Source: Promethearchaeota archaeon (GTDB lineage Archaea > Asgardarchaeota > Lokiarchaeia > Sigynarchaeales > SOKP01). From it: 64,000 bases of DNA. Both the position numbers and the translations under genes were made by a program. A model generated the notes under the pieces. That model was given only the letters and a program-made list of their open reading frames with translations. It did not search any database and had not been told where the DNA came from. The stretch covers positions 15,893-79,892 of the forward strand of contig JAEOTL010000062.1 of the NCBI GenBank assembly GCA_016839845.1, read 5' to 3'. Positions 1-64,000 of this stretch are shown here, piece after piece (position 1 is the stretch's first letter; each line of letters starts with the position of its first letter).

Positions 1-482
1 ATTCTATAATTCACACTGTAAAAGTTTCTGATGATTTACTTACAAAGCCATACCTTAAGCCAATCTATGACGAACCTGAATTCATAGTTAGAAATATTTG
101 GAGGTTGTATGGTGGTTGGTATGATGGAATTCCCTCTCATCTAAAACCTGCTACTGAAATCGCCCTAGCAAATGAAATTGCAGATTTGACGGGAGGTGCA
201 GATAAATTAGCCAAGAGGGCAATAGAACTTTTAAAGAAAGGCGAATTAAGACTAGCTAGCCATCTAGCCGAATGGGCTTGGTTAAGTTCTCCTCAGAATA
301 AAAGTGTGAGTGAAATTGCTGCAAAGGTATTTACTACAAGAGCTAAAAAAGAAACATCAACAATGGCAATTGGGATCTATTTATCAGCAGCTAGAAAAAT
401 GGGTGGTGATCCCGATAAAGAAATGCCCGGAAGAACTGTGATCCAGGCCCAAGGCTCGAGAAATCGACAAAATCTAATATAG
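1..482 (+). CDS. Alkyl sulfatase-type metallo-hydrolase, C-terminal part (5' partial)
   Basis: The frame is open from base 3 of the window, so the gene begins upstream; a TTG at 105 lies inside the coding sequence and is not the start. The visible ~159 residues match the alkyl-sulfatase dimerisation domain that follows the metallo-beta-lactamase core in SdsA1/BDS1-like enzymes: the segment NIWRLYGGWYDG followed by IPSHLKPA, then a helical stretch with LASHLAEWAW. The metal-binding core lies outside the window and cannot be checked. Family members hydrolyse alkyl sulfate esters. The protein stops soon after the helical domain, so the SCP2-like C-terminal domain of some relatives seems absent. 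A true sulfatase gene lies at 35 kb. Confidence 0.8.
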   Translation, partial: SIIHTVKVSDDLLTKPYLKPIYDEPEFIVRNIWRLYGGWYDGIPSHLKPATEIALANEIADLTGGADKLAKRAIELLKKGELRLASHLAEWAWLSSPQNKSVSEIAAKVFTTRAKKETSTMAIGIYLSAARKMGGDPDKEMPGRTVIQAQGSRNRQNLI

Positions 483-565
483 TGCTCCGAAAATTTATAG
501 GAAAACTTTAAATAATCGATATTCAATTTTTGAAACAAATGTAATTGAATAAGGAGGAAATCACA

Positions 566-1021
566 ATGGAAGATAAAGCATTTCAAGATCTATGGCCTGT
601 TTGGGGTTCTTTCTGCTGGGGTTGTGGACGAAATAATGAACATGGTTTACAGATTAAAAGCTATTGGGACGGTGACGAGGCTGTATGCACATGGCAACCA
701 AAAAAGTATCATGAAGCATACATGGGGGCTTTATGTGGAGGGATTATTGCTACTATTATTGATTGTCATTGTACTAATACCGCTATAGCAGCAGCATATA
801 AAGCAGCGGGTAGAGAGATAGGCACCGAACCTATTCTTAGGTACGCTACAGGCTCAATCAATATTAAACTACTGCGACCGGCACGAACAAGAAAACCTGT
901 CACTTTACGAGCTAAAGTTAAGGAAATGAAAAAATCAAAAATTACTGTGTCCTGTTCACTCTTTTACAACAATAAATTATGTGCTACCGGGGAAATAGTT
1001 GTTATTAATTTAGAGCGGTGA
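566..1021 (+). CDS. PaaI-like hotdog-fold thioesterase
   Basis: A 151-aa protein with the size and pattern of the 4HBT/PaaI hotdog family, which hydrolyses acyl-CoA thioesters. The central helix region reads GALCGGIIATIIDCH, the position of the family's hot-dog helix, and a CWGCGRNN motif near the N terminus is typical of one acyl-CoA thioesterase subgroup. The start at 566 is preferred over an in-frame TTG at 545 because an AAGGAGG ribosome binding site sits at 551-557, nine bases before it. A second thioesterase (13888-14289) and acyl-CoA ligases occur in the window, so an acyl-CoA substrate is likely; the chain cannot be specified. Confidence 0.8.
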   Translation: MEDKAFQDLWPVWGSFCWGCGRNNEHGLQIKSYWDGDEAVCTWQPKKYHEAYMGALCGGIIATIIDCHCTNTAIAAAYKAAGREIGTEPILRYATGSINIKLLRPARTRKPVTLRAKVKEMKKSKITVSCSLFYNNKLCATGEIVVINLER

Positions 1022-1143
1022 ATTTCGGACCTAGCGATTTAATTATTTCTTTTCAATTTTTTAAGAATATTGGAAAATGAAATTTTATATATTTTCCATT
1101 TTTTTCTAAACCATTATTTTCAATAAATTCCAACGATAAATTC

Positions 1144-2481
1144 ATGGAAGCAATTAGATGGCCCAGTGATGAAGAGCATAGAGAGCATTTAGAGCAGTAT
1201 CAAATTAATCCATCCCATGCGATGTTTACGATTATTCTTAGCATAATGGTCGATGTTTTCGGGTTTTCAATGGTTATGCCATTATTACCTGCTATAGCAA
1301 CAGCACTTGGTGCAAGCAATATTGTGTATGGACTTATTATTTCTTCAAACGCGGTTATGATCCTAATATTTGGCCCAATTTGGGGCAAATTGAGTGATAA
1401 ATATGGTCGAAAACCGATTTTAATGATCTCTCAGGCAGGTACGGGAGTTGCCTTTCTTCTTTTAGCTTTTTCAAACTCTCTTTATATAATCCTTGCAGGA
1501 CGAATGTTGGATGGAATTTTCAGTGGGCAGTTTCCTATTATACGAGCATATGTTTCTGATATAACTACTCCTAAGACTCGCGCACCTCAGATGAGCAAGA
1601 TTATGGTCGGATATACATCAGGTATGATAGTAGGTCCTCTACTTGGTGGTTTTTTAGGTACATTTGCTTGGTGGTTGCCGATGGTATTTGCAAGTTTACT
1701 GACAATTGTTTCAATTATTCTAACAGCTACAGTTTTGATTGAAAGCATGCCAAAAGAAAGGATTGCTGATTTACAAGCTAAACTAAATCTTCTTATTAAA
1801 TCTTCTAATGATAAACAAAGTATTTGGACTAAAGAAGTTGGCATTCGTTTTCTCCAAGCTTTATTGCATTCTTTTATCTTTATGATTTTTACCACCGGTT
1901 TATCCCTATCTCTCTATAAAAGATTTAATGCTAATCCAACTATTATTGGTACGATAATGTCTGTAACTGGTGTTATTTTACTGGTTTACGGCTTGTTTCT
2001 CATGAAACGTGTAATTCAAAAAGTTGGAGAAAAACGTCTTCTCTTTTCATGTATCTTTGGATACATTATTCTATTTATTATATATCCCTATTTAGCTGAA
2101 TTTTGGATGTTGTATATCTTCATGACATTTTTTTCTTTATGTATGGCTTCTGTTTCTCCACTAATATCTAGTAATATTACTAAAGCAGTAGGTCCAGCAA
2201 AACAGGGTGCGATTAGTGGGTGGAGTACAAATCTTCGATCAATCTCTCAAACAACTAGCCCCTTAATCTCAACAGGGTTCCTACAAATCGGCGGTTTAAC
2301 CATCGGGTTAATCTTCTTTGATTCATATCAATTAATCGGTTTCACTATTGCGATTTTATCTATGATCCTTCTGGTGGTTGCTTATATTGATGTTAAGAAG
2401 CATCCCCGATTATATTCATATGAAAAACCTTTAAGAAAAAAAATGAAAGAAGCAAAAAAGGAAAAAAAGGAAAATATATAA
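1144..2481 (+). CDS. MFS transporter, drug-exporter type (copy 1)
   Basis: A 445-aa integral membrane protein with about 12 hydrophobic segments. The loop between helices 2 and 3 carries the MFS motif A (GKLSDKYGRKP, around residues 80-90), and the first helix contains a conserved acidic residue followed by GFSMVMPLLP, as in the TetA/DHA1 exporter group. It ends in a lysine-rich cytoplasmic tail. The next gene is a clear tandem paralogue sharing the N-terminal SDEEHRE / YQINP region. The substrate cannot be read from sequence. No strong Shine-Dalgarno precedes the ATG, so the transcript may be short-leadered. Confidence 0.85.
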   Translation: MEAIRWPSDEEHREHLEQYQINPSHAMFTIILSIMVDVFGFSMVMPLLPAIATALGASNIVYGLIISSNAVMILIFGPIWGKLSDKYGRKPILMISQAGTGVAFLLLAFSNSLYIILAGRMLDGIFSGQFPIIRAYVSDITTPKTRAPQMSKIMVGYTSGMIVGPLLGGFLGTFAWWLPMVFASLLTIVSIILTATVLIESMPKERIADLQAKLNLLIKSSNDKQSIWTKEVGIRFLQALLHSFIFMIFTTGLSLSLYKRFNANPTIIGTIMSVTGVILLVYGLFLMKRVIQKVGEKRLLFSCIFGYIILFIIYPYLAEFWMLYIFMTFFSLCMASVSPLISSNITKAVGPAKQGAISGWSTNLRSISQTTSPLISTGFLQIGGLTIGLIFFDSYQLIGFTIAILSMILLVVAYIDVKKHPRLYSYEKPLRKKMKEAKKEKKENI

Positions 2482-2598
2482 AGCCCTAAAAAGTCACCAA
2501 AAGACATTAATGGTTGAAAAACTCTTCTTAAATGAAATTTTATATGGATCCCTTTATTTTCTTAAACATATTTTAGTTTACTTACCAAGGATAATTTT

Positions 2599-3963
2599 AT
2601 GGAGACACAAGAATTTCCAAGTGATGAAGCACACAGAGAATCGTTAGCAAAATATCAGATAAATCCGAATCGTGCGATGTTTACTATCATTCTAAGTATT
2701 TTTGTTGACTCGCTCGGATTTATTATGGTTCTCCCATTGTTACCACAAATATTTTATGGCCTCGGTGCTACAGATATAACAATAGGCCTTTCAATTTCTT
2801 CAAATGCGATCGCTCTATTGATCTTTGGTCCAGTATGGGGTAAACTAAGTGATAAATATGGACGCAAACCTATTTTAATGATTTCTCAAATTGGTACAGG
2901 ATTTGCGTTTTTATTATTAGTGTTCTCTGATTCAATCCCCATAATCTTTGCTGCTCGAATCTTGGATGGAGTATTCAGTGGGCAAATGCCTATCGTCCGA
3001 GCATATATATCAGATGTGACCACCCCACAGACCCGTGCTTCACAGATGGGTAAGATTATGGCTGGTTATACGTCAAGCATGATAATCGGTCCATTTATTG
3101 GCGGAGCTTTAGGCTTCTTTAATTGGCGATATCCCATGATATTTGCTAGTGCTCTTACAGTTTTTTCTACAATCATGACATATACCGTATTAGTTGAAAG
3201 TATGCCAAAGGAAAGAATTTCAGATATGAAAATAAAAAAGGAAGCGAGTATGGGTGCCTCTAAGGGAATTTTAACAAAAGAAGTAGCACTTCGATTTGTT
3301 GAGATTTTAATTCTTTCCCTAATCTCAATGATTTTTAATACAAGTTTCTCTTTAGTACTTTACTCTAGATACGGGGCCAATGCCTTTATAATTGGCTCAA
3401 TCATGGCCGTTTCAGCAGGTTTCGTCATGATTTATGGATTAGTCTTTATGAGACGTTTAATTCAAAGAATGGGTGAAAAAAAGATGTTTTTTATGGGTAT
3501 GAGCATATATATTGTTAGTTTCTTAATATATCCTTATCTAAATGAATTATGGATGCTCTATATCTTTGTAATCCCTTTTAGTTTCAGTTCTGCTTCAATT
3601 GGACCCTTAATATCTACTAATATTACGAAAGCAATAGGTCCAGATAAGCAAGGTGCGTTGAGCGGATGGACTACAAACTTACAAGCAATATCACAGATTG
3701 CTAGTCCTTTAATAGCCACTAGTTTTTTACAAATCGGGGGTTTGATGATAGGATTCATTTTCATATCATCGTATCAATTGATAGGTTTCACAAATGTGAT
3801 ATTAGGGGTGATACTCATAACTATTGTATTTCTTGATATCAAACACTATCCTTACCTTTACTCATATGAAAGAATAAGGAAAAAACGTAGAGCAATACAG
3901 AAAAGGAAAAAGAAAGAAGCAAAACAAAAAAGAAAACTCGGAATAAAAGAAGAACATATATAA
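2599..3963 (+). CDS. MFS transporter, drug-exporter type (copy 2)
   Basis: A 454-aa protein, a tandem duplicate of the preceding transporter. It shares the N-terminal cytoplasmic segment, motif A (GKLSDKYGRKP), the DGVFSGQMPIVRAYISDVT region of helices 4-5 and the basic C-terminal tail. About 12 membrane segments are visible. The intergenic space to copy 1 is 117 bases. The two copies have diverged at many positions, so the duplication is not recent and the substrates may differ. Assigned to proton-coupled export by family resemblance only. Confidence 0.85.
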   Translation: METQEFPSDEAHRESLAKYQINPNRAMFTIILSIFVDSLGFIMVLPLLPQIFYGLGATDITIGLSISSNAIALLIFGPVWGKLSDKYGRKPILMISQIGTGFAFLLLVFSDSIPIIFAARILDGVFSGQMPIVRAYISDVTTPQTRASQMGKIMAGYTSSMIIGPFIGGALGFFNWRYPMIFASALTVFSTIMTYTVLVESMPKERISDMKIKKEASMGASKGILTKEVALRFVEILILSLISMIFNTSFSLVLYSRYGANAFIIGSIMAVSAGFVMIYGLVFMRRLIQRMGEKKMFFMGMSIYIVSFLIYPYLNELWMLYIFVIPFSFSSASIGPLISTNITKAIGPDKQGALSGWTTNLQAISQIASPLIATSFLQIGGLMIGFIFISSYQLIGFTNVILGVILITIVFLDIKHYPYLYSYERIRKKRRAIQKRKKKEAKQKRKLGIKEEHI

Positions 3964-4062
3964 ATTTACTATTATCCTCAATTTCCTCCTTGTTTTAGAT
4001 CACTTTTAAATCTAGGTCAAATTGCATAATAATTATATGAACAACATTCTATTTTTTCATTC

Positions 4063-5001
4063 ATGAAATTTAAAACCAAATATTATGTTGTTTATGGAAT
4101 AATTTTATTTATCTCTGGAACTGCATTTATTGCGGGGTCATTACAAGAGAATCTTTCTTCACAAGCTAATAGCATCCAAGGTCAAGTATTAGATTTACAG
4201 GATACTCTAATTAGGATGGAATCAAAAGCTTTTTTCCTAACAAGCCGAGATATTTCAACCACATATAAATCAATCGATATACGTTTAGAAGCAATGTTAG
4301 TAGATAACGAGTTTGATTATCTAAATTCAACCATATCTCAAAATCAAAGAGATTTTTATGTTAAAAAGATTGTCGAATTGTTGATATATAGCCAAGGTAT
4401 GCAAAATACTTTAACAGTTGTTCATCTATATCGACACTTCAATGTAACTACTGCCGATTTCGTAATAGCCTTTCAAGAATCAGATGGATATGATTATAGA
4501 ATAACCTATGAAATGTGGCAAATGTATAATAGTCTCTACGGTTCACCTGTATATATATGGAATGCAAGTGACTATTATGGGCCATATTTTAGTTATTCAG
4601 TTATTCAAGCTTTAGCCCCTGAATTTCGTCCTCATGATCCTGATACAGGTTACGAAATCTTTATTTTTGAGGGAGGTGGCATAGAAAGTATAATGGATTT
4701 CTTTCTCTATGATCAGGTGAGAGACATTCAAGATGAGATAAATGAGAAATCAGGTCGGGTAAATAACCTAGAATCGCAAGCAACTTATATATCATTAGGT
4801 GTGTCGCTTACTACAGTAAGCATCCTTCTTTCTACTGCAATGATAACACGTGTTAACCATAAAAAGATAGAACACGAATTCAAATTACTTAAAGAAAAAG
4901 AAGGGCGCGAGGTTAGCATTGAGCATGATTATCTTTCTGTTCCGGTATTAGTTATCGCAACATTTCTATCTACTCTGGGTATAATTCTAGCGGTATTTTA
5001 A
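4063..5001 (+). CDS. Unknown membrane protein with large extracytoplasmic domain
   Basis: I do not recognise this 312-aa protein. It has an N-terminal signal-anchor helix (about residues 7-25), a ~200-residue soluble region that begins and ends with predicted coiled-coil segments (for example QDEINEKSGRVNNLESQ before the second helix), a second membrane helix near residues 243-264, a short charged loop and a final helix at the C terminus. The layout resembles a sensor-like membrane protein without a recognisable output domain. It lies alone between the MFS pair and a zinc-ribbon protein, all on the same strand. Confidence 0.6.
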   Translation: MKFKTKYYVVYGIILFISGTAFIAGSLQENLSSQANSIQGQVLDLQDTLIRMESKAFFLTSRDISTTYKSIDIRLEAMLVDNEFDYLNSTISQNQRDFYVKKIVELLIYSQGMQNTLTVVHLYRHFNVTTADFVIAFQESDGYDYRITYEMWQMYNSLYGSPVYIWNASDYYGPYFSYSVIQALAPEFRPHDPDTGYEIFIFEGGGIESIMDFFLYDQVRDIQDEINEKSGRVNNLESQATYISLGVSLTTVSILLSTAMITRVNHKKIEHEFKLLKEKEGREVSIEHDYLSVPVLVIATFLSTLGIILAVF

Positions 5002-5169
5002 AAAACGTAATTAAAAATCCCAAAATTTTTTTAAAATCTTCTTTTTTTTTAAAATTTTTATTGCTACTTCTGAGAAGATCATTTAAGTTTTAGATAAACC
5101 TAATATATGAAGATTTCTTATTTAATAAGGTAATTTACTACTAGTAAATATATCTTATAGTGAGGTTTC

Positions 5170-6096
5170 ATGACAGAGAATAATTTTCCTCAAAAAAAGA
5201 AATTAAAATGTCCTTTATGCAATTATAAATTCATTCCAGAATCGTTTCATCTCGAAAAGAATCATTTTGATCTTGTTGAGTCTAAGGGTGAGCTTACAAA
5301 GTTTCAAAATGAAAAACACCAGATAGTCGTAAAGCCATTTTCATCGATCAAAGGATCATGGGTAACTTACTGCCCTGAATGTGGTTTTATGCTAAAATTT
5401 GCTGCAGAAGTTGGTAAAAAAGAAATTATGGAAGAAACTTCGCGTATTAAAAAATTGAGTGCGTTTAAAGAATTTGGTCAACAATATAAATATAATTATA
5501 CATCTCAAAACAAACCCTACATGGACTATTCAGATTATTTTATTGAAAAAGTTGATAACATAAAGAAAACGATTAAAAACGCTTTAGATGAGGTTAATTT
5601 TTTTCAATGGGGAGATCCATACCGGGAATGGAAAAACGATAAAAATGTTGACTCATTCAAATTTTTAGTTAGGTTCTTTACAAATTTAGAAGAATATACT
5701 AAAACTCATGTGCAAGAGTATATCAATAAGGATATGGAAGAGAAAATCACAGACTTAGAACTATCTGAAGATCTTGAAATTTTTCTGCAATCAATAAGGA
5801 AATTACGAAATAAAATTGTGCATGAAGCCTATGAATTATCTGAGGAAGAGGATAACATTATTGAGAAAGCTTTTGTTGGTTTTATGTCTCATTTAGTAGC
5901 GAAACAATTAAAACCATTAAATTTAGATAAAATAGAGATTGAACCTGAATATGATTTTATTGATTTAGATAAGATTAATTATGAAATCCAAAATTTCTTA
6001 CGGTTGTACCTTTACAGCACATTAAGGATTAAAGAATTTGATAAGATGTTTTTAACTCCGTTATTAGAAGACCTAGGAATTCCCTCTCAACAATAA
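5170..6096 (+). CDS. Zinc-ribbon protein with HEPN-like helical C-terminal half
   Basis: A 308-aa soluble protein. The N-terminal ~80 residues carry two CPxC-type knuckles (CPLC near residue 15 and CPEC near 68), which can form one zinc ribbon and resemble DUF2225-like proteins. The C-terminal half is helical and contains LRNKIVHEAYEL, an R-x4-H arrangement like that of HEPN or DUF4145 proteins. HEPN domains often act as RNases, but the motif alone does not prove activity. Upstream bases 5003-5169 contain T-runs and no gene. Function is unassigned. Confidence 0.6.
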   Translation: MTENNFPQKKKLKCPLCNYKFIPESFHLEKNHFDLVESKGELTKFQNEKHQIVVKPFSSIKGSWVTYCPECGFMLKFAAEVGKKEIMEETSRIKKLSAFKEFGQQYKYNYTSQNKPYMDYSDYFIEKVDNIKKTIKNALDEVNFFQWGDPYREWKNDKNVDSFKFLVRFFTNLEEYTKTHVQEYINKDMEEKITDLELSEDLEIFLQSIRKLRNKIVHEAYELSEEEDNIIEKAFVGFMSHLVAKQLKPLNLDKIEIEPEYDFIDLDKINYEIQNFLRLYLYSTLRIKEFDKMFLTPLLEDLGIPSQQ

Positions 6097-6233
6097 TGAC
6101 GATTTTATCATATCCCTAATCAATTTTTTTGTTTCAATTATTAGTACCCATAAATCTCTATTTTACATTGAAATCGAAAAATGATAAATAGTGATTAAAC
6201 CTCTTATCTTTAAAAGTAGAAAGAAGAGAAAAA

Positions 6234-7196
6234 ATGACAATTAAGGTTAAAATTATTAGGGGCGATAATATTGAATTTGAAGAATTATTACAAATTACTT
6301 TTAAAATTCGAAAGCAAGACTTATTAGATAAAGGAATCGCATTTGAAGATTTAGCAACGATTTTTAGGGAGAACTTTACAAATCGCTCAATTTATTATGT
6401 TATCGCTTACGAAAATGAAGCAATTGTTGGATGGCTTTTGCTTTATCCTATAACAGATGCGACTCTTGAGATAAATGTTGGAGAAACTTTAGGTGGAAAT
6501 CCGTTAGTTGCTCCAACTTACGATTGGGATGAGTTAGCATCAAACCTTCTCACTGCAGCAAAAAAATTAGCAAAAAAGCAAGGATATAAGAGTATCGAGA
6601 TATCTGTTCGGCAAAATGAAGTAGGGGAAATGACATCACCATCAAATTCGCTTACTCTCTTCCAATCCCTAGGATTTAAAACTAAGTTAAAGTATGTTGA
6701 AATGGTATATGATGTTAATTTGAATGATACTCCTGAGCTTATTCTACCAAAGGAATTATCTATGAGATTAATTAATAAATTTGACGAGATTGATATCTAT
6801 CAGTGTTATATTTCTTCATTTGAATCAGGAGATGCTAAATTTTTTGCGTATCAAACTAAAAATGAAAGATTAGATTACTTTCATACACTTTACGAGCCAG
6901 ATATATTGAATAGGGAGGCATCTATAGTATTAATAAAGGATAATACGATAATTGGGTTTTCGTATGTCTTAGAATTTGAAGAAAACAGTAAACATATTAA
7001 CTGCATGTGTATACATCCTGATTTTCAAGGTAAAGGATTAGGAGAACTCTTATTATATAAGATTATCAATGTCGTCTCTAAGCAAGGAGCAAAATATATC
7101 ACATTAGGAACTGAAATAGAAATGGGAGCATTTCATCTCTATAAAAATAATGGTTTTACTGTATCTGAAGGTACTATGATTCTTCGCTGGGAATAA
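6234..7196 (+). CDS. Double GNAT-domain acetyltransferase
   Basis: A 320-aa protein with two GNAT-type halves. The C-terminal half has an acetyl-CoA binding motif A (HPDFQGKGLGELLL, about residues 260-273) followed by GAFHLYKNNGF, the usual end of the fold. The N-terminal half is more degenerate but contains a strand-helix pattern ending in LFQSLGF, suggesting a duplicated fold as in MshD-like proteins. GNAT enzymes move an acetyl group from acetyl-CoA to an amine; the acceptor is unknown. A GAAGAGAA purine stretch precedes the ATG. Confidence 0.8.
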   Translation: MTIKVKIIRGDNIEFEELLQITFKIRKQDLLDKGIAFEDLATIFRENFTNRSIYYVIAYENEAIVGWLLLYPITDATLEINVGETLGGNPLVAPTYDWDELASNLLTAAKKLAKKQGYKSIEISVRQNEVGEMTSPSNSLTLFQSLGFKTKLKYVEMVYDVNLNDTPELILPKELSMRLINKFDEIDIYQCYISSFESGDAKFFAYQTKNERLDYFHTLYEPDILNREASIVLIKDNTIIGFSYVLEFEENSKHINCMCIHPDFQGKGLGELLLYKIINVVSKQGAKYITLGTEIEMGAFHLYKNNGFTVSEGTMILRWE

Positions 7197-7319
7197 TCAA
7201 TATTTAAAATCTCCCATACTAAATAGCTAAAATCCTTAAAAAACTAACAAAGAAATTTATAATGAATAAATTCAAATGTTAACCTTAATTTTTTAAATGA
7301 AATCATTGGATATATTGAA

Positions 7320-8036
7320 ATGAACGTAGAAAAAATCTGGAATCAGGCAGAGTGGGTTGTTCATGCACGGAATATCATCGAAAACCTGGATAAATTTCCA
7401 GAAGATTCAAGACTAATTCTCATTTTAAGACATTCTCACAGAAATGAGCCAAAGCCTCTAGAAAATGTGAATAAATTAAGATTAACTCCTCAAGGTCATG
7501 CGATAGCAAAGAAATTTGGTGAAAGTTTACCTAAAAATAGATCCATAAGACTTTTTCATAGTATCATCTGGCGATGTGAAGAAACCGCAGAAAATATCCA
7601 TAATGGATTTCAAAATATTGGGGGGAATAGTGAATTAAAAGGAGTGCTTGAACCACTTTTTGATATTGGAATTCAAAATCGGGCTTTTAGAGAGCATTTA
7701 AATTATGACCATTTTAGCAAGATATTATTTCGATGGTCTGCAGGATTTTATCTTCCAGAGGATTGGACACCATTCACAACATACTGTCACCAAGCTGCCC
7801 AACTGATTTGGAATCAAAATAATAATCACTCTAATAGGCATATAGATATCTATGTTACACATGACTGGCATGTTATGTCATTACGATATGGTTGGTTTGG
7901 TCTTCCACCTGATGAACAATGGGTCAAGTTTTTAGGAGGGTTTGCATTTACATTCGAAGAAGATCAGATTCTCTTATTAGATCATCGAGGATTAAAACCA
8001 GTAGGTATCCCGCACTGGTGGGTGCCTAAAACTTAA
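7320..8036 (+). CDS. Histidine phosphatase superfamily protein (copy 1)
   Basis: A 238-aa protein with the phosphoglycerate-mutase-like pattern: a catalytic RH motif (LRHSHR, about residue 39), a conserved segment RLFHSIIWRCEETAENI that matches the family's S-P-x-x-R-x-x-Q-T-A-E element, and a second histidine in YVTHDWH (about residue 181). These residues form the phosphohistidine pocket. The family spans phosphatases and mutases, so the substrate is open. A tandem paralogue follows after 19 bases, making a two-gene unit. Confidence 0.8.
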   Translation: MNVEKIWNQAEWVVHARNIIENLDKFPEDSRLILILRHSHRNEPKPLENVNKLRLTPQGHAIAKKFGESLPKNRSIRLFHSIIWRCEETAENIHNGFQNIGGNSELKGVLEPLFDIGIQNRAFREHLNYDHFSKILFRWSAGFYLPEDWTPFTTYCHQAAQLIWNQNNNHSNRHIDIYVTHDWHVMSLRYGWFGLPPDEQWVKFLGGFAFTFEEDQILLLDHRGLKPVGIPHWWVPKT

Positions 8037-8055
8037 AGATTTAATTTAAAAGTCC

Positions 8056-8784
8056 ATGCAAAATAAATATGATATAAAAAAGGTCTGGAATGAAGCAGCT
8101 TGGACAGAACAGGCTCGAGAAATTATTGAAAATCTTAAAAATCCATTATTTAATTCAAAATGTATTCTCATTCTTAGACATTCACAGAGGTATGAGCCGA
8201 AACTTACAGATGTAAATCAAAATATGGAACTCACTCCACAAGGGAGATCAATCGCAAGACTTTTCGGTACGAAATTACTGAAAAATAAGACAATTCGACT
8301 ATTTCATAGTCCGGTAAATCGATGCAAGGAAACCGCAGAAAATATCCATGCAGGATTCGAAGAAATTGGTGGAGAAAGTATCTTCAAAGGAGAATGCTCC
8401 GTAGTATGGAAGGTTGGAATAAACAATAAATTCTTTTTGTCTGAACTACAAAAACATCAAGATTTAGATATATTTTTTCGATGGGCATCGGGTTTTTACG
8501 CAACAGAGAAATTTCCTTCTTTAATCTTATATTGTCAGAGAGCTGCAGATGTTATATGGAATCAACTCAAATTAGCGCCCCAAAATGGGATAGATATTTA
8601 TATCACACATGACTATCACCTAAATGCGTTTAGGTATGGATGGTTGGGGCTTCCCCCAGATGATAGATGGGTCGGGTATCTCGGAGGTTTTGTATTCACA
8701 TTTGAGGAGAATCATACTATTGTGGCAAATTTTGGAGATATAAAGACAGTAGAAACACCACACTGGTGGGAAAAAAAAGATTGA
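8056..8784 (+). CDS. Histidine phosphatase superfamily protein (copy 2)
   Basis: A 242-aa tandem paralogue of the preceding gene. It has LRHSQR for the catalytic histidine, RLFHSPVNRCKETAENI for the second conserved block, and ITHDYH for the C-terminal histidine, so all expected active-site positions are kept. Both copies share C-terminal features (WLGLPPDD and PHWW), which are not standard for the superfamily and mark a distinct subfamily. Likely co-transcribed with copy 1. Confidence 0.8.
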   Translation: MQNKYDIKKVWNEAAWTEQAREIIENLKNPLFNSKCILILRHSQRYEPKLTDVNQNMELTPQGRSIARLFGTKLLKNKTIRLFHSPVNRCKETAENIHAGFEEIGGESIFKGECSVVWKVGINNKFFLSELQKHQDLDIFFRWASGFYATEKFPSLILYCQRAADVIWNQLKLAPQNGIDIYITHDYHLNAFRYGWLGLPPDDRWVGYLGGFVFTFEENHTIVANFGDIKTVETPHWWEKKD

Positions 8785-8813
8785 AGAAAAAGTAATTTAG
8801 AATTTAGAGATTA

Positions 8814-9698
8814 TTAATTATTTGCTTTGTTAATATTAGCAACAAGTGCTTCTAAAATTTGAGGTGCAACTTCAGGGGGGAAACTATGTCCCATACCTTC
8901 AATAATTAGCAATTCTGCTTCAGGTATTGCGTCCGCAGTGTCGATCCCACCTTCAACAGGAATAAGTGGATCTTCTCTACCATGAACTACGAGAGTAGGA
9001 ACAGTAATCGACGCTAGTTTGGATTTTCGATTACCATTAGCAGAAATCGCGGCAGCTTGACGCATAATACCTATAGGATAAAAATATCGATCATATGCTA
9101 TTGCTGCTAAATCACGTGCTCGGTCTTCATTATAAGGTAATGTTCCATAAGTAAGACGACCACGCTGAGCACTTTCTTTAATATATTCTTCACGCTCAGT
9201 AGCAATGGGTTTAAATAATTCTTGCATTAGTTCTTGCGACGGTTGCTTTAAGTCGGGATTTCCTGTGGTACTCATTACTGAGGTGAGGCTTAAAACCCTA
9301 GAGGGATGCCTATATGCAATTATCTGAGCAATCATCCCTCCCATAGAAGCACCACAAATGTGTGCTTTATCAACATTTAAATCATCTAAAACACCAACTG
9401 CATCATCTGCCATATCCTCTAAGGTATATGGTACTTCAGGCTTTTCACCACGCGCTACGGTAGCATATATTTCCGGTAAGTTTGGCAAACCCGCGTCATC
9501 AAATTTAGTTGATAAACCAACGTCTCGATTATCGAATCTTATAACAAATAGTCTTTGGTTTGCTAAAGCTTCACACATTTCATCAACCCAACCAATCATC
9601 TGACCGCCAAGGCCCATTACTAGTAATAATGGTTTTGAAGAAGGGTCCCCGAATGTATCATATTCAATTTCTATATTATTAACCTTTGCTTTTGGCAT
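8814..9698 (-). CDS. Alpha/beta hydrolase
   Basis: A 294-aa alpha/beta-hydrolase-fold protein. The nucleophile elbow is GASMGG (about residue 117), the acid lies in HGREDPLIP, and the catalytic histidine in GMGHSFP near the C terminus. The oxyanion-hole region VMGLGGQMIGW is near the N terminus. This resembles esterases and C-C bond hydrolases of the epoxide hydrolase/3-oxoadipate enol-lactonase type. No signal peptide is seen, so it is cytoplasmic. It converges with the histidine phosphatase pair. Confidence 0.85.
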   Translation of the reverse strand: MPKAKVNNIEIEYDTFGDPSSKPLLLVMGLGGQMIGWVDEMCEALANQRLFVIRFDNRDVGLSTKFDDAGLPNLPEIYATVARGEKPEVPYTLEDMADDAVGVLDDLNVDKAHICGASMGGMIAQIIAYRHPSRVLSLTSVMSTTGNPDLKQPSQELMQELFKPIATEREEYIKESAQRGRLTYGTLPYNEDRARDLAAIAYDRYFYPIGIMRQAAAISANGNRKSKLASITVPTLVVHGREDPLIPVEGGIDTADAIPEAELLIIEGMGHSFPPEVAPQILEALVANINKANN

Positions 9699-9860
9699 AA
9701 TAATTTCCGTTTATTAATCTATAACCTATGACATTTTCATTTTAATTAAAATTATTCTATTTTAGATTCACACATTAGTAACCACAATAAATTTATAAAA
9801 TAATAACTATATTATTTAAAATTAATAACTCCATTCAAAATATAAAATGAGTTCTTTAAG

Positions 9861-10796
9861 ATGCTAAATTCTAAACGTAACTTCCGTTATAGAAACCTGC
9901 TAATCTTATTTAGTCTTTACTGCGTTTTTTGGATTATTATTGTAGCAATTTTACGTGTTGTATTAAAACCCCAAACTCAATTCGCTTTAACACGCTTTCT
10001 TCCTTTAAATGATGCGCTTATCGAATTAGCTTTTATATTTAGCTTTATCTTACCTTTATCAAGTATCATTGGTGTAATTTTCGGAGGATATTTGATTAGC
10101 CCTATAGTATTATTTCTTCATAAGAAGATTTATGGTTCGAAAATGCATTATGGGATTCAATATGAAAAACCAACTCAAGATGTAAAATTATTCTCACGAT
10201 CTTTTTTCCCGGTATTAATGGCGATTAATTTATCATCACTTTTCTTAACTCCTACTATTATTCAGTTTATACTAGAATCAGATCTTGTTGCAGAAATTAA
10301 TGTGGTTTCAAGGGCACCTATACTAACACGATTTTTAGCTGAAGCTACTTTATTAATGATAACTTTTGGTGTGTCTGCTATGCTCTTTTCCTCTGTATGG
10401 TTTTTAGAAGATTCAGGAATAATATATTCAAATAAGGAGAGACTAATTAATTCGGATGAAGCCTTTACATTAAAATCTATTGGAGATTGGCTACAAACTA
10501 TCTTCCGAAGTTATGCGGGGATTGGTTCAATCATTACATATATTATAATTATTTATGACTTTCTAACAAATTTTATAAACAATCTTGGTTATCCCGGTAA
10601 TATTCTTAATGTTCCGGGGATAATTTTGTGGTTAGGCTTACCTTTTTATTTGGCAATTTCTCTAATCCCCGCTTTAATATTTAATGACTTAATAAAAAAA
10701 AGCAGAACATCTTATGTAAGAAAGTTAGGTAAAAGAGTTGGCATTAAACATACAATAGAGATTAATTTTGAATTCAAGAAAAAAGAAAGTGGATAA
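9861..10796 (+). CDS. Unknown polytopic membrane protein
   Basis: A 311-aa hydrophobic protein with about six or seven predicted membrane helices, the first at residues ~11-34 after a basic N terminus (NSKRNFRYRN). The C terminus is charged (KKSRTSYVRKLGKRVG) and probably cytoplasmic. No transporter or enzyme motif is recognised. It is transcribed divergently from the alpha/beta hydrolase gene. Confidence 0.6.
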   Translation: MLNSKRNFRYRNLLILFSLYCVFWIIIVAILRVVLKPQTQFALTRFLPLNDALIELAFIFSFILPLSSIIGVIFGGYLISPIVLFLHKKIYGSKMHYGIQYEKPTQDVKLFSRSFFPVLMAINLSSLFLTPTIIQFILESDLVAEINVVSRAPILTRFLAEATLLMITFGVSAMLFSSVWFLEDSGIIYSNKERLINSDEAFTLKSIGDWLQTIFRSYAGIGSIITYIIIIYDFLTNFINNLGYPGNILNVPGIILWLGLPFYLAISLIPALIFNDLIKKSRTSYVRKLGKRVGIKHTIEINFEFKKKESG

Positions 10797-10826
10797 ATTT
10801 TTCTATTTTTTTAATTTCATAATTTT

Positions 10827-11055
10827 TTACTTATTAAGTGTTTCTGGATTAGAATAATTCTGAACTAATTCATTTTTTAGAGATTCAGCTAAAATTCCTA
10901 ATTTATTTGCCGTAGCTGAGACTTCTTCTCTTCAGATTGTTTAAATGGATTAAAGTTGTCTCGTAACTTTCATTAAAAGCATCTAACAAATATACAAAAC
11001 AAAAAATTTCATAAACAAAAATTAAATTTCCATCAGGAAATCTAGGGTTACTCAA
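10827..11055 (-). pseudogene. Frameshifted remnant of an unknown gene
   Basis: The 330-base gap between 10797 and 11125 is not empty on the minus strand. From 11055 one frame reads through a segment including FPDGNLIFVYEIF and FNESYETTLIHLNN; near 10925 that frame runs into stops, and the reading continues in another frame as EEVSATANKLG then ILAESLKNELVQNYSN to a TAA at 10827-10829. The two parts look like one helical C-terminal region broken by a one-base change. I do not recognise the family. It could also be chance open frames in AT-rich DNA. Confidence 0.35.
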
Positions 11056-11125
11056 TTAGAAAATACCTATTTAACAAATAATGAATTAAAATACTAAATA
11101 TAGTTAAAAATTATCAAAAATTTCA

Positions 11126-12817
11126 GTGAATTTTGTGAAAATTGTAAAGGGTTTTCAGTTTTCTTCAAAGGAAAATTACCAATTAAATATGATAAATGTT
11201 ATGAAACATGCAATTCGGTCTTATTCCAGGCAAGAGATTGTTAGTAGAAAAATGGATGGAATTCTGCATCGATACACTTATATGGATTCATATAAAAGGA
11301 TGCAAAAATTAGCAAATGCCTTAAAGACAATTGGAGTAAAAGTTGGGGATAGAGTTGGAGTTTTAGCATGGAATCATTATCAACATTTTGAAATATACTA
11401 TGGATTACCTGGCACAGGAGCAGTAATGGTCAATCTCAATCTACGTCTTTCTACACAAGACTTATCATATGTTGTGAATCATTCGGGAGCCTTATTTATC
11501 ATTGTGGATGAAGATTTAATTTCAATTGCCGAATCTATAATGCCCGTCTGTGAAAACGTGAAAGGATACATTATAGTAACTGATAAAGACCTAAATGAAA
11601 TAGAAACTAAATTATATCCATGCTACAGCTACGAGCAACTTCTAACTAATGCATCTCCTTATTACGAATGGCCTTATCTTGATGAAAATTCTGCTTATGC
11701 CGCGTGTTATACAACAGGAACTACAGGAAAACCAAAAGGGGTTTATTATTCCCATCGTAATGCGTATATTCAAACAATCGTATTTGCTGCGCAATTCTCA
11801 ATGACTGTAGAAGATGTGGTTTTTCAAATGGTACCAATGTTCCATGTTCTGGGATGGTCTATGCCACTTGCTGGACCTTATGCGGGATCTAAAATGGTTT
11901 TTACAGGAAAATGGAGTTTGGAAGATCTTGAGGAGTTAACTTATTTAATGGTGGAAGAAGGTGTAACTGTTTCTGGAGGTGTTCCTGCAGTGTTCATGGC
12001 TATGCTTGAAATAATTAGGAAAATGGACCAAAAACCAGATCTCTCGAAAGCTCGCCTGATTTGTGGTGGTTCAGAACCTCCAATAGCTTTAATGAGAGGA
12101 TTTTGGGATGAAACAGGAGGAGAAATAGTCCATTCGTATGGTTCAACGGAAGCAATGGCAATTACCACTTTAAATTTCTTTAAGCCTTGGTTAAGAAAGG
12201 AGTTATCTGAACAAGAATTATGGGACTTAAAGAAAAAACAAGGTACTATTGCATCTGGACTTGATGTTAGGATAATTGATGAAAACTTTAATGACCTACC
12301 GTTTGATGGAGAATCTTCAGGTGAAATTCTCCTACGAGGACCTTGGATTACACAAAATTACTATAATGCGCCTACAACTAAACATATTTTTACTGAAGAT
12401 GGATATTACAGAAGCGGGGACGCAGGATTTCTTGACTCTGAGGGATATCTGAAAATTACAGATCGAATAAAGGATGTCATCAAAAGTGGTGGTGAATGGA
12501 TTAGTTCTATAGACATGGAGAATACATTAATTTCACATCCTGCTGTTCTTGAAGCCGCGGTGATTGGAATTCCTCATTCTAAATGGGTTGAAAGACCTTT
12601 AGCTTTAATTGTATTACGAGAAGAGTCTAAAACCGTGAGTAAGGAGGAAATGCAAGACTATCTAGCTAATTTTTTTGCAAAATGGCAAATTCCTGAGGAG
12701 ATCTTATTTGTAGAAAAAATTCCCAGAACTAGTGTTGGGAAGCTTGATAAAAAAGTAATGCGAGATAAATATAACGATCTTTACTTAAAGGATGAAAATA
12801 AGAGAAGTGAGATTTAA
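11126..12817 (+). CDS. Acyl-CoA synthetase (AMP-forming)
   Basis: A 563-aa member of the ANL adenylating family. Visible motifs in order: the P-loop YTTGTTGKPKG (about residues 194-204), YGSTEA (about 337), the SGDAG/GYLKITDR block (about 430-445) with the hinge, and the catalytic lysine context SVGKLDKK near residue 536. Such enzymes activate fatty or other carboxylic acids to acyl-CoA through an acyl-AMP. The start is uncertain: GTG at 11126 is used, but the alignable family N terminus begins only near an ATG at 11189. It overlaps the next gene by one base (TAATG), so the two are translationally coupled. Confidence 0.85.
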   Translation: MNFVKIVKGFQFSSKENYQLNMINVMKHAIRSYSRQEIVSRKMDGILHRYTYMDSYKRMQKLANALKTIGVKVGDRVGVLAWNHYQHFEIYYGLPGTGAVMVNLNLRLSTQDLSYVVNHSGALFIIVDEDLISIAESIMPVCENVKGYIIVTDKDLNEIETKLYPCYSYEQLLTNASPYYEWPYLDENSAYAACYTTGTTGKPKGVYYSHRNAYIQTIVFAAQFSMTVEDVVFQMVPMFHVLGWSMPLAGPYAGSKMVFTGKWSLEDLEELTYLMVEEGVTVSGGVPAVFMAMLEIIRKMDQKPDLSKARLICGGSEPPIALMRGFWDETGGEIVHSYGSTEAMAITTLNFFKPWLRKELSEQELWDLKKKQGTIASGLDVRIIDENFNDLPFDGESSGEILLRGPWITQNYYNAPTTKHIFTEDGYYRSGDAGFLDSEGYLKITDRIKDVIKSGGEWISSIDMENTLISHPAVLEAAVIGIPHSKWVERPLALIVLREESKTVSKEEMQDYLANFFAKWQIPEEILFVEKIPRTSVGKLDKKVMRDKYNDLYLKDENKRSEI

Positions 12818-13869
12818 TGCCCATTTTAGACAAATCAAAAATAACAAGACTTGAAATAATTGAAACTCTTGAATTTCAGGATACGCTTCGCTCTCAAGCA
12901 GCTTCAATATTTTTTAATAAGGAAGAAAATCGTGAAATCGATTTCAGATCTCTATGGAAAAAGGTAATGGACGCAAATGATAGATGGTTCAAAGGTGAAA
13001 AGGTACGAGGATTATTGACTATAAAAGAAATGCGATTTCTTGCAAAATTACACCGGAATGCGGTGGAATTTCGCTCAAATGAGATGCAAAAGCGAGCATC
13101 ATTTATGAACAATGTAAAAATAGAGCCTCTAGATTTGGATGGTGTTCCTGCTGAATGGCAAATTGTACCTGGTGCTATGGAAGAAAAAGTAATTTTATAT
13201 TTTCATGGGGGAGGGTATATAATGGGATCGCCTAATTTTACCCGATTGATCTCTGTAAGGCTTGGAATTGCCACTAAATCACGAATTTTAAGCGTCGATT
13301 ACCGGCTTGCTCCTGAACATCCATATCCTAGAGGCATCGAAGATTGCATTTCTTCATATAAATGGCTTTTATCAAAAGGAGTTGACCCTAATAATATCAT
13401 AATTTCAGGTGATTCAGCAGGAGGATATTTTACATTAATAACACTAGTAAAACTGCGAAATGAAGGTATTGCATTGCCGGCAGGGGCAATTCTTTTCTCT
13501 CCTGCGACAGATTTAGCTTTGACAGGAGAATCTGCTGTCTCTAATGGACCAACTGATCCAATTCTCGCAGATCTAGGCATATTTTGGTGGAATGAGTGTT
13601 ATTTAGCTGGTGCAGATCCTTTTAGTGCTGAAGTCTCTCCTCTATATGCTGATCTAACAGCTTTACCACCTTTACTAATACAAGTGAGTACAAGTGAGAT
13701 GTTATATGATGATGCTAGACGATTAGCTGAAAGTGCAAAAAAAGCAGGTGTGGATGCTATTTTGCAGACTTGGGATGATACATTGCATGAATTTCAAATA
13801 TATGACTTACCAGAAGCTACAGAAGCATTTGATAAAGCAAAAGAGTTTACTCAGAGAATTTTAAAGTAA
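12817..13869 (+). CDS. HSL-family alpha/beta hydrolase (esterase)
   Basis: A 350-aa hormone-sensitive-lipase-type esterase. The oxyanion-hole motif FHGGGYIMGS lies near residues 129-138, the nucleophile in GDSAGG near 198, the acid in the SEMLYDDA region and the histidine in TLHEF near 324. The family cleaves short to medium acyl esters. Its ATG shares a base with the stop codon of the acyl-CoA synthetase gene, so the esterase may release an acid that the ligase then activates (inference). No signal peptide is visible. Confidence 0.85.
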   Translation: MPILDKSKITRLEIIETLEFQDTLRSQAASIFFNKEENREIDFRSLWKKVMDANDRWFKGEKVRGLLTIKEMRFLAKLHRNAVEFRSNEMQKRASFMNNVKIEPLDLDGVPAEWQIVPGAMEEKVILYFHGGGYIMGSPNFTRLISVRLGIATKSRILSVDYRLAPEHPYPRGIEDCISSYKWLLSKGVDPNNIIISGDSAGGYFTLITLVKLRNEGIALPAGAILFSPATDLALTGESAVSNGPTDPILADLGIFWWNECYLAGADPFSAEVSPLYADLTALPPLLIQVSTSEMLYDDARRLAESAKKAGVDAILQTWDDTLHEFQIYDLPEATEAFDKAKEFTQRILK

Positions 13870-13887
13870 GATTTTATCCCATTAAAA

Positions 13888-14289
13888 TTACTTTACGGGA
13901 AAAATGGAAAACGTTCCCGATGCTTTTGCTATAAGTTTTTCATTATTAATTATTTCAGATTCTAAAGCACTAGTACTGCGACCTTTGTGAACTACTTTTG
14001 TATTACACGTTAGAGTCCCACTATTTACTGGTTTAAAATAGGAAATTTTAACTTCAATAGTAGCACAACTTTCATTTTCTTCTAATAAAGAATAAAGAGC
14101 AGCCCCCATACCGGTATCTGCCATCGAATATAAAACCCCACCATGTAAAAATCCATGGGGATTCATTAATTTCTCCTCTATATTTATAGTGCATTGAGAA
14201 TATCCCTTCTCAAGCTTAGCAAATTTTAGACCTATTAATTCTCCGTATGGATGAAATCCTTTTGTGTTTAGAGGAAATTTTTTAGTCAT
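13888..14289 (-). CDS. PaaI-family hotdog thioesterase
   Basis: A 133-aa protein of typical PaaI size. It has the diagnostic NPHGFLHGGVLYSMADTGMG element (hot-dog helix), followed by the strands V-K-I-S-Y-F-K-P and the closing A-K-A-S-G-T-F motif. PaaI enzymes hydrolyse aryl- or acyl-CoA thioesters in the cytoplasm. It converges on the acyl-CoA synthetase/esterase operon, 18 bases from its end, which supports a link to acyl-CoA turnover. Confidence 0.85.
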   Translation of the reverse strand: MTKKFPLNTKGFHPYGELIGLKFAKLEKGYSQCTINIEEKLMNPHGFLHGGVLYSMADTGMGAALYSLLEENESCATIEVKISYFKPVNSGTLTCNTKVVHKGRSTSALESEIINNEKLIAKASGTFSIFPVK

Positions 14290-14496
14290 AATCTAAGTGA
14301 TTATTATTCTTCTTCCTTAATAAAACTCGTAAAATATGAGATGTAATGATGGTATCCCTTTTTCAAGAAAGGTGTATATTGAAAAGGATAGAAATTTCAT
14401 GAAAAGTTAAATTAAATTACTACTGATCAATTTATAAACTTTAAGAGTAAAAAAAAAATATCTTTTTTCGAGATGCAATAGTCCCAAGTTCGAATT

Positions 14497-15342
14497 ATGA
14501 TTATCTGGATATTAGAGAACGATTCTGGAATAAAATTATTATATAAGTCTTTTTTAAAAACTGATGCTGATGAAGATATAGTTTCTGGATTTTTAACAGC
14601 GTTTAACCATTTTTCTGTGATGGAATTTAACCAATCTATAGACTCAATAGAAATGGGTGGCTTAAGATGGATATATATTTCAGAACCTAAATATGATTTG
14701 CTCTTTGTAGCCGCAGGTACAAAGGATATGAGTACAGACATCCTTAAGAACAGGTTAGAGGTGATTAAAAACGCATTTATCAAGGAATTTGATAAAGTCT
14801 GGGAAAAAAAAGGTCATAATTGGGACGGTGATATTAAGATATTTAATCCGTTCCTTAAATTGATTGAAGATTACTATAATCAATGGGAAGAGGTTGAATC
14901 TTTAACACTCGTTGCGGATTTTTTCGATATACTAGGAATCTTTCAGAACCTCTTTATTATGTTGAGAAACATAATAGAAAATAAAATGTATTCTAAATCT
15001 AAAAAGGAAATATTAACTCTTATTGAATCCCATTATAAATCATATCTTAATCAAAAAGATTTTAAAACTCAACCTGAATTAAAAAGCATAACCTTCTCAA
15101 AGGATTCATGGTTCGATATTATCGATATTAATCTAATTAAGTGTGATAAAGAAACGGTTATCAAACACTTAAAATCGTTACTCACACAAGTTGTAACTGT
15201 TCTCAAGAATGTAAAAGGAACTAACTTATGTCTAGCATATTTCAGAGAAGAAAAACTCTATAGCTATATTTTCAATAACATGATATTACTAAAAGATTTA
15301 AACTTAGATATGTTCCTGTTAGAACTTTTTCTAATATTATAA
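14497..15342 (+). CDS. Stand-alone roadblock/longin-like domain protein
   Basis: A 281-aa protein. Residues 1-100 follow the pattern seen at the C terminus of the TPR proteins at 37-50 kb: a strand (IIWILEND), a second strand (GIKLLYKSF), a helix (IVSGFLTAFNHFSVMEF), two more strands ending in YDLLFVAAG, and a second helix. That beta-beta-alpha-beta-beta-alpha order suggests a roadblock/longin/profilin-like fold, common in Asgard archaea and used in eukaryotes to bind small GTPases. The last ~150 residues are helical and unrecognised. No GTPase gene lies nearby. The fold assignment is inference. Confidence 0.6.
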   Translation: MIIWILENDSGIKLLYKSFLKTDADEDIVSGFLTAFNHFSVMEFNQSIDSIEMGGLRWIYISEPKYDLLFVAAGTKDMSTDILKNRLEVIKNAFIKEFDKVWEKKGHNWDGDIKIFNPFLKLIEDYYNQWEEVESLTLVADFFDILGIFQNLFIMLRNIIENKMYSKSKKEILTLIESHYKSYLNQKDFKTQPELKSITFSKDSWFDIIDINLIKCDKETVIKHLKSLLTQVVTVLKNVKGTNLCLAYFREEKLYSYIFNNMILLKDLNLDMFLLELFLIL

Positions 15343-15489
15343 TTATGCATCTAAAGCAGTGGATTTTGCAAAAACTCTTGCAAAATAGAAAGTACTCAAT
15401 TTCGTTATAAAAGGGAAATAGTTTGTTAGGTTAAACTTATTATAAAACGTTAAGAAAAAGTTTAAATCGTTTAAAACCGTCTAATTTTT

Positions 15490-16299
15490 ATGTCTATAGT
15501 TGGAATAAATCATGAAAAATGCTCTGTTTGCAGACAATGTATATCTGATTGCCTCAGAGGTCTTTTTCAAGAAGATTCTTCTGGGAAAGTAATTCGTCTT
15601 GCTGATGAAATGAAGTACTGTAATTTTTGTGGAAAATGTGTTGCTATTTGTAAAGAAAATGCTATATTGTGGGAAGGAAACTGGGAAGACGATGTAGAAT
15701 CTTATCCTGGTGTAAAAAATTATGAAGAAAATGTATCTTATGAAGACTTAATGCACTTACTAAAAGCTAAGCGATCTGTACGTCAATATAAACCTAAAAA
15801 AGTTCCCCCAGATTTACTTAAAAAAGTGTTTGAAGCTATGCGTTATGCGCCAAGTGCAGACAATCGTAGAGCATGGAAATTCTCAGTTGTATCAGATCCT
15901 TCAATAATTAAACAATTAAGTCAAGCATCAATTAAAGTCGTATATCGTTATATAGGATTTCCCTCTGCAGAAGCAGCATTGAAATATTATAATTCAATTG
16001 ATAAGGATCCCATTTTTCTTGGTGCCCCAGCAGTAATATTTCATACTACAAGTGCAAGAGCTTCGATGCCCCCTTATGATGCAGGAATTGTGCTTACTTA
16101 TGGCCAACTTGCTGCACATACACTCGGTTTAGCGACTTGTTGGATAGGAAATGCTCATGGTTTAGGAATGAATAAAGATATGATGAAAGTTATTGGATTA
16201 GAAGGTCAACTTCATGGAGTTTTAACCATTGGGTATCCTGCAGTCAAGTACCATCGAACTCCTCCTCGAGCACCATTAGACGTAATAGGTTTAGAATAA
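15490..16299 (+). CDS. Ferredoxin-nitroreductase fusion protein
   Basis: A 269-aa protein. Residues ~8-60 form a 2x[4Fe-4S] ferredoxin domain (CSVCRQC plus C21, then CNFCGKC with a following cysteine). The remainder is a nitroreductase-type FMN domain with KRSVRQYKPK at its start, the APSADNRRAWKF active-site region, and a GAPAVI / ATCWIG core. Such fusions pass electrons from ferredoxin clusters to FMN and reduce nitro groups, quinones or enoates; the true substrate is unknown. Two longer relatives lie at 58.4-60.6 kb. Confidence 0.85.
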   Translation: MSIVGINHEKCSVCRQCISDCLRGLFQEDSSGKVIRLADEMKYCNFCGKCVAICKENAILWEGNWEDDVESYPGVKNYEENVSYEDLMHLLKAKRSVRQYKPKKVPPDLLKKVFEAMRYAPSADNRRAWKFSVVSDPSIIKQLSQASIKVVYRYIGFPSAEAALKYYNSIDKDPIFLGAPAVIFHTTSARASMPPYDAGIVLTYGQLAAHTLGLATCWIGNAHGLGMNKDMMKVIGLEGQLHGVLTIGYPAVKYHRTPPRAPLDVIGLE

Positions 16300-16349
16300 A
16301 TTTTTATTGCGTTTTCGATTCTTTTTAAATTCTTTTTCTTAACTTTTAG

Positions 16350-16490
16350 ATAGGATTATGAAAAGGAGGCTCCTGCCAAGGACCTCAATACGAGGTCAAA
16401 TCCAATAAGTAGGAGAAGGTAAATTTTTAAGTGTAACGAGTTACACTACCAAAAGACAAAAATCCAGGGGATTGACAGGAGCCATTTTTT
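16350..16490 (+). ncRNA. Candidate structured non-coding RNA
   Basis: A compact structure is directly visible. An 8-bp perfect terminal stem, GGCTCCTG (16368-16375) with CAGGAGCC (16476-16483), encloses a hairpin GACCTC-AATAC-GAGGTC (16381-16397), a 7-bp hairpin AGTGTAA-CGAG-TTACACT (16430-16447) and a small hairpin AATCC-AGG-GGATT (16461-16473). A run of T follows directly (16485-16490), as in archaeal terminators, and a TATA-like TTTTTAAAT lies near 16322-16330. No ORF covers it. I do not recognise a known class; it is not tRNA, 5S rRNA or SRP RNA. It could be a trans-acting RNA or a leader element, although the next gene starts 230 bases away. Confidence 0.55.
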
Positions 16491-16492
16491 GT
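16484..16492 (+). terminator. Oligo-T terminator after structured RNA
   Basis: ATTTTTTG immediately after the closing stem of the candidate RNA. Six T residues following a stem are consistent with archaeal oligo-T termination. Confidence 0.45.
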
Positions 16493-16680
16493 GGTATTAT
16501 TAGATTTGATTTCCTTATTTATAAAATTCATGAAAATTTTGTCTTACTTACATATTGTTATTATTTTCATAAATATAAATCTTTAGAGTATAAATTATTT
16601 CTTTGTATTATATTCTATCAGAACTTCTCGTTTAGAAAACAATAAAAATAATAAGTCTGAAAGATATATTTCTATTAGGA

Positions 16681-16710
16681 TATAAATAATTTCAATCCGA
16701 AATATTTTGT
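16681..16710 (+). promoter_or_regulatory. TATA box and operator-like site of the MarR gene
   Basis: TATAAATA (16681-16688) is followed by ATCCGAAATATT (16695-16706), about 14 bases before the start codon of the MarR-type gene. The same 12-mer recurs upstream of arsM at 17249-17260. Binding here would sit at or just before the expected transcription start, so autorepression is plausible (inference). Confidence 0.5.
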
Positions 16711-16719
16711 GAAAATAAA

Positions 16720-17196
16720 ATGTCCGAAAATGATTCTAGCTGTGATAATACGTGCGAAGTACTTAATTTCTCAGAAATTTTTCAATTAATTAGTTTATTA
16801 AATAAGAAGTATGAAAAGCTGCAACGTCAAGTTGTGAAAAAAGACAATCTTACACCTCCCCAGTATTCTATATTAACCCAATTATGGGAATCTGATGGAA
16901 AACAATTTAAGGAATTAGCATCTGCATGTTGTTGCTCCCCTTCAACAATAACGGGGATAATTGATACTATGGAAAAAAATGAATTAGTTTATAGGGATAA
17001 TAATCCAGTGGATAGACGAAGTCTTCTCGTCAAACTTACAGATAAAGGAAAAAAAATTGAACAAATTACACCTCCAATTAAAATCGTTTTAACAAATTGT
17101 TGTGAAGGTTTTACAACTGAAGATGTAGAAAGTCTTACCCAATTATTGAATAAATTATCTGACTCATTTGAAATTAGCGGATTGGATAAGTGTTAA
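16720..17196 (+). CDS. MarR-family regulator, cysteine-rich, probable arsenic/metal sensor
   Basis: A 158-aa winged-helix regulator of MarR type: helical N terminus, LTPPQYSILTQLWESDG and ELASACCCSPSTITGIIDTME as the helix-turn-helix, and DRRSLLVKLTDKGK as the wing. It carries unusual cysteines: two near the N terminus, a CCC in the helix-turn-helix region, a CC pair near residue 126 and a C-terminal Cys. Vicinal thiols bind As(III), and the next gene is arsM, so the protein is probably a thiol-based arsenic sensor that represses both genes through the shared CCGAAATATTCGG-like site (inference). Confidence 0.75.
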   Translation: MSENDSSCDNTCEVLNFSEIFQLISLLNKKYEKLQRQVVKKDNLTPPQYSILTQLWESDGKQFKELASACCCSPSTITGIIDTMEKNELVYRDNNPVDRRSLLVKLTDKGKKIEQITPPIKIVLTNCCEGFTTEDVESLTQLLNKLSDSFEISGLDKC

Positions 17197-17242
17197 TAAT
17201 TATTTTCTTTCTTGGATTAAAATTTTCAATATTAAATTAATT

Positions 17243-17276
17243 GTTCGGATCCGAAATATTCGGAACCCTTATATAC
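17243..17276 (+). promoter_or_regulatory. arsM operator and TATA box
   Basis: The segment 17244-17263 holds two overlapping inverted repeats: TTCGGATCCGAA (a perfect 12-base palindrome, 17244-17255) and CCGAA-ATA-TTCGG (17251-17263). A TATATA box follows at 17270-17275, so a bound regulator would cover the BRE/TFB site. The core ATCCGAAATATT is repeated before the MarR gene. Confidence 0.6.
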
Positions 17277-17329
17277 ATGTATTGATTATTAATAATTAAA
17301 CTAAATTATTAATAAAAAGGAAGAAAAAA

Positions 17330-18298
17330 ATGGTTGAAGAAAATTGGCTTGAAGATGATAAAATAAGACAAATTGTTAGAGAAAAATATGCAAAAGTCGC
17401 AGAAGGTCGACAGCAAAGGGCAAGCTGTTGTGGTCCTGCTGCACCTACGGAAACTCCAACTATGAATTGTTGCGGTCCGACAGCGATTACAGAAACTCCA
17501 AGTTTAAGTTCATGTAGCAGTAATGCATGCAGTCCTATTGAACTTCCTGTTGATAAGGTTGGTGATTTCTTAGAAAAATATAGTTCTGAATTAGGATATT
17601 CTGAAGATGAACTTAAAAGTGTACCAGATGGAGCAAATTTAGCCTTAGGGTGTGGAAACCCAACCGCTCACGCTTCAATAAAAGAAGGAGAGACTGTTCT
17701 AGATCTTGGGGCTGGTGGTGGTTTAGATTGTTTCATCGCAGCAAATAAGGTAGGAAAAACAGGAAAAGTTATCGGAGTAGATATGACACCTCAGATGGTT
17801 GATAGGGCTCGACAAAACGCAAGAAAGGGAAATTATGAAAATATTGAATTTCGATTAGGAGAAATCGAAAATTTACCTGTAGCTAATGATTCTGTTGATC
17901 TTATCATATCAAATTGTGTTATTAATCTTTCTCCTAATAAGGAAAGGGTATTTAATGAAGCTTTCCGAGTACTCAAACCAGCTGGAAGAATGATGGTTTC
18001 AGATATTGTTCTATTGAAAGAATTACCTGATGTTATTAAAGAAAACAAAGAGGCTTATGTTGGGTGTGTTTCAGGGGCAATCATGAAAGACCGATATTTA
18101 GGATTGATAGAAGAAGCTGGATTTCAAGATGTTGAAGTTATGGAAGAAAGTACTTTTTCCACTATTGACTTTTTTCTTGATGATCCAATAGTCAAAGCAG
18201 CCTTAGAGGAACAAGGGAGAAATATTGAAGATTTGAAAAATCTAGAGGAATTTATCACTAACTCAAGCATAAAGGTTAGGGCAATAAAACCAAATTAA
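17330..18298 (+). CDS. arsM: Arsenite S-adenosylmethionine methyltransferase
   Basis: A 322-aa class I methyltransferase of the ArsM type. The SAM motif [13 protein letters not shown] is near residues 123-135, followed by [13 protein letters not shown]. Catalytic-type cysteines appear in SNCVINL and in YVGCVSGA, as in ArsM enzymes that bind As(III) and transfer methyl groups to it. The N terminus is unusual: a threefold Cys-rich stretch ([26 protein letters not shown]) that could add arsenic-binding thiols. An AAAGGAAG site precedes the ATG. It follows the MarR gene by 133 bases and shares its operator motif. Confidence 0.9.
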
Positions 18299-18323
18299 AA
18301 TTTTCTTTTTTTTTATTATTATT

Positions 18324-19127
18324 CTAATTCTTATTCCCACAATAAGGGCAAAGAACAGCGTTATTATCAATTAAATTCCCACAAAAAGAACATCCTATTT
18401 TAGTTTCCCCTACATATCCTTGATCTTCATGTGTTCTAACCTTTTCAGACGCTTTATACATTTTAGCTTGATTTAATACATCATATAATTTTTCCGTTTT
18501 TTGTGTGTCTTTACCAAATTTTCTACGTTGTCTTTTTAATGGAAAGAATGAATAAATTTGGCCGTAAATGGTTTCAATTTTTACATATATTGTTGAATCC
18601 ACGATTTCCATTGTAATACTCTTAAAATCTAGCACATTTATCTTATACATATTTCCTGGTTTGAAAGATTTAAATAAAATATAATTTTCCGTTAAAAAGA
18701 TATAACCCTGAAGCGTCATTTCTTTTAAATCATAACTGCGAAGAGAACCAATATAGAATCCACCGATTGTATTAAAAAGTATTGTCTGATCTTTATTGTA
18801 TATAAAACGAGCTAATTGTCGAAACAATTGTATTGTCATTTCTTTCGAAGAGCCTTCTGATTTATCATTTTTATTCATAGGGTAAAGTGTATAAAATGTT
18901 TGATGAAGAGTCTGGACTTCTATTAAATTGATTTTAGATCTTTTTTTTATTGCTATGTCTTGAATCTCGGATAGTTTAACTTGAAATAGGATTTTGTCCA
19001 CTTGTGATTCGAATGACAGGAAAGTTTCCGTGAGAGTAATTGTTCCTTTGGATTTTTTTGAAACTAACTGCCTAAATAAAGGTATCCCTGAGCTAAAACT
19101 TCCGTATGATTCATAAAAAGTTGCCAT
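18324..19127 (-). CDS. Tandem PH/GRAM-like domains with C-terminal zinc ribbon
   Basis: A 267-aa soluble protein. Residues ~15-70 (SKGTITLTETFLSFES, then FQVKLSEIQDIAI) and ~125-195 (LQGYIFLTENYILFKS, then YKINVLDFKSITMEI) both show the strand pattern of GRAM/PH-like domains, in which a turn-strand L-T-E precedes F-x-S. The last 25 residues form a zinc ribbon: CSFCGNLIDNNAVLCPYCG. PH/GRAM folds bind lipids or proteins in eukaryotes; the assignment here is inferred from pattern only. It is convergent with arsM. Confidence 0.55.
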   Translation of the reverse strand: MATFYESYGSFSSGIPLFRQLVSKKSKGTITLTETFLSFESQVDKILFQVKLSEIQDIAIKKRSKINLIEVQTLHQTFYTLYPMNKNDKSEGSSKEMTIQLFRQLARFIYNKDQTILFNTIGGFYIGSLRSYDLKEMTLQGYIFLTENYILFKSFKPGNMYKINVLDFKSITMEIVDSTIYVKIETIYGQIYSFFPLKRQRRKFGKDTQKTEKLYDVLNQAKMYKASEKVRTHEDQGYVGETKIGCSFCGNLIDNNAVLCPYCGNKN

Positions 19128-19306
19128 GCTTGGCCTTAAAGAAATATATTCTATAAATGGTTTATTATTTTAATATTGATTTTTATACAGTTAAATTTAT
19201 AGATCTACTTCTCAATAATTTGAGTGTATTTATTAAAAGATTAAAATATAAAAACTCCAAAAATTATCTCCAATTAATTATTTACTAAAAAGAGAAAATT
19301 CGAAAA

Positions 19307-19675
19307 ATGGTATCTTTTACGTTTGTAGTCTGCGCTGAACCATATAAGTATGAGGCGATAGACACAGTGATAAATCTAGGTAAAGCCATAATAAAAAAAG
19401 GACATAAAATTACTGGTGTTTTTCTCTATGGAAGTGGTGTTTACAATATTAAAAATAAAGAAATTATCAGTGATAGCATGAGAAATTTATCAGAACGTCT
19501 TAGCAACTTTTGTAGAAAAAATGAGACGGATTTAAAAGCATGTAGTACGTGGATTAGCTTTACAGGGATCCAAACCAGTGAATTCATTGAAGGAGGAGTT
19601 CAAGAGGGTTTGGGTGCGCTTTCAGATATGATTTCAAGATCAGATAAAGTTATCTTTTTTGGACCAGGAGGTTAA
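19307..19675 (+). CDS. DsrE/TusD-like sulfur-relay protein
   Basis: A 122-aa DsrE-fold protein: an N-terminal strand (FTFVVCAEPY), a helix (AIDTVINLGKAIIKKGH) and GVFLYGSGVY. A cysteine in LKACSTWIS lies where DsrE/TusD proteins carry the persulfide-accepting Cys. It is the first of three adjacent genes with TusD/TusC/TusB-like order. In bacteria TusBCD relays sulfur to tRNA 2-thiouridine synthesis, and DsrEFH serves sulfur oxidation. No DsrC/TusE partner is present nearby. Confidence 0.7.
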   Translation: MVSFTFVVCAEPYKYEAIDTVINLGKAIIKKGHKITGVFLYGSGVYNIKNKEIISDSMRNLSERLSNFCRKNETDLKACSTWISFTGIQTSEFIEGGVQEGLGALSDMISRSDKVIFFGPGG

Positions 19676-19681
19676 GCATAA

Positions 19682-20050
19682 ATGGTAAAATCTATAATAA
19701 TAATTTGTGAAGACTCTCCTTTCGGGAAAAATTCAGCTGTAGAAACGTTACGCATGGCTACAGGATTATTAGCAGTAGGAGATATTGATGACTGTAAAGT
19801 AGTATTCATGAAGGATGCTGTTTACTTTTTAAACAAGAATTTAGATCCTGATGCTATAAAGGTTGATCCATTTGCTAATATAATGAGATTAATTGAGCTT
19901 TCTGATTTAGAAATATACATTCATGATGAAGCTCTTATGGATGCCGGAATGGATGTTACTGATTTAATACCTGGATATAATATAAAGGTTGTAAAAATTA
20001 AGAAAATTTCAGAATTAATAGCACAGGCGGAAATGAGTTTTAAATATTGA
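19682..20050 (+). CDS. DsrF/TusC-like sulfur-relay protein
   Basis: A 122-aa DsrE-superfamily protein resembling DsrF/TusC: it starts with SIIIICEDSPFG, has the helix SAVETLRMATGLLA, the acidic-strand CKVVFMKDAVYFL, and ends with helical ISELIAQAE. It follows the DsrE-like gene by six bases and precedes the DsrH-like gene by three, so it is the middle subunit of a likely heterohexamer. Cysteines occur only near the N terminus and mid-protein, consistent with a structural role as in TusC. Confidence 0.7.
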   Translation: MVKSIIIICEDSPFGKNSAVETLRMATGLLAVGDIDDCKVVFMKDAVYFLNKNLDPDAIKVDPFANIMRLIELSDLEIYIHDEALMDAGMDVTDLIPGYNIKVVKIKKISELIAQAEMSFKY

Positions 20051-20053
20051 AAT

Positions 20054-20407
20054 ATGGTGAAGAAAATGGCAGAAAAAGATTCAATTGCATATTTATATGG
20101 ATTTAGCACGATGTTGGAGTCGAAACTTATTAACTTTATAAAAATAATAGAGCAGCAGTTAGAGCAAAAACATCAAATCAGTATCGTTTTTATCCATGAT
20201 GGGGTTATAGGCACATCTAAGAAGCACAAGATTACATCCTCAATGAAAAAGTTATTAAATTTACCCCTAACACCCTATTCACTTCTTCCCGATCTAAAAG
20301 CCCGAGGGATTAATGTTACAAACCTCCAAAATAACATTAAAGGGATTGAATATGAAGATCTAGTTGACATACTAGTTGATATACCAAAAATAGTATCATG
20401 GATGTAA
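20054..20407 (+). CDS. DsrH/TusB-like protein lacking cysteine
   Basis: A 117-aa protein in the DsrH/TusB position of the operon. The fold pattern fits: strand AYLYGF, helix, strand ISIVFIHDGVIG, then a strand-helix end. The ATG at 20054 is used, but an ATG at 20066 with GGTGA nine bases before it may be the real start. The protein has no cysteine at all, whereas many DsrH/TusB proteins keep one conserved Cys. Assignment rests on the neighbours as much as on sequence. Confidence 0.6.
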   Translation: MVKKMAEKDSIAYLYGFSTMLESKLINFIKIIEQQLEQKHQISIVFIHDGVIGTSKKHKITSSMKKLLNLPLTPYSLLPDLKARGINVTNLQNNIKGIEYEDLVDILVDIPKIVSWM

Positions 20408-20455
20408 ATTGACTTGTTTCTATAAAAAAGAAAAAAAGAGAGATAGTAATATTTT

Positions 20456-22435
20456 TTATTTTAAACTTCGGGCAAATTTTTGAGCATCTGCCATGGCTTC
20501 TTTTATATCTCGTGGGCTTTTACAATCTCCAATTAGTACGATTTCAGGAGCAGTTCCTTCAAACTTCTCCTGTAGAGTCTTGCCATTAGCAATCCGAGAG
20601 CCACAATAAACTAATGTGTCTGCTTCAATAAATTGTTCTTCTTGGTTTTCATCCAGAAACTTAACCCCTTCCTTCGTTACATCTATCAATTTTGCTTTAG
20701 TATAAACAGGGATCTTGTTATTTCTTAAATATCGAAGTAAATACATATATCTTCCGCCATTTCCCATGAGCAATTGTCCTACAATAGCATTTGATCCCAT
20801 AAGTGCTTTCACGTTATATTCTTGTTCGCCCAAAGTTGTAACTGTTTCTAAACCTCCTTTCCAGAATGCATTTAGCCCCCAAATAACCACATTTTTACCC
20901 ATTGGTTTCGACTTCAGAATCGCTTCATCTTGAGTTATCACATTTGAATGATCTTTATATTTTACGGGAATTGTAGCCTTTGAACCCGCAGCAAGAACTA
21001 GAATATCCGGATTTAATGCCTCTAGTTCATCTCTTGTTAAATCTCTATTTAGGCGTACGGGGATATTTAATTTCTTTAATTGAGTTTCTAGCCACTCTGC
21101 TATTAAAATAAAACGTTCCTTCTTATATTCTGCAGCGAGAAGTGGCATTAAACCCCCAAGTTTCTCCGATTTTTCATAGAGTTCTACTTCATGGCCTCGA
21201 AGTTTTAAAACCCTAGCAGCTTCCATTCCAGCAATACCTGCACCTAATACAACTATCTTTTTCAATTCTGCTGAAGGTGTAAGCTCTTGATAATCCAAAC
21301 CACTATAATTATCATAAACACAAGTGCCGCAACTTTGTAAACATCCAATACACCGTTTAATATCATCAATTTGACCATTAAAATATTTATTTGGGGTATC
21401 AGGATCACAAATTAATTGTCTTCCCATATTAATGATATCTGCTTTTTCCTGCTCGATAAATTCAGCTGCCATTCGTGGATCATTAATATTGCCAACACCG
21501 AAAACAGGGACATTAACGTTTTTTTTAATGGCTTCGGGTAAATGGATATAACATCCATATTTACAATAAAGAGGAATTGTTATACCAAAAGGACTTCTGA
21601 GAATAATCCCTTGAGATACATCTATAGCATCGACTCCCGCTTTTTCAAGTTGCTTTGCGATTTCTATTGAATCCTCAATTCTATTTCCATCATGTACTAA
21701 TTCATCAGCTGAAATGCGCACCATAATGGGGGGTATATCGCCTATAGCCTCCCTCATTTTAGCCACAGTTTCTCTTATAAATTGGCATCTCTTTTCAATT
21801 GTACCGCCATACTTGTCAGTTCTTTTGTTAAAATATGGGGATAAAAATGAGCACGGTAATGTTCCATGAGCAGAATGAACCATTACATAATCAAATCCTG
21901 CTTGGATTACTCTTTTTGCTCCTGTGGCATATAGATCTTGAATATCACTTATTTCATTAACTGTTAATTCTCGTATTTTAAGGTTTTTACTTCTTACAGT
22001 ATCAGACCAAGTTGGTGACATTAACTCATACGCGGAGGTTGCATGTACTAAATCAATACTTGATGGACCGATATTTGCTGGAGGAAACATACCATACATT
22101 GCACCAAAAGTATAACCAATCATGCCCATTTTATTAATTTGCATCCCAATCTTTGTTCCATATTTATGAATAATATCCGTCAACTTCTTGTAAGCAAGAA
22201 TATTTTCATCGTTCCCAATATTCGCACCCATCCCTCCTTTAGCCCAGGGGTCAACCTGAGCAGCCTCATATGTCATTATACCTACTCCTCCACGAGCTTT
22301 TACCTCATATCCATTAATTGATCTCTGAGTAGGACGACCTTCAGCATCAGAAGAATTTGTTAAACATGGCGGATAACCAAACCTGTTTTTTACTTCCATA
22401 TCCCTTATAGTAATAGGATCTGATATTTTTGGCAT
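20456..22435 (-). CDS. FadH/old-yellow-enzyme-type flavoprotein reductase (copy A)
   Basis: A 659-aa three-part oxidoreductase like 2,4-dienoyl-CoA reductase (FadH) and 2-enoate reductase. The N-terminal ~340 residues form an FMN TIM barrel (HSAHGTLPCSFLSPYFNKR active-site region). A [4Fe-4S] cluster motif CIGCLQSCGTC follows near residue 350, and a FAD/NAD(P) domain begins with VVLGAGIAGMEAAR near 395. Electrons pass NAD(P)H to FAD to FeS to FMN and reduce an activated C=C bond. It is divergent from copies B and C and more distant from them in sequence. Confidence 0.85.
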   Translation of the reverse strand: MPKISDPITIRDMEVKNRFGYPPCLTNSSDAEGRPTQRSINGYEVKARGGVGIMTYEAAQVDPWAKGGMGANIGNDENILAYKKLTDIIHKYGTKIGMQINKMGMIGYTFGAMYGMFPPANIGPSSIDLVHATSAYELMSPTWSDTVRSKNLKIRELTVNEISDIQDLYATGAKRVIQAGFDYVMVHSAHGTLPCSFLSPYFNKRTDKYGGTIEKRCQFIRETVAKMREAIGDIPPIMVRISADELVHDGNRIEDSIEIAKQLEKAGVDAIDVSQGIILRSPFGITIPLYCKYGCYIHLPEAIKKNVNVPVFGVGNINDPRMAAEFIEQEKADIINMGRQLICDPDTPNKYFNGQIDDIKRCIGCLQSCGTCVYDNYSGLDYQELTPSAELKKIVVLGAGIAGMEAARVLKLRGHEVELYEKSEKLGGLMPLLAAEYKKERFILIAEWLETQLKKLNIPVRLNRDLTRDELEALNPDILVLAAGSKATIPVKYKDHSNVITQDEAILKSKPMGKNVVIWGLNAFWKGGLETVTTLGEQEYNVKALMGSNAIVGQLLMGNGGRYMYLLRYLRNNKIPVYTKAKLIDVTKEGVKFLDENQEEQFIEADTLVYCGSRIANGKTLQEKFEGTAPEIVLIGDCKSPRDIKEAMADAQKFARSLK

Positions 22436-22496
22436 CTTATATTACACTTTTCTCAAATTTATAATAATTTTTTAATAAAGATTAGAAAAATTACGT

Positions 22497-22633
22497 CTAA
22501 AAAAAAGTTATTATTTTCTAGGCAAAAGTTTAAGCGAAGTTATTGACAGAGCTGAATCGATCGACAAAAAAATTTAAGTTAAATCATGTAGATAAAATAT
22601 TTAATTATAAAATTTTGAAAAAGTGAGAAAACT
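22497..22633 (+). promoter_or_regulatory. Conserved upstream element of reductase copy B
   Basis: About 135 bases before copy B align with the region before copy C (24757-24895). The best kept part includes GAGCTGAATCGATCGACAA (22549-22567, with the palindrome TCGATCGA at 22557-22564), AATTTAAGTTAAATCA and a TATTTAA-like TATA element near 22598. A GTGAG ribosome binding site precedes the ATG. The region also lies between divergent copies A and B, so it may control both. Confidence 0.55.
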
Positions 22634-24610
22634 ATGCCAAGAGTAACTGATCCATTAAAAATTAGAAATATGGAAATAAAAAATAGAATTGGATTTCCTC
22701 CTATGATGTCTGGTTCGATCTCAAATGGTATCCCTGGAGATAATTTCTATCATGTTTATGAACCAATAGCAAAGGGAGGTGTTGGATTTATTACGGTAGA
22801 AGCGAGTTCAACAGATCCAATGAATAATCCAATTCAGCCCTGTCTAGGGTTAGATGCGAATATTCCCGAGTTTAAAAAATTTACCGATAGAATTCATGAA
22901 TATGGTGCCAAGATAGGTATTCAATTTGCACATGGAGGGATTCTTTCCCTAATGATGATTGCCATAATGAAATTCCCTATGCCTGTTTGGGCACCCTCTA
23001 AAGTAGACCCTGTAGTTGCAAGTTCTGCTTATGAACTCACAAACCCTAATTGGCGGGAAGATCTAATGAAAACGGGATTTAAAGAAATTCATGAAATGAC
23101 TGTGGAAGAGATGGATGGAGTTGGAAATAGATTTGCAGATGCCGCTAAAAGAGCTATTGACGCAGGATTTGATTACGTAATGATCCATTCTGCACACGGA
23201 ACGTTATATCACGATTTCTTATCCCCTTATTACAATCAAAGAACAGATGAATACGGTGGTTCATGGGAAAATAAAACACGATTTATTAGAGAAACCGTTG
23301 AAAAAATGAGAGATAAAATTGGAGATAATCCTATTTTCGTTCGGATCTCTGCTGAAGAACTTCTGGAAGATGGGCTAAAATTAAAAGATCAACAAGAAGT
23401 AGCTAAAATCTTAGAAAAAATCGGTGTTGACTGTATTGACGTCAGCCAAGGAATACAAGTAAGGAAACCTGAAGGGATAAATATTCCAACATATATTCCA
23501 CCCGGTGGTTTTATTCATCACGCAGCGGGAATTAAAAAAGTTGTGAATATTCCTGTAATTGGAGTTGGAAATATTATTCACCCGAAAATGGCTGATGAAT
23601 TCATACAACAAGGAAAGGCTGATTTAATTAATATGGGTCGACAATTAATATGTGATCCTGAAACTCCCAATAAATATTTTGATGGTCAAACTGATGATAT
23701 TAAACATTGTATCGGGTGTCTAATTGGATGTGGTCGTGTGTGCGTTTTGAATCCCTATAAAAGACATAATTATAAAGAGTTTATTCCAACTGAAGTACCT
23801 AAAAAAATTGTTGTATTGGGGGGTGGAATTGCTGGAATGGAACTTGCACGGGTGGCAAAACTTCGAGGTCATGATGTTGAGATATATGAAAAATCAGATA
23901 GAGTAGGCGGTTTGATGCATATATTAGCAGCAGAATATAAAAAAGAACAATTTATGAATATTGTGAATTACCAGAAAATTCAACTAAAGAAGCTAGACGT
24001 TCCCATTCATTTTAATAGAGAATTAACAACTAATGAAATTAAGGAACTGGATTGCGATGTTTTAGCATTTGCTGTAGGAACTGAAGCTGTGCTTCCTGTT
24101 AAATACAAAGATCACCCAAATGTTATAACTCAGGACGAAGCGATTTTAAAAACAAAACCAATAGGAAAAAATGTAGTCATATGGGGATTGGACACATATT
24201 GGAGAGGAGGCGCAGAAACAGCAATTACACTAAGAGAACAAGGTTATAACATTAAAGCTATTGCTGGAACAGAAAAAGGATTGGCCGGAACAATTACCGG
24301 ACCAGGGCTTACAGGCAGGGTTACTTGGATTCATCAGTATTTTAGAGATAATAAAATACCACAATTTAAAGAAGCAAAACTCCTTGATGTTACTGATAAA
24401 ACAGTTATAATACAAGACTCTGAGGGCAAAGAACATGAAATTGAAGCTGATACTCTCGTACATATAGGAGGTCGGACTACGCCTAAGAAATCTCTAGAAA
24501 AAGAATTTGAAGATTTAGGATTTAAAATAGAGTTTGTTGGGGATTGTAAGAGCCCAAGAGATATTCAAGCGGCAATATATGATGCCCAAACTCTCGCACG
24601 TGCTATTTAA
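22634..24610 (+). CDS. FadH/old-yellow-enzyme-type flavoprotein reductase (copy B)
   Basis: A 658-aa paralogue with the same three modules: FMN TIM barrel with HSAHGTLYHDFLSPYYNQR, a [4Fe-4S] motif CIGCLIGCGRVC near residue 362, and a FAD/NAD domain starting VVLGGGIAGMELAR. All cofactor positions appear intact. It is very close to copy C, especially across the mid-barrel (about 23200-23520), where the proteins are nearly identical while the N termini differ. A role in reducing enoates or enoyl-CoA is inferred from family; the physiological substrate is unknown. Confidence 0.85.
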   Translation: MPRVTDPLKIRNMEIKNRIGFPPMMSGSISNGIPGDNFYHVYEPIAKGGVGFITVEASSTDPMNNPIQPCLGLDANIPEFKKFTDRIHEYGAKIGIQFAHGGILSLMMIAIMKFPMPVWAPSKVDPVVASSAYELTNPNWREDLMKTGFKEIHEMTVEEMDGVGNRFADAAKRAIDAGFDYVMIHSAHGTLYHDFLSPYYNQRTDEYGGSWENKTRFIRETVEKMRDKIGDNPIFVRISAEELLEDGLKLKDQQEVAKILEKIGVDCIDVSQGIQVRKPEGINIPTYIPPGGFIHHAAGIKKVVNIPVIGVGNIIHPKMADEFIQQGKADLINMGRQLICDPETPNKYFDGQTDDIKHCIGCLIGCGRVCVLNPYKRHNYKEFIPTEVPKKIVVLGGGIAGMELARVAKLRGHDVEIYEKSDRVGGLMHILAAEYKKEQFMNIVNYQKIQLKKLDVPIHFNRELTTNEIKELDCDVLAFAVGTEAVLPVKYKDHPNVITQDEAILKTKPIGKNVVIWGLDTYWRGGAETAITLREQGYNIKAIAGTEKGLAGTITGPGLTGRVTWIHQYFRDNKIPQFKEAKLLDVTDKTVIIQDSEGKEHEIEADTLVHIGGRTTPKKSLEKEFEDLGFKIEFVGDCKSPRDIQAAIYDAQTLARAI

Positions 24611-24756
24611 TTCTTTCAATATTTATTTGTGATAAAATTTTTTTAATTTTATTTTTATATACTTTTTTTTTATTATCGGTATTATCAATCAAGCAATCTC
24701 ATTTAACATGCTTTTAAACTGTATTCAGAAAAAAGTAAAATATGAGAAATTAACTC

Positions 24757-24895
24757 TAAAAAAAGTTATTATTTTATTTTCTATAAAGAAGTTTAAGCAA
24801 AACCATTGATAGAGCTGAATCGATCGACAATAAAATTTAAGTTAAATCAAGTAGATAAACTATTTAAAATAAATTTTTGAAAAAGTGAGATAAGT
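24757..24895 (+). promoter_or_regulatory. Conserved upstream element of reductase copy C
   Basis: This is the second copy of the element described before copy B. It keeps GAGCTGAATCGATCGACAA (24812-24830), the following AAATTTAAGTTAAATCA and GTAGATAAA tracts, and a GTGAGATAAGTATG start region. The remaining part of the 285-base gap (24611-24756) is AT-rich with no gene seen. Confidence 0.55.
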
Positions 24896-26872
24896 ATGCC
24901 AAGAGTAACAGATTCATTAAAAATTAGAAATATGGAAATAAAAAATAGGCTTGGATTTCCTCCTATGATGTCAGGTTCGATTTCAAATGGTATTCCCGGC
25001 AAAAACTTCTACAATGTTTATGAACCAATAGCAAAAGGAGGTGTTGGGTTAATTACAGTAGAAGCATCTTCACCAGAGCCAATGAATGGGCCAATATCAC
25101 CATGTATTGGATTGGACGAAAATATTCCTGCGTTTAAAAAATTCACTGATAAAATTCATGAATATGGAACCAAGATCGGTATCCAAATTGCTAACGGAGG
25201 TATTCTTACGCTTATGTTTATTGCTATAATGAAAATGAATATGCCCGTAATGGCACCCTCTAGTGTGGATCCTGTAATAGCTAGTTCTTCTTATGAACTG
25301 ATTAATCCTAATTGGCGCGAAGACTTAGCAAAAACAGGATTTAAAGAAATTCATGCAATGACAAAACAAGAAATTATAGCTGTTGAGGATAGATTTGCTG
25401 CTGCTGCTAAAAGAGCAATTGATGCGGGTTTTGATTACGTTGAGATCCATTCTGCACATGGAACGTTATATCACGATTTCTTATCACCTTATTACAATCA
25501 AAGAACAGATGAGTACGGTGGTTCATGGGAAAATAAAACCCGATTTATTAGAGAAACCGTTGAAAAAATGAGAGATAAAATTGGAGATAATCCCATTTTC
25601 GTTCGGATATCTGCTGAAGAACTGTTAGAAGATGGGTTAAAATTAAAAGATCAACAAGAAGTGGCTAAAATATTAGAAAAAATCGGTGTTGATTGTATTG
25701 ATGTCAGCCAAGGAATACAAGTAAGGAAACCTATAGGGATAAATATTCCAACATATATTCCACCTGGTGGTTTTATTCATCACGCCGAGGGAATTAAAAA
25801 AGTTGTGAATATTCCTGTAATAGGTGTAGGAAATATCGTTGATCCTGCTATGGCAGATCAATTTATTCAGGAAGGAAAAGCAGATATCATCTATATGGGT
25901 CGGCAATTAATTACTGATCCTGAAACTCCTAATAAATTCTTTAGTGGACGCGCTGATGATATTAAGCATTGTATTGGTTGTCAAGTCGGGTGTGGCGGTG
26001 TATGTGTTCTTAATCCATTTGAAAGACATGCCTATAAAGAACTTATTCCAACTGAGGACCCCAAAAAAATCATTATTTTGGGAGCTGGTATTGCTGGGAT
26101 GGAATTAGCACGAGTGGCAAAACTTCGAGGACATGATGTTGAACTCTATGAAAAATCAGATAAAGTTGGCGGATTGATGCATATTTTAGCAGCAGAATAC
26201 AAAAAAGAACAATTTATGAACATTGTGAATTACCAGAAAATTCAACTAAAGAAGCTAGACGTTTCCATTCATTTTAATAGAGAATTAACAGCTAATGAAA
26301 TAAAGGAACTGAATTGCGATGTTTTAGTATTTGCTGTAGGAACTGAAGCAGTACTTCCTGTTAAATATAAAGATCACCCAAATGTGATAACTCAGGATGA
26401 AGCAATATTAAAAAGTAAACCAATCGGTAAAGATGTGGTAATATGGGGATTGGATACCTATTGGAAGGGAGGGGCAGAAACCGCAATAACTTTAAGAGAG
26501 CAAGGTCATAATATTAAAGCAATTGCAGGAACGGAAAAAATCTTAGCAGGAATACTTACCCAAGCTAGACTTACTGGTAGGGTTACTTGGATTCATCAGT
26601 ATTTTAAAGATAATAAAATACCACAATTTAAAGAAGCTAAACTTATTGATGTTACGAAGAAAGCAGTTATAATCCAAGACTCTGAGGGAAATGAACATGA
26701 AATTAAGGCGGACACACTAGTTCATATTGGAGCTAGAACTACACCAAAGAATACTCTAGAAAAAGAGTTTGAAGATGTAGGATTTAAAGTAGAGTTTGTT
26801 GGGGATTGTAAAACACCACGAGATATTCAAGCAGCAATAAGAGACGCCCAAACTCTCGCACGTGCTATTTAA
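24896..26872 (+). CDS. FadH/old-yellow-enzyme-type flavoprotein reductase (copy C)
   Basis: A 658-aa tandem duplicate of copy B, with the same start context. It has the TIM-barrel active-site segment HSAHGTLYHDFLSPYYN, the FeS motif CIGCQVGCGGVC, and IILGAGIAGMELAR for FAD. Differences from B cluster at the N terminus (residues ~30-150) and after the FeS motif, while the middle and parts of the C-terminal domain are almost the same. Two copies with shared regulatory DNA suggest dosage or slightly different substrates. Confidence 0.85.
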   Translation: MPRVTDSLKIRNMEIKNRLGFPPMMSGSISNGIPGKNFYNVYEPIAKGGVGLITVEASSPEPMNGPISPCIGLDENIPAFKKFTDKIHEYGTKIGIQIANGGILTLMFIAIMKMNMPVMAPSSVDPVIASSSYELINPNWREDLAKTGFKEIHAMTKQEIIAVEDRFAAAAKRAIDAGFDYVEIHSAHGTLYHDFLSPYYNQRTDEYGGSWENKTRFIRETVEKMRDKIGDNPIFVRISAEELLEDGLKLKDQQEVAKILEKIGVDCIDVSQGIQVRKPIGINIPTYIPPGGFIHHAEGIKKVVNIPVIGVGNIVDPAMADQFIQEGKADIIYMGRQLITDPETPNKFFSGRADDIKHCIGCQVGCGGVCVLNPFERHAYKELIPTEDPKKIIILGAGIAGMELARVAKLRGHDVELYEKSDKVGGLMHILAAEYKKEQFMNIVNYQKIQLKKLDVSIHFNRELTANEIKELNCDVLVFAVGTEAVLPVKYKDHPNVITQDEAILKSKPIGKDVVIWGLDTYWKGGAETAITLREQGHNIKAIAGTEKILAGILTQARLTGRVTWIHQYFKDNKIPQFKEAKLIDVTKKAVIIQDSEGNEHEIKADTLVHIGARTTPKNTLEKEFEDVGFKVEFVGDCKTPRDIQAAIRDAQTLARAI

Positions 26873-26988
26873 TTCTTTCTAAATTATTTTAAGGTAATTT
26901 TTTTTTCTTATTATTTCTTATTTAGATTATACCTTAAAGAAATTCATTCTTCAAATTAAAAATTAGGAAAAAAAAGTAAAAAAAAGAG

Positions 26989-28194
26989 TTAATCTAATGC
27001 TTGATTTATTAAATCCGTTAAATCAACCATTTTAATATTAGAATTACTTGCCTTTATTGCATCAGCTAAGTTTCTATAACAGAAAGGACATATGCTTACT
27101 AAGTGATCGGCACCTGTTTCCTCGGCTTCAATTATTCTACTCTTAGCAATCTCGAGAGCTAATTCAGGGAAACCTTTCTTAAGACCTCCACCGGCTCCGC
27201 AACACTTCGCAGCTTGCTTAATGGTTTTCATTTCAGTTAAATTAGCCAATTTTTTCAAGATTTCTCTTGGTTCTTCATAAAGGCCCATATGTCGTCCTGT
27301 ATGGCATGGATCATGGTAAGTGGTATTAAGTCCTAAATTTTTTAGTTGTATATTGTTCTCTTTAATATATTTATTCAAGAATTCAATAGTATGAAGTACC
27401 TCAATTCCTAAATCTTCCATGTGGTCGGCGTAGTCCTTTTTTAAAGTTCGATAGCAACCCGCACAACTTGTTACTATGGTTTTAACACCACTTTTCTTAA
27501 AGAGTTCATAGTTTTTTGTAGCAACTGTATTGAATGCTTTGCGGTCTCCTGTCCTCATTGCTACACTTCCACAGCAAACTTCATGTTCACCAAATACAGA
27601 AAAATCTAGATTTAATTTCTTAAAAATCTGAGCTGTATTAATAGCAACATTCTCAATATCAGGGGTCAAGGCAGCAGTACATCCAACATAATAAAGAACT
27701 TCTGCTTGTTCCTTATTAGCATCCTTAACTTTAAAATCAAGTTTTTCTAGCCATTTGCTTTTAAGCTTATTATCTCTCTCATAGGGATTTAAGAGTTCAA
27801 CCATCGCTTTATTCATTGGCACATGAGCTTCTAAACCGCACCCCGCATCGACTAATTCTGCTCTTAATGCCTCATATAAAGCAACATTATCCATATCATA
27901 AGCACATGCTTCTGAGCATGCATTGCATGTAGGACACTGAAAGATCACTTCTGCCATATCCTTGCTTAATTCCAACTTCCCTTGCCATAATGAGCGAATT
28001 ATTTGCATTTTTCCTCGGGCAAAGAAGGGTTCAAATCCAGAAGTATGATCTCTTGCGACACATACCCCCCATTTTGGTGGATTAGCTGTATAATCGGTTT
28101 GCTCTCTGCAATCACCACAAGCAATACACTGCAAAACATTTGGACCAATTTTTGCCAAATGTTTAAATTTTTCTTTTGGTTCAAATTCTGTCAT
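26989..28194 (-). CDS. HdrD/GlcF-like iron-sulfur (CCG-domain) protein
   Basis: A 401-aa electron-transfer protein. Two [4Fe-4S] motifs occur in the first ~110 residues (CIACGDC with a later Cys, and CPTCNACSEAC). Two CCG domains follow: HEVCCGSVAMRTG with TSCAGCYR, and CCGAGGG with CPFCYRNL. This matches the HdrD subunit of heterodisulfide reductase and GlcF of glycolate oxidase. It begins 10 bases after the FAD-oxidase gene, with AGGTGA before its ATG, so the pair is co-translated as flavin dehydrogenase plus FeS partner. The final electron acceptor is unknown. Confidence 0.85.
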   Translation of the reverse strand: MTEFEPKEKFKHLAKIGPNVLQCIACGDCREQTDYTANPPKWGVCVARDHTSGFEPFFARGKMQIIRSLWQGKLELSKDMAEVIFQCPTCNACSEACAYDMDNVALYEALRAELVDAGCGLEAHVPMNKAMVELLNPYERDNKLKSKWLEKLDFKVKDANKEQAEVLYYVGCTAALTPDIENVAINTAQIFKKLNLDFSVFGEHEVCCGSVAMRTGDRKAFNTVATKNYELFKKSGVKTIVTSCAGCYRTLKKDYADHMEDLGIEVLHTIEFLNKYIKENNIQLKNLGLNTTYHDPCHTGRHMGLYEEPREILKKLANLTEMKTIKQAAKCCGAGGGLKKGFPELALEIAKSRIIEAEETGADHLVSICPFCYRNLADAIKASNSNIKMVDLTDLINQALD

Positions 28195-28204
28195 TTTTTT
28201 TCAC

Positions 28205-29740
28205 CTAATCTTCCTCTTCTATATAATAATCTTTAAATTTCGAATCGTAAGTGTGTAAATGGAACTTATTAGGAGATAGCAAGTAATTGGGATCTACTGT
28301 TTTCTTCATATCTCTGAAAAATTGTTCATATTCCGGGGTAAACGCTCCCGCTTCAGTAACGGATTGTGATATGGATTCTCCTAACCAATAGTGAGCACCT
28401 CCATACCGAACTTGATGTCGTATTTTTTTATGCCATCTGTCCATATTTTTTTCCCGTTCTCCTTCTATGTTTTTCCCCCCAACTCCACCTAATACCACAA
28501 AATTACCGTTTGGTAGAAAATAGAGCATAGATGCGAAAATTCCAGGCCAAACTGCACCTCCACTAAATTCACTGGCATGTTTCTTACTGAAATCAACTAT
28601 CTTATCATGTACTTCTCCCATATGTGAGATTGGGATTTTATGACAAGTAGCCATTGAAATTTGAGCTGGCATAGGGGAAATAGATTGTTGGAAGAAATGA
28701 AATGTTCCCTCTAAATCGTAGCCAAATTTAGGCTCTTCATCAAACTCAGGGTTTATCAATGATCCTGGTACTTGAACAGCATCATTTTCCATGATCTTAG
28801 CAAGTTTCTCAAGTTTTAACTCTAAAGTACTCTCTTCCATGGCTTCAATAGTTATATTCATAAGAGGACCTTTAGCTGTAATTGTTTGACCTGTTTCCTT
28901 TTTAAATTGAGGAAGCCTCATCTGAATTAAAATCGCTGGTAATACTGAAATATCCCGTAAAGCCTCATTTACTTCGAATCGTATCTTTTTTGATAATTCA
29001 AATACTTTATTATAATCATCTTTGTTGAGCACATACATCCGTGCCTGCTTATATGGGGGATCAGGGAATAATCTCAAGAAAGCTTTTGTTTTAATTCCCA
29101 TGGTTCCCACATCTCCCATAAATAGCCCTGTAAAGTCGGGGGAAACACCATATCTGCAAAATGGTTTCGCGTATTTGTTTGCTGCTGATCCAGTCCTAAT
29201 GATTGTTCCTTCAGGATTTGGGAGGACTACTTCTACGCCTAAGCAAATATCAGGAACAAGACCGTATTTAGTTGAGCCACCTCCAGCGGTACTATTGGAA
29301 AGTCCACCTCCAATGGTTGCTGCGAATCCACTTCCGGGACCAATTACACCGGTAGTATAACCTGTAGGATGGAGATGAGATATTAACGCACCCCATGTAA
29401 TTCCACAACCGACTACGATATAGTAGTCATCTTTGTTGAATTCAATAACTTGATTCATTCTGGTAAGATCTAAAAGAATTCCGCTCTCAGTGACAGAACC
29501 TCCAACAAGATCAGCACCTCCACCTCTTGGTACCATTCTTATTTTGTACTTATTGGCGATCTTGACTATTTCAGATACTTCTTCAGTGGTTTCAGGGCGT
29601 ACGATCATGTCAGCCCATCGGTCAGGAAACGCAGGATCAACATTTCGTGAATATGCTGCCTTCATAAAATCTTTTTCAGTTACAAAGTCTTCTCCAACAA
29701 CATTTTCAATCTCTTTATATGCTTCTTTTACTTTCGAAAT
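28205..29740 (-). CDS. FAD-linked oxidase (GlcD/Dld-like), apparent AUU start
   Basis: A PCMH-type FAD oxidase. The FAD-binding region includes VPRGGGADLVGGS and the glycine-rich GPGSGFAATIGGGLSNSTAGGG; the C terminus has DPNYLLSPNKFH. An ATG exists at 29665, but conserved family sequence (ISKVKEAYKEIENVVG) continues upstream for 25 codons with no ATG, GTG or TTG before an in-frame TGA at 29747-29749. In paralogues the first aligned codon is ATG; here it is ATT (29738-29740), preceded by TGTGA. I therefore extend the gene to 511 aa. It probably oxidises a 2-hydroxy acid or similar and passes electrons to the adjoining HdrD-like protein. Confidence 0.85.
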   Translation of the reverse strand: MSKVKEAYKEIENVVGEDFVTEKDFMKAAYSRNVDPAFPDRWADMIVRPETTEEVSEIVKIANKYKIRMVPRGGGADLVGGSVTESGILLDLTRMNQVIEFNKDDYYIVVGCGITWGALISHLHPTGYTTGVIGPGSGFAATIGGGLSNSTAGGGSTKYGLVPDICLGVEVVLPNPEGTIIRTGSAANKYAKPFCRYGVSPDFTGLFMGDVGTMGIKTKAFLRLFPDPPYKQARMYVLNKDDYNKVFELSKKIRFEVNEALRDISVLPAILIQMRLPQFKKETGQTITAKGPLMNITIEAMEESTLELKLEKLAKIMENDAVQVPGSLINPEFDEEPKFGYDLEGTFHFFQQSISPMPAQISMATCHKIPISHMGEVHDKIVDFSKKHASEFSGGAVWPGIFASMLYFLPNGNFVVLGGVGGKNIEGEREKNMDRWHKKIRHQVRYGGAHYWLGESISQSVTEAGAFTPEYEQFFRDMKKTVDPNYLLSPNKFHLHTYDSKFKDYYIEEED

Positions 29741-29752
29741 TTTTAATCACAT
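29738..29752 (-). promoter_or_regulatory. Non-canonical start region (ATG TGA ... ATT)
   Basis: Reading on the minus strand: ATG TGA TTA AAA ATT TCG. A minimal ATG-TGA start-stop pair overlaps the GTGA ribosome-binding element, and ATT falls where paralogues have ATG. Six bases separate GTGA from ATT, the same spacing as at normal starts in this window. Confidence 0.5.
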
Positions 29753-29925
29753 TATTTTGTAAATGATATCTGATTTTTGTTAAATGTTGAATTCAATTTA
29801 ATAGTTATTCTTAATTCAGATTCTTTATTTAACTATTCTAAGAATAGCCAATAGTTATGATACTAAATTGATTAAAAGATTATAATAAAATTAAAAATTA
29901 AAAAGAAAAAATAGAAATTGATTTC

Positions 29926-30081
29926 TCACATCCATGCTCCAATAGGCAACATCAGTATAATATTGAAAAATATAGAAATAATAATAAAAACTGCAAGCCA
30001 TGAATGAATACTATCTAACCGTTTATTTATCTTCATTAATTCATTAACAATATCATCCTTTGAATCTTGAATTTCACCCAT
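29926..30081 (-). CDS. Small membrane protein, 51 aa
   Basis: A short gene between two FAD-oxidase genes. The start ATG (30079-30081) is preceded by a strong GGAGGGAG ribosome binding site (30086-30094 on the plus strand as CTCCCTCC). The product has a charged N-terminal half (MGEIQDSKDDIVNELMKINK), then one hydrophobic helix (AVFIIISIFFNIILMLP) and ends GAWM. It may anchor or assemble a membrane-associated oxidase complex, but this is only suggested by position. It is not recognised as a known family. Confidence 0.65.
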   Translation of the reverse strand: MGEIQDSKDDIVNELMKINKRLDSIHSWLAVFIIISIFFNIILMLPIGAWM

Positions 30082-30252
30082 TTCACTCCCTCCTATCAAT
30101 ATAATTTATAATTACTATATTTTAGGAAATAAGCTCTTAAAAATCTTTTTTTAAAACAGTAACCCAAAAATAATAAAAAAATTTGGAATATTAGGAATCC
30201 AAACACACATTTGTGTAAAAATAAAAGAAAAAGATTGAAATTAATTATTTTT

Positions 30253-31734
30253 TTAATCTGGTTCTACATAATAATCTGCAAACTTGGAATCGTACGTATG
30301 CAGATGAAATTTGTTAGGGCTTAACAGCCAATTTGGATCAACCGTTTTCTTCATATCCCTGAAGAATTGCTCATATTCCGGTGTAAACGCTCCCGCTTCA
30401 GTAACTGATTGTGAGATGGACTCTCCGAGCCAATAGTGTGCTCCACCGTATCGTACTTGGGTTCTAATTTTTGAATGCCATAACTCCATATTTTTCTCAT
30501 GCCACTCATCCGTATTTTCGCCCCCTACACCCCCTAACACAACCATATTTCCATTTGGTAAGAAATATTGTGTGGCCTCAAATGTATCTCGCATCACAGA
30601 ACCCGGTATATCATCTGCATGCCTATTATTCCACGCAACATTCTCATCATGAACGTGCCCTAAAGTGGAGATTGGGATTTTATGACATGTTGCCATAGCA
30701 ATTCTTCCAGGGACAGGGGAAATTCCTGCTTGAAAGTAGTGAAAAGCCGCTTTCAAATTAGGGGGTGCGTTAGCACCAGGAGCGGCAGGCAACATCATTG
30801 TGTCTTCTTTCATGATATCTTCAAGTATTTTAATATATTTCTCAAGGATCTCTAAATCCATTGCTTCTACTGAAACTGATATCCCTGGACCTTTAACATT
30901 CGGGATTTTAAATTGTGCAAAGTAAAATGGCGGAAACGAGCTAAGACCAAGCAAACCATCAGGAAGTTCGTACCTAATTTTTTTAGCTAACAAAAAGACC
31001 TTATTATAATCATATTCCTTGAGGAGAAAAACTCGATTGGCTTTATAGGGGTGTTCCCGGTATATTTTTAAGTATGCTTTGCATTTAATTCCCATAGTTC
31101 CAACATCACCCATGAACAGACCTGTGAAATCTGGTGAAACACCATACCTACAAAAAGGTTTTGCATATTTGTTAGCTGCTGAACCTGTTCTAATTATCGT
31201 TCCTTCTGGATTGGGAAGCACCACCTCAACTCCAAGGCAGTTGTCAGGCACGAGACCATATTTAGTTGACCCTCCGCCAGCTGTGCTATTCGAAAGACCT
31301 CCCCCAATAGTAGCAGAAAATCCGCTACCCGGACCAGTTACACCAGTTGTATATCCCTCTGGGACCAATTGAGAAAGTAAATCCCCCCAGGTAATTCCCA
31401 CCCCAACTACGATATAATAATCATCTTTGTTAAACTCTTCAAGCTTATTCATTCGCGTCATATCAATAAGTATCCCTTCTTCCGTGACGCTACCCCCTAC
31501 AAGATCCGCACCACCACCGCGTGGAACCATTCGCATTTTATATTTATTCGCAATTTTCACAATTTCAGATACTTCTTCAGTAGTTTCTGGACGCACAATT
31601 ATATCTGCCCATCTATCTGGAAACGCGGGATCTACATTTCTTGAATATGCTGCTTTCATAAAATCGCTATCAGAGACAAAATCATCACCGACGACATCCT
31701 CTATTTCCTTATACGCTTCTTTTACTTTTGACAT
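30253..31734 (-). CDS. FAD-linked oxidase (GlcD/Dld-like)
   Basis: A 493-aa paralogue of the preceding oxidase family, with MSKVKEAYKEIEDVVG at the N terminus, VPRGGGADLVGGS, GPGSGFSATIGGGLSNSTAGGG and FTGLFMGDVGTMG for FAD and fold. The start at 31734 (ATG, with GTGA five bases upstream) is chosen over a GTG at 31743 that lies within the ribosome-binding element. It has no CCG-domain partner next to it; the 51-aa membrane gene follows at 172 bases. Mid-domain residues differ from paralogues, which suggests a different substrate. Confidence 0.85.
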   Translation of the reverse strand: MSKVKEAYKEIEDVVGDDFVSDSDFMKAAYSRNVDPAFPDRWADIIVRPETTEEVSEIVKIANKYKMRMVPRGGGADLVGGSVTEEGILIDMTRMNKLEEFNKDDYYIVVGVGITWGDLLSQLVPEGYTTGVTGPGSGFSATIGGGLSNSTAGGGSTKYGLVPDNCLGVEVVLPNPEGTIIRTGSAANKYAKPFCRYGVSPDFTGLFMGDVGTMGIKCKAYLKIYREHPYKANRVFLLKEYDYNKVFLLAKKIRYELPDGLLGLSSFPPFYFAQFKIPNVKGPGISVSVEAMDLEILEKYIKILEDIMKEDTMMLPAAPGANAPPNLKAAFHYFQAGISPVPGRIAMATCHKIPISTLGHVHDENVAWNNRHADDIPGSVMRDTFEATQYFLPNGNMVVLGGVGGENTDEWHEKNMELWHSKIRTQVRYGGAHYWLGESISQSVTEAGAFTPEYEQFFRDMKKTVDPNWLLSPNKFHLHTYDSKFADYYVEPD

Positions 31735-31988
31735 TTTTATCACTTATTTTTAATGATAGGTTAATTGATTTTCTTGTAATGATGTATCAAATTTAATAAT
31801 TATTCTTAAATAGCTTTTCCTAAATTTTATCGTCTCAAAAAAAATGCCTTTACTACGATTGATAGGGCTAAATTCAAGATTAATATAAGAAAATTGGCTT
31901 AATTAGCTATTCTAGAAAAGCTAAAATGATAAAATACAGTTAAAAAAAATTGTAAATAAGGTTAGATACTGTTTGAGAGACTTCCTTA

Positions 31989-33530
31989 TTACTCATCATT
32001 TACATAATGCTGAGTAATATCATCATCATAACTGTATAAATGCCATTTATTTGGGCTTAACAGGAAATTAGGATCGACTGCTTTTTTCATATCCTTAAAG
32101 AATTTGACGAAATCTGGAGTAAAAGCACCTGCTTCTGTAATTGATTGCGATATTGATTCTCCAAGCCAATAATGTGCAGCACCATATCGAACTTGATATC
32201 GAATCTTCTTATGCCATAAATCCATAGAAAGCTGACGCTTTTCTTCAACGTTATCTGCATTAAAACCTCCAACAAATATGCAATTTCCATTTGGCATAAA
32301 AGCTATGACACCAGCCCAAATAGCCATAGTACCGGGAGGATAGGTTTTATAATGATCAATATCAAATTGTTGGGCTTTCTTTGATAATTCTGGTAAGCCC
32401 GACATTGGTACTTTGTGGCAGGTGGTACAAGTAATCTTAGGTGGCGCCACTGAAATTAAGTTATGGAAGTAGTTAAAACTCGCTTTTAAATTGTATTGCC
32501 ATGTGTCAGGCCGTTCTGTAGAGGATTCAATTTCTCCAAACGAGATTGGACGGGTTGTCTCATCTTTTGCCATGATTTCATCAACTTTTTCTATATACAC
32601 ATCTAAAATTCTCTGATCTGTCGCTTCTAAATTGATTGCTGCTAATGGCCCTTTTATTCTTGGTCTTTGGGCAGGACTTTGCCCACTTTGAGCAGCCATC
32701 ATCATCGTAATTTCAAGTGGTAGGACGCTTAATCCAAGAAGGGCATCCTGAACTTCCATTCTTAATTTATGAGCTTTCTTAAATACTTCATTGTAATCAT
32801 TTTTGTTAAATACATACATACGAGACGCTTTATATGGAGGATCGCGGAATAATCTCATATAGGCTTTTGTTTTAATTCCCATGGTTCCGACATCTCCCAT
32901 GAAAAGTCCTGTGAAATCAGGTGATACACCGTACCTACAAAAGGGAGTTGCGTACTGATTTGACGCAGAACCTGTTTTTACAATTGTACCTTCTGGATTT
33001 GGCAACACAACTTCAACGCCTAAGCATACATCTGGAACTAACCCATATTTTGTAGAGCCTCCTCCTGCTGTACTATTTGATAATCCCCCTCCAATTGTTG
33101 CTGAAAATCCACTTCCTGGCCCTGTAACTCCTGAAGTCAAGCCCCTTGGGTGTAATTCTGATAATAGTGCTCCCCATGTGACACCACATTCAACTACATA
33201 ATAAAAATCATCTTCATTAATTTCGATAATTTTATTCATTCTTGTGAGGTCGAGTAAAATGCCACCTAGGGTTGTAGAGCCTCCGACAAGGTCAGCACCT
33301 CCACCTCGCGGAACCATTCGAATTTTATATTTATTTGCAATTTTTACAATCTCCGATACTTCTTCTGGAGTTTCAGGTCTTACAATGATGTCTGCCCATC
33401 GATCTGGAAACGCAGGGTCGACATTTCGGGAGTAAGCAGCTTTCATAAAATCCTTATCGCTTATGAAATCGTCTCCAACAACACTTTCAATTTCCTTATA
33501 CGCATTTTTAACTTTTGAGATTTTATTCAC
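31989..33530 (-). CDS. FAD-linked oxidase (GlcD/Dld-like), start ambiguous
   Basis: About 510 aa, with the family's VPRGGGADLVGGS, GPGSGFSATIGGGLSNSTAGGG and C-terminal DPNFLLSPNKWH. The aligned first residue is encoded by ATC (33519-33521), preceded five bases earlier by GGTGA. GTG codons at 33530 and 33533 are in frame but sit inside that ribosome-binding element; a TTG at 33548 is further out. I give the GTG at 33530 while noting ATC as the candidate start. Uniquely with the copy at 43 kb it holds a CTTCHK sequence in the substrate domain, formally CxxCH. A 250-base gap to the neighbouring oxidase holds no gene that I can see. Confidence 0.8.
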   Translation of the reverse strand: MNKISKVKNAYKEIESVVGDDFISDKDFMKAAYSRNVDPAFPDRWADIIVRPETPEEVSEIVKIANKYKIRMVPRGGGADLVGGSTTLGGILLDLTRMNKIIEINEDDFYYVVECGVTWGALLSELHPRGLTSGVTGPGSGFSATIGGGLSNSTAGGGSTKYGLVPDVCLGVEVVLPNPEGTIVKTGSASNQYATPFCRYGVSPDFTGLFMGDVGTMGIKTKAYMRLFRDPPYKASRMYVFNKNDYNEVFKKAHKLRMEVQDALLGLSVLPLEITMMMAAQSGQSPAQRPRIKGPLAAINLEATDQRILDVYIEKVDEIMAKDETTRPISFGEIESSTERPDTWQYNLKASFNYFHNLISVAPPKITCTTCHKVPMSGLPELSKKAQQFDIDHYKTYPPGTMAIWAGVIAFMPNGNCIFVGGFNADNVEEKRQLSMDLWHKKIRYQVRYGAAHYWLGESISQSITEAGAFTPDFVKFFKDMKKAVDPNFLLSPNKWHLYSYDDDITQHYVNDE

Positions 33531-33594
33531 CACTAACGTTATATTCAATTATAAAGAATTACACGAGGAAATTAATTAAAGTTTTCCTTCAAAG

Positions 33595-34782
33595 TTAAAT
33601 ATTCAATTCAATACTCTTTTCTATAAAAATTTCAGTTATAAGTGATTTTAATGATGGACTATCCTTTAATTCGAGAACTTGGTTTGTTTTATAAAATTTC
33701 TCAAGAGTTTCCCAAATAGTTGTTGTGTTTTGAATTCGCTCTGCAAATTTAGCTAGTTTTTGTGATGCAAGAACCGTCTGTCCTTTGAATAAATAGCATA
33801 AAGAAAAGTTTGGCAGAGATTCCATTAGTACCGTATATTGACCAAATTTAGCTCGATCAAACTCTTCAGAGAAGAACTCATCACTGAATGAAGTAAAGGC
33901 TGACAAAAAACTTCCAAACATTTCGTTGTCGCGTTCCCATTCATCAACAAAAGAGTAGGAAAAAATAAGAACGCCACCTTCAGTTATTATAAGAAGTACT
34001 ACGGGTTCTTCATTAACTAACTCCTCAGTTGTTTGACCCGGTTTTTCAGTGAAAAAGAATAATGAATCTTTAATTTTCGCTTGCTTTTTAGGCAATAATT
34101 TTTTTGGTTTAGCAGATTCCTCTTTCAATCCTAAATAAAAAAACAAATAGCAAAAATTTATCCCTATTCTTACAATATACAATGAGAATCCTGGAAAATT
34201 AAATACATCAAAAATCGTAAAGAAAACAAAAATAAAGAATCCAATAGACAAATATAAATTTTTTCTACGTATAATACCTTTTGATTGAATGCTCTTGCGA
34301 AGGAAACCAATTCCATTAAAAAGAACAGAAAAATCAAAAATAGCGATAAGAACGAATGCGGGAGATGAAACATTGAATCTCGCATCAATTAAACTCCAAC
34401 CTGGATTTATAGGATCGTCAAAAATAAATGAATTCAACGTATCGAAAAATACAAAGAATTCAAAGATTATTCCCAAAATTACATAAATTGAGACAATATA
34501 CCATTTCATCTCAGGTAATAAAATCTGCGCAGTTATCAGCATTGCTAAAATTAATGGTATGGGAACCCACATATAACTTAAAATACTATACAATCCATAC
34601 GAATTATCCATATTATTTCCCATTGTAAAAACTATCGTTGCGAAATCGACGATGGGGCCTAACCACATAAATCCCATGAAGAAAATCATTAGGGCTAAAT
34701 AAGACAGAAGCTTAATATCAAACTCCCTTGATTTATGGAAGAAGTATGCCCCAGTTATAATACTAAAAATAAGTACGCCCAA
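33595..34782 (-). CDS. Polytopic membrane protein with C-terminal longin-like domain
   Basis: A 395-aa protein with about six or seven membrane helices in residues 1-225 and a cytoplasmic domain in residues ~250-395 that is clearly homologous to the C-terminal domain of the TPR proteins nearby (VVLLIITEGGVLIFSYSF, then FGSFLSAFTSFSDEFF, DRAKFGQYTVLMES and YLFKGQT). The TTG start at 34782 truncates the first helix; the frame is open to 34851 with more hydrophobic sequence but no standard start codon, so the true start is uncertain. This shows the longin-like module also works from a membrane receptor-like base. Confidence 0.7.
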   Translation of the reverse strand: MGVLIFSIITGAYFFHKSREFDIKLLSYLALMIFFMGFMWLGPIVDFATIVFTMGNNMDNSYGLYSILSYMWVPIPLILAMLITAQILLPEMKWYIVSIYVILGIIFEFFVFFDTLNSFIFDDPINPGWSLIDARFNVSSPAFVLIAIFDFSVLFNGIGFLRKSIQSKGIIRRKNLYLSIGFFIFVFFTIFDVFNFPGFSLYIVRIGINFCYLFFYLGLKEESAKPKKLLPKKQAKIKDSLFFFTEKPGQTTEELVNEEPVVLLIITEGGVLIFSYSFVDEWERDNEMFGSFLSAFTSFSDEFFSEEFDRAKFGQYTVLMESLPNFSLCYLFKGQTVLASQKLAKFAERIQNTTTIWETLEKFYKTNQVLELKDSPSLKSLITEIFIEKSIELNI

Positions 34783-35018
34783 AACTACAAGGCCATTAAG
34801 TAAGACATAATAAGATAGAGCTATAAATAAACACCATATAAGGTTGTTATTTCAAGAGAATCCTATTTCTAGATTCTTATACGTAAATTAATTTTTAAAG
34901 TTTTACCTTCACATACGATAATTAAGTTAATTTGATAAGGCAAAAATGATAGAAATAAATAATTATATTAGGAAATTATACAATATTTCCTATTTTCAAA
35001 AAATTGAGTTTATAATAG

Positions 35019-36428
35019 ATGAAAAAACCGAATATTATATTTATTCTCATCGATGATATGGGATGGAAGGATTTGGGATGCTACGGCAGTACGTTTTATG
35101 AGACACCGAATATCGATAAACTCGCAACTGAGGGTATGAGTTTTACAAATGCATACTCAACCTGCCCGGTGTGTTCTCCCGCTCGAGCAAGTATACTGAC
35201 AGGAAAATACCCCGCTAGGATTGGTCTTACAAACTATATAGGTGGAAGATCTAAAGGTAAGCTTATAGATGCACCCTTCATTGATCATTTACCCTTGTCA
35301 GAAAAATCAATAGCTAAGGTTTTAAAGGAAAATGGGTACAACACGTGGCACGTCGGTAAATGGCATCTGGGAGAGGAACAATATTATCCTGCGAAACATG
35401 GATTTGATGTAAATATTGGTGGAGGTCATTGGGGTTTATCATTTAAAGGGTATTTCAACCCGTGGAATATTCCTACTATTGATGATAATGATGCTCCTGA
35501 GGGAACTTATTTGACGGACTATCTTACTGATAAAGGAATTGAATTAATTACTAGCAAAAATGAAAAACCTTTTTTTCTGAACATGTGGTATTATAGTGTA
35601 CATATTCCGATTATGGCTAAACCTGAGAAAATCGAATATTTCAGAAAAAAAAAAGAAAGATTAGGTTTGGATAAAATTTACCCCTTTGAAGACGGAGATC
35701 ATTTTCCTACTGAGAGAAAAAAAGATTTGGTTATTAGGAGACGAAAATTGCAATCCAGTGCGAATTATGCTGCCATGGTGCACTCTGTTGATGAAAACGT
35801 GGGAAGAATTCTTAAAGCTATTGAAGAATCAAGAGAATCTGAGAATACAATTGTGTTTTTCACATCAGATAATGGGGGATTAGCCACAGCAGAAGGTTCA
35901 CCAACTAGTAATTCCCCTTTATCGGAAGGAAAAGGGTGGATGTATGAAGGAGGAGTTCGAGATCCTTTAATTGTTAAATGGTCAGGACAGATAAAGGAGA
36001 ATTCGACTTGTGAAATCCCTATAAACTTTAACGATTTTTATCCAACCTTCTTGGAACTAGCAGGAATTGATTTGATGCCTGAGCAACATCAAGATGGGGA
36101 TAGCATTCTTCCATTATTAAAAGGAGAGAAGACAATGTATGATAGAAGTTTATTTTGGCACTATCCACATTATGGAAATCAAGGAGGGACTCCAGGATCC
36201 TCGATTAGAAAAGGCGACTATAAATTGATTGAGTTTTTTGAGGATGACCATGTTGAACTGTATAATCTAAGAAATGATATTGAAGAAAAAAACGAAATAT
36301 CTAGGAAATTTCCTGAGATTACTGAAAATCTAAAAACCTTACTTAGAGACTGGAGATTATCTATTAAAGCAAAAATCCCCCAAAAAAATCCCAATTATAA
36401 ACAACAAATATCGTATAGGAATAAATAA
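35019..36428 (+). CDS. Sulfatase (arylsulfatase family)
   Basis: A 469-aa sulfatase. The N terminus IIFILIDDMGWKDLG carries the metal-binding aspartates. The signature CSPARASILTGKYPAR (about residues 51-66) has the cysteine that is converted to formylglycine. HVGKWHLG (near 114) and FFTSDNGG (near 283) are further active-site blocks. There is no signal peptide, so it would act in the cytoplasm, where formylglycine formation would need a maturase not seen in the window. It cleaves sulfate esters; together with the alkyl-sulfatase fragment at the window start it hints at sulfate-ester use. Confidence 0.9.
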   Translation: MKKPNIIFILIDDMGWKDLGCYGSTFYETPNIDKLATEGMSFTNAYSTCPVCSPARASILTGKYPARIGLTNYIGGRSKGKLIDAPFIDHLPLSEKSIAKVLKENGYNTWHVGKWHLGEEQYYPAKHGFDVNIGGGHWGLSFKGYFNPWNIPTIDDNDAPEGTYLTDYLTDKGIELITSKNEKPFFLNMWYYSVHIPIMAKPEKIEYFRKKKERLGLDKIYPFEDGDHFPTERKKDLVIRRRKLQSSANYAAMVHSVDENVGRILKAIEESRESENTIVFFTSDNGGLATAEGSPTSNSPLSEGKGWMYEGGVRDPLIVKWSGQIKENSTCEIPINFNDFYPTFLELAGIDLMPEQHQDGDSILPLLKGEKTMYDRSLFWHYPHYGNQGGTPGSSIRKGDYKLIEFFEDDHVELYNLRNDIEEKNEISRKFPEITENLKTLLRDWRLSIKAKIPQKNPNYKQQISYRNK

Positions 36429-36510
36429 TTTATTACAAAACTTTATAATTTATATTGATCTGTAATATTTTGTAAACTAAAGTAATTACTTAAATTAGAA
36501 CTGTAAAATA

Positions 36511-36765
36511 ATGGAAAAAGAAAAACCTAAAGTACTACATACGGAATTAAGAGGTAGTTTATCAACAAGATTTAATATCATCAAATCCGTTTTGGGAATA
36601 CAAAATGACGCTGAGGTTGTTCGGTTTCTAATTCAAAACTATTATAAGGAGTATTTAGAAAGTAAAAAAATAATAGCAAGAGAAGAAATTGAGCGTGATC
36701 GTGATATAGTTAAACAGTTTATGGAAAAATATGGTGAAGAATGGCGAAAACTTGGTGAAGATTAG
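36511..36765 (+). CDS. Putative antitoxin of a Doc-type module
   Basis: An 84-aa protein. The first part (HTELRGSLSTRFNIIKSVLG, then AEVVRFLIQNYYKEY) has a strand-helix-helix pattern like a ribbon-helix-helix DNA-binding protein, and the C-terminal third is charged and helical, a usual toxin-binding tail. Its TAG stop overlaps the GTG start of the Doc-like gene by one base (TAGTG), typical of toxin-antitoxin coupling. Identity as antitoxin is inferred from this position. Confidence 0.65.
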   Translation: MEKEKPKVLHTELRGSLSTRFNIIKSVLGIQNDAEVVRFLIQNYYKEYLESKKIIAREEIERDRDIVKQFMEKYGEEWRKLGED

Positions 36766-37139
36766 TGATTTGGATTCCTAATCTTGATTACGTTGAGGAA
36801 TTATTTAAGGATCAAATCAAGGTAGGTTTATTAATGAATCGGGAAGGGCTTATGTCTACACTTGATAAAGTACAATGGGGTATTCCTTTTAAAGATGCCC
36901 CATCTATATGGGATCAAGTCACTATTTTATATAAGGAAATTGTAGATAACCATTACTTTTCAGATGGCAATAAGAGGATCGCTTCCTTAATAGCATATAT
37001 TTTTCTATATAAAAATGGGTATAAATTTTCTCCTCCTAAAGGAGATGTATATGAAGTTACTTTAGACGTAGCACAAGGATTAAAATCTTTTGATGATATT
37101 AAAGATTGGTTTAAAAGATACTCAAATAAAGAATATTAA
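36765..37139 (+). CDS. Doc/Fic-family toxin
   Basis: A 124-aa Fic-fold protein of the Doc (death-on-curing) type. The motif HYFSDGNKR (about residues 63-71) is the Doc form of the Fic motif, with K in place of the second G of classic Fic enzymes; Doc proteins phosphorylate elongation factor Tu/EF1A and stop translation. The length equals that of phage P1 Doc. The GTG start overlaps the upstream antitoxin stop codon. Confidence 0.8.
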   Translation: MIWIPNLDYVEELFKDQIKVGLLMNREGLMSTLDKVQWGIPFKDAPSIWDQVTILYKEIVDNHYFSDGNKRIASLIAYIFLYKNGYKFSPPKGDVYEVTLDVAQGLKSFDDIKDWFKRYSNKEY

Positions 37140-37160
37140 TTAATCCACCTGGGATAATAA

Positions 37161-39032
37161 TTAATCAGTCTTAATATTTCCAGGATTTTTACTCAAAAAT
37201 ATCTCTGTTATAAATCCTTCAAGAAAAGGAAAGTCTTTTAATTCGATAACCTGACTTGTCTCAGCATATTTATCAAGCGTCTGCATTATTGAAGGAATAT
37301 TTTGAAGACGCTCAATAAAGTGCTCAACCTTTTTTTTAGCGAAGTATGTTTGTCCTTTGTATAGATAACAGATTGAGAACTTGGAAAATGTTTCCATGAG
37401 CACCGTATACTGACCGAACTTAGCACGATCGAGCCCTTCAGCAAAAAACTCATTGCTAAAAGACATAAAAGCCGTTAAAAAGCTTCCAAATTGTTCTTCG
37501 TCACTTTTCCACTCATCACTAAATGGAAACGACAACAGGAGAACACCACCTTCTATTAAAATTAGAAGTAGGACTGGCTCTTCATTAGTAACTTCTGGTA
37601 TATTTTCCTCTCGAGTTTCCATGAGATTGCTAATAGAACCGCCAAGCGAAGCTACACTCATTCGTCTTGAAACTGAGGCGTTTGATTCCTTAAGATTATC
37701 TAATACATCTAATTGACTCAACAAATAATCATGTTCTATTGAAATTGTTTGAGCTAGATTATGATACCCATTTTCATCAGCAATTTCTTGCGCTTGAGCG
37801 AGTAACCTTCGAGCATCACCCATATTCATTTGAAATAATGCAAGGCGTGCTTGTAACAGTTTTAATTTTGCTATAAGCGAGTAATCTTTTTCAGCTTGTT
37901 TTAGAAGTTGTGATATATAAGGGTTTATTTCATCTATAATAGTAACATCTTTGGTGAGTTTCAGTTCTTTTATATACAAATCACATATTTCAATTAAAGC
38001 ATTTATCACTATCCATGAAAACTCTTTTTCTGTTTCAATAATTTTCTTCAATATTTTTTCAGCTTCAGCTCTATCACGTGGTCTTGTACTTGATTTTAAT
38101 ACTCGAGCTCTGAGTAATTTATACATAGAAATATTCTGTATCATGGGTTTTTCATCATTAATTTGTTTAAATAATTGTAAATAATGTTGAGCCCCTTCAT
38201 GATCTCCTTTCGCTATCAATACTTTTATTAAACCTTGTAATGTCGCTCCTGAGAGTGGTGCAAATTTTACTAAGAAGTTAAGATCTTCAAGGATTGTTAA
38301 ACTTTTTTTAAACAAATTTAGAGATTTATCTAAATTACCCTTTAAGTAATATAAATATCCCATTTCCCAATATTCATTAGTATCCAATATCAATTCAAGA
38401 TTTGTATCCCCAATTTTGAGAGCGATACTTTTTTCATGGTATTCTAAAGAAAGCTTTAAATCACCCGTATGAGTATAAATATGACCTATTAAACTTAAAA
38501 TATATCTTCTGTATTTCTGGTCTTCTAGACTATCGATCTTAAATTGCTCCATTAACTCCAATGACTTTTCACAACATTCCAAGGCAAAATTATAATTTCC
38601 TCTGTTAAAATTCATAACTCCCTTCATATATAAGAAACGTGTTTCTTTAATTACGATTTTACTTGAGGTTCCTTTTGAAATAGAATTTAGCAGTAATTCT
38701 CCTCTTTCTATTAAATCGTAAGCTGGCCTGCTAAGAATTTGGCCTTGATTTAACATACACCATAATTTAAAATTTAAGGCATCGATTAAAAGAAAATCAT
38801 TTCCAAATTTTTCATATTCTTCGTAAGTTTCTTCAGCTAATTTTAAACCAATTTGAAGATTGCCTAATGCATAGTGTATATTACCCTTTAATATGACAAT
38901 TTTGAGTCTTTCTTCTGGAGAGAGATCTTCCTTTTTTTCAATTTCGATTGCTAGGCTTAAAGCTTCTTCTTCTTTCCCTTCATTTAAGAGTTTCCAACAC
39001 CGTTCTATATCATCTAATACGGAAACTGGCAT
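37161..39032 (-). CDS. TPR protein with C-terminal longin-like domain (1)
   Basis: About 623 aa. Residues ~1-430 contain TPR-like helical pairs (for example YALGNLQIGLKLAEETYEEY and YYLKGNLDKSLNLFKKSL), followed by the family linker HDYLLSQLDVLDNLKESNA and a C-terminal domain (VLLLILIEGGVLLLSFPF, FGSFLTAFMSFSNEFF, DRAKFGQYTVLME, YLYKGQTY). The ATG at 39032 is preferred over 39062 because GAGG lies eight bases before it and the paralogue starts at the same residue. It follows the next paralogue by 19 bases. TPRs bind proteins; the longin-like domain may contact a GTPase (inference). Confidence 0.75.
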   Translation of the reverse strand: MPVSVLDDIERCWKLLNEGKEEEALSLAIEIEKKEDLSPEERLKIVILKGNIHYALGNLQIGLKLAEETYEEYEKFGNDFLLIDALNFKLWCMLNQGQILSRPAYDLIERGELLLNSISKGTSSKIVIKETRFLYMKGVMNFNRGNYNFALECCEKSLELMEQFKIDSLEDQKYRRYILSLIGHIYTHTGDLKLSLEYHEKSIALKIGDTNLELILDTNEYWEMGYLYYLKGNLDKSLNLFKKSLTILEDLNFLVKFAPLSGATLQGLIKVLIAKGDHEGAQHYLQLFKQINDEKPMIQNISMYKLLRARVLKSSTRPRDRAEAEKILKKIIETEKEFSWIVINALIEICDLYIKELKLTKDVTIIDEINPYISQLLKQAEKDYSLIAKLKLLQARLALFQMNMGDARRLLAQAQEIADENGYHNLAQTISIEHDYLLSQLDVLDNLKESNASVSRRMSVASLGGSISNLMETREENIPEVTNEEPVLLLILIEGGVLLLSFPFSDEWKSDEEQFGSFLTAFMSFSNEFFAEGLDRAKFGQYTVLMETFSKFSICYLYKGQTYFAKKKVEHFIERLQNIPSIMQTLDKYAETSQVIELKDFPFLEGFITEIFLSKNPGNIKTD

Positions 39033-39051
39033 ACTTTTTTCCTCGAGTTTT

Positions 39052-40902
39052 TTATTTAACAAATATCTCTCTCAAAAGTGATTCTAAGGCAGGATTCTCA
39101 CTTAAGGTTATGGCTTGATGTGTTTGATGATAATTGGTAAAGACATCCCATAATGGAGTTGTATTCTGTAAACGATGAGCAAAGTTAATCAGTTTTTGCT
39201 TTGCGAGATATGATTGTCCCTTGAATAAGTAACATACCGTAAAATTCCCAATTGAATCCATTACTAGTGTAAATTCTCCAAATTTTGCTCGATCAAGCCC
39301 CTTAGAGAACACCTCCTCACTAAAAGTATTAAACGCAGTAAGAAAATTGCTGATAAATCCATCTTCAATATCCCAATCTTCAGCAAATTGATTAGAGAAA
39401 GCGGGAACTCCACCTTCTGCGATAATTAAAAGTAAAACAGGAACTTCATCGATTAATTCAGGAAGTTTAACTGGACGTGATTCTAGGATAATATCCATTA
39501 TTACTTTCATTGAAGCTAAGTCCAATCGTTCTGATAAGGGCGCATTTGCTTTCTTGAGTTTTTCCCACACATCTAACTGACCTATTAGATTATCGTGTTC
39601 TATTGAAATAATCTGTGCTAGATGGTGATATCTATTTTCATCGGCTATCTGCTGCGCTTGAGAAAGGAATCGCCTGGCATCACCCATATTCATTTGGATT
39701 AGAGCAATTCTAGCCTGCAATAAATTCGTTTTAGCTGAAATAGTGTAAGTCTTTTCTTTTTTGGCAACTTTTTGAAGTTTTATGATGAAAGGATTTATTT
39801 CGTCAATAATTGTTAAATCATTCGTTAACTTCAATTCTTTCAAATACAGGTCGCATATATCAATTAAAGCAGCATTAATCGACCAGGAAGGATTGTTCTC
39901 ATCTTTAATTATTTCCTTGTAGATGTTCTCAGCTTCAGTTCGTTCACGACTGCGTGTACTTGATTTTAATGCTTTTGCTTTAAGTAATTTGTAGGAAGAA
40001 ATAGCTCTTTTCCATGGTTTTTCATCGATTATTTGTTTAAAAAGATCTAAATAATAGTGAGTGCTTTCATAGTCACCTTTTGCAATCATTACCCGGATTA
40101 ACCCTTCTAATGTAGCACTGGCATCACCGACATATACAACTAATAAGTTAAGATCTTCTAAAATCACTAAGCTTTGCTTAAAATATTTTAAGGCGCTATC
40201 CAAATCACCTTTTGAATATAGAACATGCCCAATTCCATAAAAATTAATACTATCAAAAAATCTTTCATAATTAGTGTCTTTAAGCTTAAGAGCAAGACTC
40301 TTTTCATGGCACTGTAAAGCGAGATCTAGTTCACCTCTTGCGTTGTATATAAATCCCCTTATTGTTACAACCGATCTTCTATATTTTTGGTCTTCATACT
40401 TGTCAATATTAAATTTATCTATTAACTCTAAAGATTTCTTATTATATTCTAAAGCGATATTATAATTTCCTAAATTAAGATTAATTATACTTTTCAAATA
40501 CAGAAAGCGTGCTTCCTTGATAGCGATCTCTAGCGATGATTTGTTTGAAATGGATTTAAAAGCAGCTTCCCCACGTTTTATTAAATCAAGAGATGACTTA
40601 CTAAGCATTTTTCCTAAATAAAATAAAATCCACACTTTCAAATTTATAACATCTAATAAAAGAAAATCATTTCCCATTTTTTCATATTCATTATAAGCAT
40701 CTTCAGCTATATTAAAAGCTTTTTTGAACTGTCCTAAGGATTTATGTATATATCCCTTAAGCATTTTTATCCTATGCTTTTCCTCCAGAGAGAGATTTTC
40801 TTTTTTTTCGATTTCAATAACTAAGTCTAACGCTTCCTCTTCTCTCCCATCATTTAAGAGTTTCCAACACCGTTCTATATCATCTAATGTGGAAACTGAC
40901 AT
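39052..40902 (-). CDS. TPR protein with C-terminal longin-like domain (2)
   Basis: A 616-aa tandem paralogue; its N terminus STLDDIERCWKLLNDGREEEAL matches copy 1 almost residue by residue. TPR-like repeats fill residues ~10-420 (such as YSKGDLDSALKYFKQSL). The C-terminal domain differs: VLLLIIAEGGVPAFSNQF, GFISNFLTAFNTFSEEVF, DRAKFGEFTLVMDS, YLFKGQSY. It lies between copies 1 and 3 with short spacers (19 and 17 bases), so the three minus-strand genes probably form one operon. Confidence 0.75.
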   Translation of the reverse strand: MSVSTLDDIERCWKLLNDGREEEALDLVIEIEKKENLSLEEKHRIKMLKGYIHKSLGQFKKAFNIAEDAYNEYEKMGNDFLLLDVINLKVWILFYLGKMLSKSSLDLIKRGEAAFKSISNKSSLEIAIKEARFLYLKSIINLNLGNYNIALEYNKKSLELIDKFNIDKYEDQKYRRSVVTIRGFIYNARGELDLALQCHEKSLALKLKDTNYERFFDSINFYGIGHVLYSKGDLDSALKYFKQSLVILEDLNLLVVYVGDASATLEGLIRVMIAKGDYESTHYYLDLFKQIIDEKPWKRAISSYKLLKAKALKSSTRSRERTEAENIYKEIIKDENNPSWSINAALIDICDLYLKELKLTNDLTIIDEINPFIIKLQKVAKKEKTYTISAKTNLLQARIALIQMNMGDARRFLSQAQQIADENRYHHLAQIISIEHDNLIGQLDVWEKLKKANAPLSERLDLASMKVIMDIILESRPVKLPELIDEVPVLLLIIAEGGVPAFSNQFAEDWDIEDGFISNFLTAFNTFSEEVFSKGLDRAKFGEFTLVMDSIGNFTVCYLFKGQSYLAKQKLINFAHRLQNTTPLWDVFTNYHQTHQAITLSENPALESLLREIFVK

Positions 40903-40919
40903 TTTTCTCTAAGAGTTTT

Positions 40920-42992
40920 TTATTTTGGCTTATCGATAAATATTTCTGTTATAAGGGATTCAAGCTTAGGACTATCTTTCAACTCAAGAACTTGGCTTGC
41001 GTTATAAAAATTTTCTAGAGTTTGCCAAACTGGAGTAGCATTTTGAATTTCCTCAGTAAATTTCGATAATCTTTGCGTAGCAGGGTAGGTTTGCCCTTTA
41101 AATAAGTAACAAATCGAAAAGTGACCAATTGATTCCATTAATATTAAATCATCTCCAAATTTCGCACGATCTAGGCCTTTTGTGAAAAATTCACTACTAA
41201 ATGAAGTAAATGCGGATAAAAAACTACTGAAAAGCTCATCATCACGCTTCCATTCATCTGTAAATGGATATGAGAACAGTAATACACCCCCCTCTGCTAT
41301 TATCAGGAGTAGAGTGGGTTTTTCATTAATCAACTCAGGAGCTTCTATGGCACGTTTACCCTGCAATCGATCCAGTACACCCTCAATTGAGGCTAATTCA
41401 ATTCTTTCAGCCATAGGGGCATTTTTCTTTTTCAAATTTTCCCAATCGTTAATACGTTCAAGTAAAATATCATGCTCGCTTGAAATTTTATGTGCCATTA
41501 AGTTTAAACCGTGCATTTCAGCGATCCGCTGAGCTTGTGTCAGAAGTAACTTTGCATCATCAAGATCCATTTGAATTAATGCTAGTTTAGCCTTTAAAAG
41601 TTTTCCCTCAGCTATGTAAAGGGAAGAATTTTGATCTTCTGCTATCTTAAGTAATCGTGATACTAGAGGTTCTAATTCGTCCAGGATCTCCAATTCATTA
41701 TATTCATAAAGTTCTTTAAACATAAAATCGCAAAGAGCTACCAAAGATAATATATAAACTTGTGTGTGAGCAATATCATCGTCAATTATTTGTTTTAGGA
41801 TATCTTCCGCTTCAGCTCTATATCGTGCACGACTCTTTGTTTTTAAAAATAAAGCTTTTGCTAACAAATAGATTTGAGAAATTACCTTAGACGTGGTCCG
41901 ATCTGCTGTATTTTTTAATAATTCTAAAGATTCTTGAGCTTTTTCGAATGAATTATCATCCAAATTTATGAAGAACTGATCTAACAACGCAAATTGCTTC
42001 GCAATAAAAAAGTCTTCCTTTTCTAAAAATAAAACACAGCGTTTAATGTACTTAAGCGCTTCTAAACTATCACCTTTTATTCTATATGTTGTTGCAATCC
42101 GTGATAAAAGCGCCCCTAATGTATAAAACTCGTTTCTCTCTTCAGCAAGCATTATCCCTTTCTTGAAATAATCCAAAGATGTGTCTAACTCTCCTTTTTC
42201 CCTATATATGTCTGCTAATGTTAACAAAATAATACCCTTGGAACCCCCACCAATCTCTTTAATCATCAAACCTTTATGACAGAGTTCCAATGCCTGACTC
42301 AAATCGCCTTTGTAATAATAGATATGACTGAATAATGCTAGACATTGTGCTATACATGTCTGGGAATTTAATTCTTTAGCAATGGTTAAACCTTTCTCTG
42401 CGTAAATTAACGCTGCATTAGGATCCCCTTTGGTAACCAGATATAAATAACTAGTTATTAACAGGAAGAATAAGTTAACAAGCTTTAGCCCTAATTTTTC
42501 TCCTAAAGAAAAACCATCTAATGCTACTTCTAATCCTTTTTCAAAATCGGATCTTATATAATATGCCCATGCTTTGGGGAGTAAAATACCTATCTTCAAT
42601 CTAGAGAACTGAGTAGATGAAATAATATTAACTGAATTGAGCAATTCTTCAGCTTCTAAAACTAGATTGAGTGCATTCTCAACTTGCCCTGAATTACTAA
42701 AAGCAAAAGCCTTTAAACTAAGTGCTTCAATAGTTTCTGAAACCCTTTCTAATTTTTTACTCAATTCATATGCTGAATTCCCGATTTCTGCTACTTCTTT
42801 ATACCTTTCAAAAAAAATAAACAATTTTCCTTTTATAAGAAGTGCTGATAATTGATCTTGTAGGGTGATTTCGGAATTATTCTCGAATTTACTTACTTTA
42901 TTAAGAGCTTCCTCTAATTTCCCATCATTCATGAGATCTTCTGCGTTTATTAATTCTTGGGGTTTAGAATAAACCATTTTTTTGATATGCAA
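40920..42992 (-). CDS. TPR protein with C-terminal longin-like domain (3)
   Basis: A 690-aa protein, promoter-proximal in the minus-strand trio. It has more TPR-like units than copies 1 and 2, including YYKGDLSQALELCHKGL, YREKGELDTSLDYFKKGI and YRIKGDSLEALKYIKRCV. The C-terminal domain (TLLLIIAEGGVLLFSYPF, FSSFLSAFTSFSSEFF, DRAKFGDDLILMES, YLFKGQTY) is closest to that of the membrane-anchored form at 33.6 kb. The linker motif SSEHDILLERINDWENLKKKNAPMAER precedes it, as in all relatives. Confidence 0.75.
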   Translation of the reverse strand: MHIKKMVYSKPQELINAEDLMNDGKLEEALNKVSKFENNSEITLQDQLSALLIKGKLFIFFERYKEVAEIGNSAYELSKKLERVSETIEALSLKAFAFSNSGQVENALNLVLEAEELLNSVNIISSTQFSRLKIGILLPKAWAYYIRSDFEKGLEVALDGFSLGEKLGLKLVNLFFLLITSYLYLVTKGDPNAALIYAEKGLTIAKELNSQTCIAQCLALFSHIYYYKGDLSQALELCHKGLMIKEIGGGSKGIILLTLADIYREKGELDTSLDYFKKGIMLAEERNEFYTLGALLSRIATTYRIKGDSLEALKYIKRCVLFLEKEDFFIAKQFALLDQFFINLDDNSFEKAQESLELLKNTADRTTSKVISQIYLLAKALFLKTKSRARYRAEAEDILKQIIDDDIAHTQVYILSLVALCDFMFKELYEYNELEILDELEPLVSRLLKIAEDQNSSLYIAEGKLLKAKLALIQMDLDDAKLLLTQAQRIAEMHGLNLMAHKISSEHDILLERINDWENLKKKNAPMAERIELASIEGVLDRLQGKRAIEAPELINEKPTLLLIIAEGGVLLFSYPFTDEWKRDDELFSSFLSAFTSFSSEFFTKGLDRAKFGDDLILMESIGHFSICYLFKGQTYPATQRLSKFTEEIQNATPVWQTLENFYNASQVLELKDSPKLESLITEIFIDKPK

Positions 42993-43123
42993 TCTTTGGA
43001 TTAAAAAATATGAAGATGAGTTTCCTTAAAAGCCTTTTGAACCCCAAGTTGTTAGTGAATATCTACATAACTTTTATTAGGATATGCGGTCTATCTTTTA
43101 ATTATTACAATTTTTATAATATA

Positions 43124-43137
43124 GGGTGTGAAAAATT
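43124..43137 (+). promoter_or_regulatory. Non-canonical start region (GTG TGA AAA ATT)
   Basis: GGGTGTGA (43124-43131) works as a GGTG-type ribosome binding site, a GTG-TGA start-stop pair overlaps it, and the ATT at 43135 falls where paralogues have ATG. No ATG, GTG or TTG lies between the TGA and the conserved coding sequence before 43174. Confidence 0.5.
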
Positions 43138-44670
43138 AGCAAGGTTAAAAATGCCTATAAAGAAATAGAAGATGTGCTTGGATCAGATTTCGTATCTGAT
43201 AAAGATTTCATGAAGGCTGCGTATTCTCGGAATGTCGATCCAGCGTTTCCAGATCGATGGGCTGATATAATTGTGAAACCAGAGACTACAAAAGAAGTAT
43301 CGGAAATTGTTAAAATTGCCAATAAATATAAAATTAGAATGGTACCACGAGGTGGGGGGGCAGACTTAGTTGGAGGTTCTGTCACTGAAAGCGGAATTCT
43401 TATCGACCTTACACGGATGAATCAAATCCATGAAATAAATGTAGACGATTATTATTGTATTTTGGGATGTGGAATTACATGGGGTTCGATGCTCTCAGAA
43501 CTGCAGAAAAAAGGAATGACTACGGGTATTCTTGGACCTGGAAGTGGATACTCTGCTACCATTGGCGGAGGGCTTTCAAACGCTACTGTAGGTTTTAGTT
43601 CTACGAAATATGGACTTACACCAGATATTTGTTTGGGTGTTGAAGCCGTTTTACCAAATCCAGAAGGCACAATTATAAGAACTGGAGCAGCAGCAAATCA
43701 ATATGCAACTCCCTTCTGCCGTTATGGTGTTGCACCGGACTTCACTGGTCTTTTCATGGGAGATGTCGGAACCATGGGAATTAAATGTAAAGCTTTCCTT
43801 AGATTATTCCCTGATCCTCCTTATAAGCAACGACGATACTTTATGCTCTTAAAGGATGATTATAGTCAGGTGTTTAAACTGGCTCATAAAATGCGGATGG
43901 AAGTCGGAGATGGTTTAAATGATTTAATGGTATGGCCGTCCATATTATTCAACCTACTATCCGCTCAAGTTGTTAATAAACCCGAAAAAAGGCCAAAAAT
44001 AACCGGACCAGTATTTTCAGTGACATTAGAAGCAACAGATCAACGAATTATTGATATATATCTCGAAAAAACAAATGAAATTATGCTAAAAGACGATGTG
44101 ACTAGATCATTTGAATGGCAGGAGATTGATTTAGATATGGTTTTATCGAAAGATTGGAAATTCACATTAAAGGAAGAGTTTAATTTCTTCCAGAAATATA
44201 TCTCAACTGCACCTCCTAAAAGTTCTTGTACAACGTGCCATAAAGTTGCGATTTCCCGATTAAATGAAAGTGTTCAAAAAGGAGTACAATTCAATATAAG
44301 CAATGCAAAAGAATTTCCACCAAAGAATCCCCCATATCCCGTTTTTGCATCATTCCTTATGTTTCTGCCTAACGGAAACTGTGTGATTGTAGGGGGACTC
44401 GGTGGTGATAATACTGATGAACATCGTGAAACTACAATGAATATCTGGCATAAGAAAATACGACATCAAGTTCGTTATGGAGGTGCTCATTATTGGCTTG
44501 GAGAATCCATCAGTCAGTCAATCGTCGAAGCAGGCGCTTACACTCCTGAGTTTATGCAATTCTTTAAAGATATGAAAAAAACAGTTGACCCAAACTTTCT
44601 GTTAAGCCCAAATAAATTTCACATGTATTCTTATGACCATGATTATACAGAGCATCTCGTAGAAGATTAG
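43135..44670 (+). CDS. FAD-linked oxidase (GlcD/Dld-like), apparent AUU start
   Basis: A 511-aa family member with VPRGGGADLVGGS, GPGSGYSATIGGGLSNATVG and DPNFLLSPNKFH. A GTG at 43174 exists, but the conserved N terminus ISKVKNAYKEIEDVLG begins 13 codons earlier at ATT (43135-43137). Directly upstream in frame is GTG TGA (43126-43131), so no canonical start precedes it. This repeats the arrangement of the gene at 28205-29740, and both then have exactly 511 residues. It carries CTTCHK in the substrate domain. It separates the minus- and plus-strand TPR trios. Confidence 0.85.
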   Translation: MSKVKNAYKEIEDVLGSDFVSDKDFMKAAYSRNVDPAFPDRWADIIVKPETTKEVSEIVKIANKYKIRMVPRGGGADLVGGSVTESGILIDLTRMNQIHEINVDDYYCILGCGITWGSMLSELQKKGMTTGILGPGSGYSATIGGGLSNATVGFSSTKYGLTPDICLGVEAVLPNPEGTIIRTGAAANQYATPFCRYGVAPDFTGLFMGDVGTMGIKCKAFLRLFPDPPYKQRRYFMLLKDDYSQVFKLAHKMRMEVGDGLNDLMVWPSILFNLLSAQVVNKPEKRPKITGPVFSVTLEATDQRIIDIYLEKTNEIMLKDDVTRSFEWQEIDLDMVLSKDWKFTLKEEFNFFQKYISTAPPKSSCTTCHKVAISRLNESVQKGVQFNISNAKEFPPKNPPYPVFASFLMFLPNGNCVIVGGLGGDNTDEHRETTMNIWHKKIRHQVRYGGAHYWLGESISQSIVEAGAYTPEFMQFFKDMKKTVDPNFLLSPNKFHMYSYDHDYTEHLVED

Positions 44671-44742
44671 AAAGCTTAAACTTATTCCTATTCTATTTTA
44701 TAATTTTTAATTTTTAAAAAATCCAGAAATCTGACCATTGGT

Positions 44743-46518
44743 ATGAATAACTCCAATTCTGATGAAATATCAAGAGCAAAAGGACTTATTTTAGAGAATA
44801 AAGAAGAGGAAGCTCTTAAATTCATCCAAAAAGCTGTGGATAAAGCATGGGGTTATTTCTATGAAAGAAATTATAAAGAGGCATTAAGTTTAGCTTTAAA
44901 AGTTAAAGAATTACATGAAAAAATCGGATATAGATTAGGTATTGCAAACATTTTGCATTTACTTGGTCTTTTATACCTTTTCAATGGAGATTATGATAAA
45001 GGTTTGGAATGTGGGCTAAAAAGCTTAAGAATCAATGAAAAATTAGAGAATCAAGAAGAAATTGCTAAGAGTTTATACTTAACAGGTTTTGCATATAATT
45101 ATAAAGGTAAATTTAATCAAGCAATTGATTACCTGAAACGCTGTCTAGATATTGAAAAAATCCTACCTCAAACAAAGGTGGATGCTCTTTATAACTTAGG
45201 AGTGATTTACTTCTGGAAAGGAAATTTTGATCAATCGTTAAAGTATTGTGAAAAAAGTCTCAAAATTGCAGAGGAGATTGATCGTAAAAATTATATCGCA
45301 ATGAGTTTAAATACAATCGGAGGAATTTACCAACTTAAAGGTGAAATTAAAAAGGCAAAGGAATATCATATACGTTCGTTATCAATAGGTGAGAACCAAA
45401 GATTACCTCTTGTTATTGGATTAGCACTGCAGTCATTATTAATAATTGCGGTCCTAGGGGAAAGTAATCTTGAAGAAGCAATGAAACTTACAAATCGCAT
45501 AAGAGCTTTTTCTGAGGAATTTGAGAAAAGTAAATTTCTTAATCATAATTATCTACTTGGAAAGGCTATGATTGCGTTAAAACTCAAATCACGGATACAA
45601 GATCGTGCTGAAGCCGAACTTCTGCTTAAACGAATTCTTACTGATAAAATATCTCACCCCCCAACCCATATTTGGGCCATTATTTTTCTTTGTGAATTTC
45701 TTCTTGAAGAACTTAAAATTTCTGGCAATTTAACAGTTTTGGATGAATTAAATCCTTTAGTTAATAGATTACTAAACATAAGTGAAAAAACTCATTCATA
45801 CATATGGTTAGTGCAAGCAAAACTAATACAATCAAAATTAGCATTAATCCAAATGGATTTTAGAAAAGCAAAATTATTCCTGGCACAGGCTCAACAGATT
45901 GCAGAATCAAATGATCTTGTTGTATATGCTCAAATAATTTCAAATGATCACGATCATTTACTTGAGCAACAGGATATGTGGGAGCACCTTAAGAAAACAA
46001 AAGCTCCTATGGCAGATCGTATAGATCTAGCTTCTTTTGATGGGATAATAACACAAATGCAAGGTCTTCGTACCTTAGAACCTGAAGTTCTAGTGGATGA
46101 GCAGGCTATATTACTTTTAATAATAGCGGAGGGGGGAGTCCTATTATTCTCTTACCCTTTCTCTGAAGAATGGAAATTCGATGATGAGCTTTTCGGTGGC
46201 TTTTTAAACGCATTCAATTCTATTAGTGATGAAATTTTCTCTGAAGGGCTTGATCGTGTCAAGTTTGGTAAGCAGACAGTTCTCATGGAAAATGTAGGAA
46301 AATTTTCATTTTGCTATTTGTTTAAGGGACAGACCTATCCTGCAAAACAAAAATTTGATAAATTTATAGATAGGATTCATGAGTCATCATCAATATTTAA
46401 GACTCTCGAAAACTATTATAGAACAAGTCAAATTGCAGAATTAGAAGATATTCCTTCAATTGAACCTCTCATAGAGGAAATATTCTATAAAAGAAGTAAC
46501 AAAATTCAAAAAAAATAA
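44743..46518 (+). CDS. TPR protein with C-terminal longin-like domain (4)
   Basis: A 591-aa protein opening the plus-strand trio. TPR-like units include YLFNGDYDKGLECGLKSL, YNYKGKFNQAIDYLKRCL, YFWKGNFDQSLKYCEKSL and YQLKGEIKKAKEYHIRSL. The family linker (NDHDHLLEQQDMWEHLKK) is followed by the domain ILLLIIAEGGVLLFSYPF, FGGFLNAFNSISDEIF, DRVKFGKQTVLMEN, YLFKGQTY. It follows the FAD oxidase by 72 bases on the same strand. The spacer to the next paralogue is 15 bases. Confidence 0.75.
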   Translation: MNNSNSDEISRAKGLILENKEEEALKFIQKAVDKAWGYFYERNYKEALSLALKVKELHEKIGYRLGIANILHLLGLLYLFNGDYDKGLECGLKSLRINEKLENQEEIAKSLYLTGFAYNYKGKFNQAIDYLKRCLDIEKILPQTKVDALYNLGVIYFWKGNFDQSLKYCEKSLKIAEEIDRKNYIAMSLNTIGGIYQLKGEIKKAKEYHIRSLSIGENQRLPLVIGLALQSLLIIAVLGESNLEEAMKLTNRIRAFSEEFEKSKFLNHNYLLGKAMIALKLKSRIQDRAEAELLLKRILTDKISHPPTHIWAIIFLCEFLLEELKISGNLTVLDELNPLVNRLLNISEKTHSYIWLVQAKLIQSKLALIQMDFRKAKLFLAQAQQIAESNDLVVYAQIISNDHDHLLEQQDMWEHLKKTKAPMADRIDLASFDGIITQMQGLRTLEPEVLVDEQAILLLIIAEGGVLLFSYPFSEEWKFDDELFGGFLNAFNSISDEIFSEGLDRVKFGKQTVLMENVGKFSFCYLFKGQTYPAKQKFDKFIDRIHESSSIFKTLENYYRTSQIAELEDIPSIEPLIEEIFYKRSNKIQKK

Positions 46519-46533
46519 ATATTATATATCGCT

Positions 46534-48291
46534 ATGCTTGATTCTGAAACTGATGAAATATTACAGGCGGAAGAACTTATAAAAGAAAACAAGATGGATG
46601 AGGCACTCGTCCTATTTAGGAGAATTGAAGTTAAAGCTTGGACAGATTATAACAAAGGTTATTATAAAAAGGCGTTACATTCGGCACTTAAATGTAAAGA
46701 TTTATATGAAAAAATCGGGAATAAAATATTCATAGCTGAGAATTTAATACTGATAGGGTATTCATATATTTTTACAGGTGATAACAATACTGGTCTGATT
46801 TACGGGCAGAAAAGCTTAAAACTCTATGAGGAATTGGAAAATCAAGAAGGTATAGCCAATAGCCTATCCTTGATAGGAGTTGTTTATAATTATAAGGGTA
46901 AACTCGACCAAGCAATCGAATTCTTTGAGAAAAGTTTGTCTATAGAAGAAATTAATCCTCGTCAAAAGGTTGGATTACTTTATAATTTAGGAAATGTAAT
47001 CTACTGGAAAGGAGAAATAGATAAATCGTTAAAATATTGTGAGAGTGCTCTTGAACTTGTTGAGGATATGGATGTGGACATGGGTATGGATAAGAATATT
47101 GCATTAATTCTACTTCAAATCGGAAATATTTATCATGTTAAAGGTGATTATAAAAAAGCTGTAGAATATGATAGACGTGCATTAGTAATTTCTGAAAGCA
47201 AAGGATTGATTTTTCCTCTTGGATTAATTTTAGAATGCTTAATTCTCGTCTTAAGAAATTCAAATGCTCCCCTTGAAGAAGCTAAGAAATATGTTGATCG
47301 TTTACAAGAATTAGCTGAGCAAAATCCTAAAAATAAAACGCTTAATCATCAATATTTACTTGGGCGAGCAGGGATATTACTAACATATAGTTCTCGCACA
47401 CAGGATCGTGCTGAAGCAGAGCTTCTTCTGAAACAAATTGTTAAAGATAAGATATCTAATCCTCCAACCCATATTTATGCCATATTGACCCTTTGTGAAT
47501 ATCTTATTGAAGAATTAAAAATATCGAATGATTCAAGAGTATTGGATGAAATTAATCCTTTGATTGACCGTTTACTTTATATAGCTGAGAAAACAAACTC
47601 GTATTTATATCAAGTTCAAGCTAAAATTATACAATCAAAGTTAGCATTAATTCAGATGAATTTTAAGGAAGCAAAAACAATCTTAGCACAAGCTCAGAAA
47701 ATCGCAGAATCTCACGATTTATATGGAATAGCTCAACAAATTTCAAGTGAACATGATCATATACTTGAGCAAAAGGAAATGTGGGAGCAACTTAAAAAGA
47801 TAAAAGCTCCAATGGAGGAACGTGTAAATTTAGCTTCTTTTGACAGAATTATTGCCCAAATGCAAGGACGTCGTGCCTTAGAGCCACCAGAATTAGTCGA
47901 GGAAGAACCCATTTTGCTTCTGATCATGGATAAAAGTGGAATTTCATATTTTAATTACCCCTTTAGTAAGGATTGGGATTATAATTGGCTTTTTAGCTCA
48001 TTCATGTCCGCTTTTGAGACATTTAGCTCTGAAATCTTTTCTGAATCTATTGATAGAATCAAAATAGGTGAGAATATAATCCTTATAAACCCAATTGAAT
48101 CCTTTCTGGTGTGTTATGTGATTAAAGGGCAATCCTACCTTGGTTTGCAGAAGTTAAATCGTTTTTCAGATGCCATAAAAGATAATAAGGAAATTTGGGA
48201 GACCTTGAATAGAGCAGTTCAAACAGGTGAAGAGTTAGATTTGGAAAATCAACCTTCTCTTAAATTAGTCGTAGATGAAATCTTTAGATAA
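46534..48291 (+). CDS. TPR protein with C-terminal longin-like domain (5), mosaic
   Basis: A 585-aa protein whose first ~430 residues resemble the preceding gene (YNYKGKLDQAIEFFEKSL, YWKGEIDKSLKYCESAL, then SRTQDRAEAELLLKQI), while its last ~150 resemble the next gene instead (LLLIMDKSGISYFNYPF, LFSSFMSAFETFSSEIF, DRIKIGENIILINP, YVIKGQSY). This looks like a mosaic made by recombination or conversion within the array. It is co-oriented with its neighbours, probably in one transcript. Confidence 0.75.
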   Translation: MLDSETDEILQAEELIKENKMDEALVLFRRIEVKAWTDYNKGYYKKALHSALKCKDLYEKIGNKIFIAENLILIGYSYIFTGDNNTGLIYGQKSLKLYEELENQEGIANSLSLIGVVYNYKGKLDQAIEFFEKSLSIEEINPRQKVGLLYNLGNVIYWKGEIDKSLKYCESALELVEDMDVDMGMDKNIALILLQIGNIYHVKGDYKKAVEYDRRALVISESKGLIFPLGLILECLILVLRNSNAPLEEAKKYVDRLQELAEQNPKNKTLNHQYLLGRAGILLTYSSRTQDRAEAELLLKQIVKDKISNPPTHIYAILTLCEYLIEELKISNDSRVLDEINPLIDRLLYIAEKTNSYLYQVQAKIIQSKLALIQMNFKEAKTILAQAQKIAESHDLYGIAQQISSEHDHILEQKEMWEQLKKIKAPMEERVNLASFDRIIAQMQGRRALEPPELVEEEPILLLIMDKSGISYFNYPFSKDWDYNWLFSSFMSAFETFSSEIFSESIDRIKIGENIILINPIESFLVCYVIKGQSYLGLQKLNRFSDAIKDNKEIWETLNRAVQTGEELDLENQPSLKLVVDEIFR

Positions 48292-48383
48292 CAGATTTAA
48301 TGCTCTTAAAATCAACAGTGCTAAAAAAATATAAACAACGAATCCTTCTATTTTTATAATCAAGAAAGTGTGATCCAATAACA

Positions 48384-50465
48384 ATGTCTAAATCAGAACT
48401 TAAAGACTTGAGATATGTAGAAAATCTAAGGCGTGAAGGAAAGTTCCTAGAAGCACTTAAAGTTATTAATGATATAGAAAAGAAGGGAACGCTCACACCA
48501 GGGGATCAGTTATCATTACTTATCTCGAAGGGTAAAATATATACCTTATTACAAAACTATCCCGAATCTGCCAGGATTGGTGAATTAGCTTATCGATTAA
48601 GTAAGGGATTAGAGAGGATTCCTGAAATGATTATGGCCCTCAATTTTAGAGCTAATATGGTAATCTTCGGAGAAGCTGAAGAATCCTTGGGTTATCTCAA
48701 TGAAGCAGAGAGTTTGCTTAACTCTTTAAGCGATGTGTCCCTTAGTTTTATTTCTCGTCAAAAAGCCAATATATTATATAGGAAAGCAATGGCTCATAGT
48801 TTTAAAGGTAATTTTGATGAAGCTTCAAAAGAAGCACTTGAATGTTTTGATCTACAAGAAAAGTTGGGGCGTAAAACTGACGCAGCATACACTTTATATT
48901 TGCTAGGAGACATGTGTTATCGTAAAAATGAGATAGATTCGGCTGTCGATTATCTTTCAATGGGTTTAACGAGATTTGAAGAGATAAGAGATCCAGTTGG
49001 GGCTGCATGGATTCTCACTAGGCTTGGGAGGGTATCAATTCTCAAAGGCGACTTAAACAAAGCATTAGCCTATTCTAAGAAGAGTTTATCAACAAAACCA
49101 ATTAGTGCTCTTATGAAACTATTTAATTATTCAAATCTTGCAGATGTTTACTATATGAAAGGTGAATTGGATAGGGCTTTAAAATATTATAGACGATTAA
49201 GCTCTATCGCAGAGAAACTAAATCTATATGAAAATTTCATAAATTCCAAGATTTTAATTGGCCAAATTTACGTTGCGAGAAGAGAATATGAACTAGCAAT
49301 AGAAATTCTTAAGTCAGGTTTGCTACTAGCTAAAGAAATTAAAAATAATCCTTTACCTATTATAAACGCATTATTAGGTTTAATGCTAGTATATAATCAA
49401 ATGGATTTACAAGAAGAACTTAAAGATTGTTTAGATAAATTAGAAGAACAATTGGAAAAATATAAAAGTAAAGATTTTACGAGTCTTTATAAGATGCCGC
49501 TGCATGGATACCGATTAGGAAAAGCTTTGTTATTGATAAAAAGTGGCAGAAGTCATAATCGGGCAGAAGCAGAGAAGTTATTAAAGCAAGTGATTCAAGA
49601 AAACCCTAATCCAGTGATTTATCAAAAAGCTATTAGTGAACTCTTTGATTTCTATTTAGAGGAAGTACGATTATTTAATGAACCAGAAATACTTGAAGAA
49701 TTAAATCCATTAATAAAAAATCTACTAAAAATTGCAAAAGAGCAGAATTTGTATTGGACTTTAGCTGAAGCTAAGTTATTACAAGCAAAACTAGCACTGA
49801 TTAAACTGAACTTCGAGGATGCTCAGCAATTATTGACTCAGGCTCAACGATTAGCCGAGTTGTACGGATTAAATTATTTAGCACAAAGAATATCAAGTGA
49901 ACATGATAATTACTTGGAAAAATTAACTGAATGGAAGAAGCTTAAAGAAAACGATGCACCAATGGCAGAACGTTTAGAACTTGCCTCAGTTGATAATGTT
50001 ATAGAACGTCTGCAAGGCAAACGTGCAATATCGCCACCAGAGATAGACGATGAAGAACCAATCTTACTTTTAATCATGGATAAAGGTGGGATTTCATATT
50101 TTAATTATTCATTTAGAGAGAATTGGGATTTTGATATGCTCTTTAGTTCATTCATGTCTGCTTTTGACAGTTTTAGCTCTGAAGTCTTTTCCGAGTCGAT
50201 TGATCGTATCAAAATTGGTGAGAACTTAATCCTTATCAATCCGGTTGAGCCATTCTTGGTTTGTTATGTAATTAAAGGACAATCATATCCTGGTTTACAA
50301 AAATTAAATCGTTTCTCAAAAGCTCTCAAAAAAAATACTGAGATTTGGGAAAGTCTGACCAGAGCAGTTCAAACGGGTGAAGTACTGGAAATAGATAATC
50401 CACAGTCTCTTGGGAATGTGGTGAATGAAATTTTTTTTGAAAAAATTCCTGCCCTAAAACCCTAA
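48384..50465 (+). CDS. TPR protein with C-terminal longin-like domain (6)
   Basis: A 693-aa protein. The N-terminal part resembles copy 3 at 40.9 kb in layout (EALKVINDIEKKGTLTPGDQLSLLISKGKIY), and TPR-like units include YYMKGELDRALKYYRRL. The C-terminal domain is of the second type (LLLIMDKGGISYFNYSF, LFSSFMSAFDSFSSEVF, DRIKIGENLILINP, YVIKGQSY), nearly the same as in copy 5. It ends the plus-strand trio; a 121-base AT-rich spacer follows. Confidence 0.75.
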   Translation: MSKSELKDLRYVENLRREGKFLEALKVINDIEKKGTLTPGDQLSLLISKGKIYTLLQNYPESARIGELAYRLSKGLERIPEMIMALNFRANMVIFGEAEESLGYLNEAESLLNSLSDVSLSFISRQKANILYRKAMAHSFKGNFDEASKEALECFDLQEKLGRKTDAAYTLYLLGDMCYRKNEIDSAVDYLSMGLTRFEEIRDPVGAAWILTRLGRVSILKGDLNKALAYSKKSLSTKPISALMKLFNYSNLADVYYMKGELDRALKYYRRLSSIAEKLNLYENFINSKILIGQIYVARREYELAIEILKSGLLLAKEIKNNPLPIINALLGLMLVYNQMDLQEELKDCLDKLEEQLEKYKSKDFTSLYKMPLHGYRLGKALLLIKSGRSHNRAEAEKLLKQVIQENPNPVIYQKAISELFDFYLEEVRLFNEPEILEELNPLIKNLLKIAKEQNLYWTLAEAKLLQAKLALIKLNFEDAQQLLTQAQRLAELYGLNYLAQRISSEHDNYLEKLTEWKKLKENDAPMAERLELASVDNVIERLQGKRAISPPEIDDEEPILLLIMDKGGISYFNYSFRENWDFDMLFSSFMSAFDSFSSEVFSESIDRIKIGENLILINPVEPFLVCYVIKGQSYPGLQKLNRFSKALKKNTEIWESLTRAVQTGEVLEIDNPQSLGNVVNEIFFEKIPALKP

Positions 50466-50586
50466 TAATTCTAGCACTAACTTCCTACCTATTTTGTTTT
50501 TCCTAAAATTTTTTAATAAACACTTTATTACTTCTTCGGAAAATAACTCCCTTTAATATAATCAATAAAATTTATATTCTAAAAAC

Positions 50587-51423
50587 ATGGATACGGAAAG
50601 AAAAGATTATTACGAAGTCGTTAAGGTTCAAGAAAGGAATCAGGAAGATTTAGAGTCTTACAAAGAGTTGCTTAAGAAAGAACTCGATAGCATTAAATCC
50701 TTAGTGGGTGTCGAAAATAATGAAACGACTGCTTTTGGATCACCATATTCAACCTCAACCAAGGTAATCTCGGGGGAAGGGTACCAAAGATTAATAGAGG
50801 AAAACAGAACTTTGATGCTTGAAAATGAGTCCTTAAACTCTGCCAATATATTACTAGAACACGATAATAAAGTAATTAGAGAGAAATTAGAACGATTACA
50901 ACTGGAAAACTCAAACAAATTTGAGCTAGAAACTGAAATTACTCGACTAAAAGAAGTTATTCTAAATTTAGAAAAAGAAAAATTAGAACTTAAGAAGAGA
51001 GTAATCCCAAAAATTATTGAAAGTGAGGAATTATATAATCAAGAGCTTCCAGTTGACATTTCTAATGAGATTAAATCTATTTTTGAACCTGAGAAACCTA
51101 ATGGTATTACCACCTCGAAAGTTCATAAAGGATACACAGTTCCCCCTATAAAACCTAAAAAATTTAGGAGAAAGGAAATCTCAAAATCTGAATCTATAAG
51201 TGAAGAACCAAGTAAAAGATTAAGTGAAAATTCTACAATTTCCTCGGAGTTAGATTCTGAAAAAATCATTGAAAAGACTGTAAGAAGAAAATGTCCTACA
51301 TGTTTTAATACGAATAAGAAATATATCCGGGAATTCACAGATAAAAATAATGTTTTAATGCAATATCCGCGGATCTACGGCAAGAAATACAAATGTGGGA
51401 TTTGCACGACTGAGTGGAAATAA
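50587..51423 (+). CDS. Coiled-coil protein with C-terminal zinc ribbon
   Basis: A 278-aa protein that I do not recognise. Residues ~65-145 form a long predicted coiled coil (LIEENRTLMLENESLNSANI and the following heptads). A low-complexity, Lys/Ser/Glu-rich linker follows, and the last ~45 residues hold a treble-clef-like zinc ribbon with CPTC and CGIC. The layout suggests a scaffold or nucleic-acid-binding protein. It lies alone after the TPR array, on the same strand. Confidence 0.6.
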   Translation: MDTERKDYYEVVKVQERNQEDLESYKELLKKELDSIKSLVGVENNETTAFGSPYSTSTKVISGEGYQRLIEENRTLMLENESLNSANILLEHDNKVIREKLERLQLENSNKFELETEITRLKEVILNLEKEKLELKKRVIPKIIESEELYNQELPVDISNEIKSIFEPEKPNGITTSKVHKGYTVPPIKPKKFRRKEISKSESISEEPSKRLSENSTISSELDSEKIIEKTVRRKCPTCFNTNKKYIREFTDKNNVLMQYPRIYGKKYKCGICTTEWK

Positions 51424-51544
51424 AAATACGAACCACATTTAAGCTAAAACAAATTCTAGCTTCTCATTTTGAATTAAAGTTAAGATAAATATTAAATTAG
51501 ATGCTCACTTTAGAAAAGGTAGTAAAGAGCGAATCATAATGTAA

Positions 51545-51559
51545 GGTGATTTAATAATT
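51545..51559 (+). promoter_or_regulatory. Ribosome binding site with candidate ATT start for the GPH transporter
   Basis: AAGGTGAT (51543-51550) is a strong match to an archaeal ribosome binding site. The frame of the transporter is open from 51545, and ATT at 51557 lies seven bases downstream, while the first ATG (51608) is 17 codons later with only a weak AAGGA three bases before it. Confidence 0.4.
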
Positions 51560-51607
51560 ACAGAACAAGCTTTTAAGAAACAATCAAGTTCTTATAAAAA
51601 AGGACAG

Positions 51608-53014
51608 ATGAGTACTAAGAAAATGTTATGTTATTCCCTCCCAAGTATTAGTGGGATTCTTGTTTTTCAAGGTATTATGAATATGGTGCAGTTTTATGCG
51701 GTTTCAGTTTTATTAATCCCTTGGTCTTTAGTGGCTGTTGTCTTTTTAATTTATTCTATAAATAATGGATTAAATGATCCTGTCATAGGATATCTATGCG
51801 ATCGATCCACCAGATTTACTAGAAAATATGGAAAGAGGTTTCCTTGGATTTGCTTAGGTGCTATACTATCTCCTATTATGGTACTCTTGATATTCATTCC
51901 AGTTTCGAATATTCAAGTTGATGGAAGTGGGAATGTATTAAATATGGATGCGGCCATAATTGCATCCATCTGGTTGTGTTTTATTTTATGTATTCAAGAG
52001 ACATTTGGAACGGTTCGAACAGTTAATGGAAATGCTTTAGGAGTAGATTTATTTCGGAGTAAGGAACAGCGAGTGAAACTAGGGGGGATATCCATGATTA
52101 TGTCAATAATTGGCATGTTAATCGCGACGGGATTCCTTCCAATAATATTGACTCTATTTGGAGGTGCAGATAATCAAAGCGCTTATCTTAGTATGGTCAT
52201 TGTAATTGTTTTATTTATTTTTCTATTAACCATACCTTACCTATGGGCTGTTCGTGAACCTGACGAAATGAAACAATTTCGAGCCGAATTGGATGAGAGT
52301 GGCAAAAGTTCTTCTCCTTTTTTAAAGATGATACCTCGCGTGCTAACTGATAAAAATTGGCTGGCAGTAATTATCGCTTACTTAGGATGGGCTACAGCTA
52401 TGGCATGTACTTTTACTGGTATTAATTTTTATGTAAAACATTCACTTGGCTTAGGAGTAATATACACTGTTATGCCCCTTTTATTAGCTAGTTTAATTGC
52501 TATAGGTTCAGCACCGATTTGGATAAAACTCTCGAAAAAAATTGGAGCAGGGAAAACATATCTTATTGGTTTAATTATTGCGTGTCCACCATATTTTGCT
52601 TTTTATTTTATGGACAACTTTGTAGGAGGTATAATCGTATTTGCTTTAGGTGGATTTGGATTTGGTGCCAATAGTACACTTTTTGGAACTGTTTCTGCTC
52701 AAGCAATAGATAATGCTAGCATAAAAACGGGACTGAGAGAAGAAGGGAGTTACCAAGGAATATTTCTTGTATTTTCAGCATTTAGTAGGTTTTTCCAAAC
52801 TCTGATTTTTACTATCGTAGCAGTTGCCACGGGGTATGTTGCATCAAGGGGAGCAAACCAAACCCCTCTTGCGAAATGGGGGCTAAATCTACAAATGTCC
52901 TTCGCACCTTTAATTATTATAACAATAGGAACTATTGTCTTTGCTTTATTATATGATATTAGTGACGAACAAGCAAGATTAAACAAAGAGAAATTAATTG
53001 AAATGGGGCTATAA
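51608..53014 (+). CDS. GPH-family (glycoside-pentoside-hexuronide type) MFS transporter
   Basis: A 468-aa (possibly 485-aa) membrane protein with about 12 helices. The N-terminal region LIYSINNGLNDPVIGYLCDR is the GPH/melibiose-carrier signature in which the aspartates can bind a coupling cation, followed by TRKYGKRFPWICLG. The C-terminal half has the second MFS repeat. Substrates of the family are sugars, glycosides or other small organic molecules. It ends convergently with the nucleoside hydrolase gene, 10 bases apart, so nucleoside or sugar uptake is conceivable (inference). Confidence 0.8.
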   Translation: MSTKKMLCYSLPSISGILVFQGIMNMVQFYAVSVLLIPWSLVAVVFLIYSINNGLNDPVIGYLCDRSTRFTRKYGKRFPWICLGAILSPIMVLLIFIPVSNIQVDGSGNVLNMDAAIIASIWLCFILCIQETFGTVRTVNGNALGVDLFRSKEQRVKLGGISMIMSIIGMLIATGFLPIILTLFGGADNQSAYLSMVIVIVLFIFLLTIPYLWAVREPDEMKQFRAELDESGKSSSPFLKMIPRVLTDKNWLAVIIAYLGWATAMACTFTGINFYVKHSLGLGVIYTVMPLLLASLIAIGSAPIWIKLSKKIGAGKTYLIGLIIACPPYFAFYFMDNFVGGIIVFALGGFGFGANSTLFGTVSAQAIDNASIKTGLREEGSYQGIFLVFSAFSRFFQTLIFTIVAVATGYVASRGANQTPLAKWGLNLQMSFAPLIIITIGTIVFALLYDISDEQARLNKEKLIEMGL

Positions 53015-53023
53015 ATGCAAAAC

Positions 53024-54010
53024 TTACCTTACCGTTAAAGATGGTTTTACTAACAAATTTTCTATTGCTCTTTTTAATGAGATATTTGGACCTTTCAAGT
53101 TAATAAAAGAGTGCCGGTGTTCTTTTTTTCCATCAGGAATCCAGTGGTTGATTCCAAGTTCAGATTCAAGGATTAAACGATATCCATACTTCTCATCAAA
53201 AAATGGTCCACTTCCCCTTACACCATATAATGCAGTTATGAGATCCCAACTAAAAGCTCCTTTTCTTGGGCCTCCTAAAAAAGTTTCATAACACTTTCGA
53301 ACTGGATTTGATTCAGTTGTTTTAAGAGATAATGTATGTCCCGTCCTGAATTCGGTACCATTTGATTGCACTACTAAGGGTGTTGGCCAATTATGAATAA
53401 CATGTTGAGCACTTTCCCAATCCATAAGCCAGTTAAATTCTGCTTTCGCTTCAGGATACCTTCCAATACCCATAGTGACTAATTTTTTAACCTTTTTTTC
53501 AACAAGTTCAGTCCCACTTAATTGAGAAAAATCATCCGGTTTAGATTCAAGAAGATGCCTTAAAGCGGAAAGTAATCCTACGACAATAATTACAATAGAA
53601 TTATCCTCTGCATTGGATAATAATTTGCGATATAGAGAAACAGCATCCCATATTTTTTTATTTTGTATAGAATCATTAGAAAAATGGTCTACAACTGATT
53701 GAGTATAAGGATTAACAAACTTCCTTAGTAATTGACGAGTATCTCTGTAGAGTTGATATTTTTTGCCACTTTCAAAACCATCATCCCTCACTAATCCAAC
53801 AGGGATATCAAGATGGTTGTAATAGTTATTGATTGTCATTGCACATCTTGCTGATGCTTCAGCGGGGACATCAACAATGATACCTAAAATTTCAGTTTCC
53901 CCAAGATCCATTAGAGCATGAAGCACTGCAAGGGCACCTGTATCATCACAATCTAGATCCATGTCAGTATCGAATATTACAACTGATTCTTTTGAATTCA
54001 TATAACTCAC
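53024..54010 (-). CDS. Inosine-uridine nucleoside hydrolase-like protein
   Basis: A 328-aa protein of the nucleoside hydrolase fold. The N-terminal calcium-site motif appears as FDTDMDLDCDDTGALAVL, a variant of the usual DTDPGxDDA pattern with extra residues between the first Asp pair and the DD. The C-terminal metal Asp is plausible in FSWDLITALYGV. The family cleaves N-ribosidic bonds of nucleosides. The changed loop and long mid-region suggest an atypical substrate. It is convergent with the GPH transporter. Confidence 0.75.
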   Translation of the reverse strand: MSYMNSKESVVIFDTDMDLDCDDTGALAVLHALMDLGETEILGIIVDVPAEASARCAMTINNYYNHLDIPVGLVRDDGFESGKKYQLYRDTRQLLRKFVNPYTQSVVDHFSNDSIQNKKIWDAVSLYRKLLSNAEDNSIVIIVVGLLSALRHLLESKPDDFSQLSGTELVEKKVKKLVTMGIGRYPEAKAEFNWLMDWESAQHVIHNWPTPLVVQSNGTEFRTGHTLSLKTTESNPVRKCYETFLGGPRKGAFSWDLITALYGVRGSGPFFDEKYGYRLILESELGINHWIPDGKKEHRHSFINLKGPNISLKRAIENLLVKPSLTVR

Positions 54011-54066
54011 ACAAATTTTTGTCAGAGATAAAAAAATAAGAGTAAAAATATAATAAAGTTTCTAAT

Positions 54067-55302
54067 TTAAATGGCTTCTAAAATATGTACACACATAGCA
54101 GCTGGTCCTGAACCAATGGTACCGCCACCATTTTCGGCTAAAGCAAATTTATGTTTGTCAGTCTGTCTTTTCCCCGCGTCTCCACGTAATTGAGTTACAA
54201 GCTCATAGATTTGTGCTAAACCAGAAGCACCTAGAGGATGTCCCCGAGATAATAAACCCCCACTTGGGTTCACAGCAACTTTTCCTCCTATTTGTGTTTC
54301 ACCGCTTTCAGTAAAAGGTCCTCCTTGTCCTAATCCGCAAAATCCCATTTGCTCTATCTGTTCGAGCTCTCCATAAGCTGTGGCATCGTGAACTTCAGCT
54401 ACATTAATATCTTGAGGAGTGAGTTTTGCCATTTGATAGGCTGCCGTAGAAGCTCGTTTGGAGACATTATCAGGTTGCCAAGAACCAGATCGTAGAATTG
54501 AAGCTCGTACTAAAATTGCTTTATCGTTTGGATGTTCTTTTAGGAATTTTTCTGAGCAAAGTATTGCAGCAGCGGATCCATCTCCTACCGGAGCACACAT
54601 TGCCCTTGTTAATGGATAGGCTACTTCATAATCTTCCATAACTTGATCCACTGTCATGGGAAAAGTATATTGGGCAAGTGGATTCATCGTCGAATTATTA
54701 TGATTCTTCGCCGCAATCTCCGCAAGTTGCCTTTGTGTTGTTCCGTATTCTTTCATATGACCTCGGGCACCTGCTGCATAGAAATCCATGAAAACTGAAT
54801 GACCTTTCTTACCAGTTTTTTCACCAGCTGCCTTTTTTTCTTCTCTTGCTTTAGCTGCTACTTTTTGCATCTGAGCAACCATAGCTCTTGTTCGTTCGAC
54901 ATCAGTATATGTTATAAAGCCTCCCATCATCTTAGCTCGATCTTCTTGATATACTTTTTCAGTACCTATAGCTAATGCACAGTCAACTAGACCGGCTTTT
55001 ATATAAGTCCATGCTCCATTAAATGCGGTACTTCCACTGGCACACGCATTTTCTACATTTGTAATTGGTACTTTATCGACTCCATTTGGTGTCAGGGCTA
55101 CTTGACCACGAATACTATGCTGAAAATCAGTCATTCCCCATCCGGTATTAGAAAACCAGGCAGCTTCAATATTGTTCAAATCAAAATCGTTGTCATTTTT
55201 AACTGAAGTAAGCGCTTCACGAGTTAAATCCTTTATACTTTTATCAAGGAATTTGCCAAATTTGGTCATTCCAACACTATATATATAAACCTTATCACTC
55301 AT
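54067..55302 (-). CDS. Thiolase (SCP-x/acetyl-CoA acetyltransferase type)
   Basis: A 411-aa thiolase-superfamily enzyme. The nucleophile is Cys87 in ENACASGSTAF; HDATAYGELEQIEQ and GHPLGASGLAQIYEL hold the two catalytic histidine regions. It belongs to the lipid-transfer/SCP-x-like group, which in archaea usually pairs with a DUF35 zinc/OB protein; no such gene is adjacent. It makes or cleaves 3-ketoacyl-CoA. It is divergent from the FAD-oxidase/FeS pair at 55.5 kb, and together with FadH-like and acyl-CoA ligase genes supports acyl-CoA metabolism. Confidence 0.85.
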   Translation of the reverse strand: MSDKVYIYSVGMTKFGKFLDKSIKDLTREALTSVKNDNDFDLNNIEAAWFSNTGWGMTDFQHSIRGQVALTPNGVDKVPITNVENACASGSTAFNGAWTYIKAGLVDCALAIGTEKVYQEDRAKMMGGFITYTDVERTRAMVAQMQKVAAKAREEKKAAGEKTGKKGHSVFMDFYAAGARGHMKEYGTTQRQLAEIAAKNHNNSTMNPLAQYTFPMTVDQVMEDYEVAYPLTRAMCAPVGDGSAAAILCSEKFLKEHPNDKAILVRASILRSGSWQPDNVSKRASTAAYQMAKLTPQDINVAEVHDATAYGELEQIEQMGFCGLGQGGPFTESGETQIGGKVAVNPSGGLLSRGHPLGASGLAQIYELVTQLRGDAGKRQTDKHKFALAENGGGTIGSGPAAMCVHILEAI

Positions 55303-55473
55303 AGAACCAACTCATCATATTATTATACAAAATTATAATGTAAGATAATTGATAATTATTTTCAATATTAAAATTAGCAGTGCAATATAAAATATTAATA
55401 TTAGTTTTTCTTCTCTTTAGGTTATACACATTTTCAGTTAATTATATAAATTGTTAAAATCAAATGGTAAATT

Positions 55474-56982
55474 ATGAATGAAATTCAAAACTCCTACGAG
55501 GAAATTGAAAACATCGTAGGGACCAAATACGTCACTAATTCTGAACCAATTTGCTATTCCTATTCAATGAATTGTGATTTTACTCTTCAAGGTATCCCAG
55601 ATATTGTTGTAAAACCACGAACTCCTGAGGAAATTTCTGAGATTTTAAAAGTAGCTAATAAATATGGTGTTAAAGTAATTCCCAGAGGTAATGGAGCAGA
55701 TTTAACTGGAGGAGCAAAACCAATAGGAGATGGGGGAATAGTATTAGATGTCACCCGAATGAATAAGATTCTGGATGTTGATGAGGATAATATGATAGTT
55801 ACTGTAGAAGTTGGAATATCTTGGAGTGAATTATGCGAACAATTAAGCAGAGTTGGAAGTGGATACTACACTGGAACCACTGGACCGGCTTCTGGATTCT
55901 CTGCTTCGATTGGCGGGGGCCTTTCCAATAATACAGTGGGGGGGGGTGGAGCTGCTATGTATGGAGCTGTCACAGAACAGTGTGTTGGGTTAGAAGTCGT
56001 ATTACCAACAGGAGAGATAATCTACACTGGAGCAAAAGCTAATTCTTTTCGTGACAAACCCTTTACTAGATTTGGATTAGGAGCAGATTATTCTGGTATC
56101 TTTTTAGGTGATGTTGGAATCCATGGTGTAAAAACGAAAGCATCCATGAATTTATTTCCCCTTCCAGAATATCGAGGATATGCCACCTATGTAGTTAAAA
56201 AAACTAAAGAGGAGATTCCTGCAGAACGTGTGTCAAATTTGATGATGAAATGGCAACACCAAAGATTGCCATTACATGATTTCTTCTATTATACTCCCAA
56301 TAATGTGAGTGGTTTAGTATCCCGAAATATTGCCAAAGGCTTAGCCAATAAGAAAGTCAGAGGTGGTGTTTTATATTACACTACTGTTGCCGACACTCAA
56401 AAACAATTAGATTATAATATTGAGAGAATCGAAAAACTAGCAGATGAAGCTGAATTTGAAAGGTTAGGAGATACAATAGAGGAGGGTAATATTGGTAAAT
56501 GGTTTTATGAAGAAGATGGAAAATGGCAATGGTCTGATAATAGTTGGCAAGGTGGGTTTATCTTTTCAATGAGTGCTTGTTTGAAAGCTCCTACAAATCT
56601 TTTACCTGCATACCGTGATATGTATGATAGATGGCAACAAAGAAATTTTGCGAAAATGCAAGAAATAGGACCTGGTGGAAGTGCTGGTTTTATAGCATTT
56701 GGTGTTAATCCCTATTACATTGATGTTGCGGGTGGTGCGGGACTTATAAGTACTATAGAACATCGAGAAAAACAACAGGAAATATGGAAAGATCTCATTA
56801 TCACCCAGATAAAGGAGTTAGGGGGTGTACACTATTGGATGGGAGAAATAATCGGTAGAGCCTTAGTTGATTCGGGAGCATTAACAGAAGAATACTACAA
56901 TTTCATGATTACGATAAAGAAAGCCCTCGATCCCAATAGAATACTAAGTCCTGGAAAATTCTATTTAACTGATAATTATTAA
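55474..56982 (+). CDS. FAD-linked oxidase (GlcD/Dld-like), divergent copy
   Basis: A 502-aa oxidase, the most distant of the five copies. It has a normal ATG start (MNEIQNSYEEIENIVG), which aligns with the ISKVK/MSKVK starts of its paralogues, then IPRGNGADLTGGA, GPASGFSASIGGGLSNNTVGGG and DPNRILSPGKFY. The substrate domain lacks the TCHK element found in the others and has SACLKAPT instead. An HdrD-like gene follows after 13 bases, making a two-subunit dehydrogenase operon like that at 27-29.7 kb. Confidence 0.85.
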   Translation: MNEIQNSYEEIENIVGTKYVTNSEPICYSYSMNCDFTLQGIPDIVVKPRTPEEISEILKVANKYGVKVIPRGNGADLTGGAKPIGDGGIVLDVTRMNKILDVDEDNMIVTVEVGISWSELCEQLSRVGSGYYTGTTGPASGFSASIGGGLSNNTVGGGGAAMYGAVTEQCVGLEVVLPTGEIIYTGAKANSFRDKPFTRFGLGADYSGIFLGDVGIHGVKTKASMNLFPLPEYRGYATYVVKKTKEEIPAERVSNLMMKWQHQRLPLHDFFYYTPNNVSGLVSRNIAKGLANKKVRGGVLYYTTVADTQKQLDYNIERIEKLADEAEFERLGDTIEEGNIGKWFYEEDGKWQWSDNSWQGGFIFSMSACLKAPTNLLPAYRDMYDRWQQRNFAKMQEIGPGGSAGFIAFGVNPYYIDVAGGAGLISTIEHREKQQEIWKDLIITQIKELGGVHYWMGEIIGRALVDSGALTEEYYNFMITIKKALDPNRILSPGKFYLTDNY

Positions 56983-56995
56983 TAGGTGAAAAATT

Positions 56996-58219
56996 ATGGT
57001 TGAGACAAAAGAACCATTAGAAAATTTAAGTAATCTTAAAGATGCTGCTTTAGCATGTGCTCAATGTGGACAGTGCAGAGTGAAAAATTTTCCTGCTAAA
57101 GGGATATTTTATAGTTGTCCCGTGTATAAAACTAATAGTTTATGGGAACCCCTTAATGCTCGTGGCAAGAACCTTATCATGAAAGGTCTTCTTTGGGGAC
57201 ATTTAAAATTGAGTCAAGAAATAAGTGATATAATATTTCAGTGTACACTCTGTGGTCTATGTAAAGAGGCTTGTTTTACCTCTCATAACGAAAATTTTGA
57301 TTTTCCACTCTCTCACCTCATGGATCATGTTAATACTTTTGAAGCTCTAAGAGCTGATTTAATAGCAGCAGGTTACCCAATAGAATCTCAAGTTCCTATG
57401 AATAAAGCGATGGTTGAGTTATATAATCCTTATGAACGGGATAATAAAGAAAAAACTAAATGGACAGAGGAATTAGATTTCAAAGTTAAAGATGCTTCGA
57501 AGGAAGATGCTGAAACTCTCTATTTTGTGGGGTGTACTTCAGCATTAACTCCTCAAATTAAACAAGTTGCAGTAGCCACTGCTAAATTATTTAACAAACT
57601 AGGAGTGGATTTTTCCGTATTTGGAGAACATGAAGTTTGTTGTGGAAGTGTAGGCATGAGAACTGGTGATAGAAAATCCTTTGAAAAAGTTGCTGAAGAA
57701 AACACCAAATTATTTAGGGAAAAGGGAATCAAGAGAATTGTTACTAGTTGCGCGGGATGTTATAGAACATTTAAAAAGGATTATGGAGATAAATTAGAAG
57801 GTACAGAAATTCTCCACTCTATCGAATTCCTAGATGATTTGATTTCTAAGAATGATATCAAGTTAAAAAACTTAGATATCAAAACCACATACCATGATCC
57901 CTGTCATATTGGACGACATATGGGATTATATGAAGAACCACGAAATCTACTCAGAAAAGTAGCAGATCTTACTGAAATGAAGACTAATCGCTTTGCTGCA
58001 ATGTGTTGCGGTGCGGGAGGTGGAGTAAGAAAAGGTTTTCCAGAATTATCCATGGACATGGCTAAAAACAGGATACAAGAAGCAGAAGAAACAGGAGCAG
58101 AATATTTAGTAAGTACATGCCCATTCTGTTACAGAAATCTATCTGATGCTATAGAAGAACTTAACTCAAATCTTAAAATGGTAGATTTAGTAGAACTAAT
58201 ATTAGAATCTATTTCATAA
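56996..58219 (+). CDS. HdrD/GlcF-like iron-sulfur (CCG-domain) protein
   Basis: A 407-aa partner of the preceding oxidase with GGTGA six bases before its ATG. It has two [4Fe-4S] motifs (CAQCGQC with a later CP; CTLCGLCKEAC) and two CCG domains (HEVCCGSVGMRTG with TSCAGCYR; CCGAGGG with CPFCYRNL). Relative to the copy at 27 kb it has an insertion after the second cluster motif (around HNENFDFPLSHLMDHVN). The two proteins are otherwise closely alike. It would carry electrons from the flavoprotein to an unknown carrier. Confidence 0.85.
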   Translation: MVETKEPLENLSNLKDAALACAQCGQCRVKNFPAKGIFYSCPVYKTNSLWEPLNARGKNLIMKGLLWGHLKLSQEISDIIFQCTLCGLCKEACFTSHNENFDFPLSHLMDHVNTFEALRADLIAAGYPIESQVPMNKAMVELYNPYERDNKEKTKWTEELDFKVKDASKEDAETLYFVGCTSALTPQIKQVAVATAKLFNKLGVDFSVFGEHEVCCGSVGMRTGDRKSFEKVAEENTKLFREKGIKRIVTSCAGCYRTFKKDYGDKLEGTEILHSIEFLDDLISKNDIKLKNLDIKTTYHDPCHIGRHMGLYEEPRNLLRKVADLTEMKTNRFAAMCCGAGGGVRKGFPELSMDMAKNRIQEAEETGAEYLVSTCPFCYRNLSDAIEELNSNLKMVDLVELILESIS

Positions 58220-58355
58220 ATAAATTCTTTACATATTTTTTTTATTTCATTAAAACTTGTTCTCTTTGGTCTGTTTTTAGATATATATAAAACTATTTAT
58301 AGTAAACTTTCAAGTCTGAAGAAAAAAAGTATTAATTTTAAGAATTCAGAATTAA

Positions 58356-59408
58356 TTATGCTTCCTGTTTTTCCGTCTGGGGGACATCTTTTCTTTCTGG
58401 TACAGTAGATTTGTCTTTATCTTCTCTGAACCATTTTACAGGTCTACGTTCACGAGGCACCATTCCTTCTTGCTTAAATTTAGGATAACCTAAGCATAAT
58501 GAACTAGCCGCAAACCAAGGAGGTTCTATTCCCAATTCCTTACTCAAAGTTGGGTGAACACTAGCCCCCCATGCAAAAAAACCTGACCATGTAGCTTTAA
58601 TACCTAAGGAATTTGCAACCAGATTCATTGTCGAACCACAAATACCAATACTCATTTGAGGTCTACCAATTGACCTTTCATCAGCAAGAAGTAGTATTAT
58701 CGCAGGTGCCCCCAAACTTGGGACCAAACCTCCTTCCTTACTAACTGTGCCCATTCCTCCGAAAATTATTCTCGGATCAACACCTCCTACATTTGGAGGA
58801 GGTCCTTTGACCATACCTTCTAGTGCTTTTACAGAATTATCATTAAGATATGCATTATATACTTGGCTAATTGAATTAATCCCTGCTTTGTTGATTTCCC
58901 TTATCATTTCTTTATTTGTAATAACTACGAATTGCCAAGGTTGACAATTACCTCCACTTGGGGCAAATCTACCTGCTTCTAAAATTCTTTGAATGATAGA
59001 TTCTGGAACTGGGGTATCTTTAAAATTTCTCACGCTTCGTCTAGTAAGCACCAGCTTTTCAATTTCATTCCATTCTGTAGGATTTCCTTCAATATCTTTA
59101 GGCTCAAGAGGCATTTCAGGGGGTAATGGATACGGTAAAGTTTTAAAGACTCCTGCATCTACATGATAAGAGTCAATTATTGAAATAGCATCATTCGGAC
59201 ATGCAATCTTGCAGTTATAACAGCTAAAACATGCGTAATTTTCTTTTAAGATCGGGTATCCATCTTCATTTTTTTCCCAGCATTGAAAGGGGCAGTTTTG
59301 CATACACAATTCGCATTTGTTACATTTTTCCTCATCTACTTTCATAACACCCATATGAATATTATCCATATTTGGGCGTAAGATATCTTTTACATCTTCC
59401 CATGGCAT
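58356..59408 (-). CDS. Ferredoxin-nitroreductase fusion protein (copy A)
   Basis: A 350-aa protein. Residues ~28-75 form a 2x[4Fe-4S] domain (CNKCELCMQNC; CFSCYNCKIAC). A nitroreductase domain follows (TRRSVRNFKDTPVPES, APSGGNCQPWQF), with a longer middle than the copy at 15.5 kb and a C-terminal tail rich in charged residues. It likely uses reduced ferredoxin clusters and FMN to reduce an unknown acceptor. It is next to copy B (160-base gap) in the same orientation. Confidence 0.85.
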   Translation of the reverse strand: MPWEDVKDILRPNMDNIHMGVMKVDEEKCNKCELCMQNCPFQCWEKNEDGYPILKENYACFSCYNCKIACPNDAISIIDSYHVDAGVFKTLPYPLPPEMPLEPKDIEGNPTEWNEIEKLVLTRRSVRNFKDTPVPESIIQRILEAGRFAPSGGNCQPWQFVVITNKEMIREINKAGINSISQVYNAYLNDNSVKALEGMVKGPPPNVGGVDPRIIFGGMGTVSKEGGLVPSLGAPAIILLLADERSIGRPQMSIGICGSTMNLVANSLGIKATWSGFFAWGASVHPTLSKELGIEPPWFAASSLCLGYPKFKQEGMVPRERRPVKWFREDKDKSTVPERKDVPQTEKQEA

Positions 59409-59568
59409 AATTACGATAATCTCGTTTTAAGTTTACTCTGAATCATAATTTTAAAGTTATAGAATATTAAATTCCCACTCTTTTAAACTTTATACCATTC
59501 TTTAAATATAATTAGCTCTAAACTCAGAGTGTTAATGTATAGAAAAAAAAAGGATTAAATAAAGTTAA

Positions 59569-60621
59569 TCATGCTTCTTGTTTACTTTTTGTGGTAGTTG
59601 CTACTTTTTCTTCTATTTCAACTCCTTCTTTACCCTCTCGGAACCAAGATACGGGTCTTCTTTCACGCGGTACTATCCCCTCTTGTTTAAATTTTGGATA
59701 ACCTAGGACTAATGAACTAGCAACGTACCATGGTTTTTCAATACCAAGTTTTTTCTTTATTGGTTGAGAGAAATTAACACCTCCAGCAATAAACCCAACC
59801 CAGCAAGCTTTTATTCCCAGAGAATTTGCGACTAGATTCATATTCTGACCGCATATACCAAGGTTTAAATCAGCACTTCCTATAGCTCTTTCATCAGCAA
59901 GTAATAATATCACAACAGGTGCATCCATACTGGGATAAAGTTCTTTATGTTTCGCTATTGTGCCAAAACCTCCAAGCATAACCCGTGGATCGAAAGATTG
60001 AACACTTAATGGGGGTCCTTCTACCATACCTGCTAAACCTTTAACTGAAGTATCGTTCATATACATTCGATAAAAATTCGCGAGTAAATTTTTGGATACG
60101 TTGTCAATTTCAGCAATTAATGCTTTATTGGTAATAACAATAAATCTCCATGGTTGACAATTACCCCCACTTGGAGCAAATCTACCCGCTTCTAAAACCC
60201 TCTGAATTAAAGATTCTGGGATAGGTTTGTCTTTAAAATTTCTCACACTTCGGCGGGTAAAAATAGCTTTCTCAATTTCATTCCATTCTGTTGGATTTCC
60301 CTCAGCATCTTCTGGTTCAAGAGGCATTTCAGGGGGTAAAGGATATGGCTCTGTTTTCCAGAATCCCGCGTCTACATGATAAGAATCAATTATTACCATC
60401 GCATCATTAGGACATGCGACTTTACAGTTGTAACAACTAAAACATGCGTATTCCTCTTTCATAACGGGAAAACCTTCTTTATTTTTTTCCCAGCACCGGA
60501 ATGGACAGTTTTGCATACACAATTCACATTTATTACATTTATCCTCATCTACTTTCATAACACCCATATGAATATCATCCATATTTGGGCGTAAAATATC
60601 TTTTACATTTTCCCAAGGCAT
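59569..60621 (-). CDS. Ferredoxin-nitroreductase fusion protein (copy B)
   Basis: A 350-aa tandem paralogue of copy A, identical in length and order: CNKCELCMQNC and CFSCYNCKVAC clusters, then TRRSVRNFKDKPIPES and APSGGNCQPWRF. The ferredoxin part is nearly the same in both copies, while the FMN domain differs in the region around residues 190-260 near the substrate side. The pair may thus share electron supply but not substrate. An AGGAGAA site lies before the ATG. Confidence 0.85.
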   Translation of the reverse strand: MPWENVKDILRPNMDDIHMGVMKVDEDKCNKCELCMQNCPFRCWEKNKEGFPVMKEEYACFSCYNCKVACPNDAMVIIDSYHVDAGFWKTEPYPLPPEMPLEPEDAEGNPTEWNEIEKAIFTRRSVRNFKDKPIPESLIQRVLEAGRFAPSGGNCQPWRFIVITNKALIAEIDNVSKNLLANFYRMYMNDTSVKGLAGMVEGPPLSVQSFDPRVMLGGFGTIAKHKELYPSMDAPVVILLLADERAIGSADLNLGICGQNMNLVANSLGIKACWVGFIAGGVNFSQPIKKKLGIEKPWYVASSLVLGYPKFKQEGIVPRERRPVSWFREGKEGVEIEEKVATTTKSKQEA

Positions 60622-60892
60622 AATTCAATTATTCTCCTTAAATATTGCTCTTAGTCATAAATATTAAGTTATAAAATATTAAATCAGCAATATTTTAAAC
60701 TTTATACAATTTATAAAAAATTAAAATTGCAATCTGGTTTAAAGCATAAAATAAGGGGGATTATTAATAAAATTTTCAATGACATTTACAGATTTTTCAT
60801 GCCTAGAATTTTATCAAAATCCCAAAAATTATTAGAGACTGAACACATAATTATTTTAGAAAATATTAGTATGAAAATTAAGGAGATAAATA

Positions 60893-61135
60893 TTGGCTCG
60901 GATATCTGTTGAAATGGATTTCATGGTAGAATTAGTTGATTTTAAACTACGATCACTTAAAGGAGAAATAGGTAAAATTCTAAAAAAATGGGATTATAGC
61001 TCATCAAATGTATTCTTAGAACATGCTAAGAATGGAACTTTAAATGAGGCTGAAGAAGACGCAATTATTCTTAAAAATCTTCAAGACCAAATCGAAGAAT
61101 TGACTCAAAAAAAGCAAACATGGAAAAGCGATTAA
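60893..61135 (+). CDS. Small helical protein, putative antitoxin (TTG start)
   Basis: An 80-aa charged helical protein (ARISVEMDFMVELVDF, then LQDQIEELTQKKQ) that I do not recognise. The TTG start is supported by AAGGAGA (60880-60886) at seven-base spacing. Its stop overlaps the start region of the next gene. Such a small helical gene translationally coupled to a TumE-like toxin would fit an antitoxin, but this is inference. Confidence 0.55.
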   Translation: MARISVEMDFMVELVDFKLRSLKGEIGKILKKWDYSSSNVFLEHAKNGTLNEAEEDAIILKNLQDQIEELTQKKQTWKSD

Positions 61136-61497
61136 TGTCCGCCATTGATAAACTCAATAAAGCTAGACATCTCCTTGAGCAATCCTTAGACGATCTGATT
61201 ATTTTTCTCTCGATTAATATTGATTTCAAGCGACTCCATGTTATTCTAAAAGATGGTATAGAGCTTTTTATTGTATACAATGATTACGAGGAATATAGTT
61301 ATTCTTTCATTTTTTCTAAATTAGAACTTGATCGCTGTAGATTTGATAATTTTGATAAAGTATGGGATGTTTCAACAAAACCACATCATTTCCATCCAAG
61401 ATATAAAAAAGAAGCAATCAAAAGCAATATGACGGGAAATCCTGATTTAGATGTCTTATTATTATGTAAATTATTTAAATTAGGAAATTTACATTGA
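61120..61497 (+). CDS. TumE-like toxin candidate
   Basis: A 125-aa protein (or 120 aa from the ATG at 61135, which overlaps the upstream TAA as TAATG). The segment YSYSFIFSK ... RFDNFDKVWDV followed by KPHHFHPRYKKEA resembles the YHYQ...RWDN...PHHPH pattern of TumE/DUF6516-type toxins. The resemblance is moderate and the family assignment tentative. Together with the 80-aa gene it forms a two-gene, overlapping unit. Confidence 0.5.
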   Translation: MEKRLMSAIDKLNKARHLLEQSLDDLIIFLSINIDFKRLHVILKDGIELFIVYNDYEEYSYSFIFSKLELDRCRFDNFDKVWDVSTKPHHFHPRYKKEAIKSNMTGNPDLDVLLLCKLFKLGNLH

Positions 61498-61499
61498 AG

Positions 61500-61732
61500 G
61501 TTATAATTGAAGTTAACCTTTTGCTTTACAAGCCAGTTGTCAATAAAATCAACAGATCTCTGTAAAAAAGTTTCGGATATTCTCAAAAGGAATATGTAGG
61601 GAAATAAATAATATCCTAATTTTAAATGAGTTAGTTTATACATCATATCATCACCAAATTTACCTCGATCGAGAATTTAAATAAATGAAATTGAAAACAA
61701 ACTACCGAAAATTTCGATGATAAAATTTATAT
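61500..61732 (-). pseudogene. Decayed longin-like domain fragment
   Basis: On the minus strand this stretch reads FIIEIFGSLFSISFI, a stop codon, then ILDRGKFGDDMMYKL and YYLFPYIFLLRISETFLQRS, matching in order the family pattern xxELFSSFLSAFTSF ... LDRAKFGDDLILMES ... YLFKGQTYPATQRL of the TPR proteins at 37-50 kb. The N-terminal TPR part, the first two strands and the end of the domain are missing, and an in-frame stop interrupts it. Its 3' end is antisense to the end of the TumE-like gene. It is a relic of this expanding family. Confidence 0.6.
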
Positions 61733-62087
61733 ACGAATGATGTGATATAATTACTATTATGAGTCGAGTCACATGGAATTTTCAATTGCTCCCCTTTCAG
61801 CAAGGGCTTTGTTATAGCGTAAGCTCTATTCATTGAATGCATAAATCTCGTCTCGAATCGTCTCTTGGTTTCTCTGCTTTTCCTGTCCACGTTTCCATTT
61901 TGCGTCATCTTATTGTAATACTTTCCTTCTATTATGTATTATTGAACAACATAAATCTTTGAGCATATTTATGTATATCTTGAATTGAGTGTAGTTTAAC
62001 TGAAATATCCATCTCATGAACATATGGGATGATTGATAGGGCTATAAGAATTCTATTAAGATTAGATTAGGTACATATTATAAAGAA
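61733..62087. other. Intergenic stretch, no supported gene
   Basis: About 355 bases between the decayed fragment and tRNA-Gln. A 68-codon open frame on the minus strand (61702-61908) has no ribosome binding site and overlaps the decayed fragment, so I do not call it. Base composition at 61760-61910 is less AT-rich than the flanks, so a small RNA or transposase relic is possible but I see no firm structure. Confidence 0.4.
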
Positions 62088-62160
62088 ACCTTTGTAGTGT
62101 AGAGGCCAAACACACCGAGCCTTGAACTCGGTAACACATGTTCGAATCATGTCAAGGGTA
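62088..62160 (+). tRNA. tRNA-Gln (anticodon TTG)
   Basis: A full cloverleaf folds from 62088: acceptor ACCTTTG/CAAGGGT (one T-G pair), D arm GTGT/ACAC with GG in the loop, anticodon stem CCGAG/CTCGG with loop CCTTGAA, T arm ACATG-TTCGAAT-CATGT, and discriminator A at 62160. The anticodon in positions 34-36 is TTG. The A1-U72 pair fits archaeal tRNA-Gln. CCA is not encoded. Oddly, position 33 is C rather than the near-universal U. The length is 73 bases without an intron. Confidence 0.8.
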
Positions 62161-62214
62161 TACCAAAAAATAATAGGTTTAAATAAAAAAAATTAAAAAT
62201 GGAGGTGAAGAAGA

Positions 62215-62736
62215 ATGAATGTTTCAGGCGCGTTAAAACAAATCAAGCAACTCAAAAACGAGTTGAAGAGAAAAATTAAGATGAGAAAAGAGAATTTTTT
62301 TGTGGTGATTCCCAAAGAAAGTACCTTAGAAGGTTTTAAAGAGCAGAATGCGAAGGAAACTAATTTTGTAGATTTTGAAAAAATAACAAGCGAGATCAAT
62401 GAACTATCAGAAGCAATAAGTAACTTAAGAGAAAAAGTCTTGAAAACCAATATTAGCATCCAAGTAGAGTTAGATGGGAAGTCTGTGACTTTATCCCGGT
62501 TAAAATTAATGATCGACGACATAAGAAGTGAACTTGCTCAACTTGATGGAATAAACGAGAAAGATATATTCGGTTCAAGAAGAAGGCGAATAGCGACCAG
62601 CGAAGAAGAAGAAAAAGAGATTATACAGCTTACTGATATAGAGCTTGAAAAGCGCATTATAATTCTCGAAGAGAGAAAGATCAAACTTGAGAACATCTTA
62701 GAAACTCAGAATGCAACTACACAATTAGTGGATTAG
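62215..62736 (+). CDS. Coiled-coil protein, possibly DIP1984-like
   Basis: A 173-aa charged helical protein with a near-perfect GGAGGTGA ribosome binding site before the ATG. Long coiled-coil stretches flank a middle segment (NELSEAISNLREKVLKTNIS, then LDGKSVTLSRLKLMIDD) that resembles the N-T-N...DGRTLTEAL...RD pattern of the small DIP1984 family, whose function is not settled. It follows tRNA-Gln by 54 bases. The family link is weak. Confidence 0.6.
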   Translation: MNVSGALKQIKQLKNELKRKIKMRKENFFVVIPKESTLEGFKEQNAKETNFVDFEKITSEINELSEAISNLREKVLKTNISIQVELDGKSVTLSRLKLMIDDIRSELAQLDGINEKDIFGSRRRRIATSEEEEKEIIQLTDIELEKRIIILEERKIKLENILETQNATTQLVD

Positions 62737-63116
62737 ATTAGTTGACAGATATCATACTCATCTATTTATCGAATTTCATTCGTTATTTCAGGTGAGCGGT
62801 TGGTTCGACGAACAAAAGGACTCGAAGCTCCCTGTAAAAGCTTAGGATTTAAGTGCAATTATCGTGAAATGAAGACTTATGAATTAAAAATTAAGGCTTA
62901 TATCTTAAGATTTCTTAGTCGTTCCAACTGTATTCACTTATTTTTACACTTTTTTTTTGGATTTTAATTATGATTTTATGATTCATAGTTTATGGATTTA
63001 AAATAAATGAAGAAGGGTTTCCTTAAAAGCATTTAGTACAAGAACATCAAATCAACAATTTATTATGTTTTATACTATTCTTTAAAAATAAAAATACTAC
63101 TAAGTTTTGAAAAATT
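62737..63116. other. Intergenic stretch, no supported gene
   Basis: A 380-base gap. A short open plus-strand frame ends near 62968 (with TTG around 62801), but no convincing start or family pattern is seen. Local inverted repeats include GTTCG-A-CGAAC near 62803-62813 and AAGCT/AGCTT near 62826-62842. The last ~100 bases are an AT-rich leader to the acyl-CoA ligase gene. Confidence 0.35.
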
Positions 63117-64000
63117 ATGTCATTTGAAACAATCGGAAAAAAAATAGCAGAAAAGAATAGAATTACTCCCACAACCAGTTTTGCTGATTTAGTAAAAACG
63201 AAAGCAGAAATAGTCGGGGATAAAGTTTTTCTAACATTCGTTAGAGATTTTGACAAAGGTATCGATGAAGACTATACATATCGCGATATGCATCTACAAT
63301 CCAACCGAGTCGCCAACGCTCTATTGAAAGCAGGGTTGAAACGAGGAGATGGTATTTCTCTTTATCAAATCAATAGTCCTGAATTCCTATTTGTATTATT
63401 TGGTGCTTGGAAAATCGGAATTTATACAGTACTTGTGAATACCGGATTGAAAGGTGATGGACTACAATACATTGTAGATCATAGTGACAGTAAACTTATT
63501 GCAACTCATTGGTCACTACTTGATAATGTTCTAAAGATAAAGGATCAGCTTCCAAAAATTGAGCATATAATTGTAGATTTGAATGAAGCACCTAAAGATT
63601 TTAAATTACCTGAGGGAGTAATATCTCTTCAAAAATTTATGGATGTATCTGATGAAGATACTGATGTTAAAATTAATCCAAATGATATGGCTACTCTAAT
63701 CTATACTTCTGGAACAACAGGACTTCCTAAAGCCACTACCTTTTTTCACAGAGGTATGTATGGACTTGTTCTCATTGGAGTAATGATATGGGCTAGTAGA
63801 ATAGCACAACCTGGCTTTAAACTTTTTACATGCTTACCTTTATTTCATGGAAACGCACTTCAATTATGCACTATGCCTGGGTATTATGGTGAAGTCCCTG
63901 TCGTGTTATCTAAGCGATTTTCCGCTTCAAGACACTGGGATATAGTACGAAAATATGAAGTGACAACTTTTAATACTTTAGGTTCAATGCCACAGTATCT
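63117..64000 (+). CDS. Acyl-CoA synthetase, FATP-like (3' partial)
   Basis: The frame is open from the ATG at 63117 to the window end (about 294 codons). It is an ANL-family ligase: Y-T-Y-R-D-M-H-L-Q-S-N-R-V-A-N-A-L at the N terminus, the P-loop YTSGTTGLPKAT near residues 196-207, and PLFHGNALQ after it, which resembles bile-acid/fatty-acid transport-type (SLC27-like) ligases. The C-terminal hinge and catalytic lysine lie outside the window. It differs from the ligase at 11 kb, so the two are not recent duplicates. Confidence 0.85.
   Translation, partial: MSFETIGKKIAEKNRITPTTSFADLVKTKAEIVGDKVFLTFVRDFDKGIDEDYTYRDMHLQSNRVANALLKAGLKRGDGISLYQINSPEFLFVLFGAWKIGIYTVLVNTGLKGDGLQYIVDHSDSKLIATHWSLLDNVLKIKDQLPKIEHIIVDLNEAPKDFKLPEGVISLQKFMDVSDEDTDVKINPNDMATLIYTSGTTGLPKATTFFHRGMYGLVLIGVMIWASRIAQPGFKLFTCLPLFHGNALQLCTMPGYYGEVPVVLSKRFSASRHWDIVRKYEVTTFNTLGSMPQY

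Follow-up and report, generated by a model that had tools for sequence, protein, structure and literature searches.

Two FAD-linked oxidase genes hosted in a stretch of 64,000 nucleotides of a Lokiarchaeal genome (hereafter the window) are very probably translated from AUU, a rare start codon, as judged from their sequence and that of their relatives. By the same kind of evidence, the phenomenon extends further than the first observation, beyond the oxidases to other genes of these archaea.

Start codons of the five oxidase genes

The oxidase genes of the window and the elements around their starts are the following.

28205..29740, minus strand: FAD-linked oxidase (PF01565), 511 aa; probable start ATT at 29740-29738
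29746..29750, minus strand: Shine-Dalgarno (SD) element GTGAT, 5 nt ahead of the ATT, overlapping the in-frame TGA at 29749-29747
29747..29752, minus strand: ATG-TGA pair in the reading frame of the 29740 ATT; not conserved in the orthologue of genome G001
29663..29665, minus strand: ATG, codon 26 of the 29740 gene; its first canonical in-frame codon, a conventional but unlikely start
30253..31734, minus strand: FAD-linked oxidase; ATG (31734-31732) at the aligned start, with the GTG at codon -3 forming part of the SD element
31989..33521, minus strand: FAD-linked oxidase; ATC (33521-33519) at the aligned start, with in-frame GTG at codons -3 and -4 and TTG at codon -9
33527..33531, minus strand: SD element GGTGA, 5 nt ahead of the ATC of the 33521 gene
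43124..43131, plus strand: SD element GGGTGTGA, with GGGTG (43124-43128) 6 nt and GTGA (43128-43131) 3 nt before the ATT
43126..43131, plus strand: GTG-TGA pair, in frame, inside the SD element of the 43135 gene
43135..44670, plus strand: FAD-linked oxidase (PF01565), 511 aa; probable start ATT at 43135-43137
43174..43176, plus strand: GTG, first canonical in-frame codon of the 43135 gene, 13 codons 3' of the ATT
55474..56982, plus strand: FAD-linked oxidase, a more distant paralogue; ATG start

The original prediction had placed ATG (31734 and 55474), ATT (29740 and 43135) and ATC (33521) at the same aligned start codon, and all these coordinates were verified. The SD-type elements described ahead of the AT(T/C) codons were likewise found, so that both ATT genes have an SD at working distance; 5 nt is the most frequent spacing between GTGAT and ATG in 1087 ATG-first genes. 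The absence of any canonical in-frame start before the conserved protein also held for both ATT genes: an in-frame TGA occurs at codon -3 of the 29740 gene and at codon -2 of the 43135 gene, and neither has ATG, GTG or TTG between the TGA and the ATT. The ATC gene does not count as independent support and proves nothing by itself because of its in-frame GTG and TTG codons, and its upstream GTG may be a start.

Orthologues and alternative starts

Orthologous starts bear out the prediction for the 29740 gene, whose closest orthologue, from a second species (G001, L080:14863, 90% identical), carries the same ATT and the same in-frame TGA at codon -3, which makes this ATT more than a chance occurrence. 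For the 43135 gene, the orthologues in G001 and G003 keep the ATT with a GTG at codon -3, and that in G005 has ATG at the same position. The G001 orthologue of the 31734 gene, which has ATG in the window, shows ATT with GTG at codon -3. The same arrangement is found in a G003 gene at the cluster position of the 29740 gene, which we ruled out as a plain orthologue owing to its mosaic match pattern: it shares 23 of the 25 N-terminal residues with the 29740 gene, yet over the full length it is 89% identical to the 43135 gene.

Codons 2-25 of the ATT genes are, from their pattern of substitution, under purifying selection and evolve like coding sequence. The comparison between the window and G001 gave a pS of 0.44 and a pN of 0.07 for the 29740 gene, and the corresponding values for the 43135 gene were 0.44 and 0.02, with only about 14 synonymous sites behind these values; the contrast was weaker between the 29740 gene and the G003 mosaic (pS 0.15, pN 0.05). 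This pattern bears on the possibility that translation begins at the internal ATG 29665 or GTG 43174 and leaves the upstream conserved block untranslated. These are the first canonical codons in frame, and some database relatives (P0020, P0026) are annotated from the Met equivalent to ATG 29665. We rejected them as very unlikely starts, since the codons upstream vary mainly at synonymous sites and the block occurs behind ATG in paralogues and orthologues. Internal starts would moreover delete the P-loop of a GTPase in other AUU genes and the zinc knuckle of the initiation factor aIF1, often far more.

For the genes with a GTG three codons upstream, initiation at this GTG, with ATH (ATT, ATC or ATA) as codon 4, is possible if somewhat doubtful. 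In-frame GTG at codon -3 accompanies 7 of the 11 non-canonical oxidase starts, including that of the ATC gene 33521, and the GTG position is where some database models start, P0003 and P0013 among them, with MIKISKVK as their N-terminus. However, GTG is also part of the SD element where the start is ATG, as in the 31734 gene; it is absent in frame from the 29740 gene, its G001 orthologue and a G010 gene with ATA, and in the 43135 gene a TGA directly after the GTG severs it from the ATT.

The start-stop pairs to which the original prediction had drawn attention do exist (29752-29747 and 43126-43131), but a role for them is unsupported. The corresponding positions read AAG TGA in the G001 orthologue of the 29740 gene and GTG TTA in the G001 and G003 orthologues of the 43135 gene; since orthologues do not keep them, the pairs look incidental to the SD element, and we dropped them as functional candidates. 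A regulatory device of termination and reinitiation over the SD is thus unlikely, despite the presence of a pair in both ATT genes of the window and of an in-frame TTG-TGA inside the aIF1 leader GGTTGTGA, as such pairs are expected often wherever GTGA is in frame. Read-through of the TGA after initiation at the ATG or GTG that precedes it, for instance by selenocysteine insertion, could invoke the same pairs and a tRNA-Sec-like gene reported by ARAGORN in G002. We rejected this reading, whose probability is close to negligible, because the TGA of the G001 orthologue follows AAG and the codons examined ahead of it include no canonical start, and TGA and TAA follow one another in many aIF1 leaders. 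Position, SD element, missing other starts, coding constraint and conservation together make AUU initiation the most convincing interpretation for the two ATT genes, as originally predicted.

Non-canonical starts in related genomes

We scanned 1.66 Mb of three related genomes, comprising 1410 genes. This count excludes the window, the cluster piece of G001 and the pieces from G003, G005 and G010, and includes the oxidase-holding stretches of G002 and G006. In 86 of the 1410 genes there was coding signal ahead of the first canonical start, and 55 of these 86 had no SD in that region. The other 31 had one, and 28 of these carried ATT, ATC or ATA at SD distance. When the SD was scrambled (500 sets), such genes numbered 6.1 on average and 15 at most, compared with the 28 of the real SD. 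The ATH share among motif-bearing genes was 0.90 for the real SD and 0.57 on average for the scrambles, some sets reaching 1.00; the ATH share of codons was 0.46, and scrambles reached 0.50. It is the gene count, and not the ATH share, that scrambled sets fail to match. With a looser SD test, ATT alone was clearly enriched (33 versus 15.3, P-value 3e-5), and neither ATA (18 versus 12.4) nor ATC (7 versus 4.0) reached significance.

Homology gave 12 decisive cases, after prior removal of rows in which a canonical codon lay upstream or within 10 codons downstream. ATH was found in 9 of them, including 3 oxidases of the window family; the remaining 3 (GCG, TCC and TTT), though still counted in the denominator, probably reflect misalignment. 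Of the SD-ATH genes of the scan, the G002 cluster stretch contributes none of the 28, and no PF01565 oxidase occurs among the 27 searched in Pfam (the 28th being G006C22_58). Pfam domains start at residues 2-3 of the predicted AUU products for a RagA-type GTPase, a TatD nuclease and a Usp. A Hel genome yielded a single SD-ATH gene among 290.

The anti-SD GGATCACCTCCT was present in all four 16S ends; 16S was found in none of 3 genomes in a first search and in 20 of 65 in a later one. None of the tRNAs read could be recognised as initiator-type; the search for a special initiator tRNA across genomes covered 150 of 353 candidates.

We estimate that AUU, AUC or AUA would start about 2% of the genes of these archaea, in contrast to AUG-to-AUU switches elsewhere, described as very rare (PMC5622118). 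At this frequency, many gene models would be truncated or missed. According to two reviews, AUG, GUG and UUG are the start codons for all archaeal mRNA types (2020, PMC7531240), and non-canonical events have been demonstrated in archaea only in elongation and termination (2021, PMC8211752).

The aIF1 gene and its possible feedback

The aIF1 protein (SUI1, PF01253) scored above cut-off in 55 of 65 genomes of the Lokiarchaeal family. Its own gene has a weak start: 47 of 56 family ORFs have no canonical start ahead of the zinc knuckle, and the codons used instead would be ATT (45), ATC (1) and ATA (1). Eight more have an in-frame GTG upstream, and a single one has ATG, together with GTG. The leader GGTTGTGA-N9-AT(T/C) is found at 37 of 52 family loci. 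ATG is the nearest upstream codon in 28 of 59 aIF1 ORFs of other Asgards, which besides ATG use GTG, CTG or ATA. The comparator aIF1A has a canonical start in 30 out of 30.

The comparison with bacterial infC made in the original prediction is therefore apt, in that an archaeal initiation factor gene has the same start type in most Lokiarchaeal ORFs examined. The infC gene, which encodes IF3, starts at AUU and is autoregulated (Butler 1987; Brombach and Pon 1987, as listed in PMC9845219). Both factors are tied to start-codon fidelity and have an AUU on their own gene; aIF1, however, belongs to the SUI1 and not to the IF3 family, its feedback is only inferred here, and the window genes are PF01565 oxidases. 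Eukaryotic eIF1, a homologous SUI1 factor whose gene is also weakly started, is autoregulated through poor AUG context (Ivanov 2010, as cited in PMC6237735), whereas in the aIF1 gene it is the start codon itself, preceded by an SD, that is weak. Weak start codons have also been proposed as a level of control for chloroplast non-AUG starts (PMC9845219), in an organelle with bacterial-type translation and in other genes.

We propose that Lokiarchaeal ribosomes, positioned by the SD, would accept AUU and, more rarely, AUC or AUA, and that the usual initiator tRNA would supply methionine there even with a mismatch at the third position. The efficiency of AUH starts would be low and would fall with rising aIF1, given the rejection of non-AUG complexes that is credited to the archaeal factor. 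We know of no report of such weak-start rejection for aIF1 of Asgards. In S. solfataricus, aIF1 destabilises non-AUG complexes, according to PMC6237735 and PMC8211752. Since its own gene starts at AUU, rarely AUC or AUA, aIF1 would hold down its own production, and the remaining genes with AUH starts, oxidases included, would be coupled to it. The AUU on the aIF1 gene hints at a self-limiting loop like the bacterial and eukaryotic ones, and we give an even chance to feedback of aIF1 on its own gene and on the AUH-start class.

Alternatively, and this we consider slightly short of an even prospect, the AUU starts are real but reflect only slow drift or an expression level permanently set low, and aIF1 exerts no control over them. 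ATG and ATH do swap among oxidase orthologues, and AUG-to-AUU switches are known elsewhere, if rare (1/61,358; PMC5622118). Against this stands the wide retention of the weak aIF1 start, with ATG upstream of the knuckle in just 1 of 56 family ORFs, as well as the use of GTG, CTG and ATA by other Asgards.

The AUU on aIF1 makes feedback on a start-codon fidelity factor testable in a third domain, in archaea that are held close to eukaryotes. If feedback operates, a proposition that we see as evenly balanced, Lokiarchaeia would control aIF1 through its own AUU, self-limitation of fidelity factors would occur in all three domains of life, and the AUH-start genes would form a regulon that reads free aIF1.

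Start codons of the FAD-linked oxidases

The window hosts five paralogous FAD-linked oxidases with the PF01565 domain. Four are close paralogues (63-71% identity to the first), and the fifth is more distant (36%). At their aligned starts we read the same codons that the original prediction had claimed:

Oxidase genes of the window and their aligned first codons
28205..29740, minus strand: gene 29740, ATT at 29740-29738
30253..31734, minus strand: gene 31734, ATG at 31734-31732
31989..33521, minus strand: gene 33521, ATC at 33521-33519
43135..44670, plus strand: gene 43135, ATT at 43135-43137
55474..56982, plus strand: fifth oxidase, ATG at 55474

As also predicted, an in-frame TGA lies close upstream of each ATT, at -3 or -2 codons, with no canonical start (ATG, GTG or TTG) between TGA and ATT, and the ribosome binding element expected before ATT and ATC is present as a Shine-Dalgarno (SD) element 5-6 nt ahead of all three codons. 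The ATC gene has in-frame GTG at -3 and -4 and TTG at -9.

The 75 bases upstream of genes 29740 and 31734 (29741-29815 and 31735-31809) are alike and conserved between species, perhaps as a shared operator or promoter. Six large repeat-like paralogues flank the oxidases (37161-42992 and 44743-50465) and have in common a C-terminal block, LLLI--EGG or a variant, and a block of this type is also borne by the ORF at 33595-34782.

A scan of GTDB species genomes returned 49 oxidase loci, of which 46 are titled Lokiarchaeota/Lokiarchaeia, two Helarchaeota and one Sulfurovum. The nearest relative, MAG bin60 (G001, 90% identity), shares ATT and the in-frame TGA of gene 29740 without any other start, so that for this gene the comparison of orthologous starts originally suggested favors ATT. 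The start-stop pairs reported over the SD are not conserved in orthologues. The same oxidase cluster is represented in the related genomes G001, G003 and G005:

Oxidase start codons in the window and in related genomes
Gene 29740: window ATT; G001 ATT; same position in G003 ATT with GTG at -3 (mosaic gene)
Gene 31734: window ATG; G001 ATT with GTG at -3; G003 ATG
Gene 33521: window ATC; G001, G003 and G005 ATG
Gene 43135: window ATT; G001 and G003 ATT with GTG at -3; G005 ATG

Overall, 69 distinct oxidase start contexts comprise 51 ATG, 1 GTG, 2 TTG, 7 ATT, 2 ATA, 1 ATC and 1 CTG, plus four rows (AAA, GAA and GAT twice) in which the alignment falls beside the start. Seven of the 11 non-canonical starts have GTG at -3 and four lack any in-frame alternative; one oxidase gene of a further genome (G010) has ATA without a canonical start. 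Between the window and G001, codons 2-25 (about 14 synonymous sites) show pS 0.44 and pN 0.07 in gene 29740, and pS 0.44 and pN 0.02 in gene 43135. Compared with the G003 mosaic (L081:17488-19020), the same codons of gene 29740 show pS 0.15 and pN 0.05. The leader and first 25 residues of this mosaic are 29740-like, while its whole length is 89% 43135-like, which looks like gene conversion inside the cluster.

Probable ATT, ATC and ATA starts in other genes

We read pieces of related genomes and called 1526 genes irrespective of start codon. We aligned 351 genes with homologues that have ATG as first canonical start, and considered a non-canonical aligned codon decisive when its ORF lacked canonical codons both upstream of it and within 10 codons downstream. 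This left 12 cases (7 ATT and one each of ATC, ATA, GCG, TCC and TTT). All nine ATT, ATC and ATA cases, three FAD-linked oxidases of the window's family and six other genes, are preceded by an SD-like element, as judged by eye from the leaders.

In 86 of 1410 genes of G001, G002 and G006, coding signal extends 10 or more codons upstream of the first canonical start. An SD 5-mer lies near the inferred coding start in 31 of the 86, followed after 4-9 nt by ATT, ATC or ATA (ATH) in 28. Scrambled 5-mers (500 sets) averaged 10.7 motif-bearing genes and 6.1 with motif and ATH, and their ATH share averaged 0.57 (0.90 for the real SD). Since this share reached 1.00 in scrambles and the count never exceeded 15 genes, what sets the real SD apart is the number of genes, not the share by itself. 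ATH accounts for 31 of 68 SD-preceded codons and 129 of 983 others (P-value 5e-10, Fisher test). In a looser test ATT was clearly enriched after SD (33 observed, 15.3 expected), and ATA and ATC individually showed no significant enrichment. The 55 genes with no SD may have leaderless starts or other non-canonical starts, or may reflect errors in gene calling. The same SD-ATH test returned one gene in a Hel genome (400 kb, 290 genes).

We searched 29 AUH products (27 of the 28 SD-ATH genes and two from cluster pieces) against Pfam. Among them are TFB (three), a RagA-type and a Ras-type GTPase, TatD nuclease, ABC ATPases (two), DNA glycosylases (two), Usp and TPR proteins (three), and five have no Pfam match. 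In both GTPase genes the first canonical codon lies downstream of the P-loop.

The start of the aIF1 gene

The archaeal initiation factor aIF1 (SUI1, PF01253) was searched as a fidelity factor, and its own gene turned out to have such a non-canonical start. The GTDB family of G001 comprises 65 genomes, 55 of them with a PF01253 match, and we read 56 ORFs from 58 family loci, leaving out L235, which has a masked stretch, and L239, which the pattern missed and which has an in-frame GTG; partial matches in G024 and G052 lie outside the 58. No canonical codon occurs from the in-frame stop to the first zinc cysteine in 47 of the 56 ORFs, including L202:1426-1743 of G001, and codon 6 or 7 ahead of that cysteine is ATT in 45, ATC in one and ATA in one. 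Eight others have in-frame GTG upstream, and a second copy in G034 has ATG and GTG. In 39 of the first 45 such ORFs, a canonical codon first appears 2 to 100 codons past the cysteine; the retrieved piece of the other six contains none.

Of 52 family loci, 37 retain the arrangement GGTTGTGA-N9-AT(T/C). GGTTGTGA persists in a place where GGTGA would make a better SD, and contains an in-frame TTG-TGA start-stop pair. Many leaders have, by eye, a TATA-like TTTTTATAAG 70-80 nt upstream, which suggests that the gene is transcribed separately, with a leader. A second aIF1 type (EAEDQQIKIYNEKR or similar; L226, L234, L395 and L396 in G050, G058, G034 and G013) has in-frame GTG, and L395 also ATG; it may be a paralogue or MAG contamination.

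The comparator aIF1A has a canonical start in all 30 loci read (the best-scoring 30 of 59 genomes with a match). Outside the family, 59 of 68 Asgard aIF1 loci, a non-random sample (one Hel, 30 best-scoring, 37 hand-picked), were read, and nine fell outside the zinc-knuckle pattern. Of the 59 read, 28 have ATG as the nearest canonical codon, 18 GTG and three TTG, and 10 have none, the latter including ATA behind AGGAGG, and CTG. NCBI models of close relatives, labelled YciH, begin with MKDDDIC or similar, at the ATT place, and therefore one annotation pipeline appears already to use it, as seen in protein records; we found no remark on start placement for these models. Two YciH models start later, at MCPLC, and several non-NCBI models about 20 or more residues later.

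Possible consequences for initiation

The 3' end of 16S rRNA is GGATCACCTCCT in 4/4, and therefore AGGAGGTGAT-type leaders can pair with it. In L160 of G006, at about 10.8-11.5 kb as judged from position, ARAGORN predicts two neighbouring tRNA-Ile genes, one with anticodon UAU and one with GAU. The usual reader of AUA in archaea is a CAU-type tRNA, from which the UAU one differs.

Initiation at AUU is a known kind of start, and feedback on an initiation factor is known as well. What the sequences suggest as new is such starts in the gene of archaeal aIF1 and in an estimated ~2% of genes. A literature search, mostly outside subscription journals, returned no paper describing AUU, AUC or AUA as start codons in Asgards or for aIF1. 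Elsewhere, ancestral AUG changed to AUU in 1 of 61,358 starts across 36 bacterial and archaeal triplets (PMC5622118).

The SD would place the ribosome at a start codon mismatched in third position to the initiator anticodon. According to published work, aIF1 stabilizes mRNA bound through the SD, impedes complete accommodation of the tRNA and destabilizes non-AUG complexes (PMC6237735, PMC8211752). We infer that an aIF1 that rejects non-AUG starts and is itself encoded behind AUU would limit its own synthesis.
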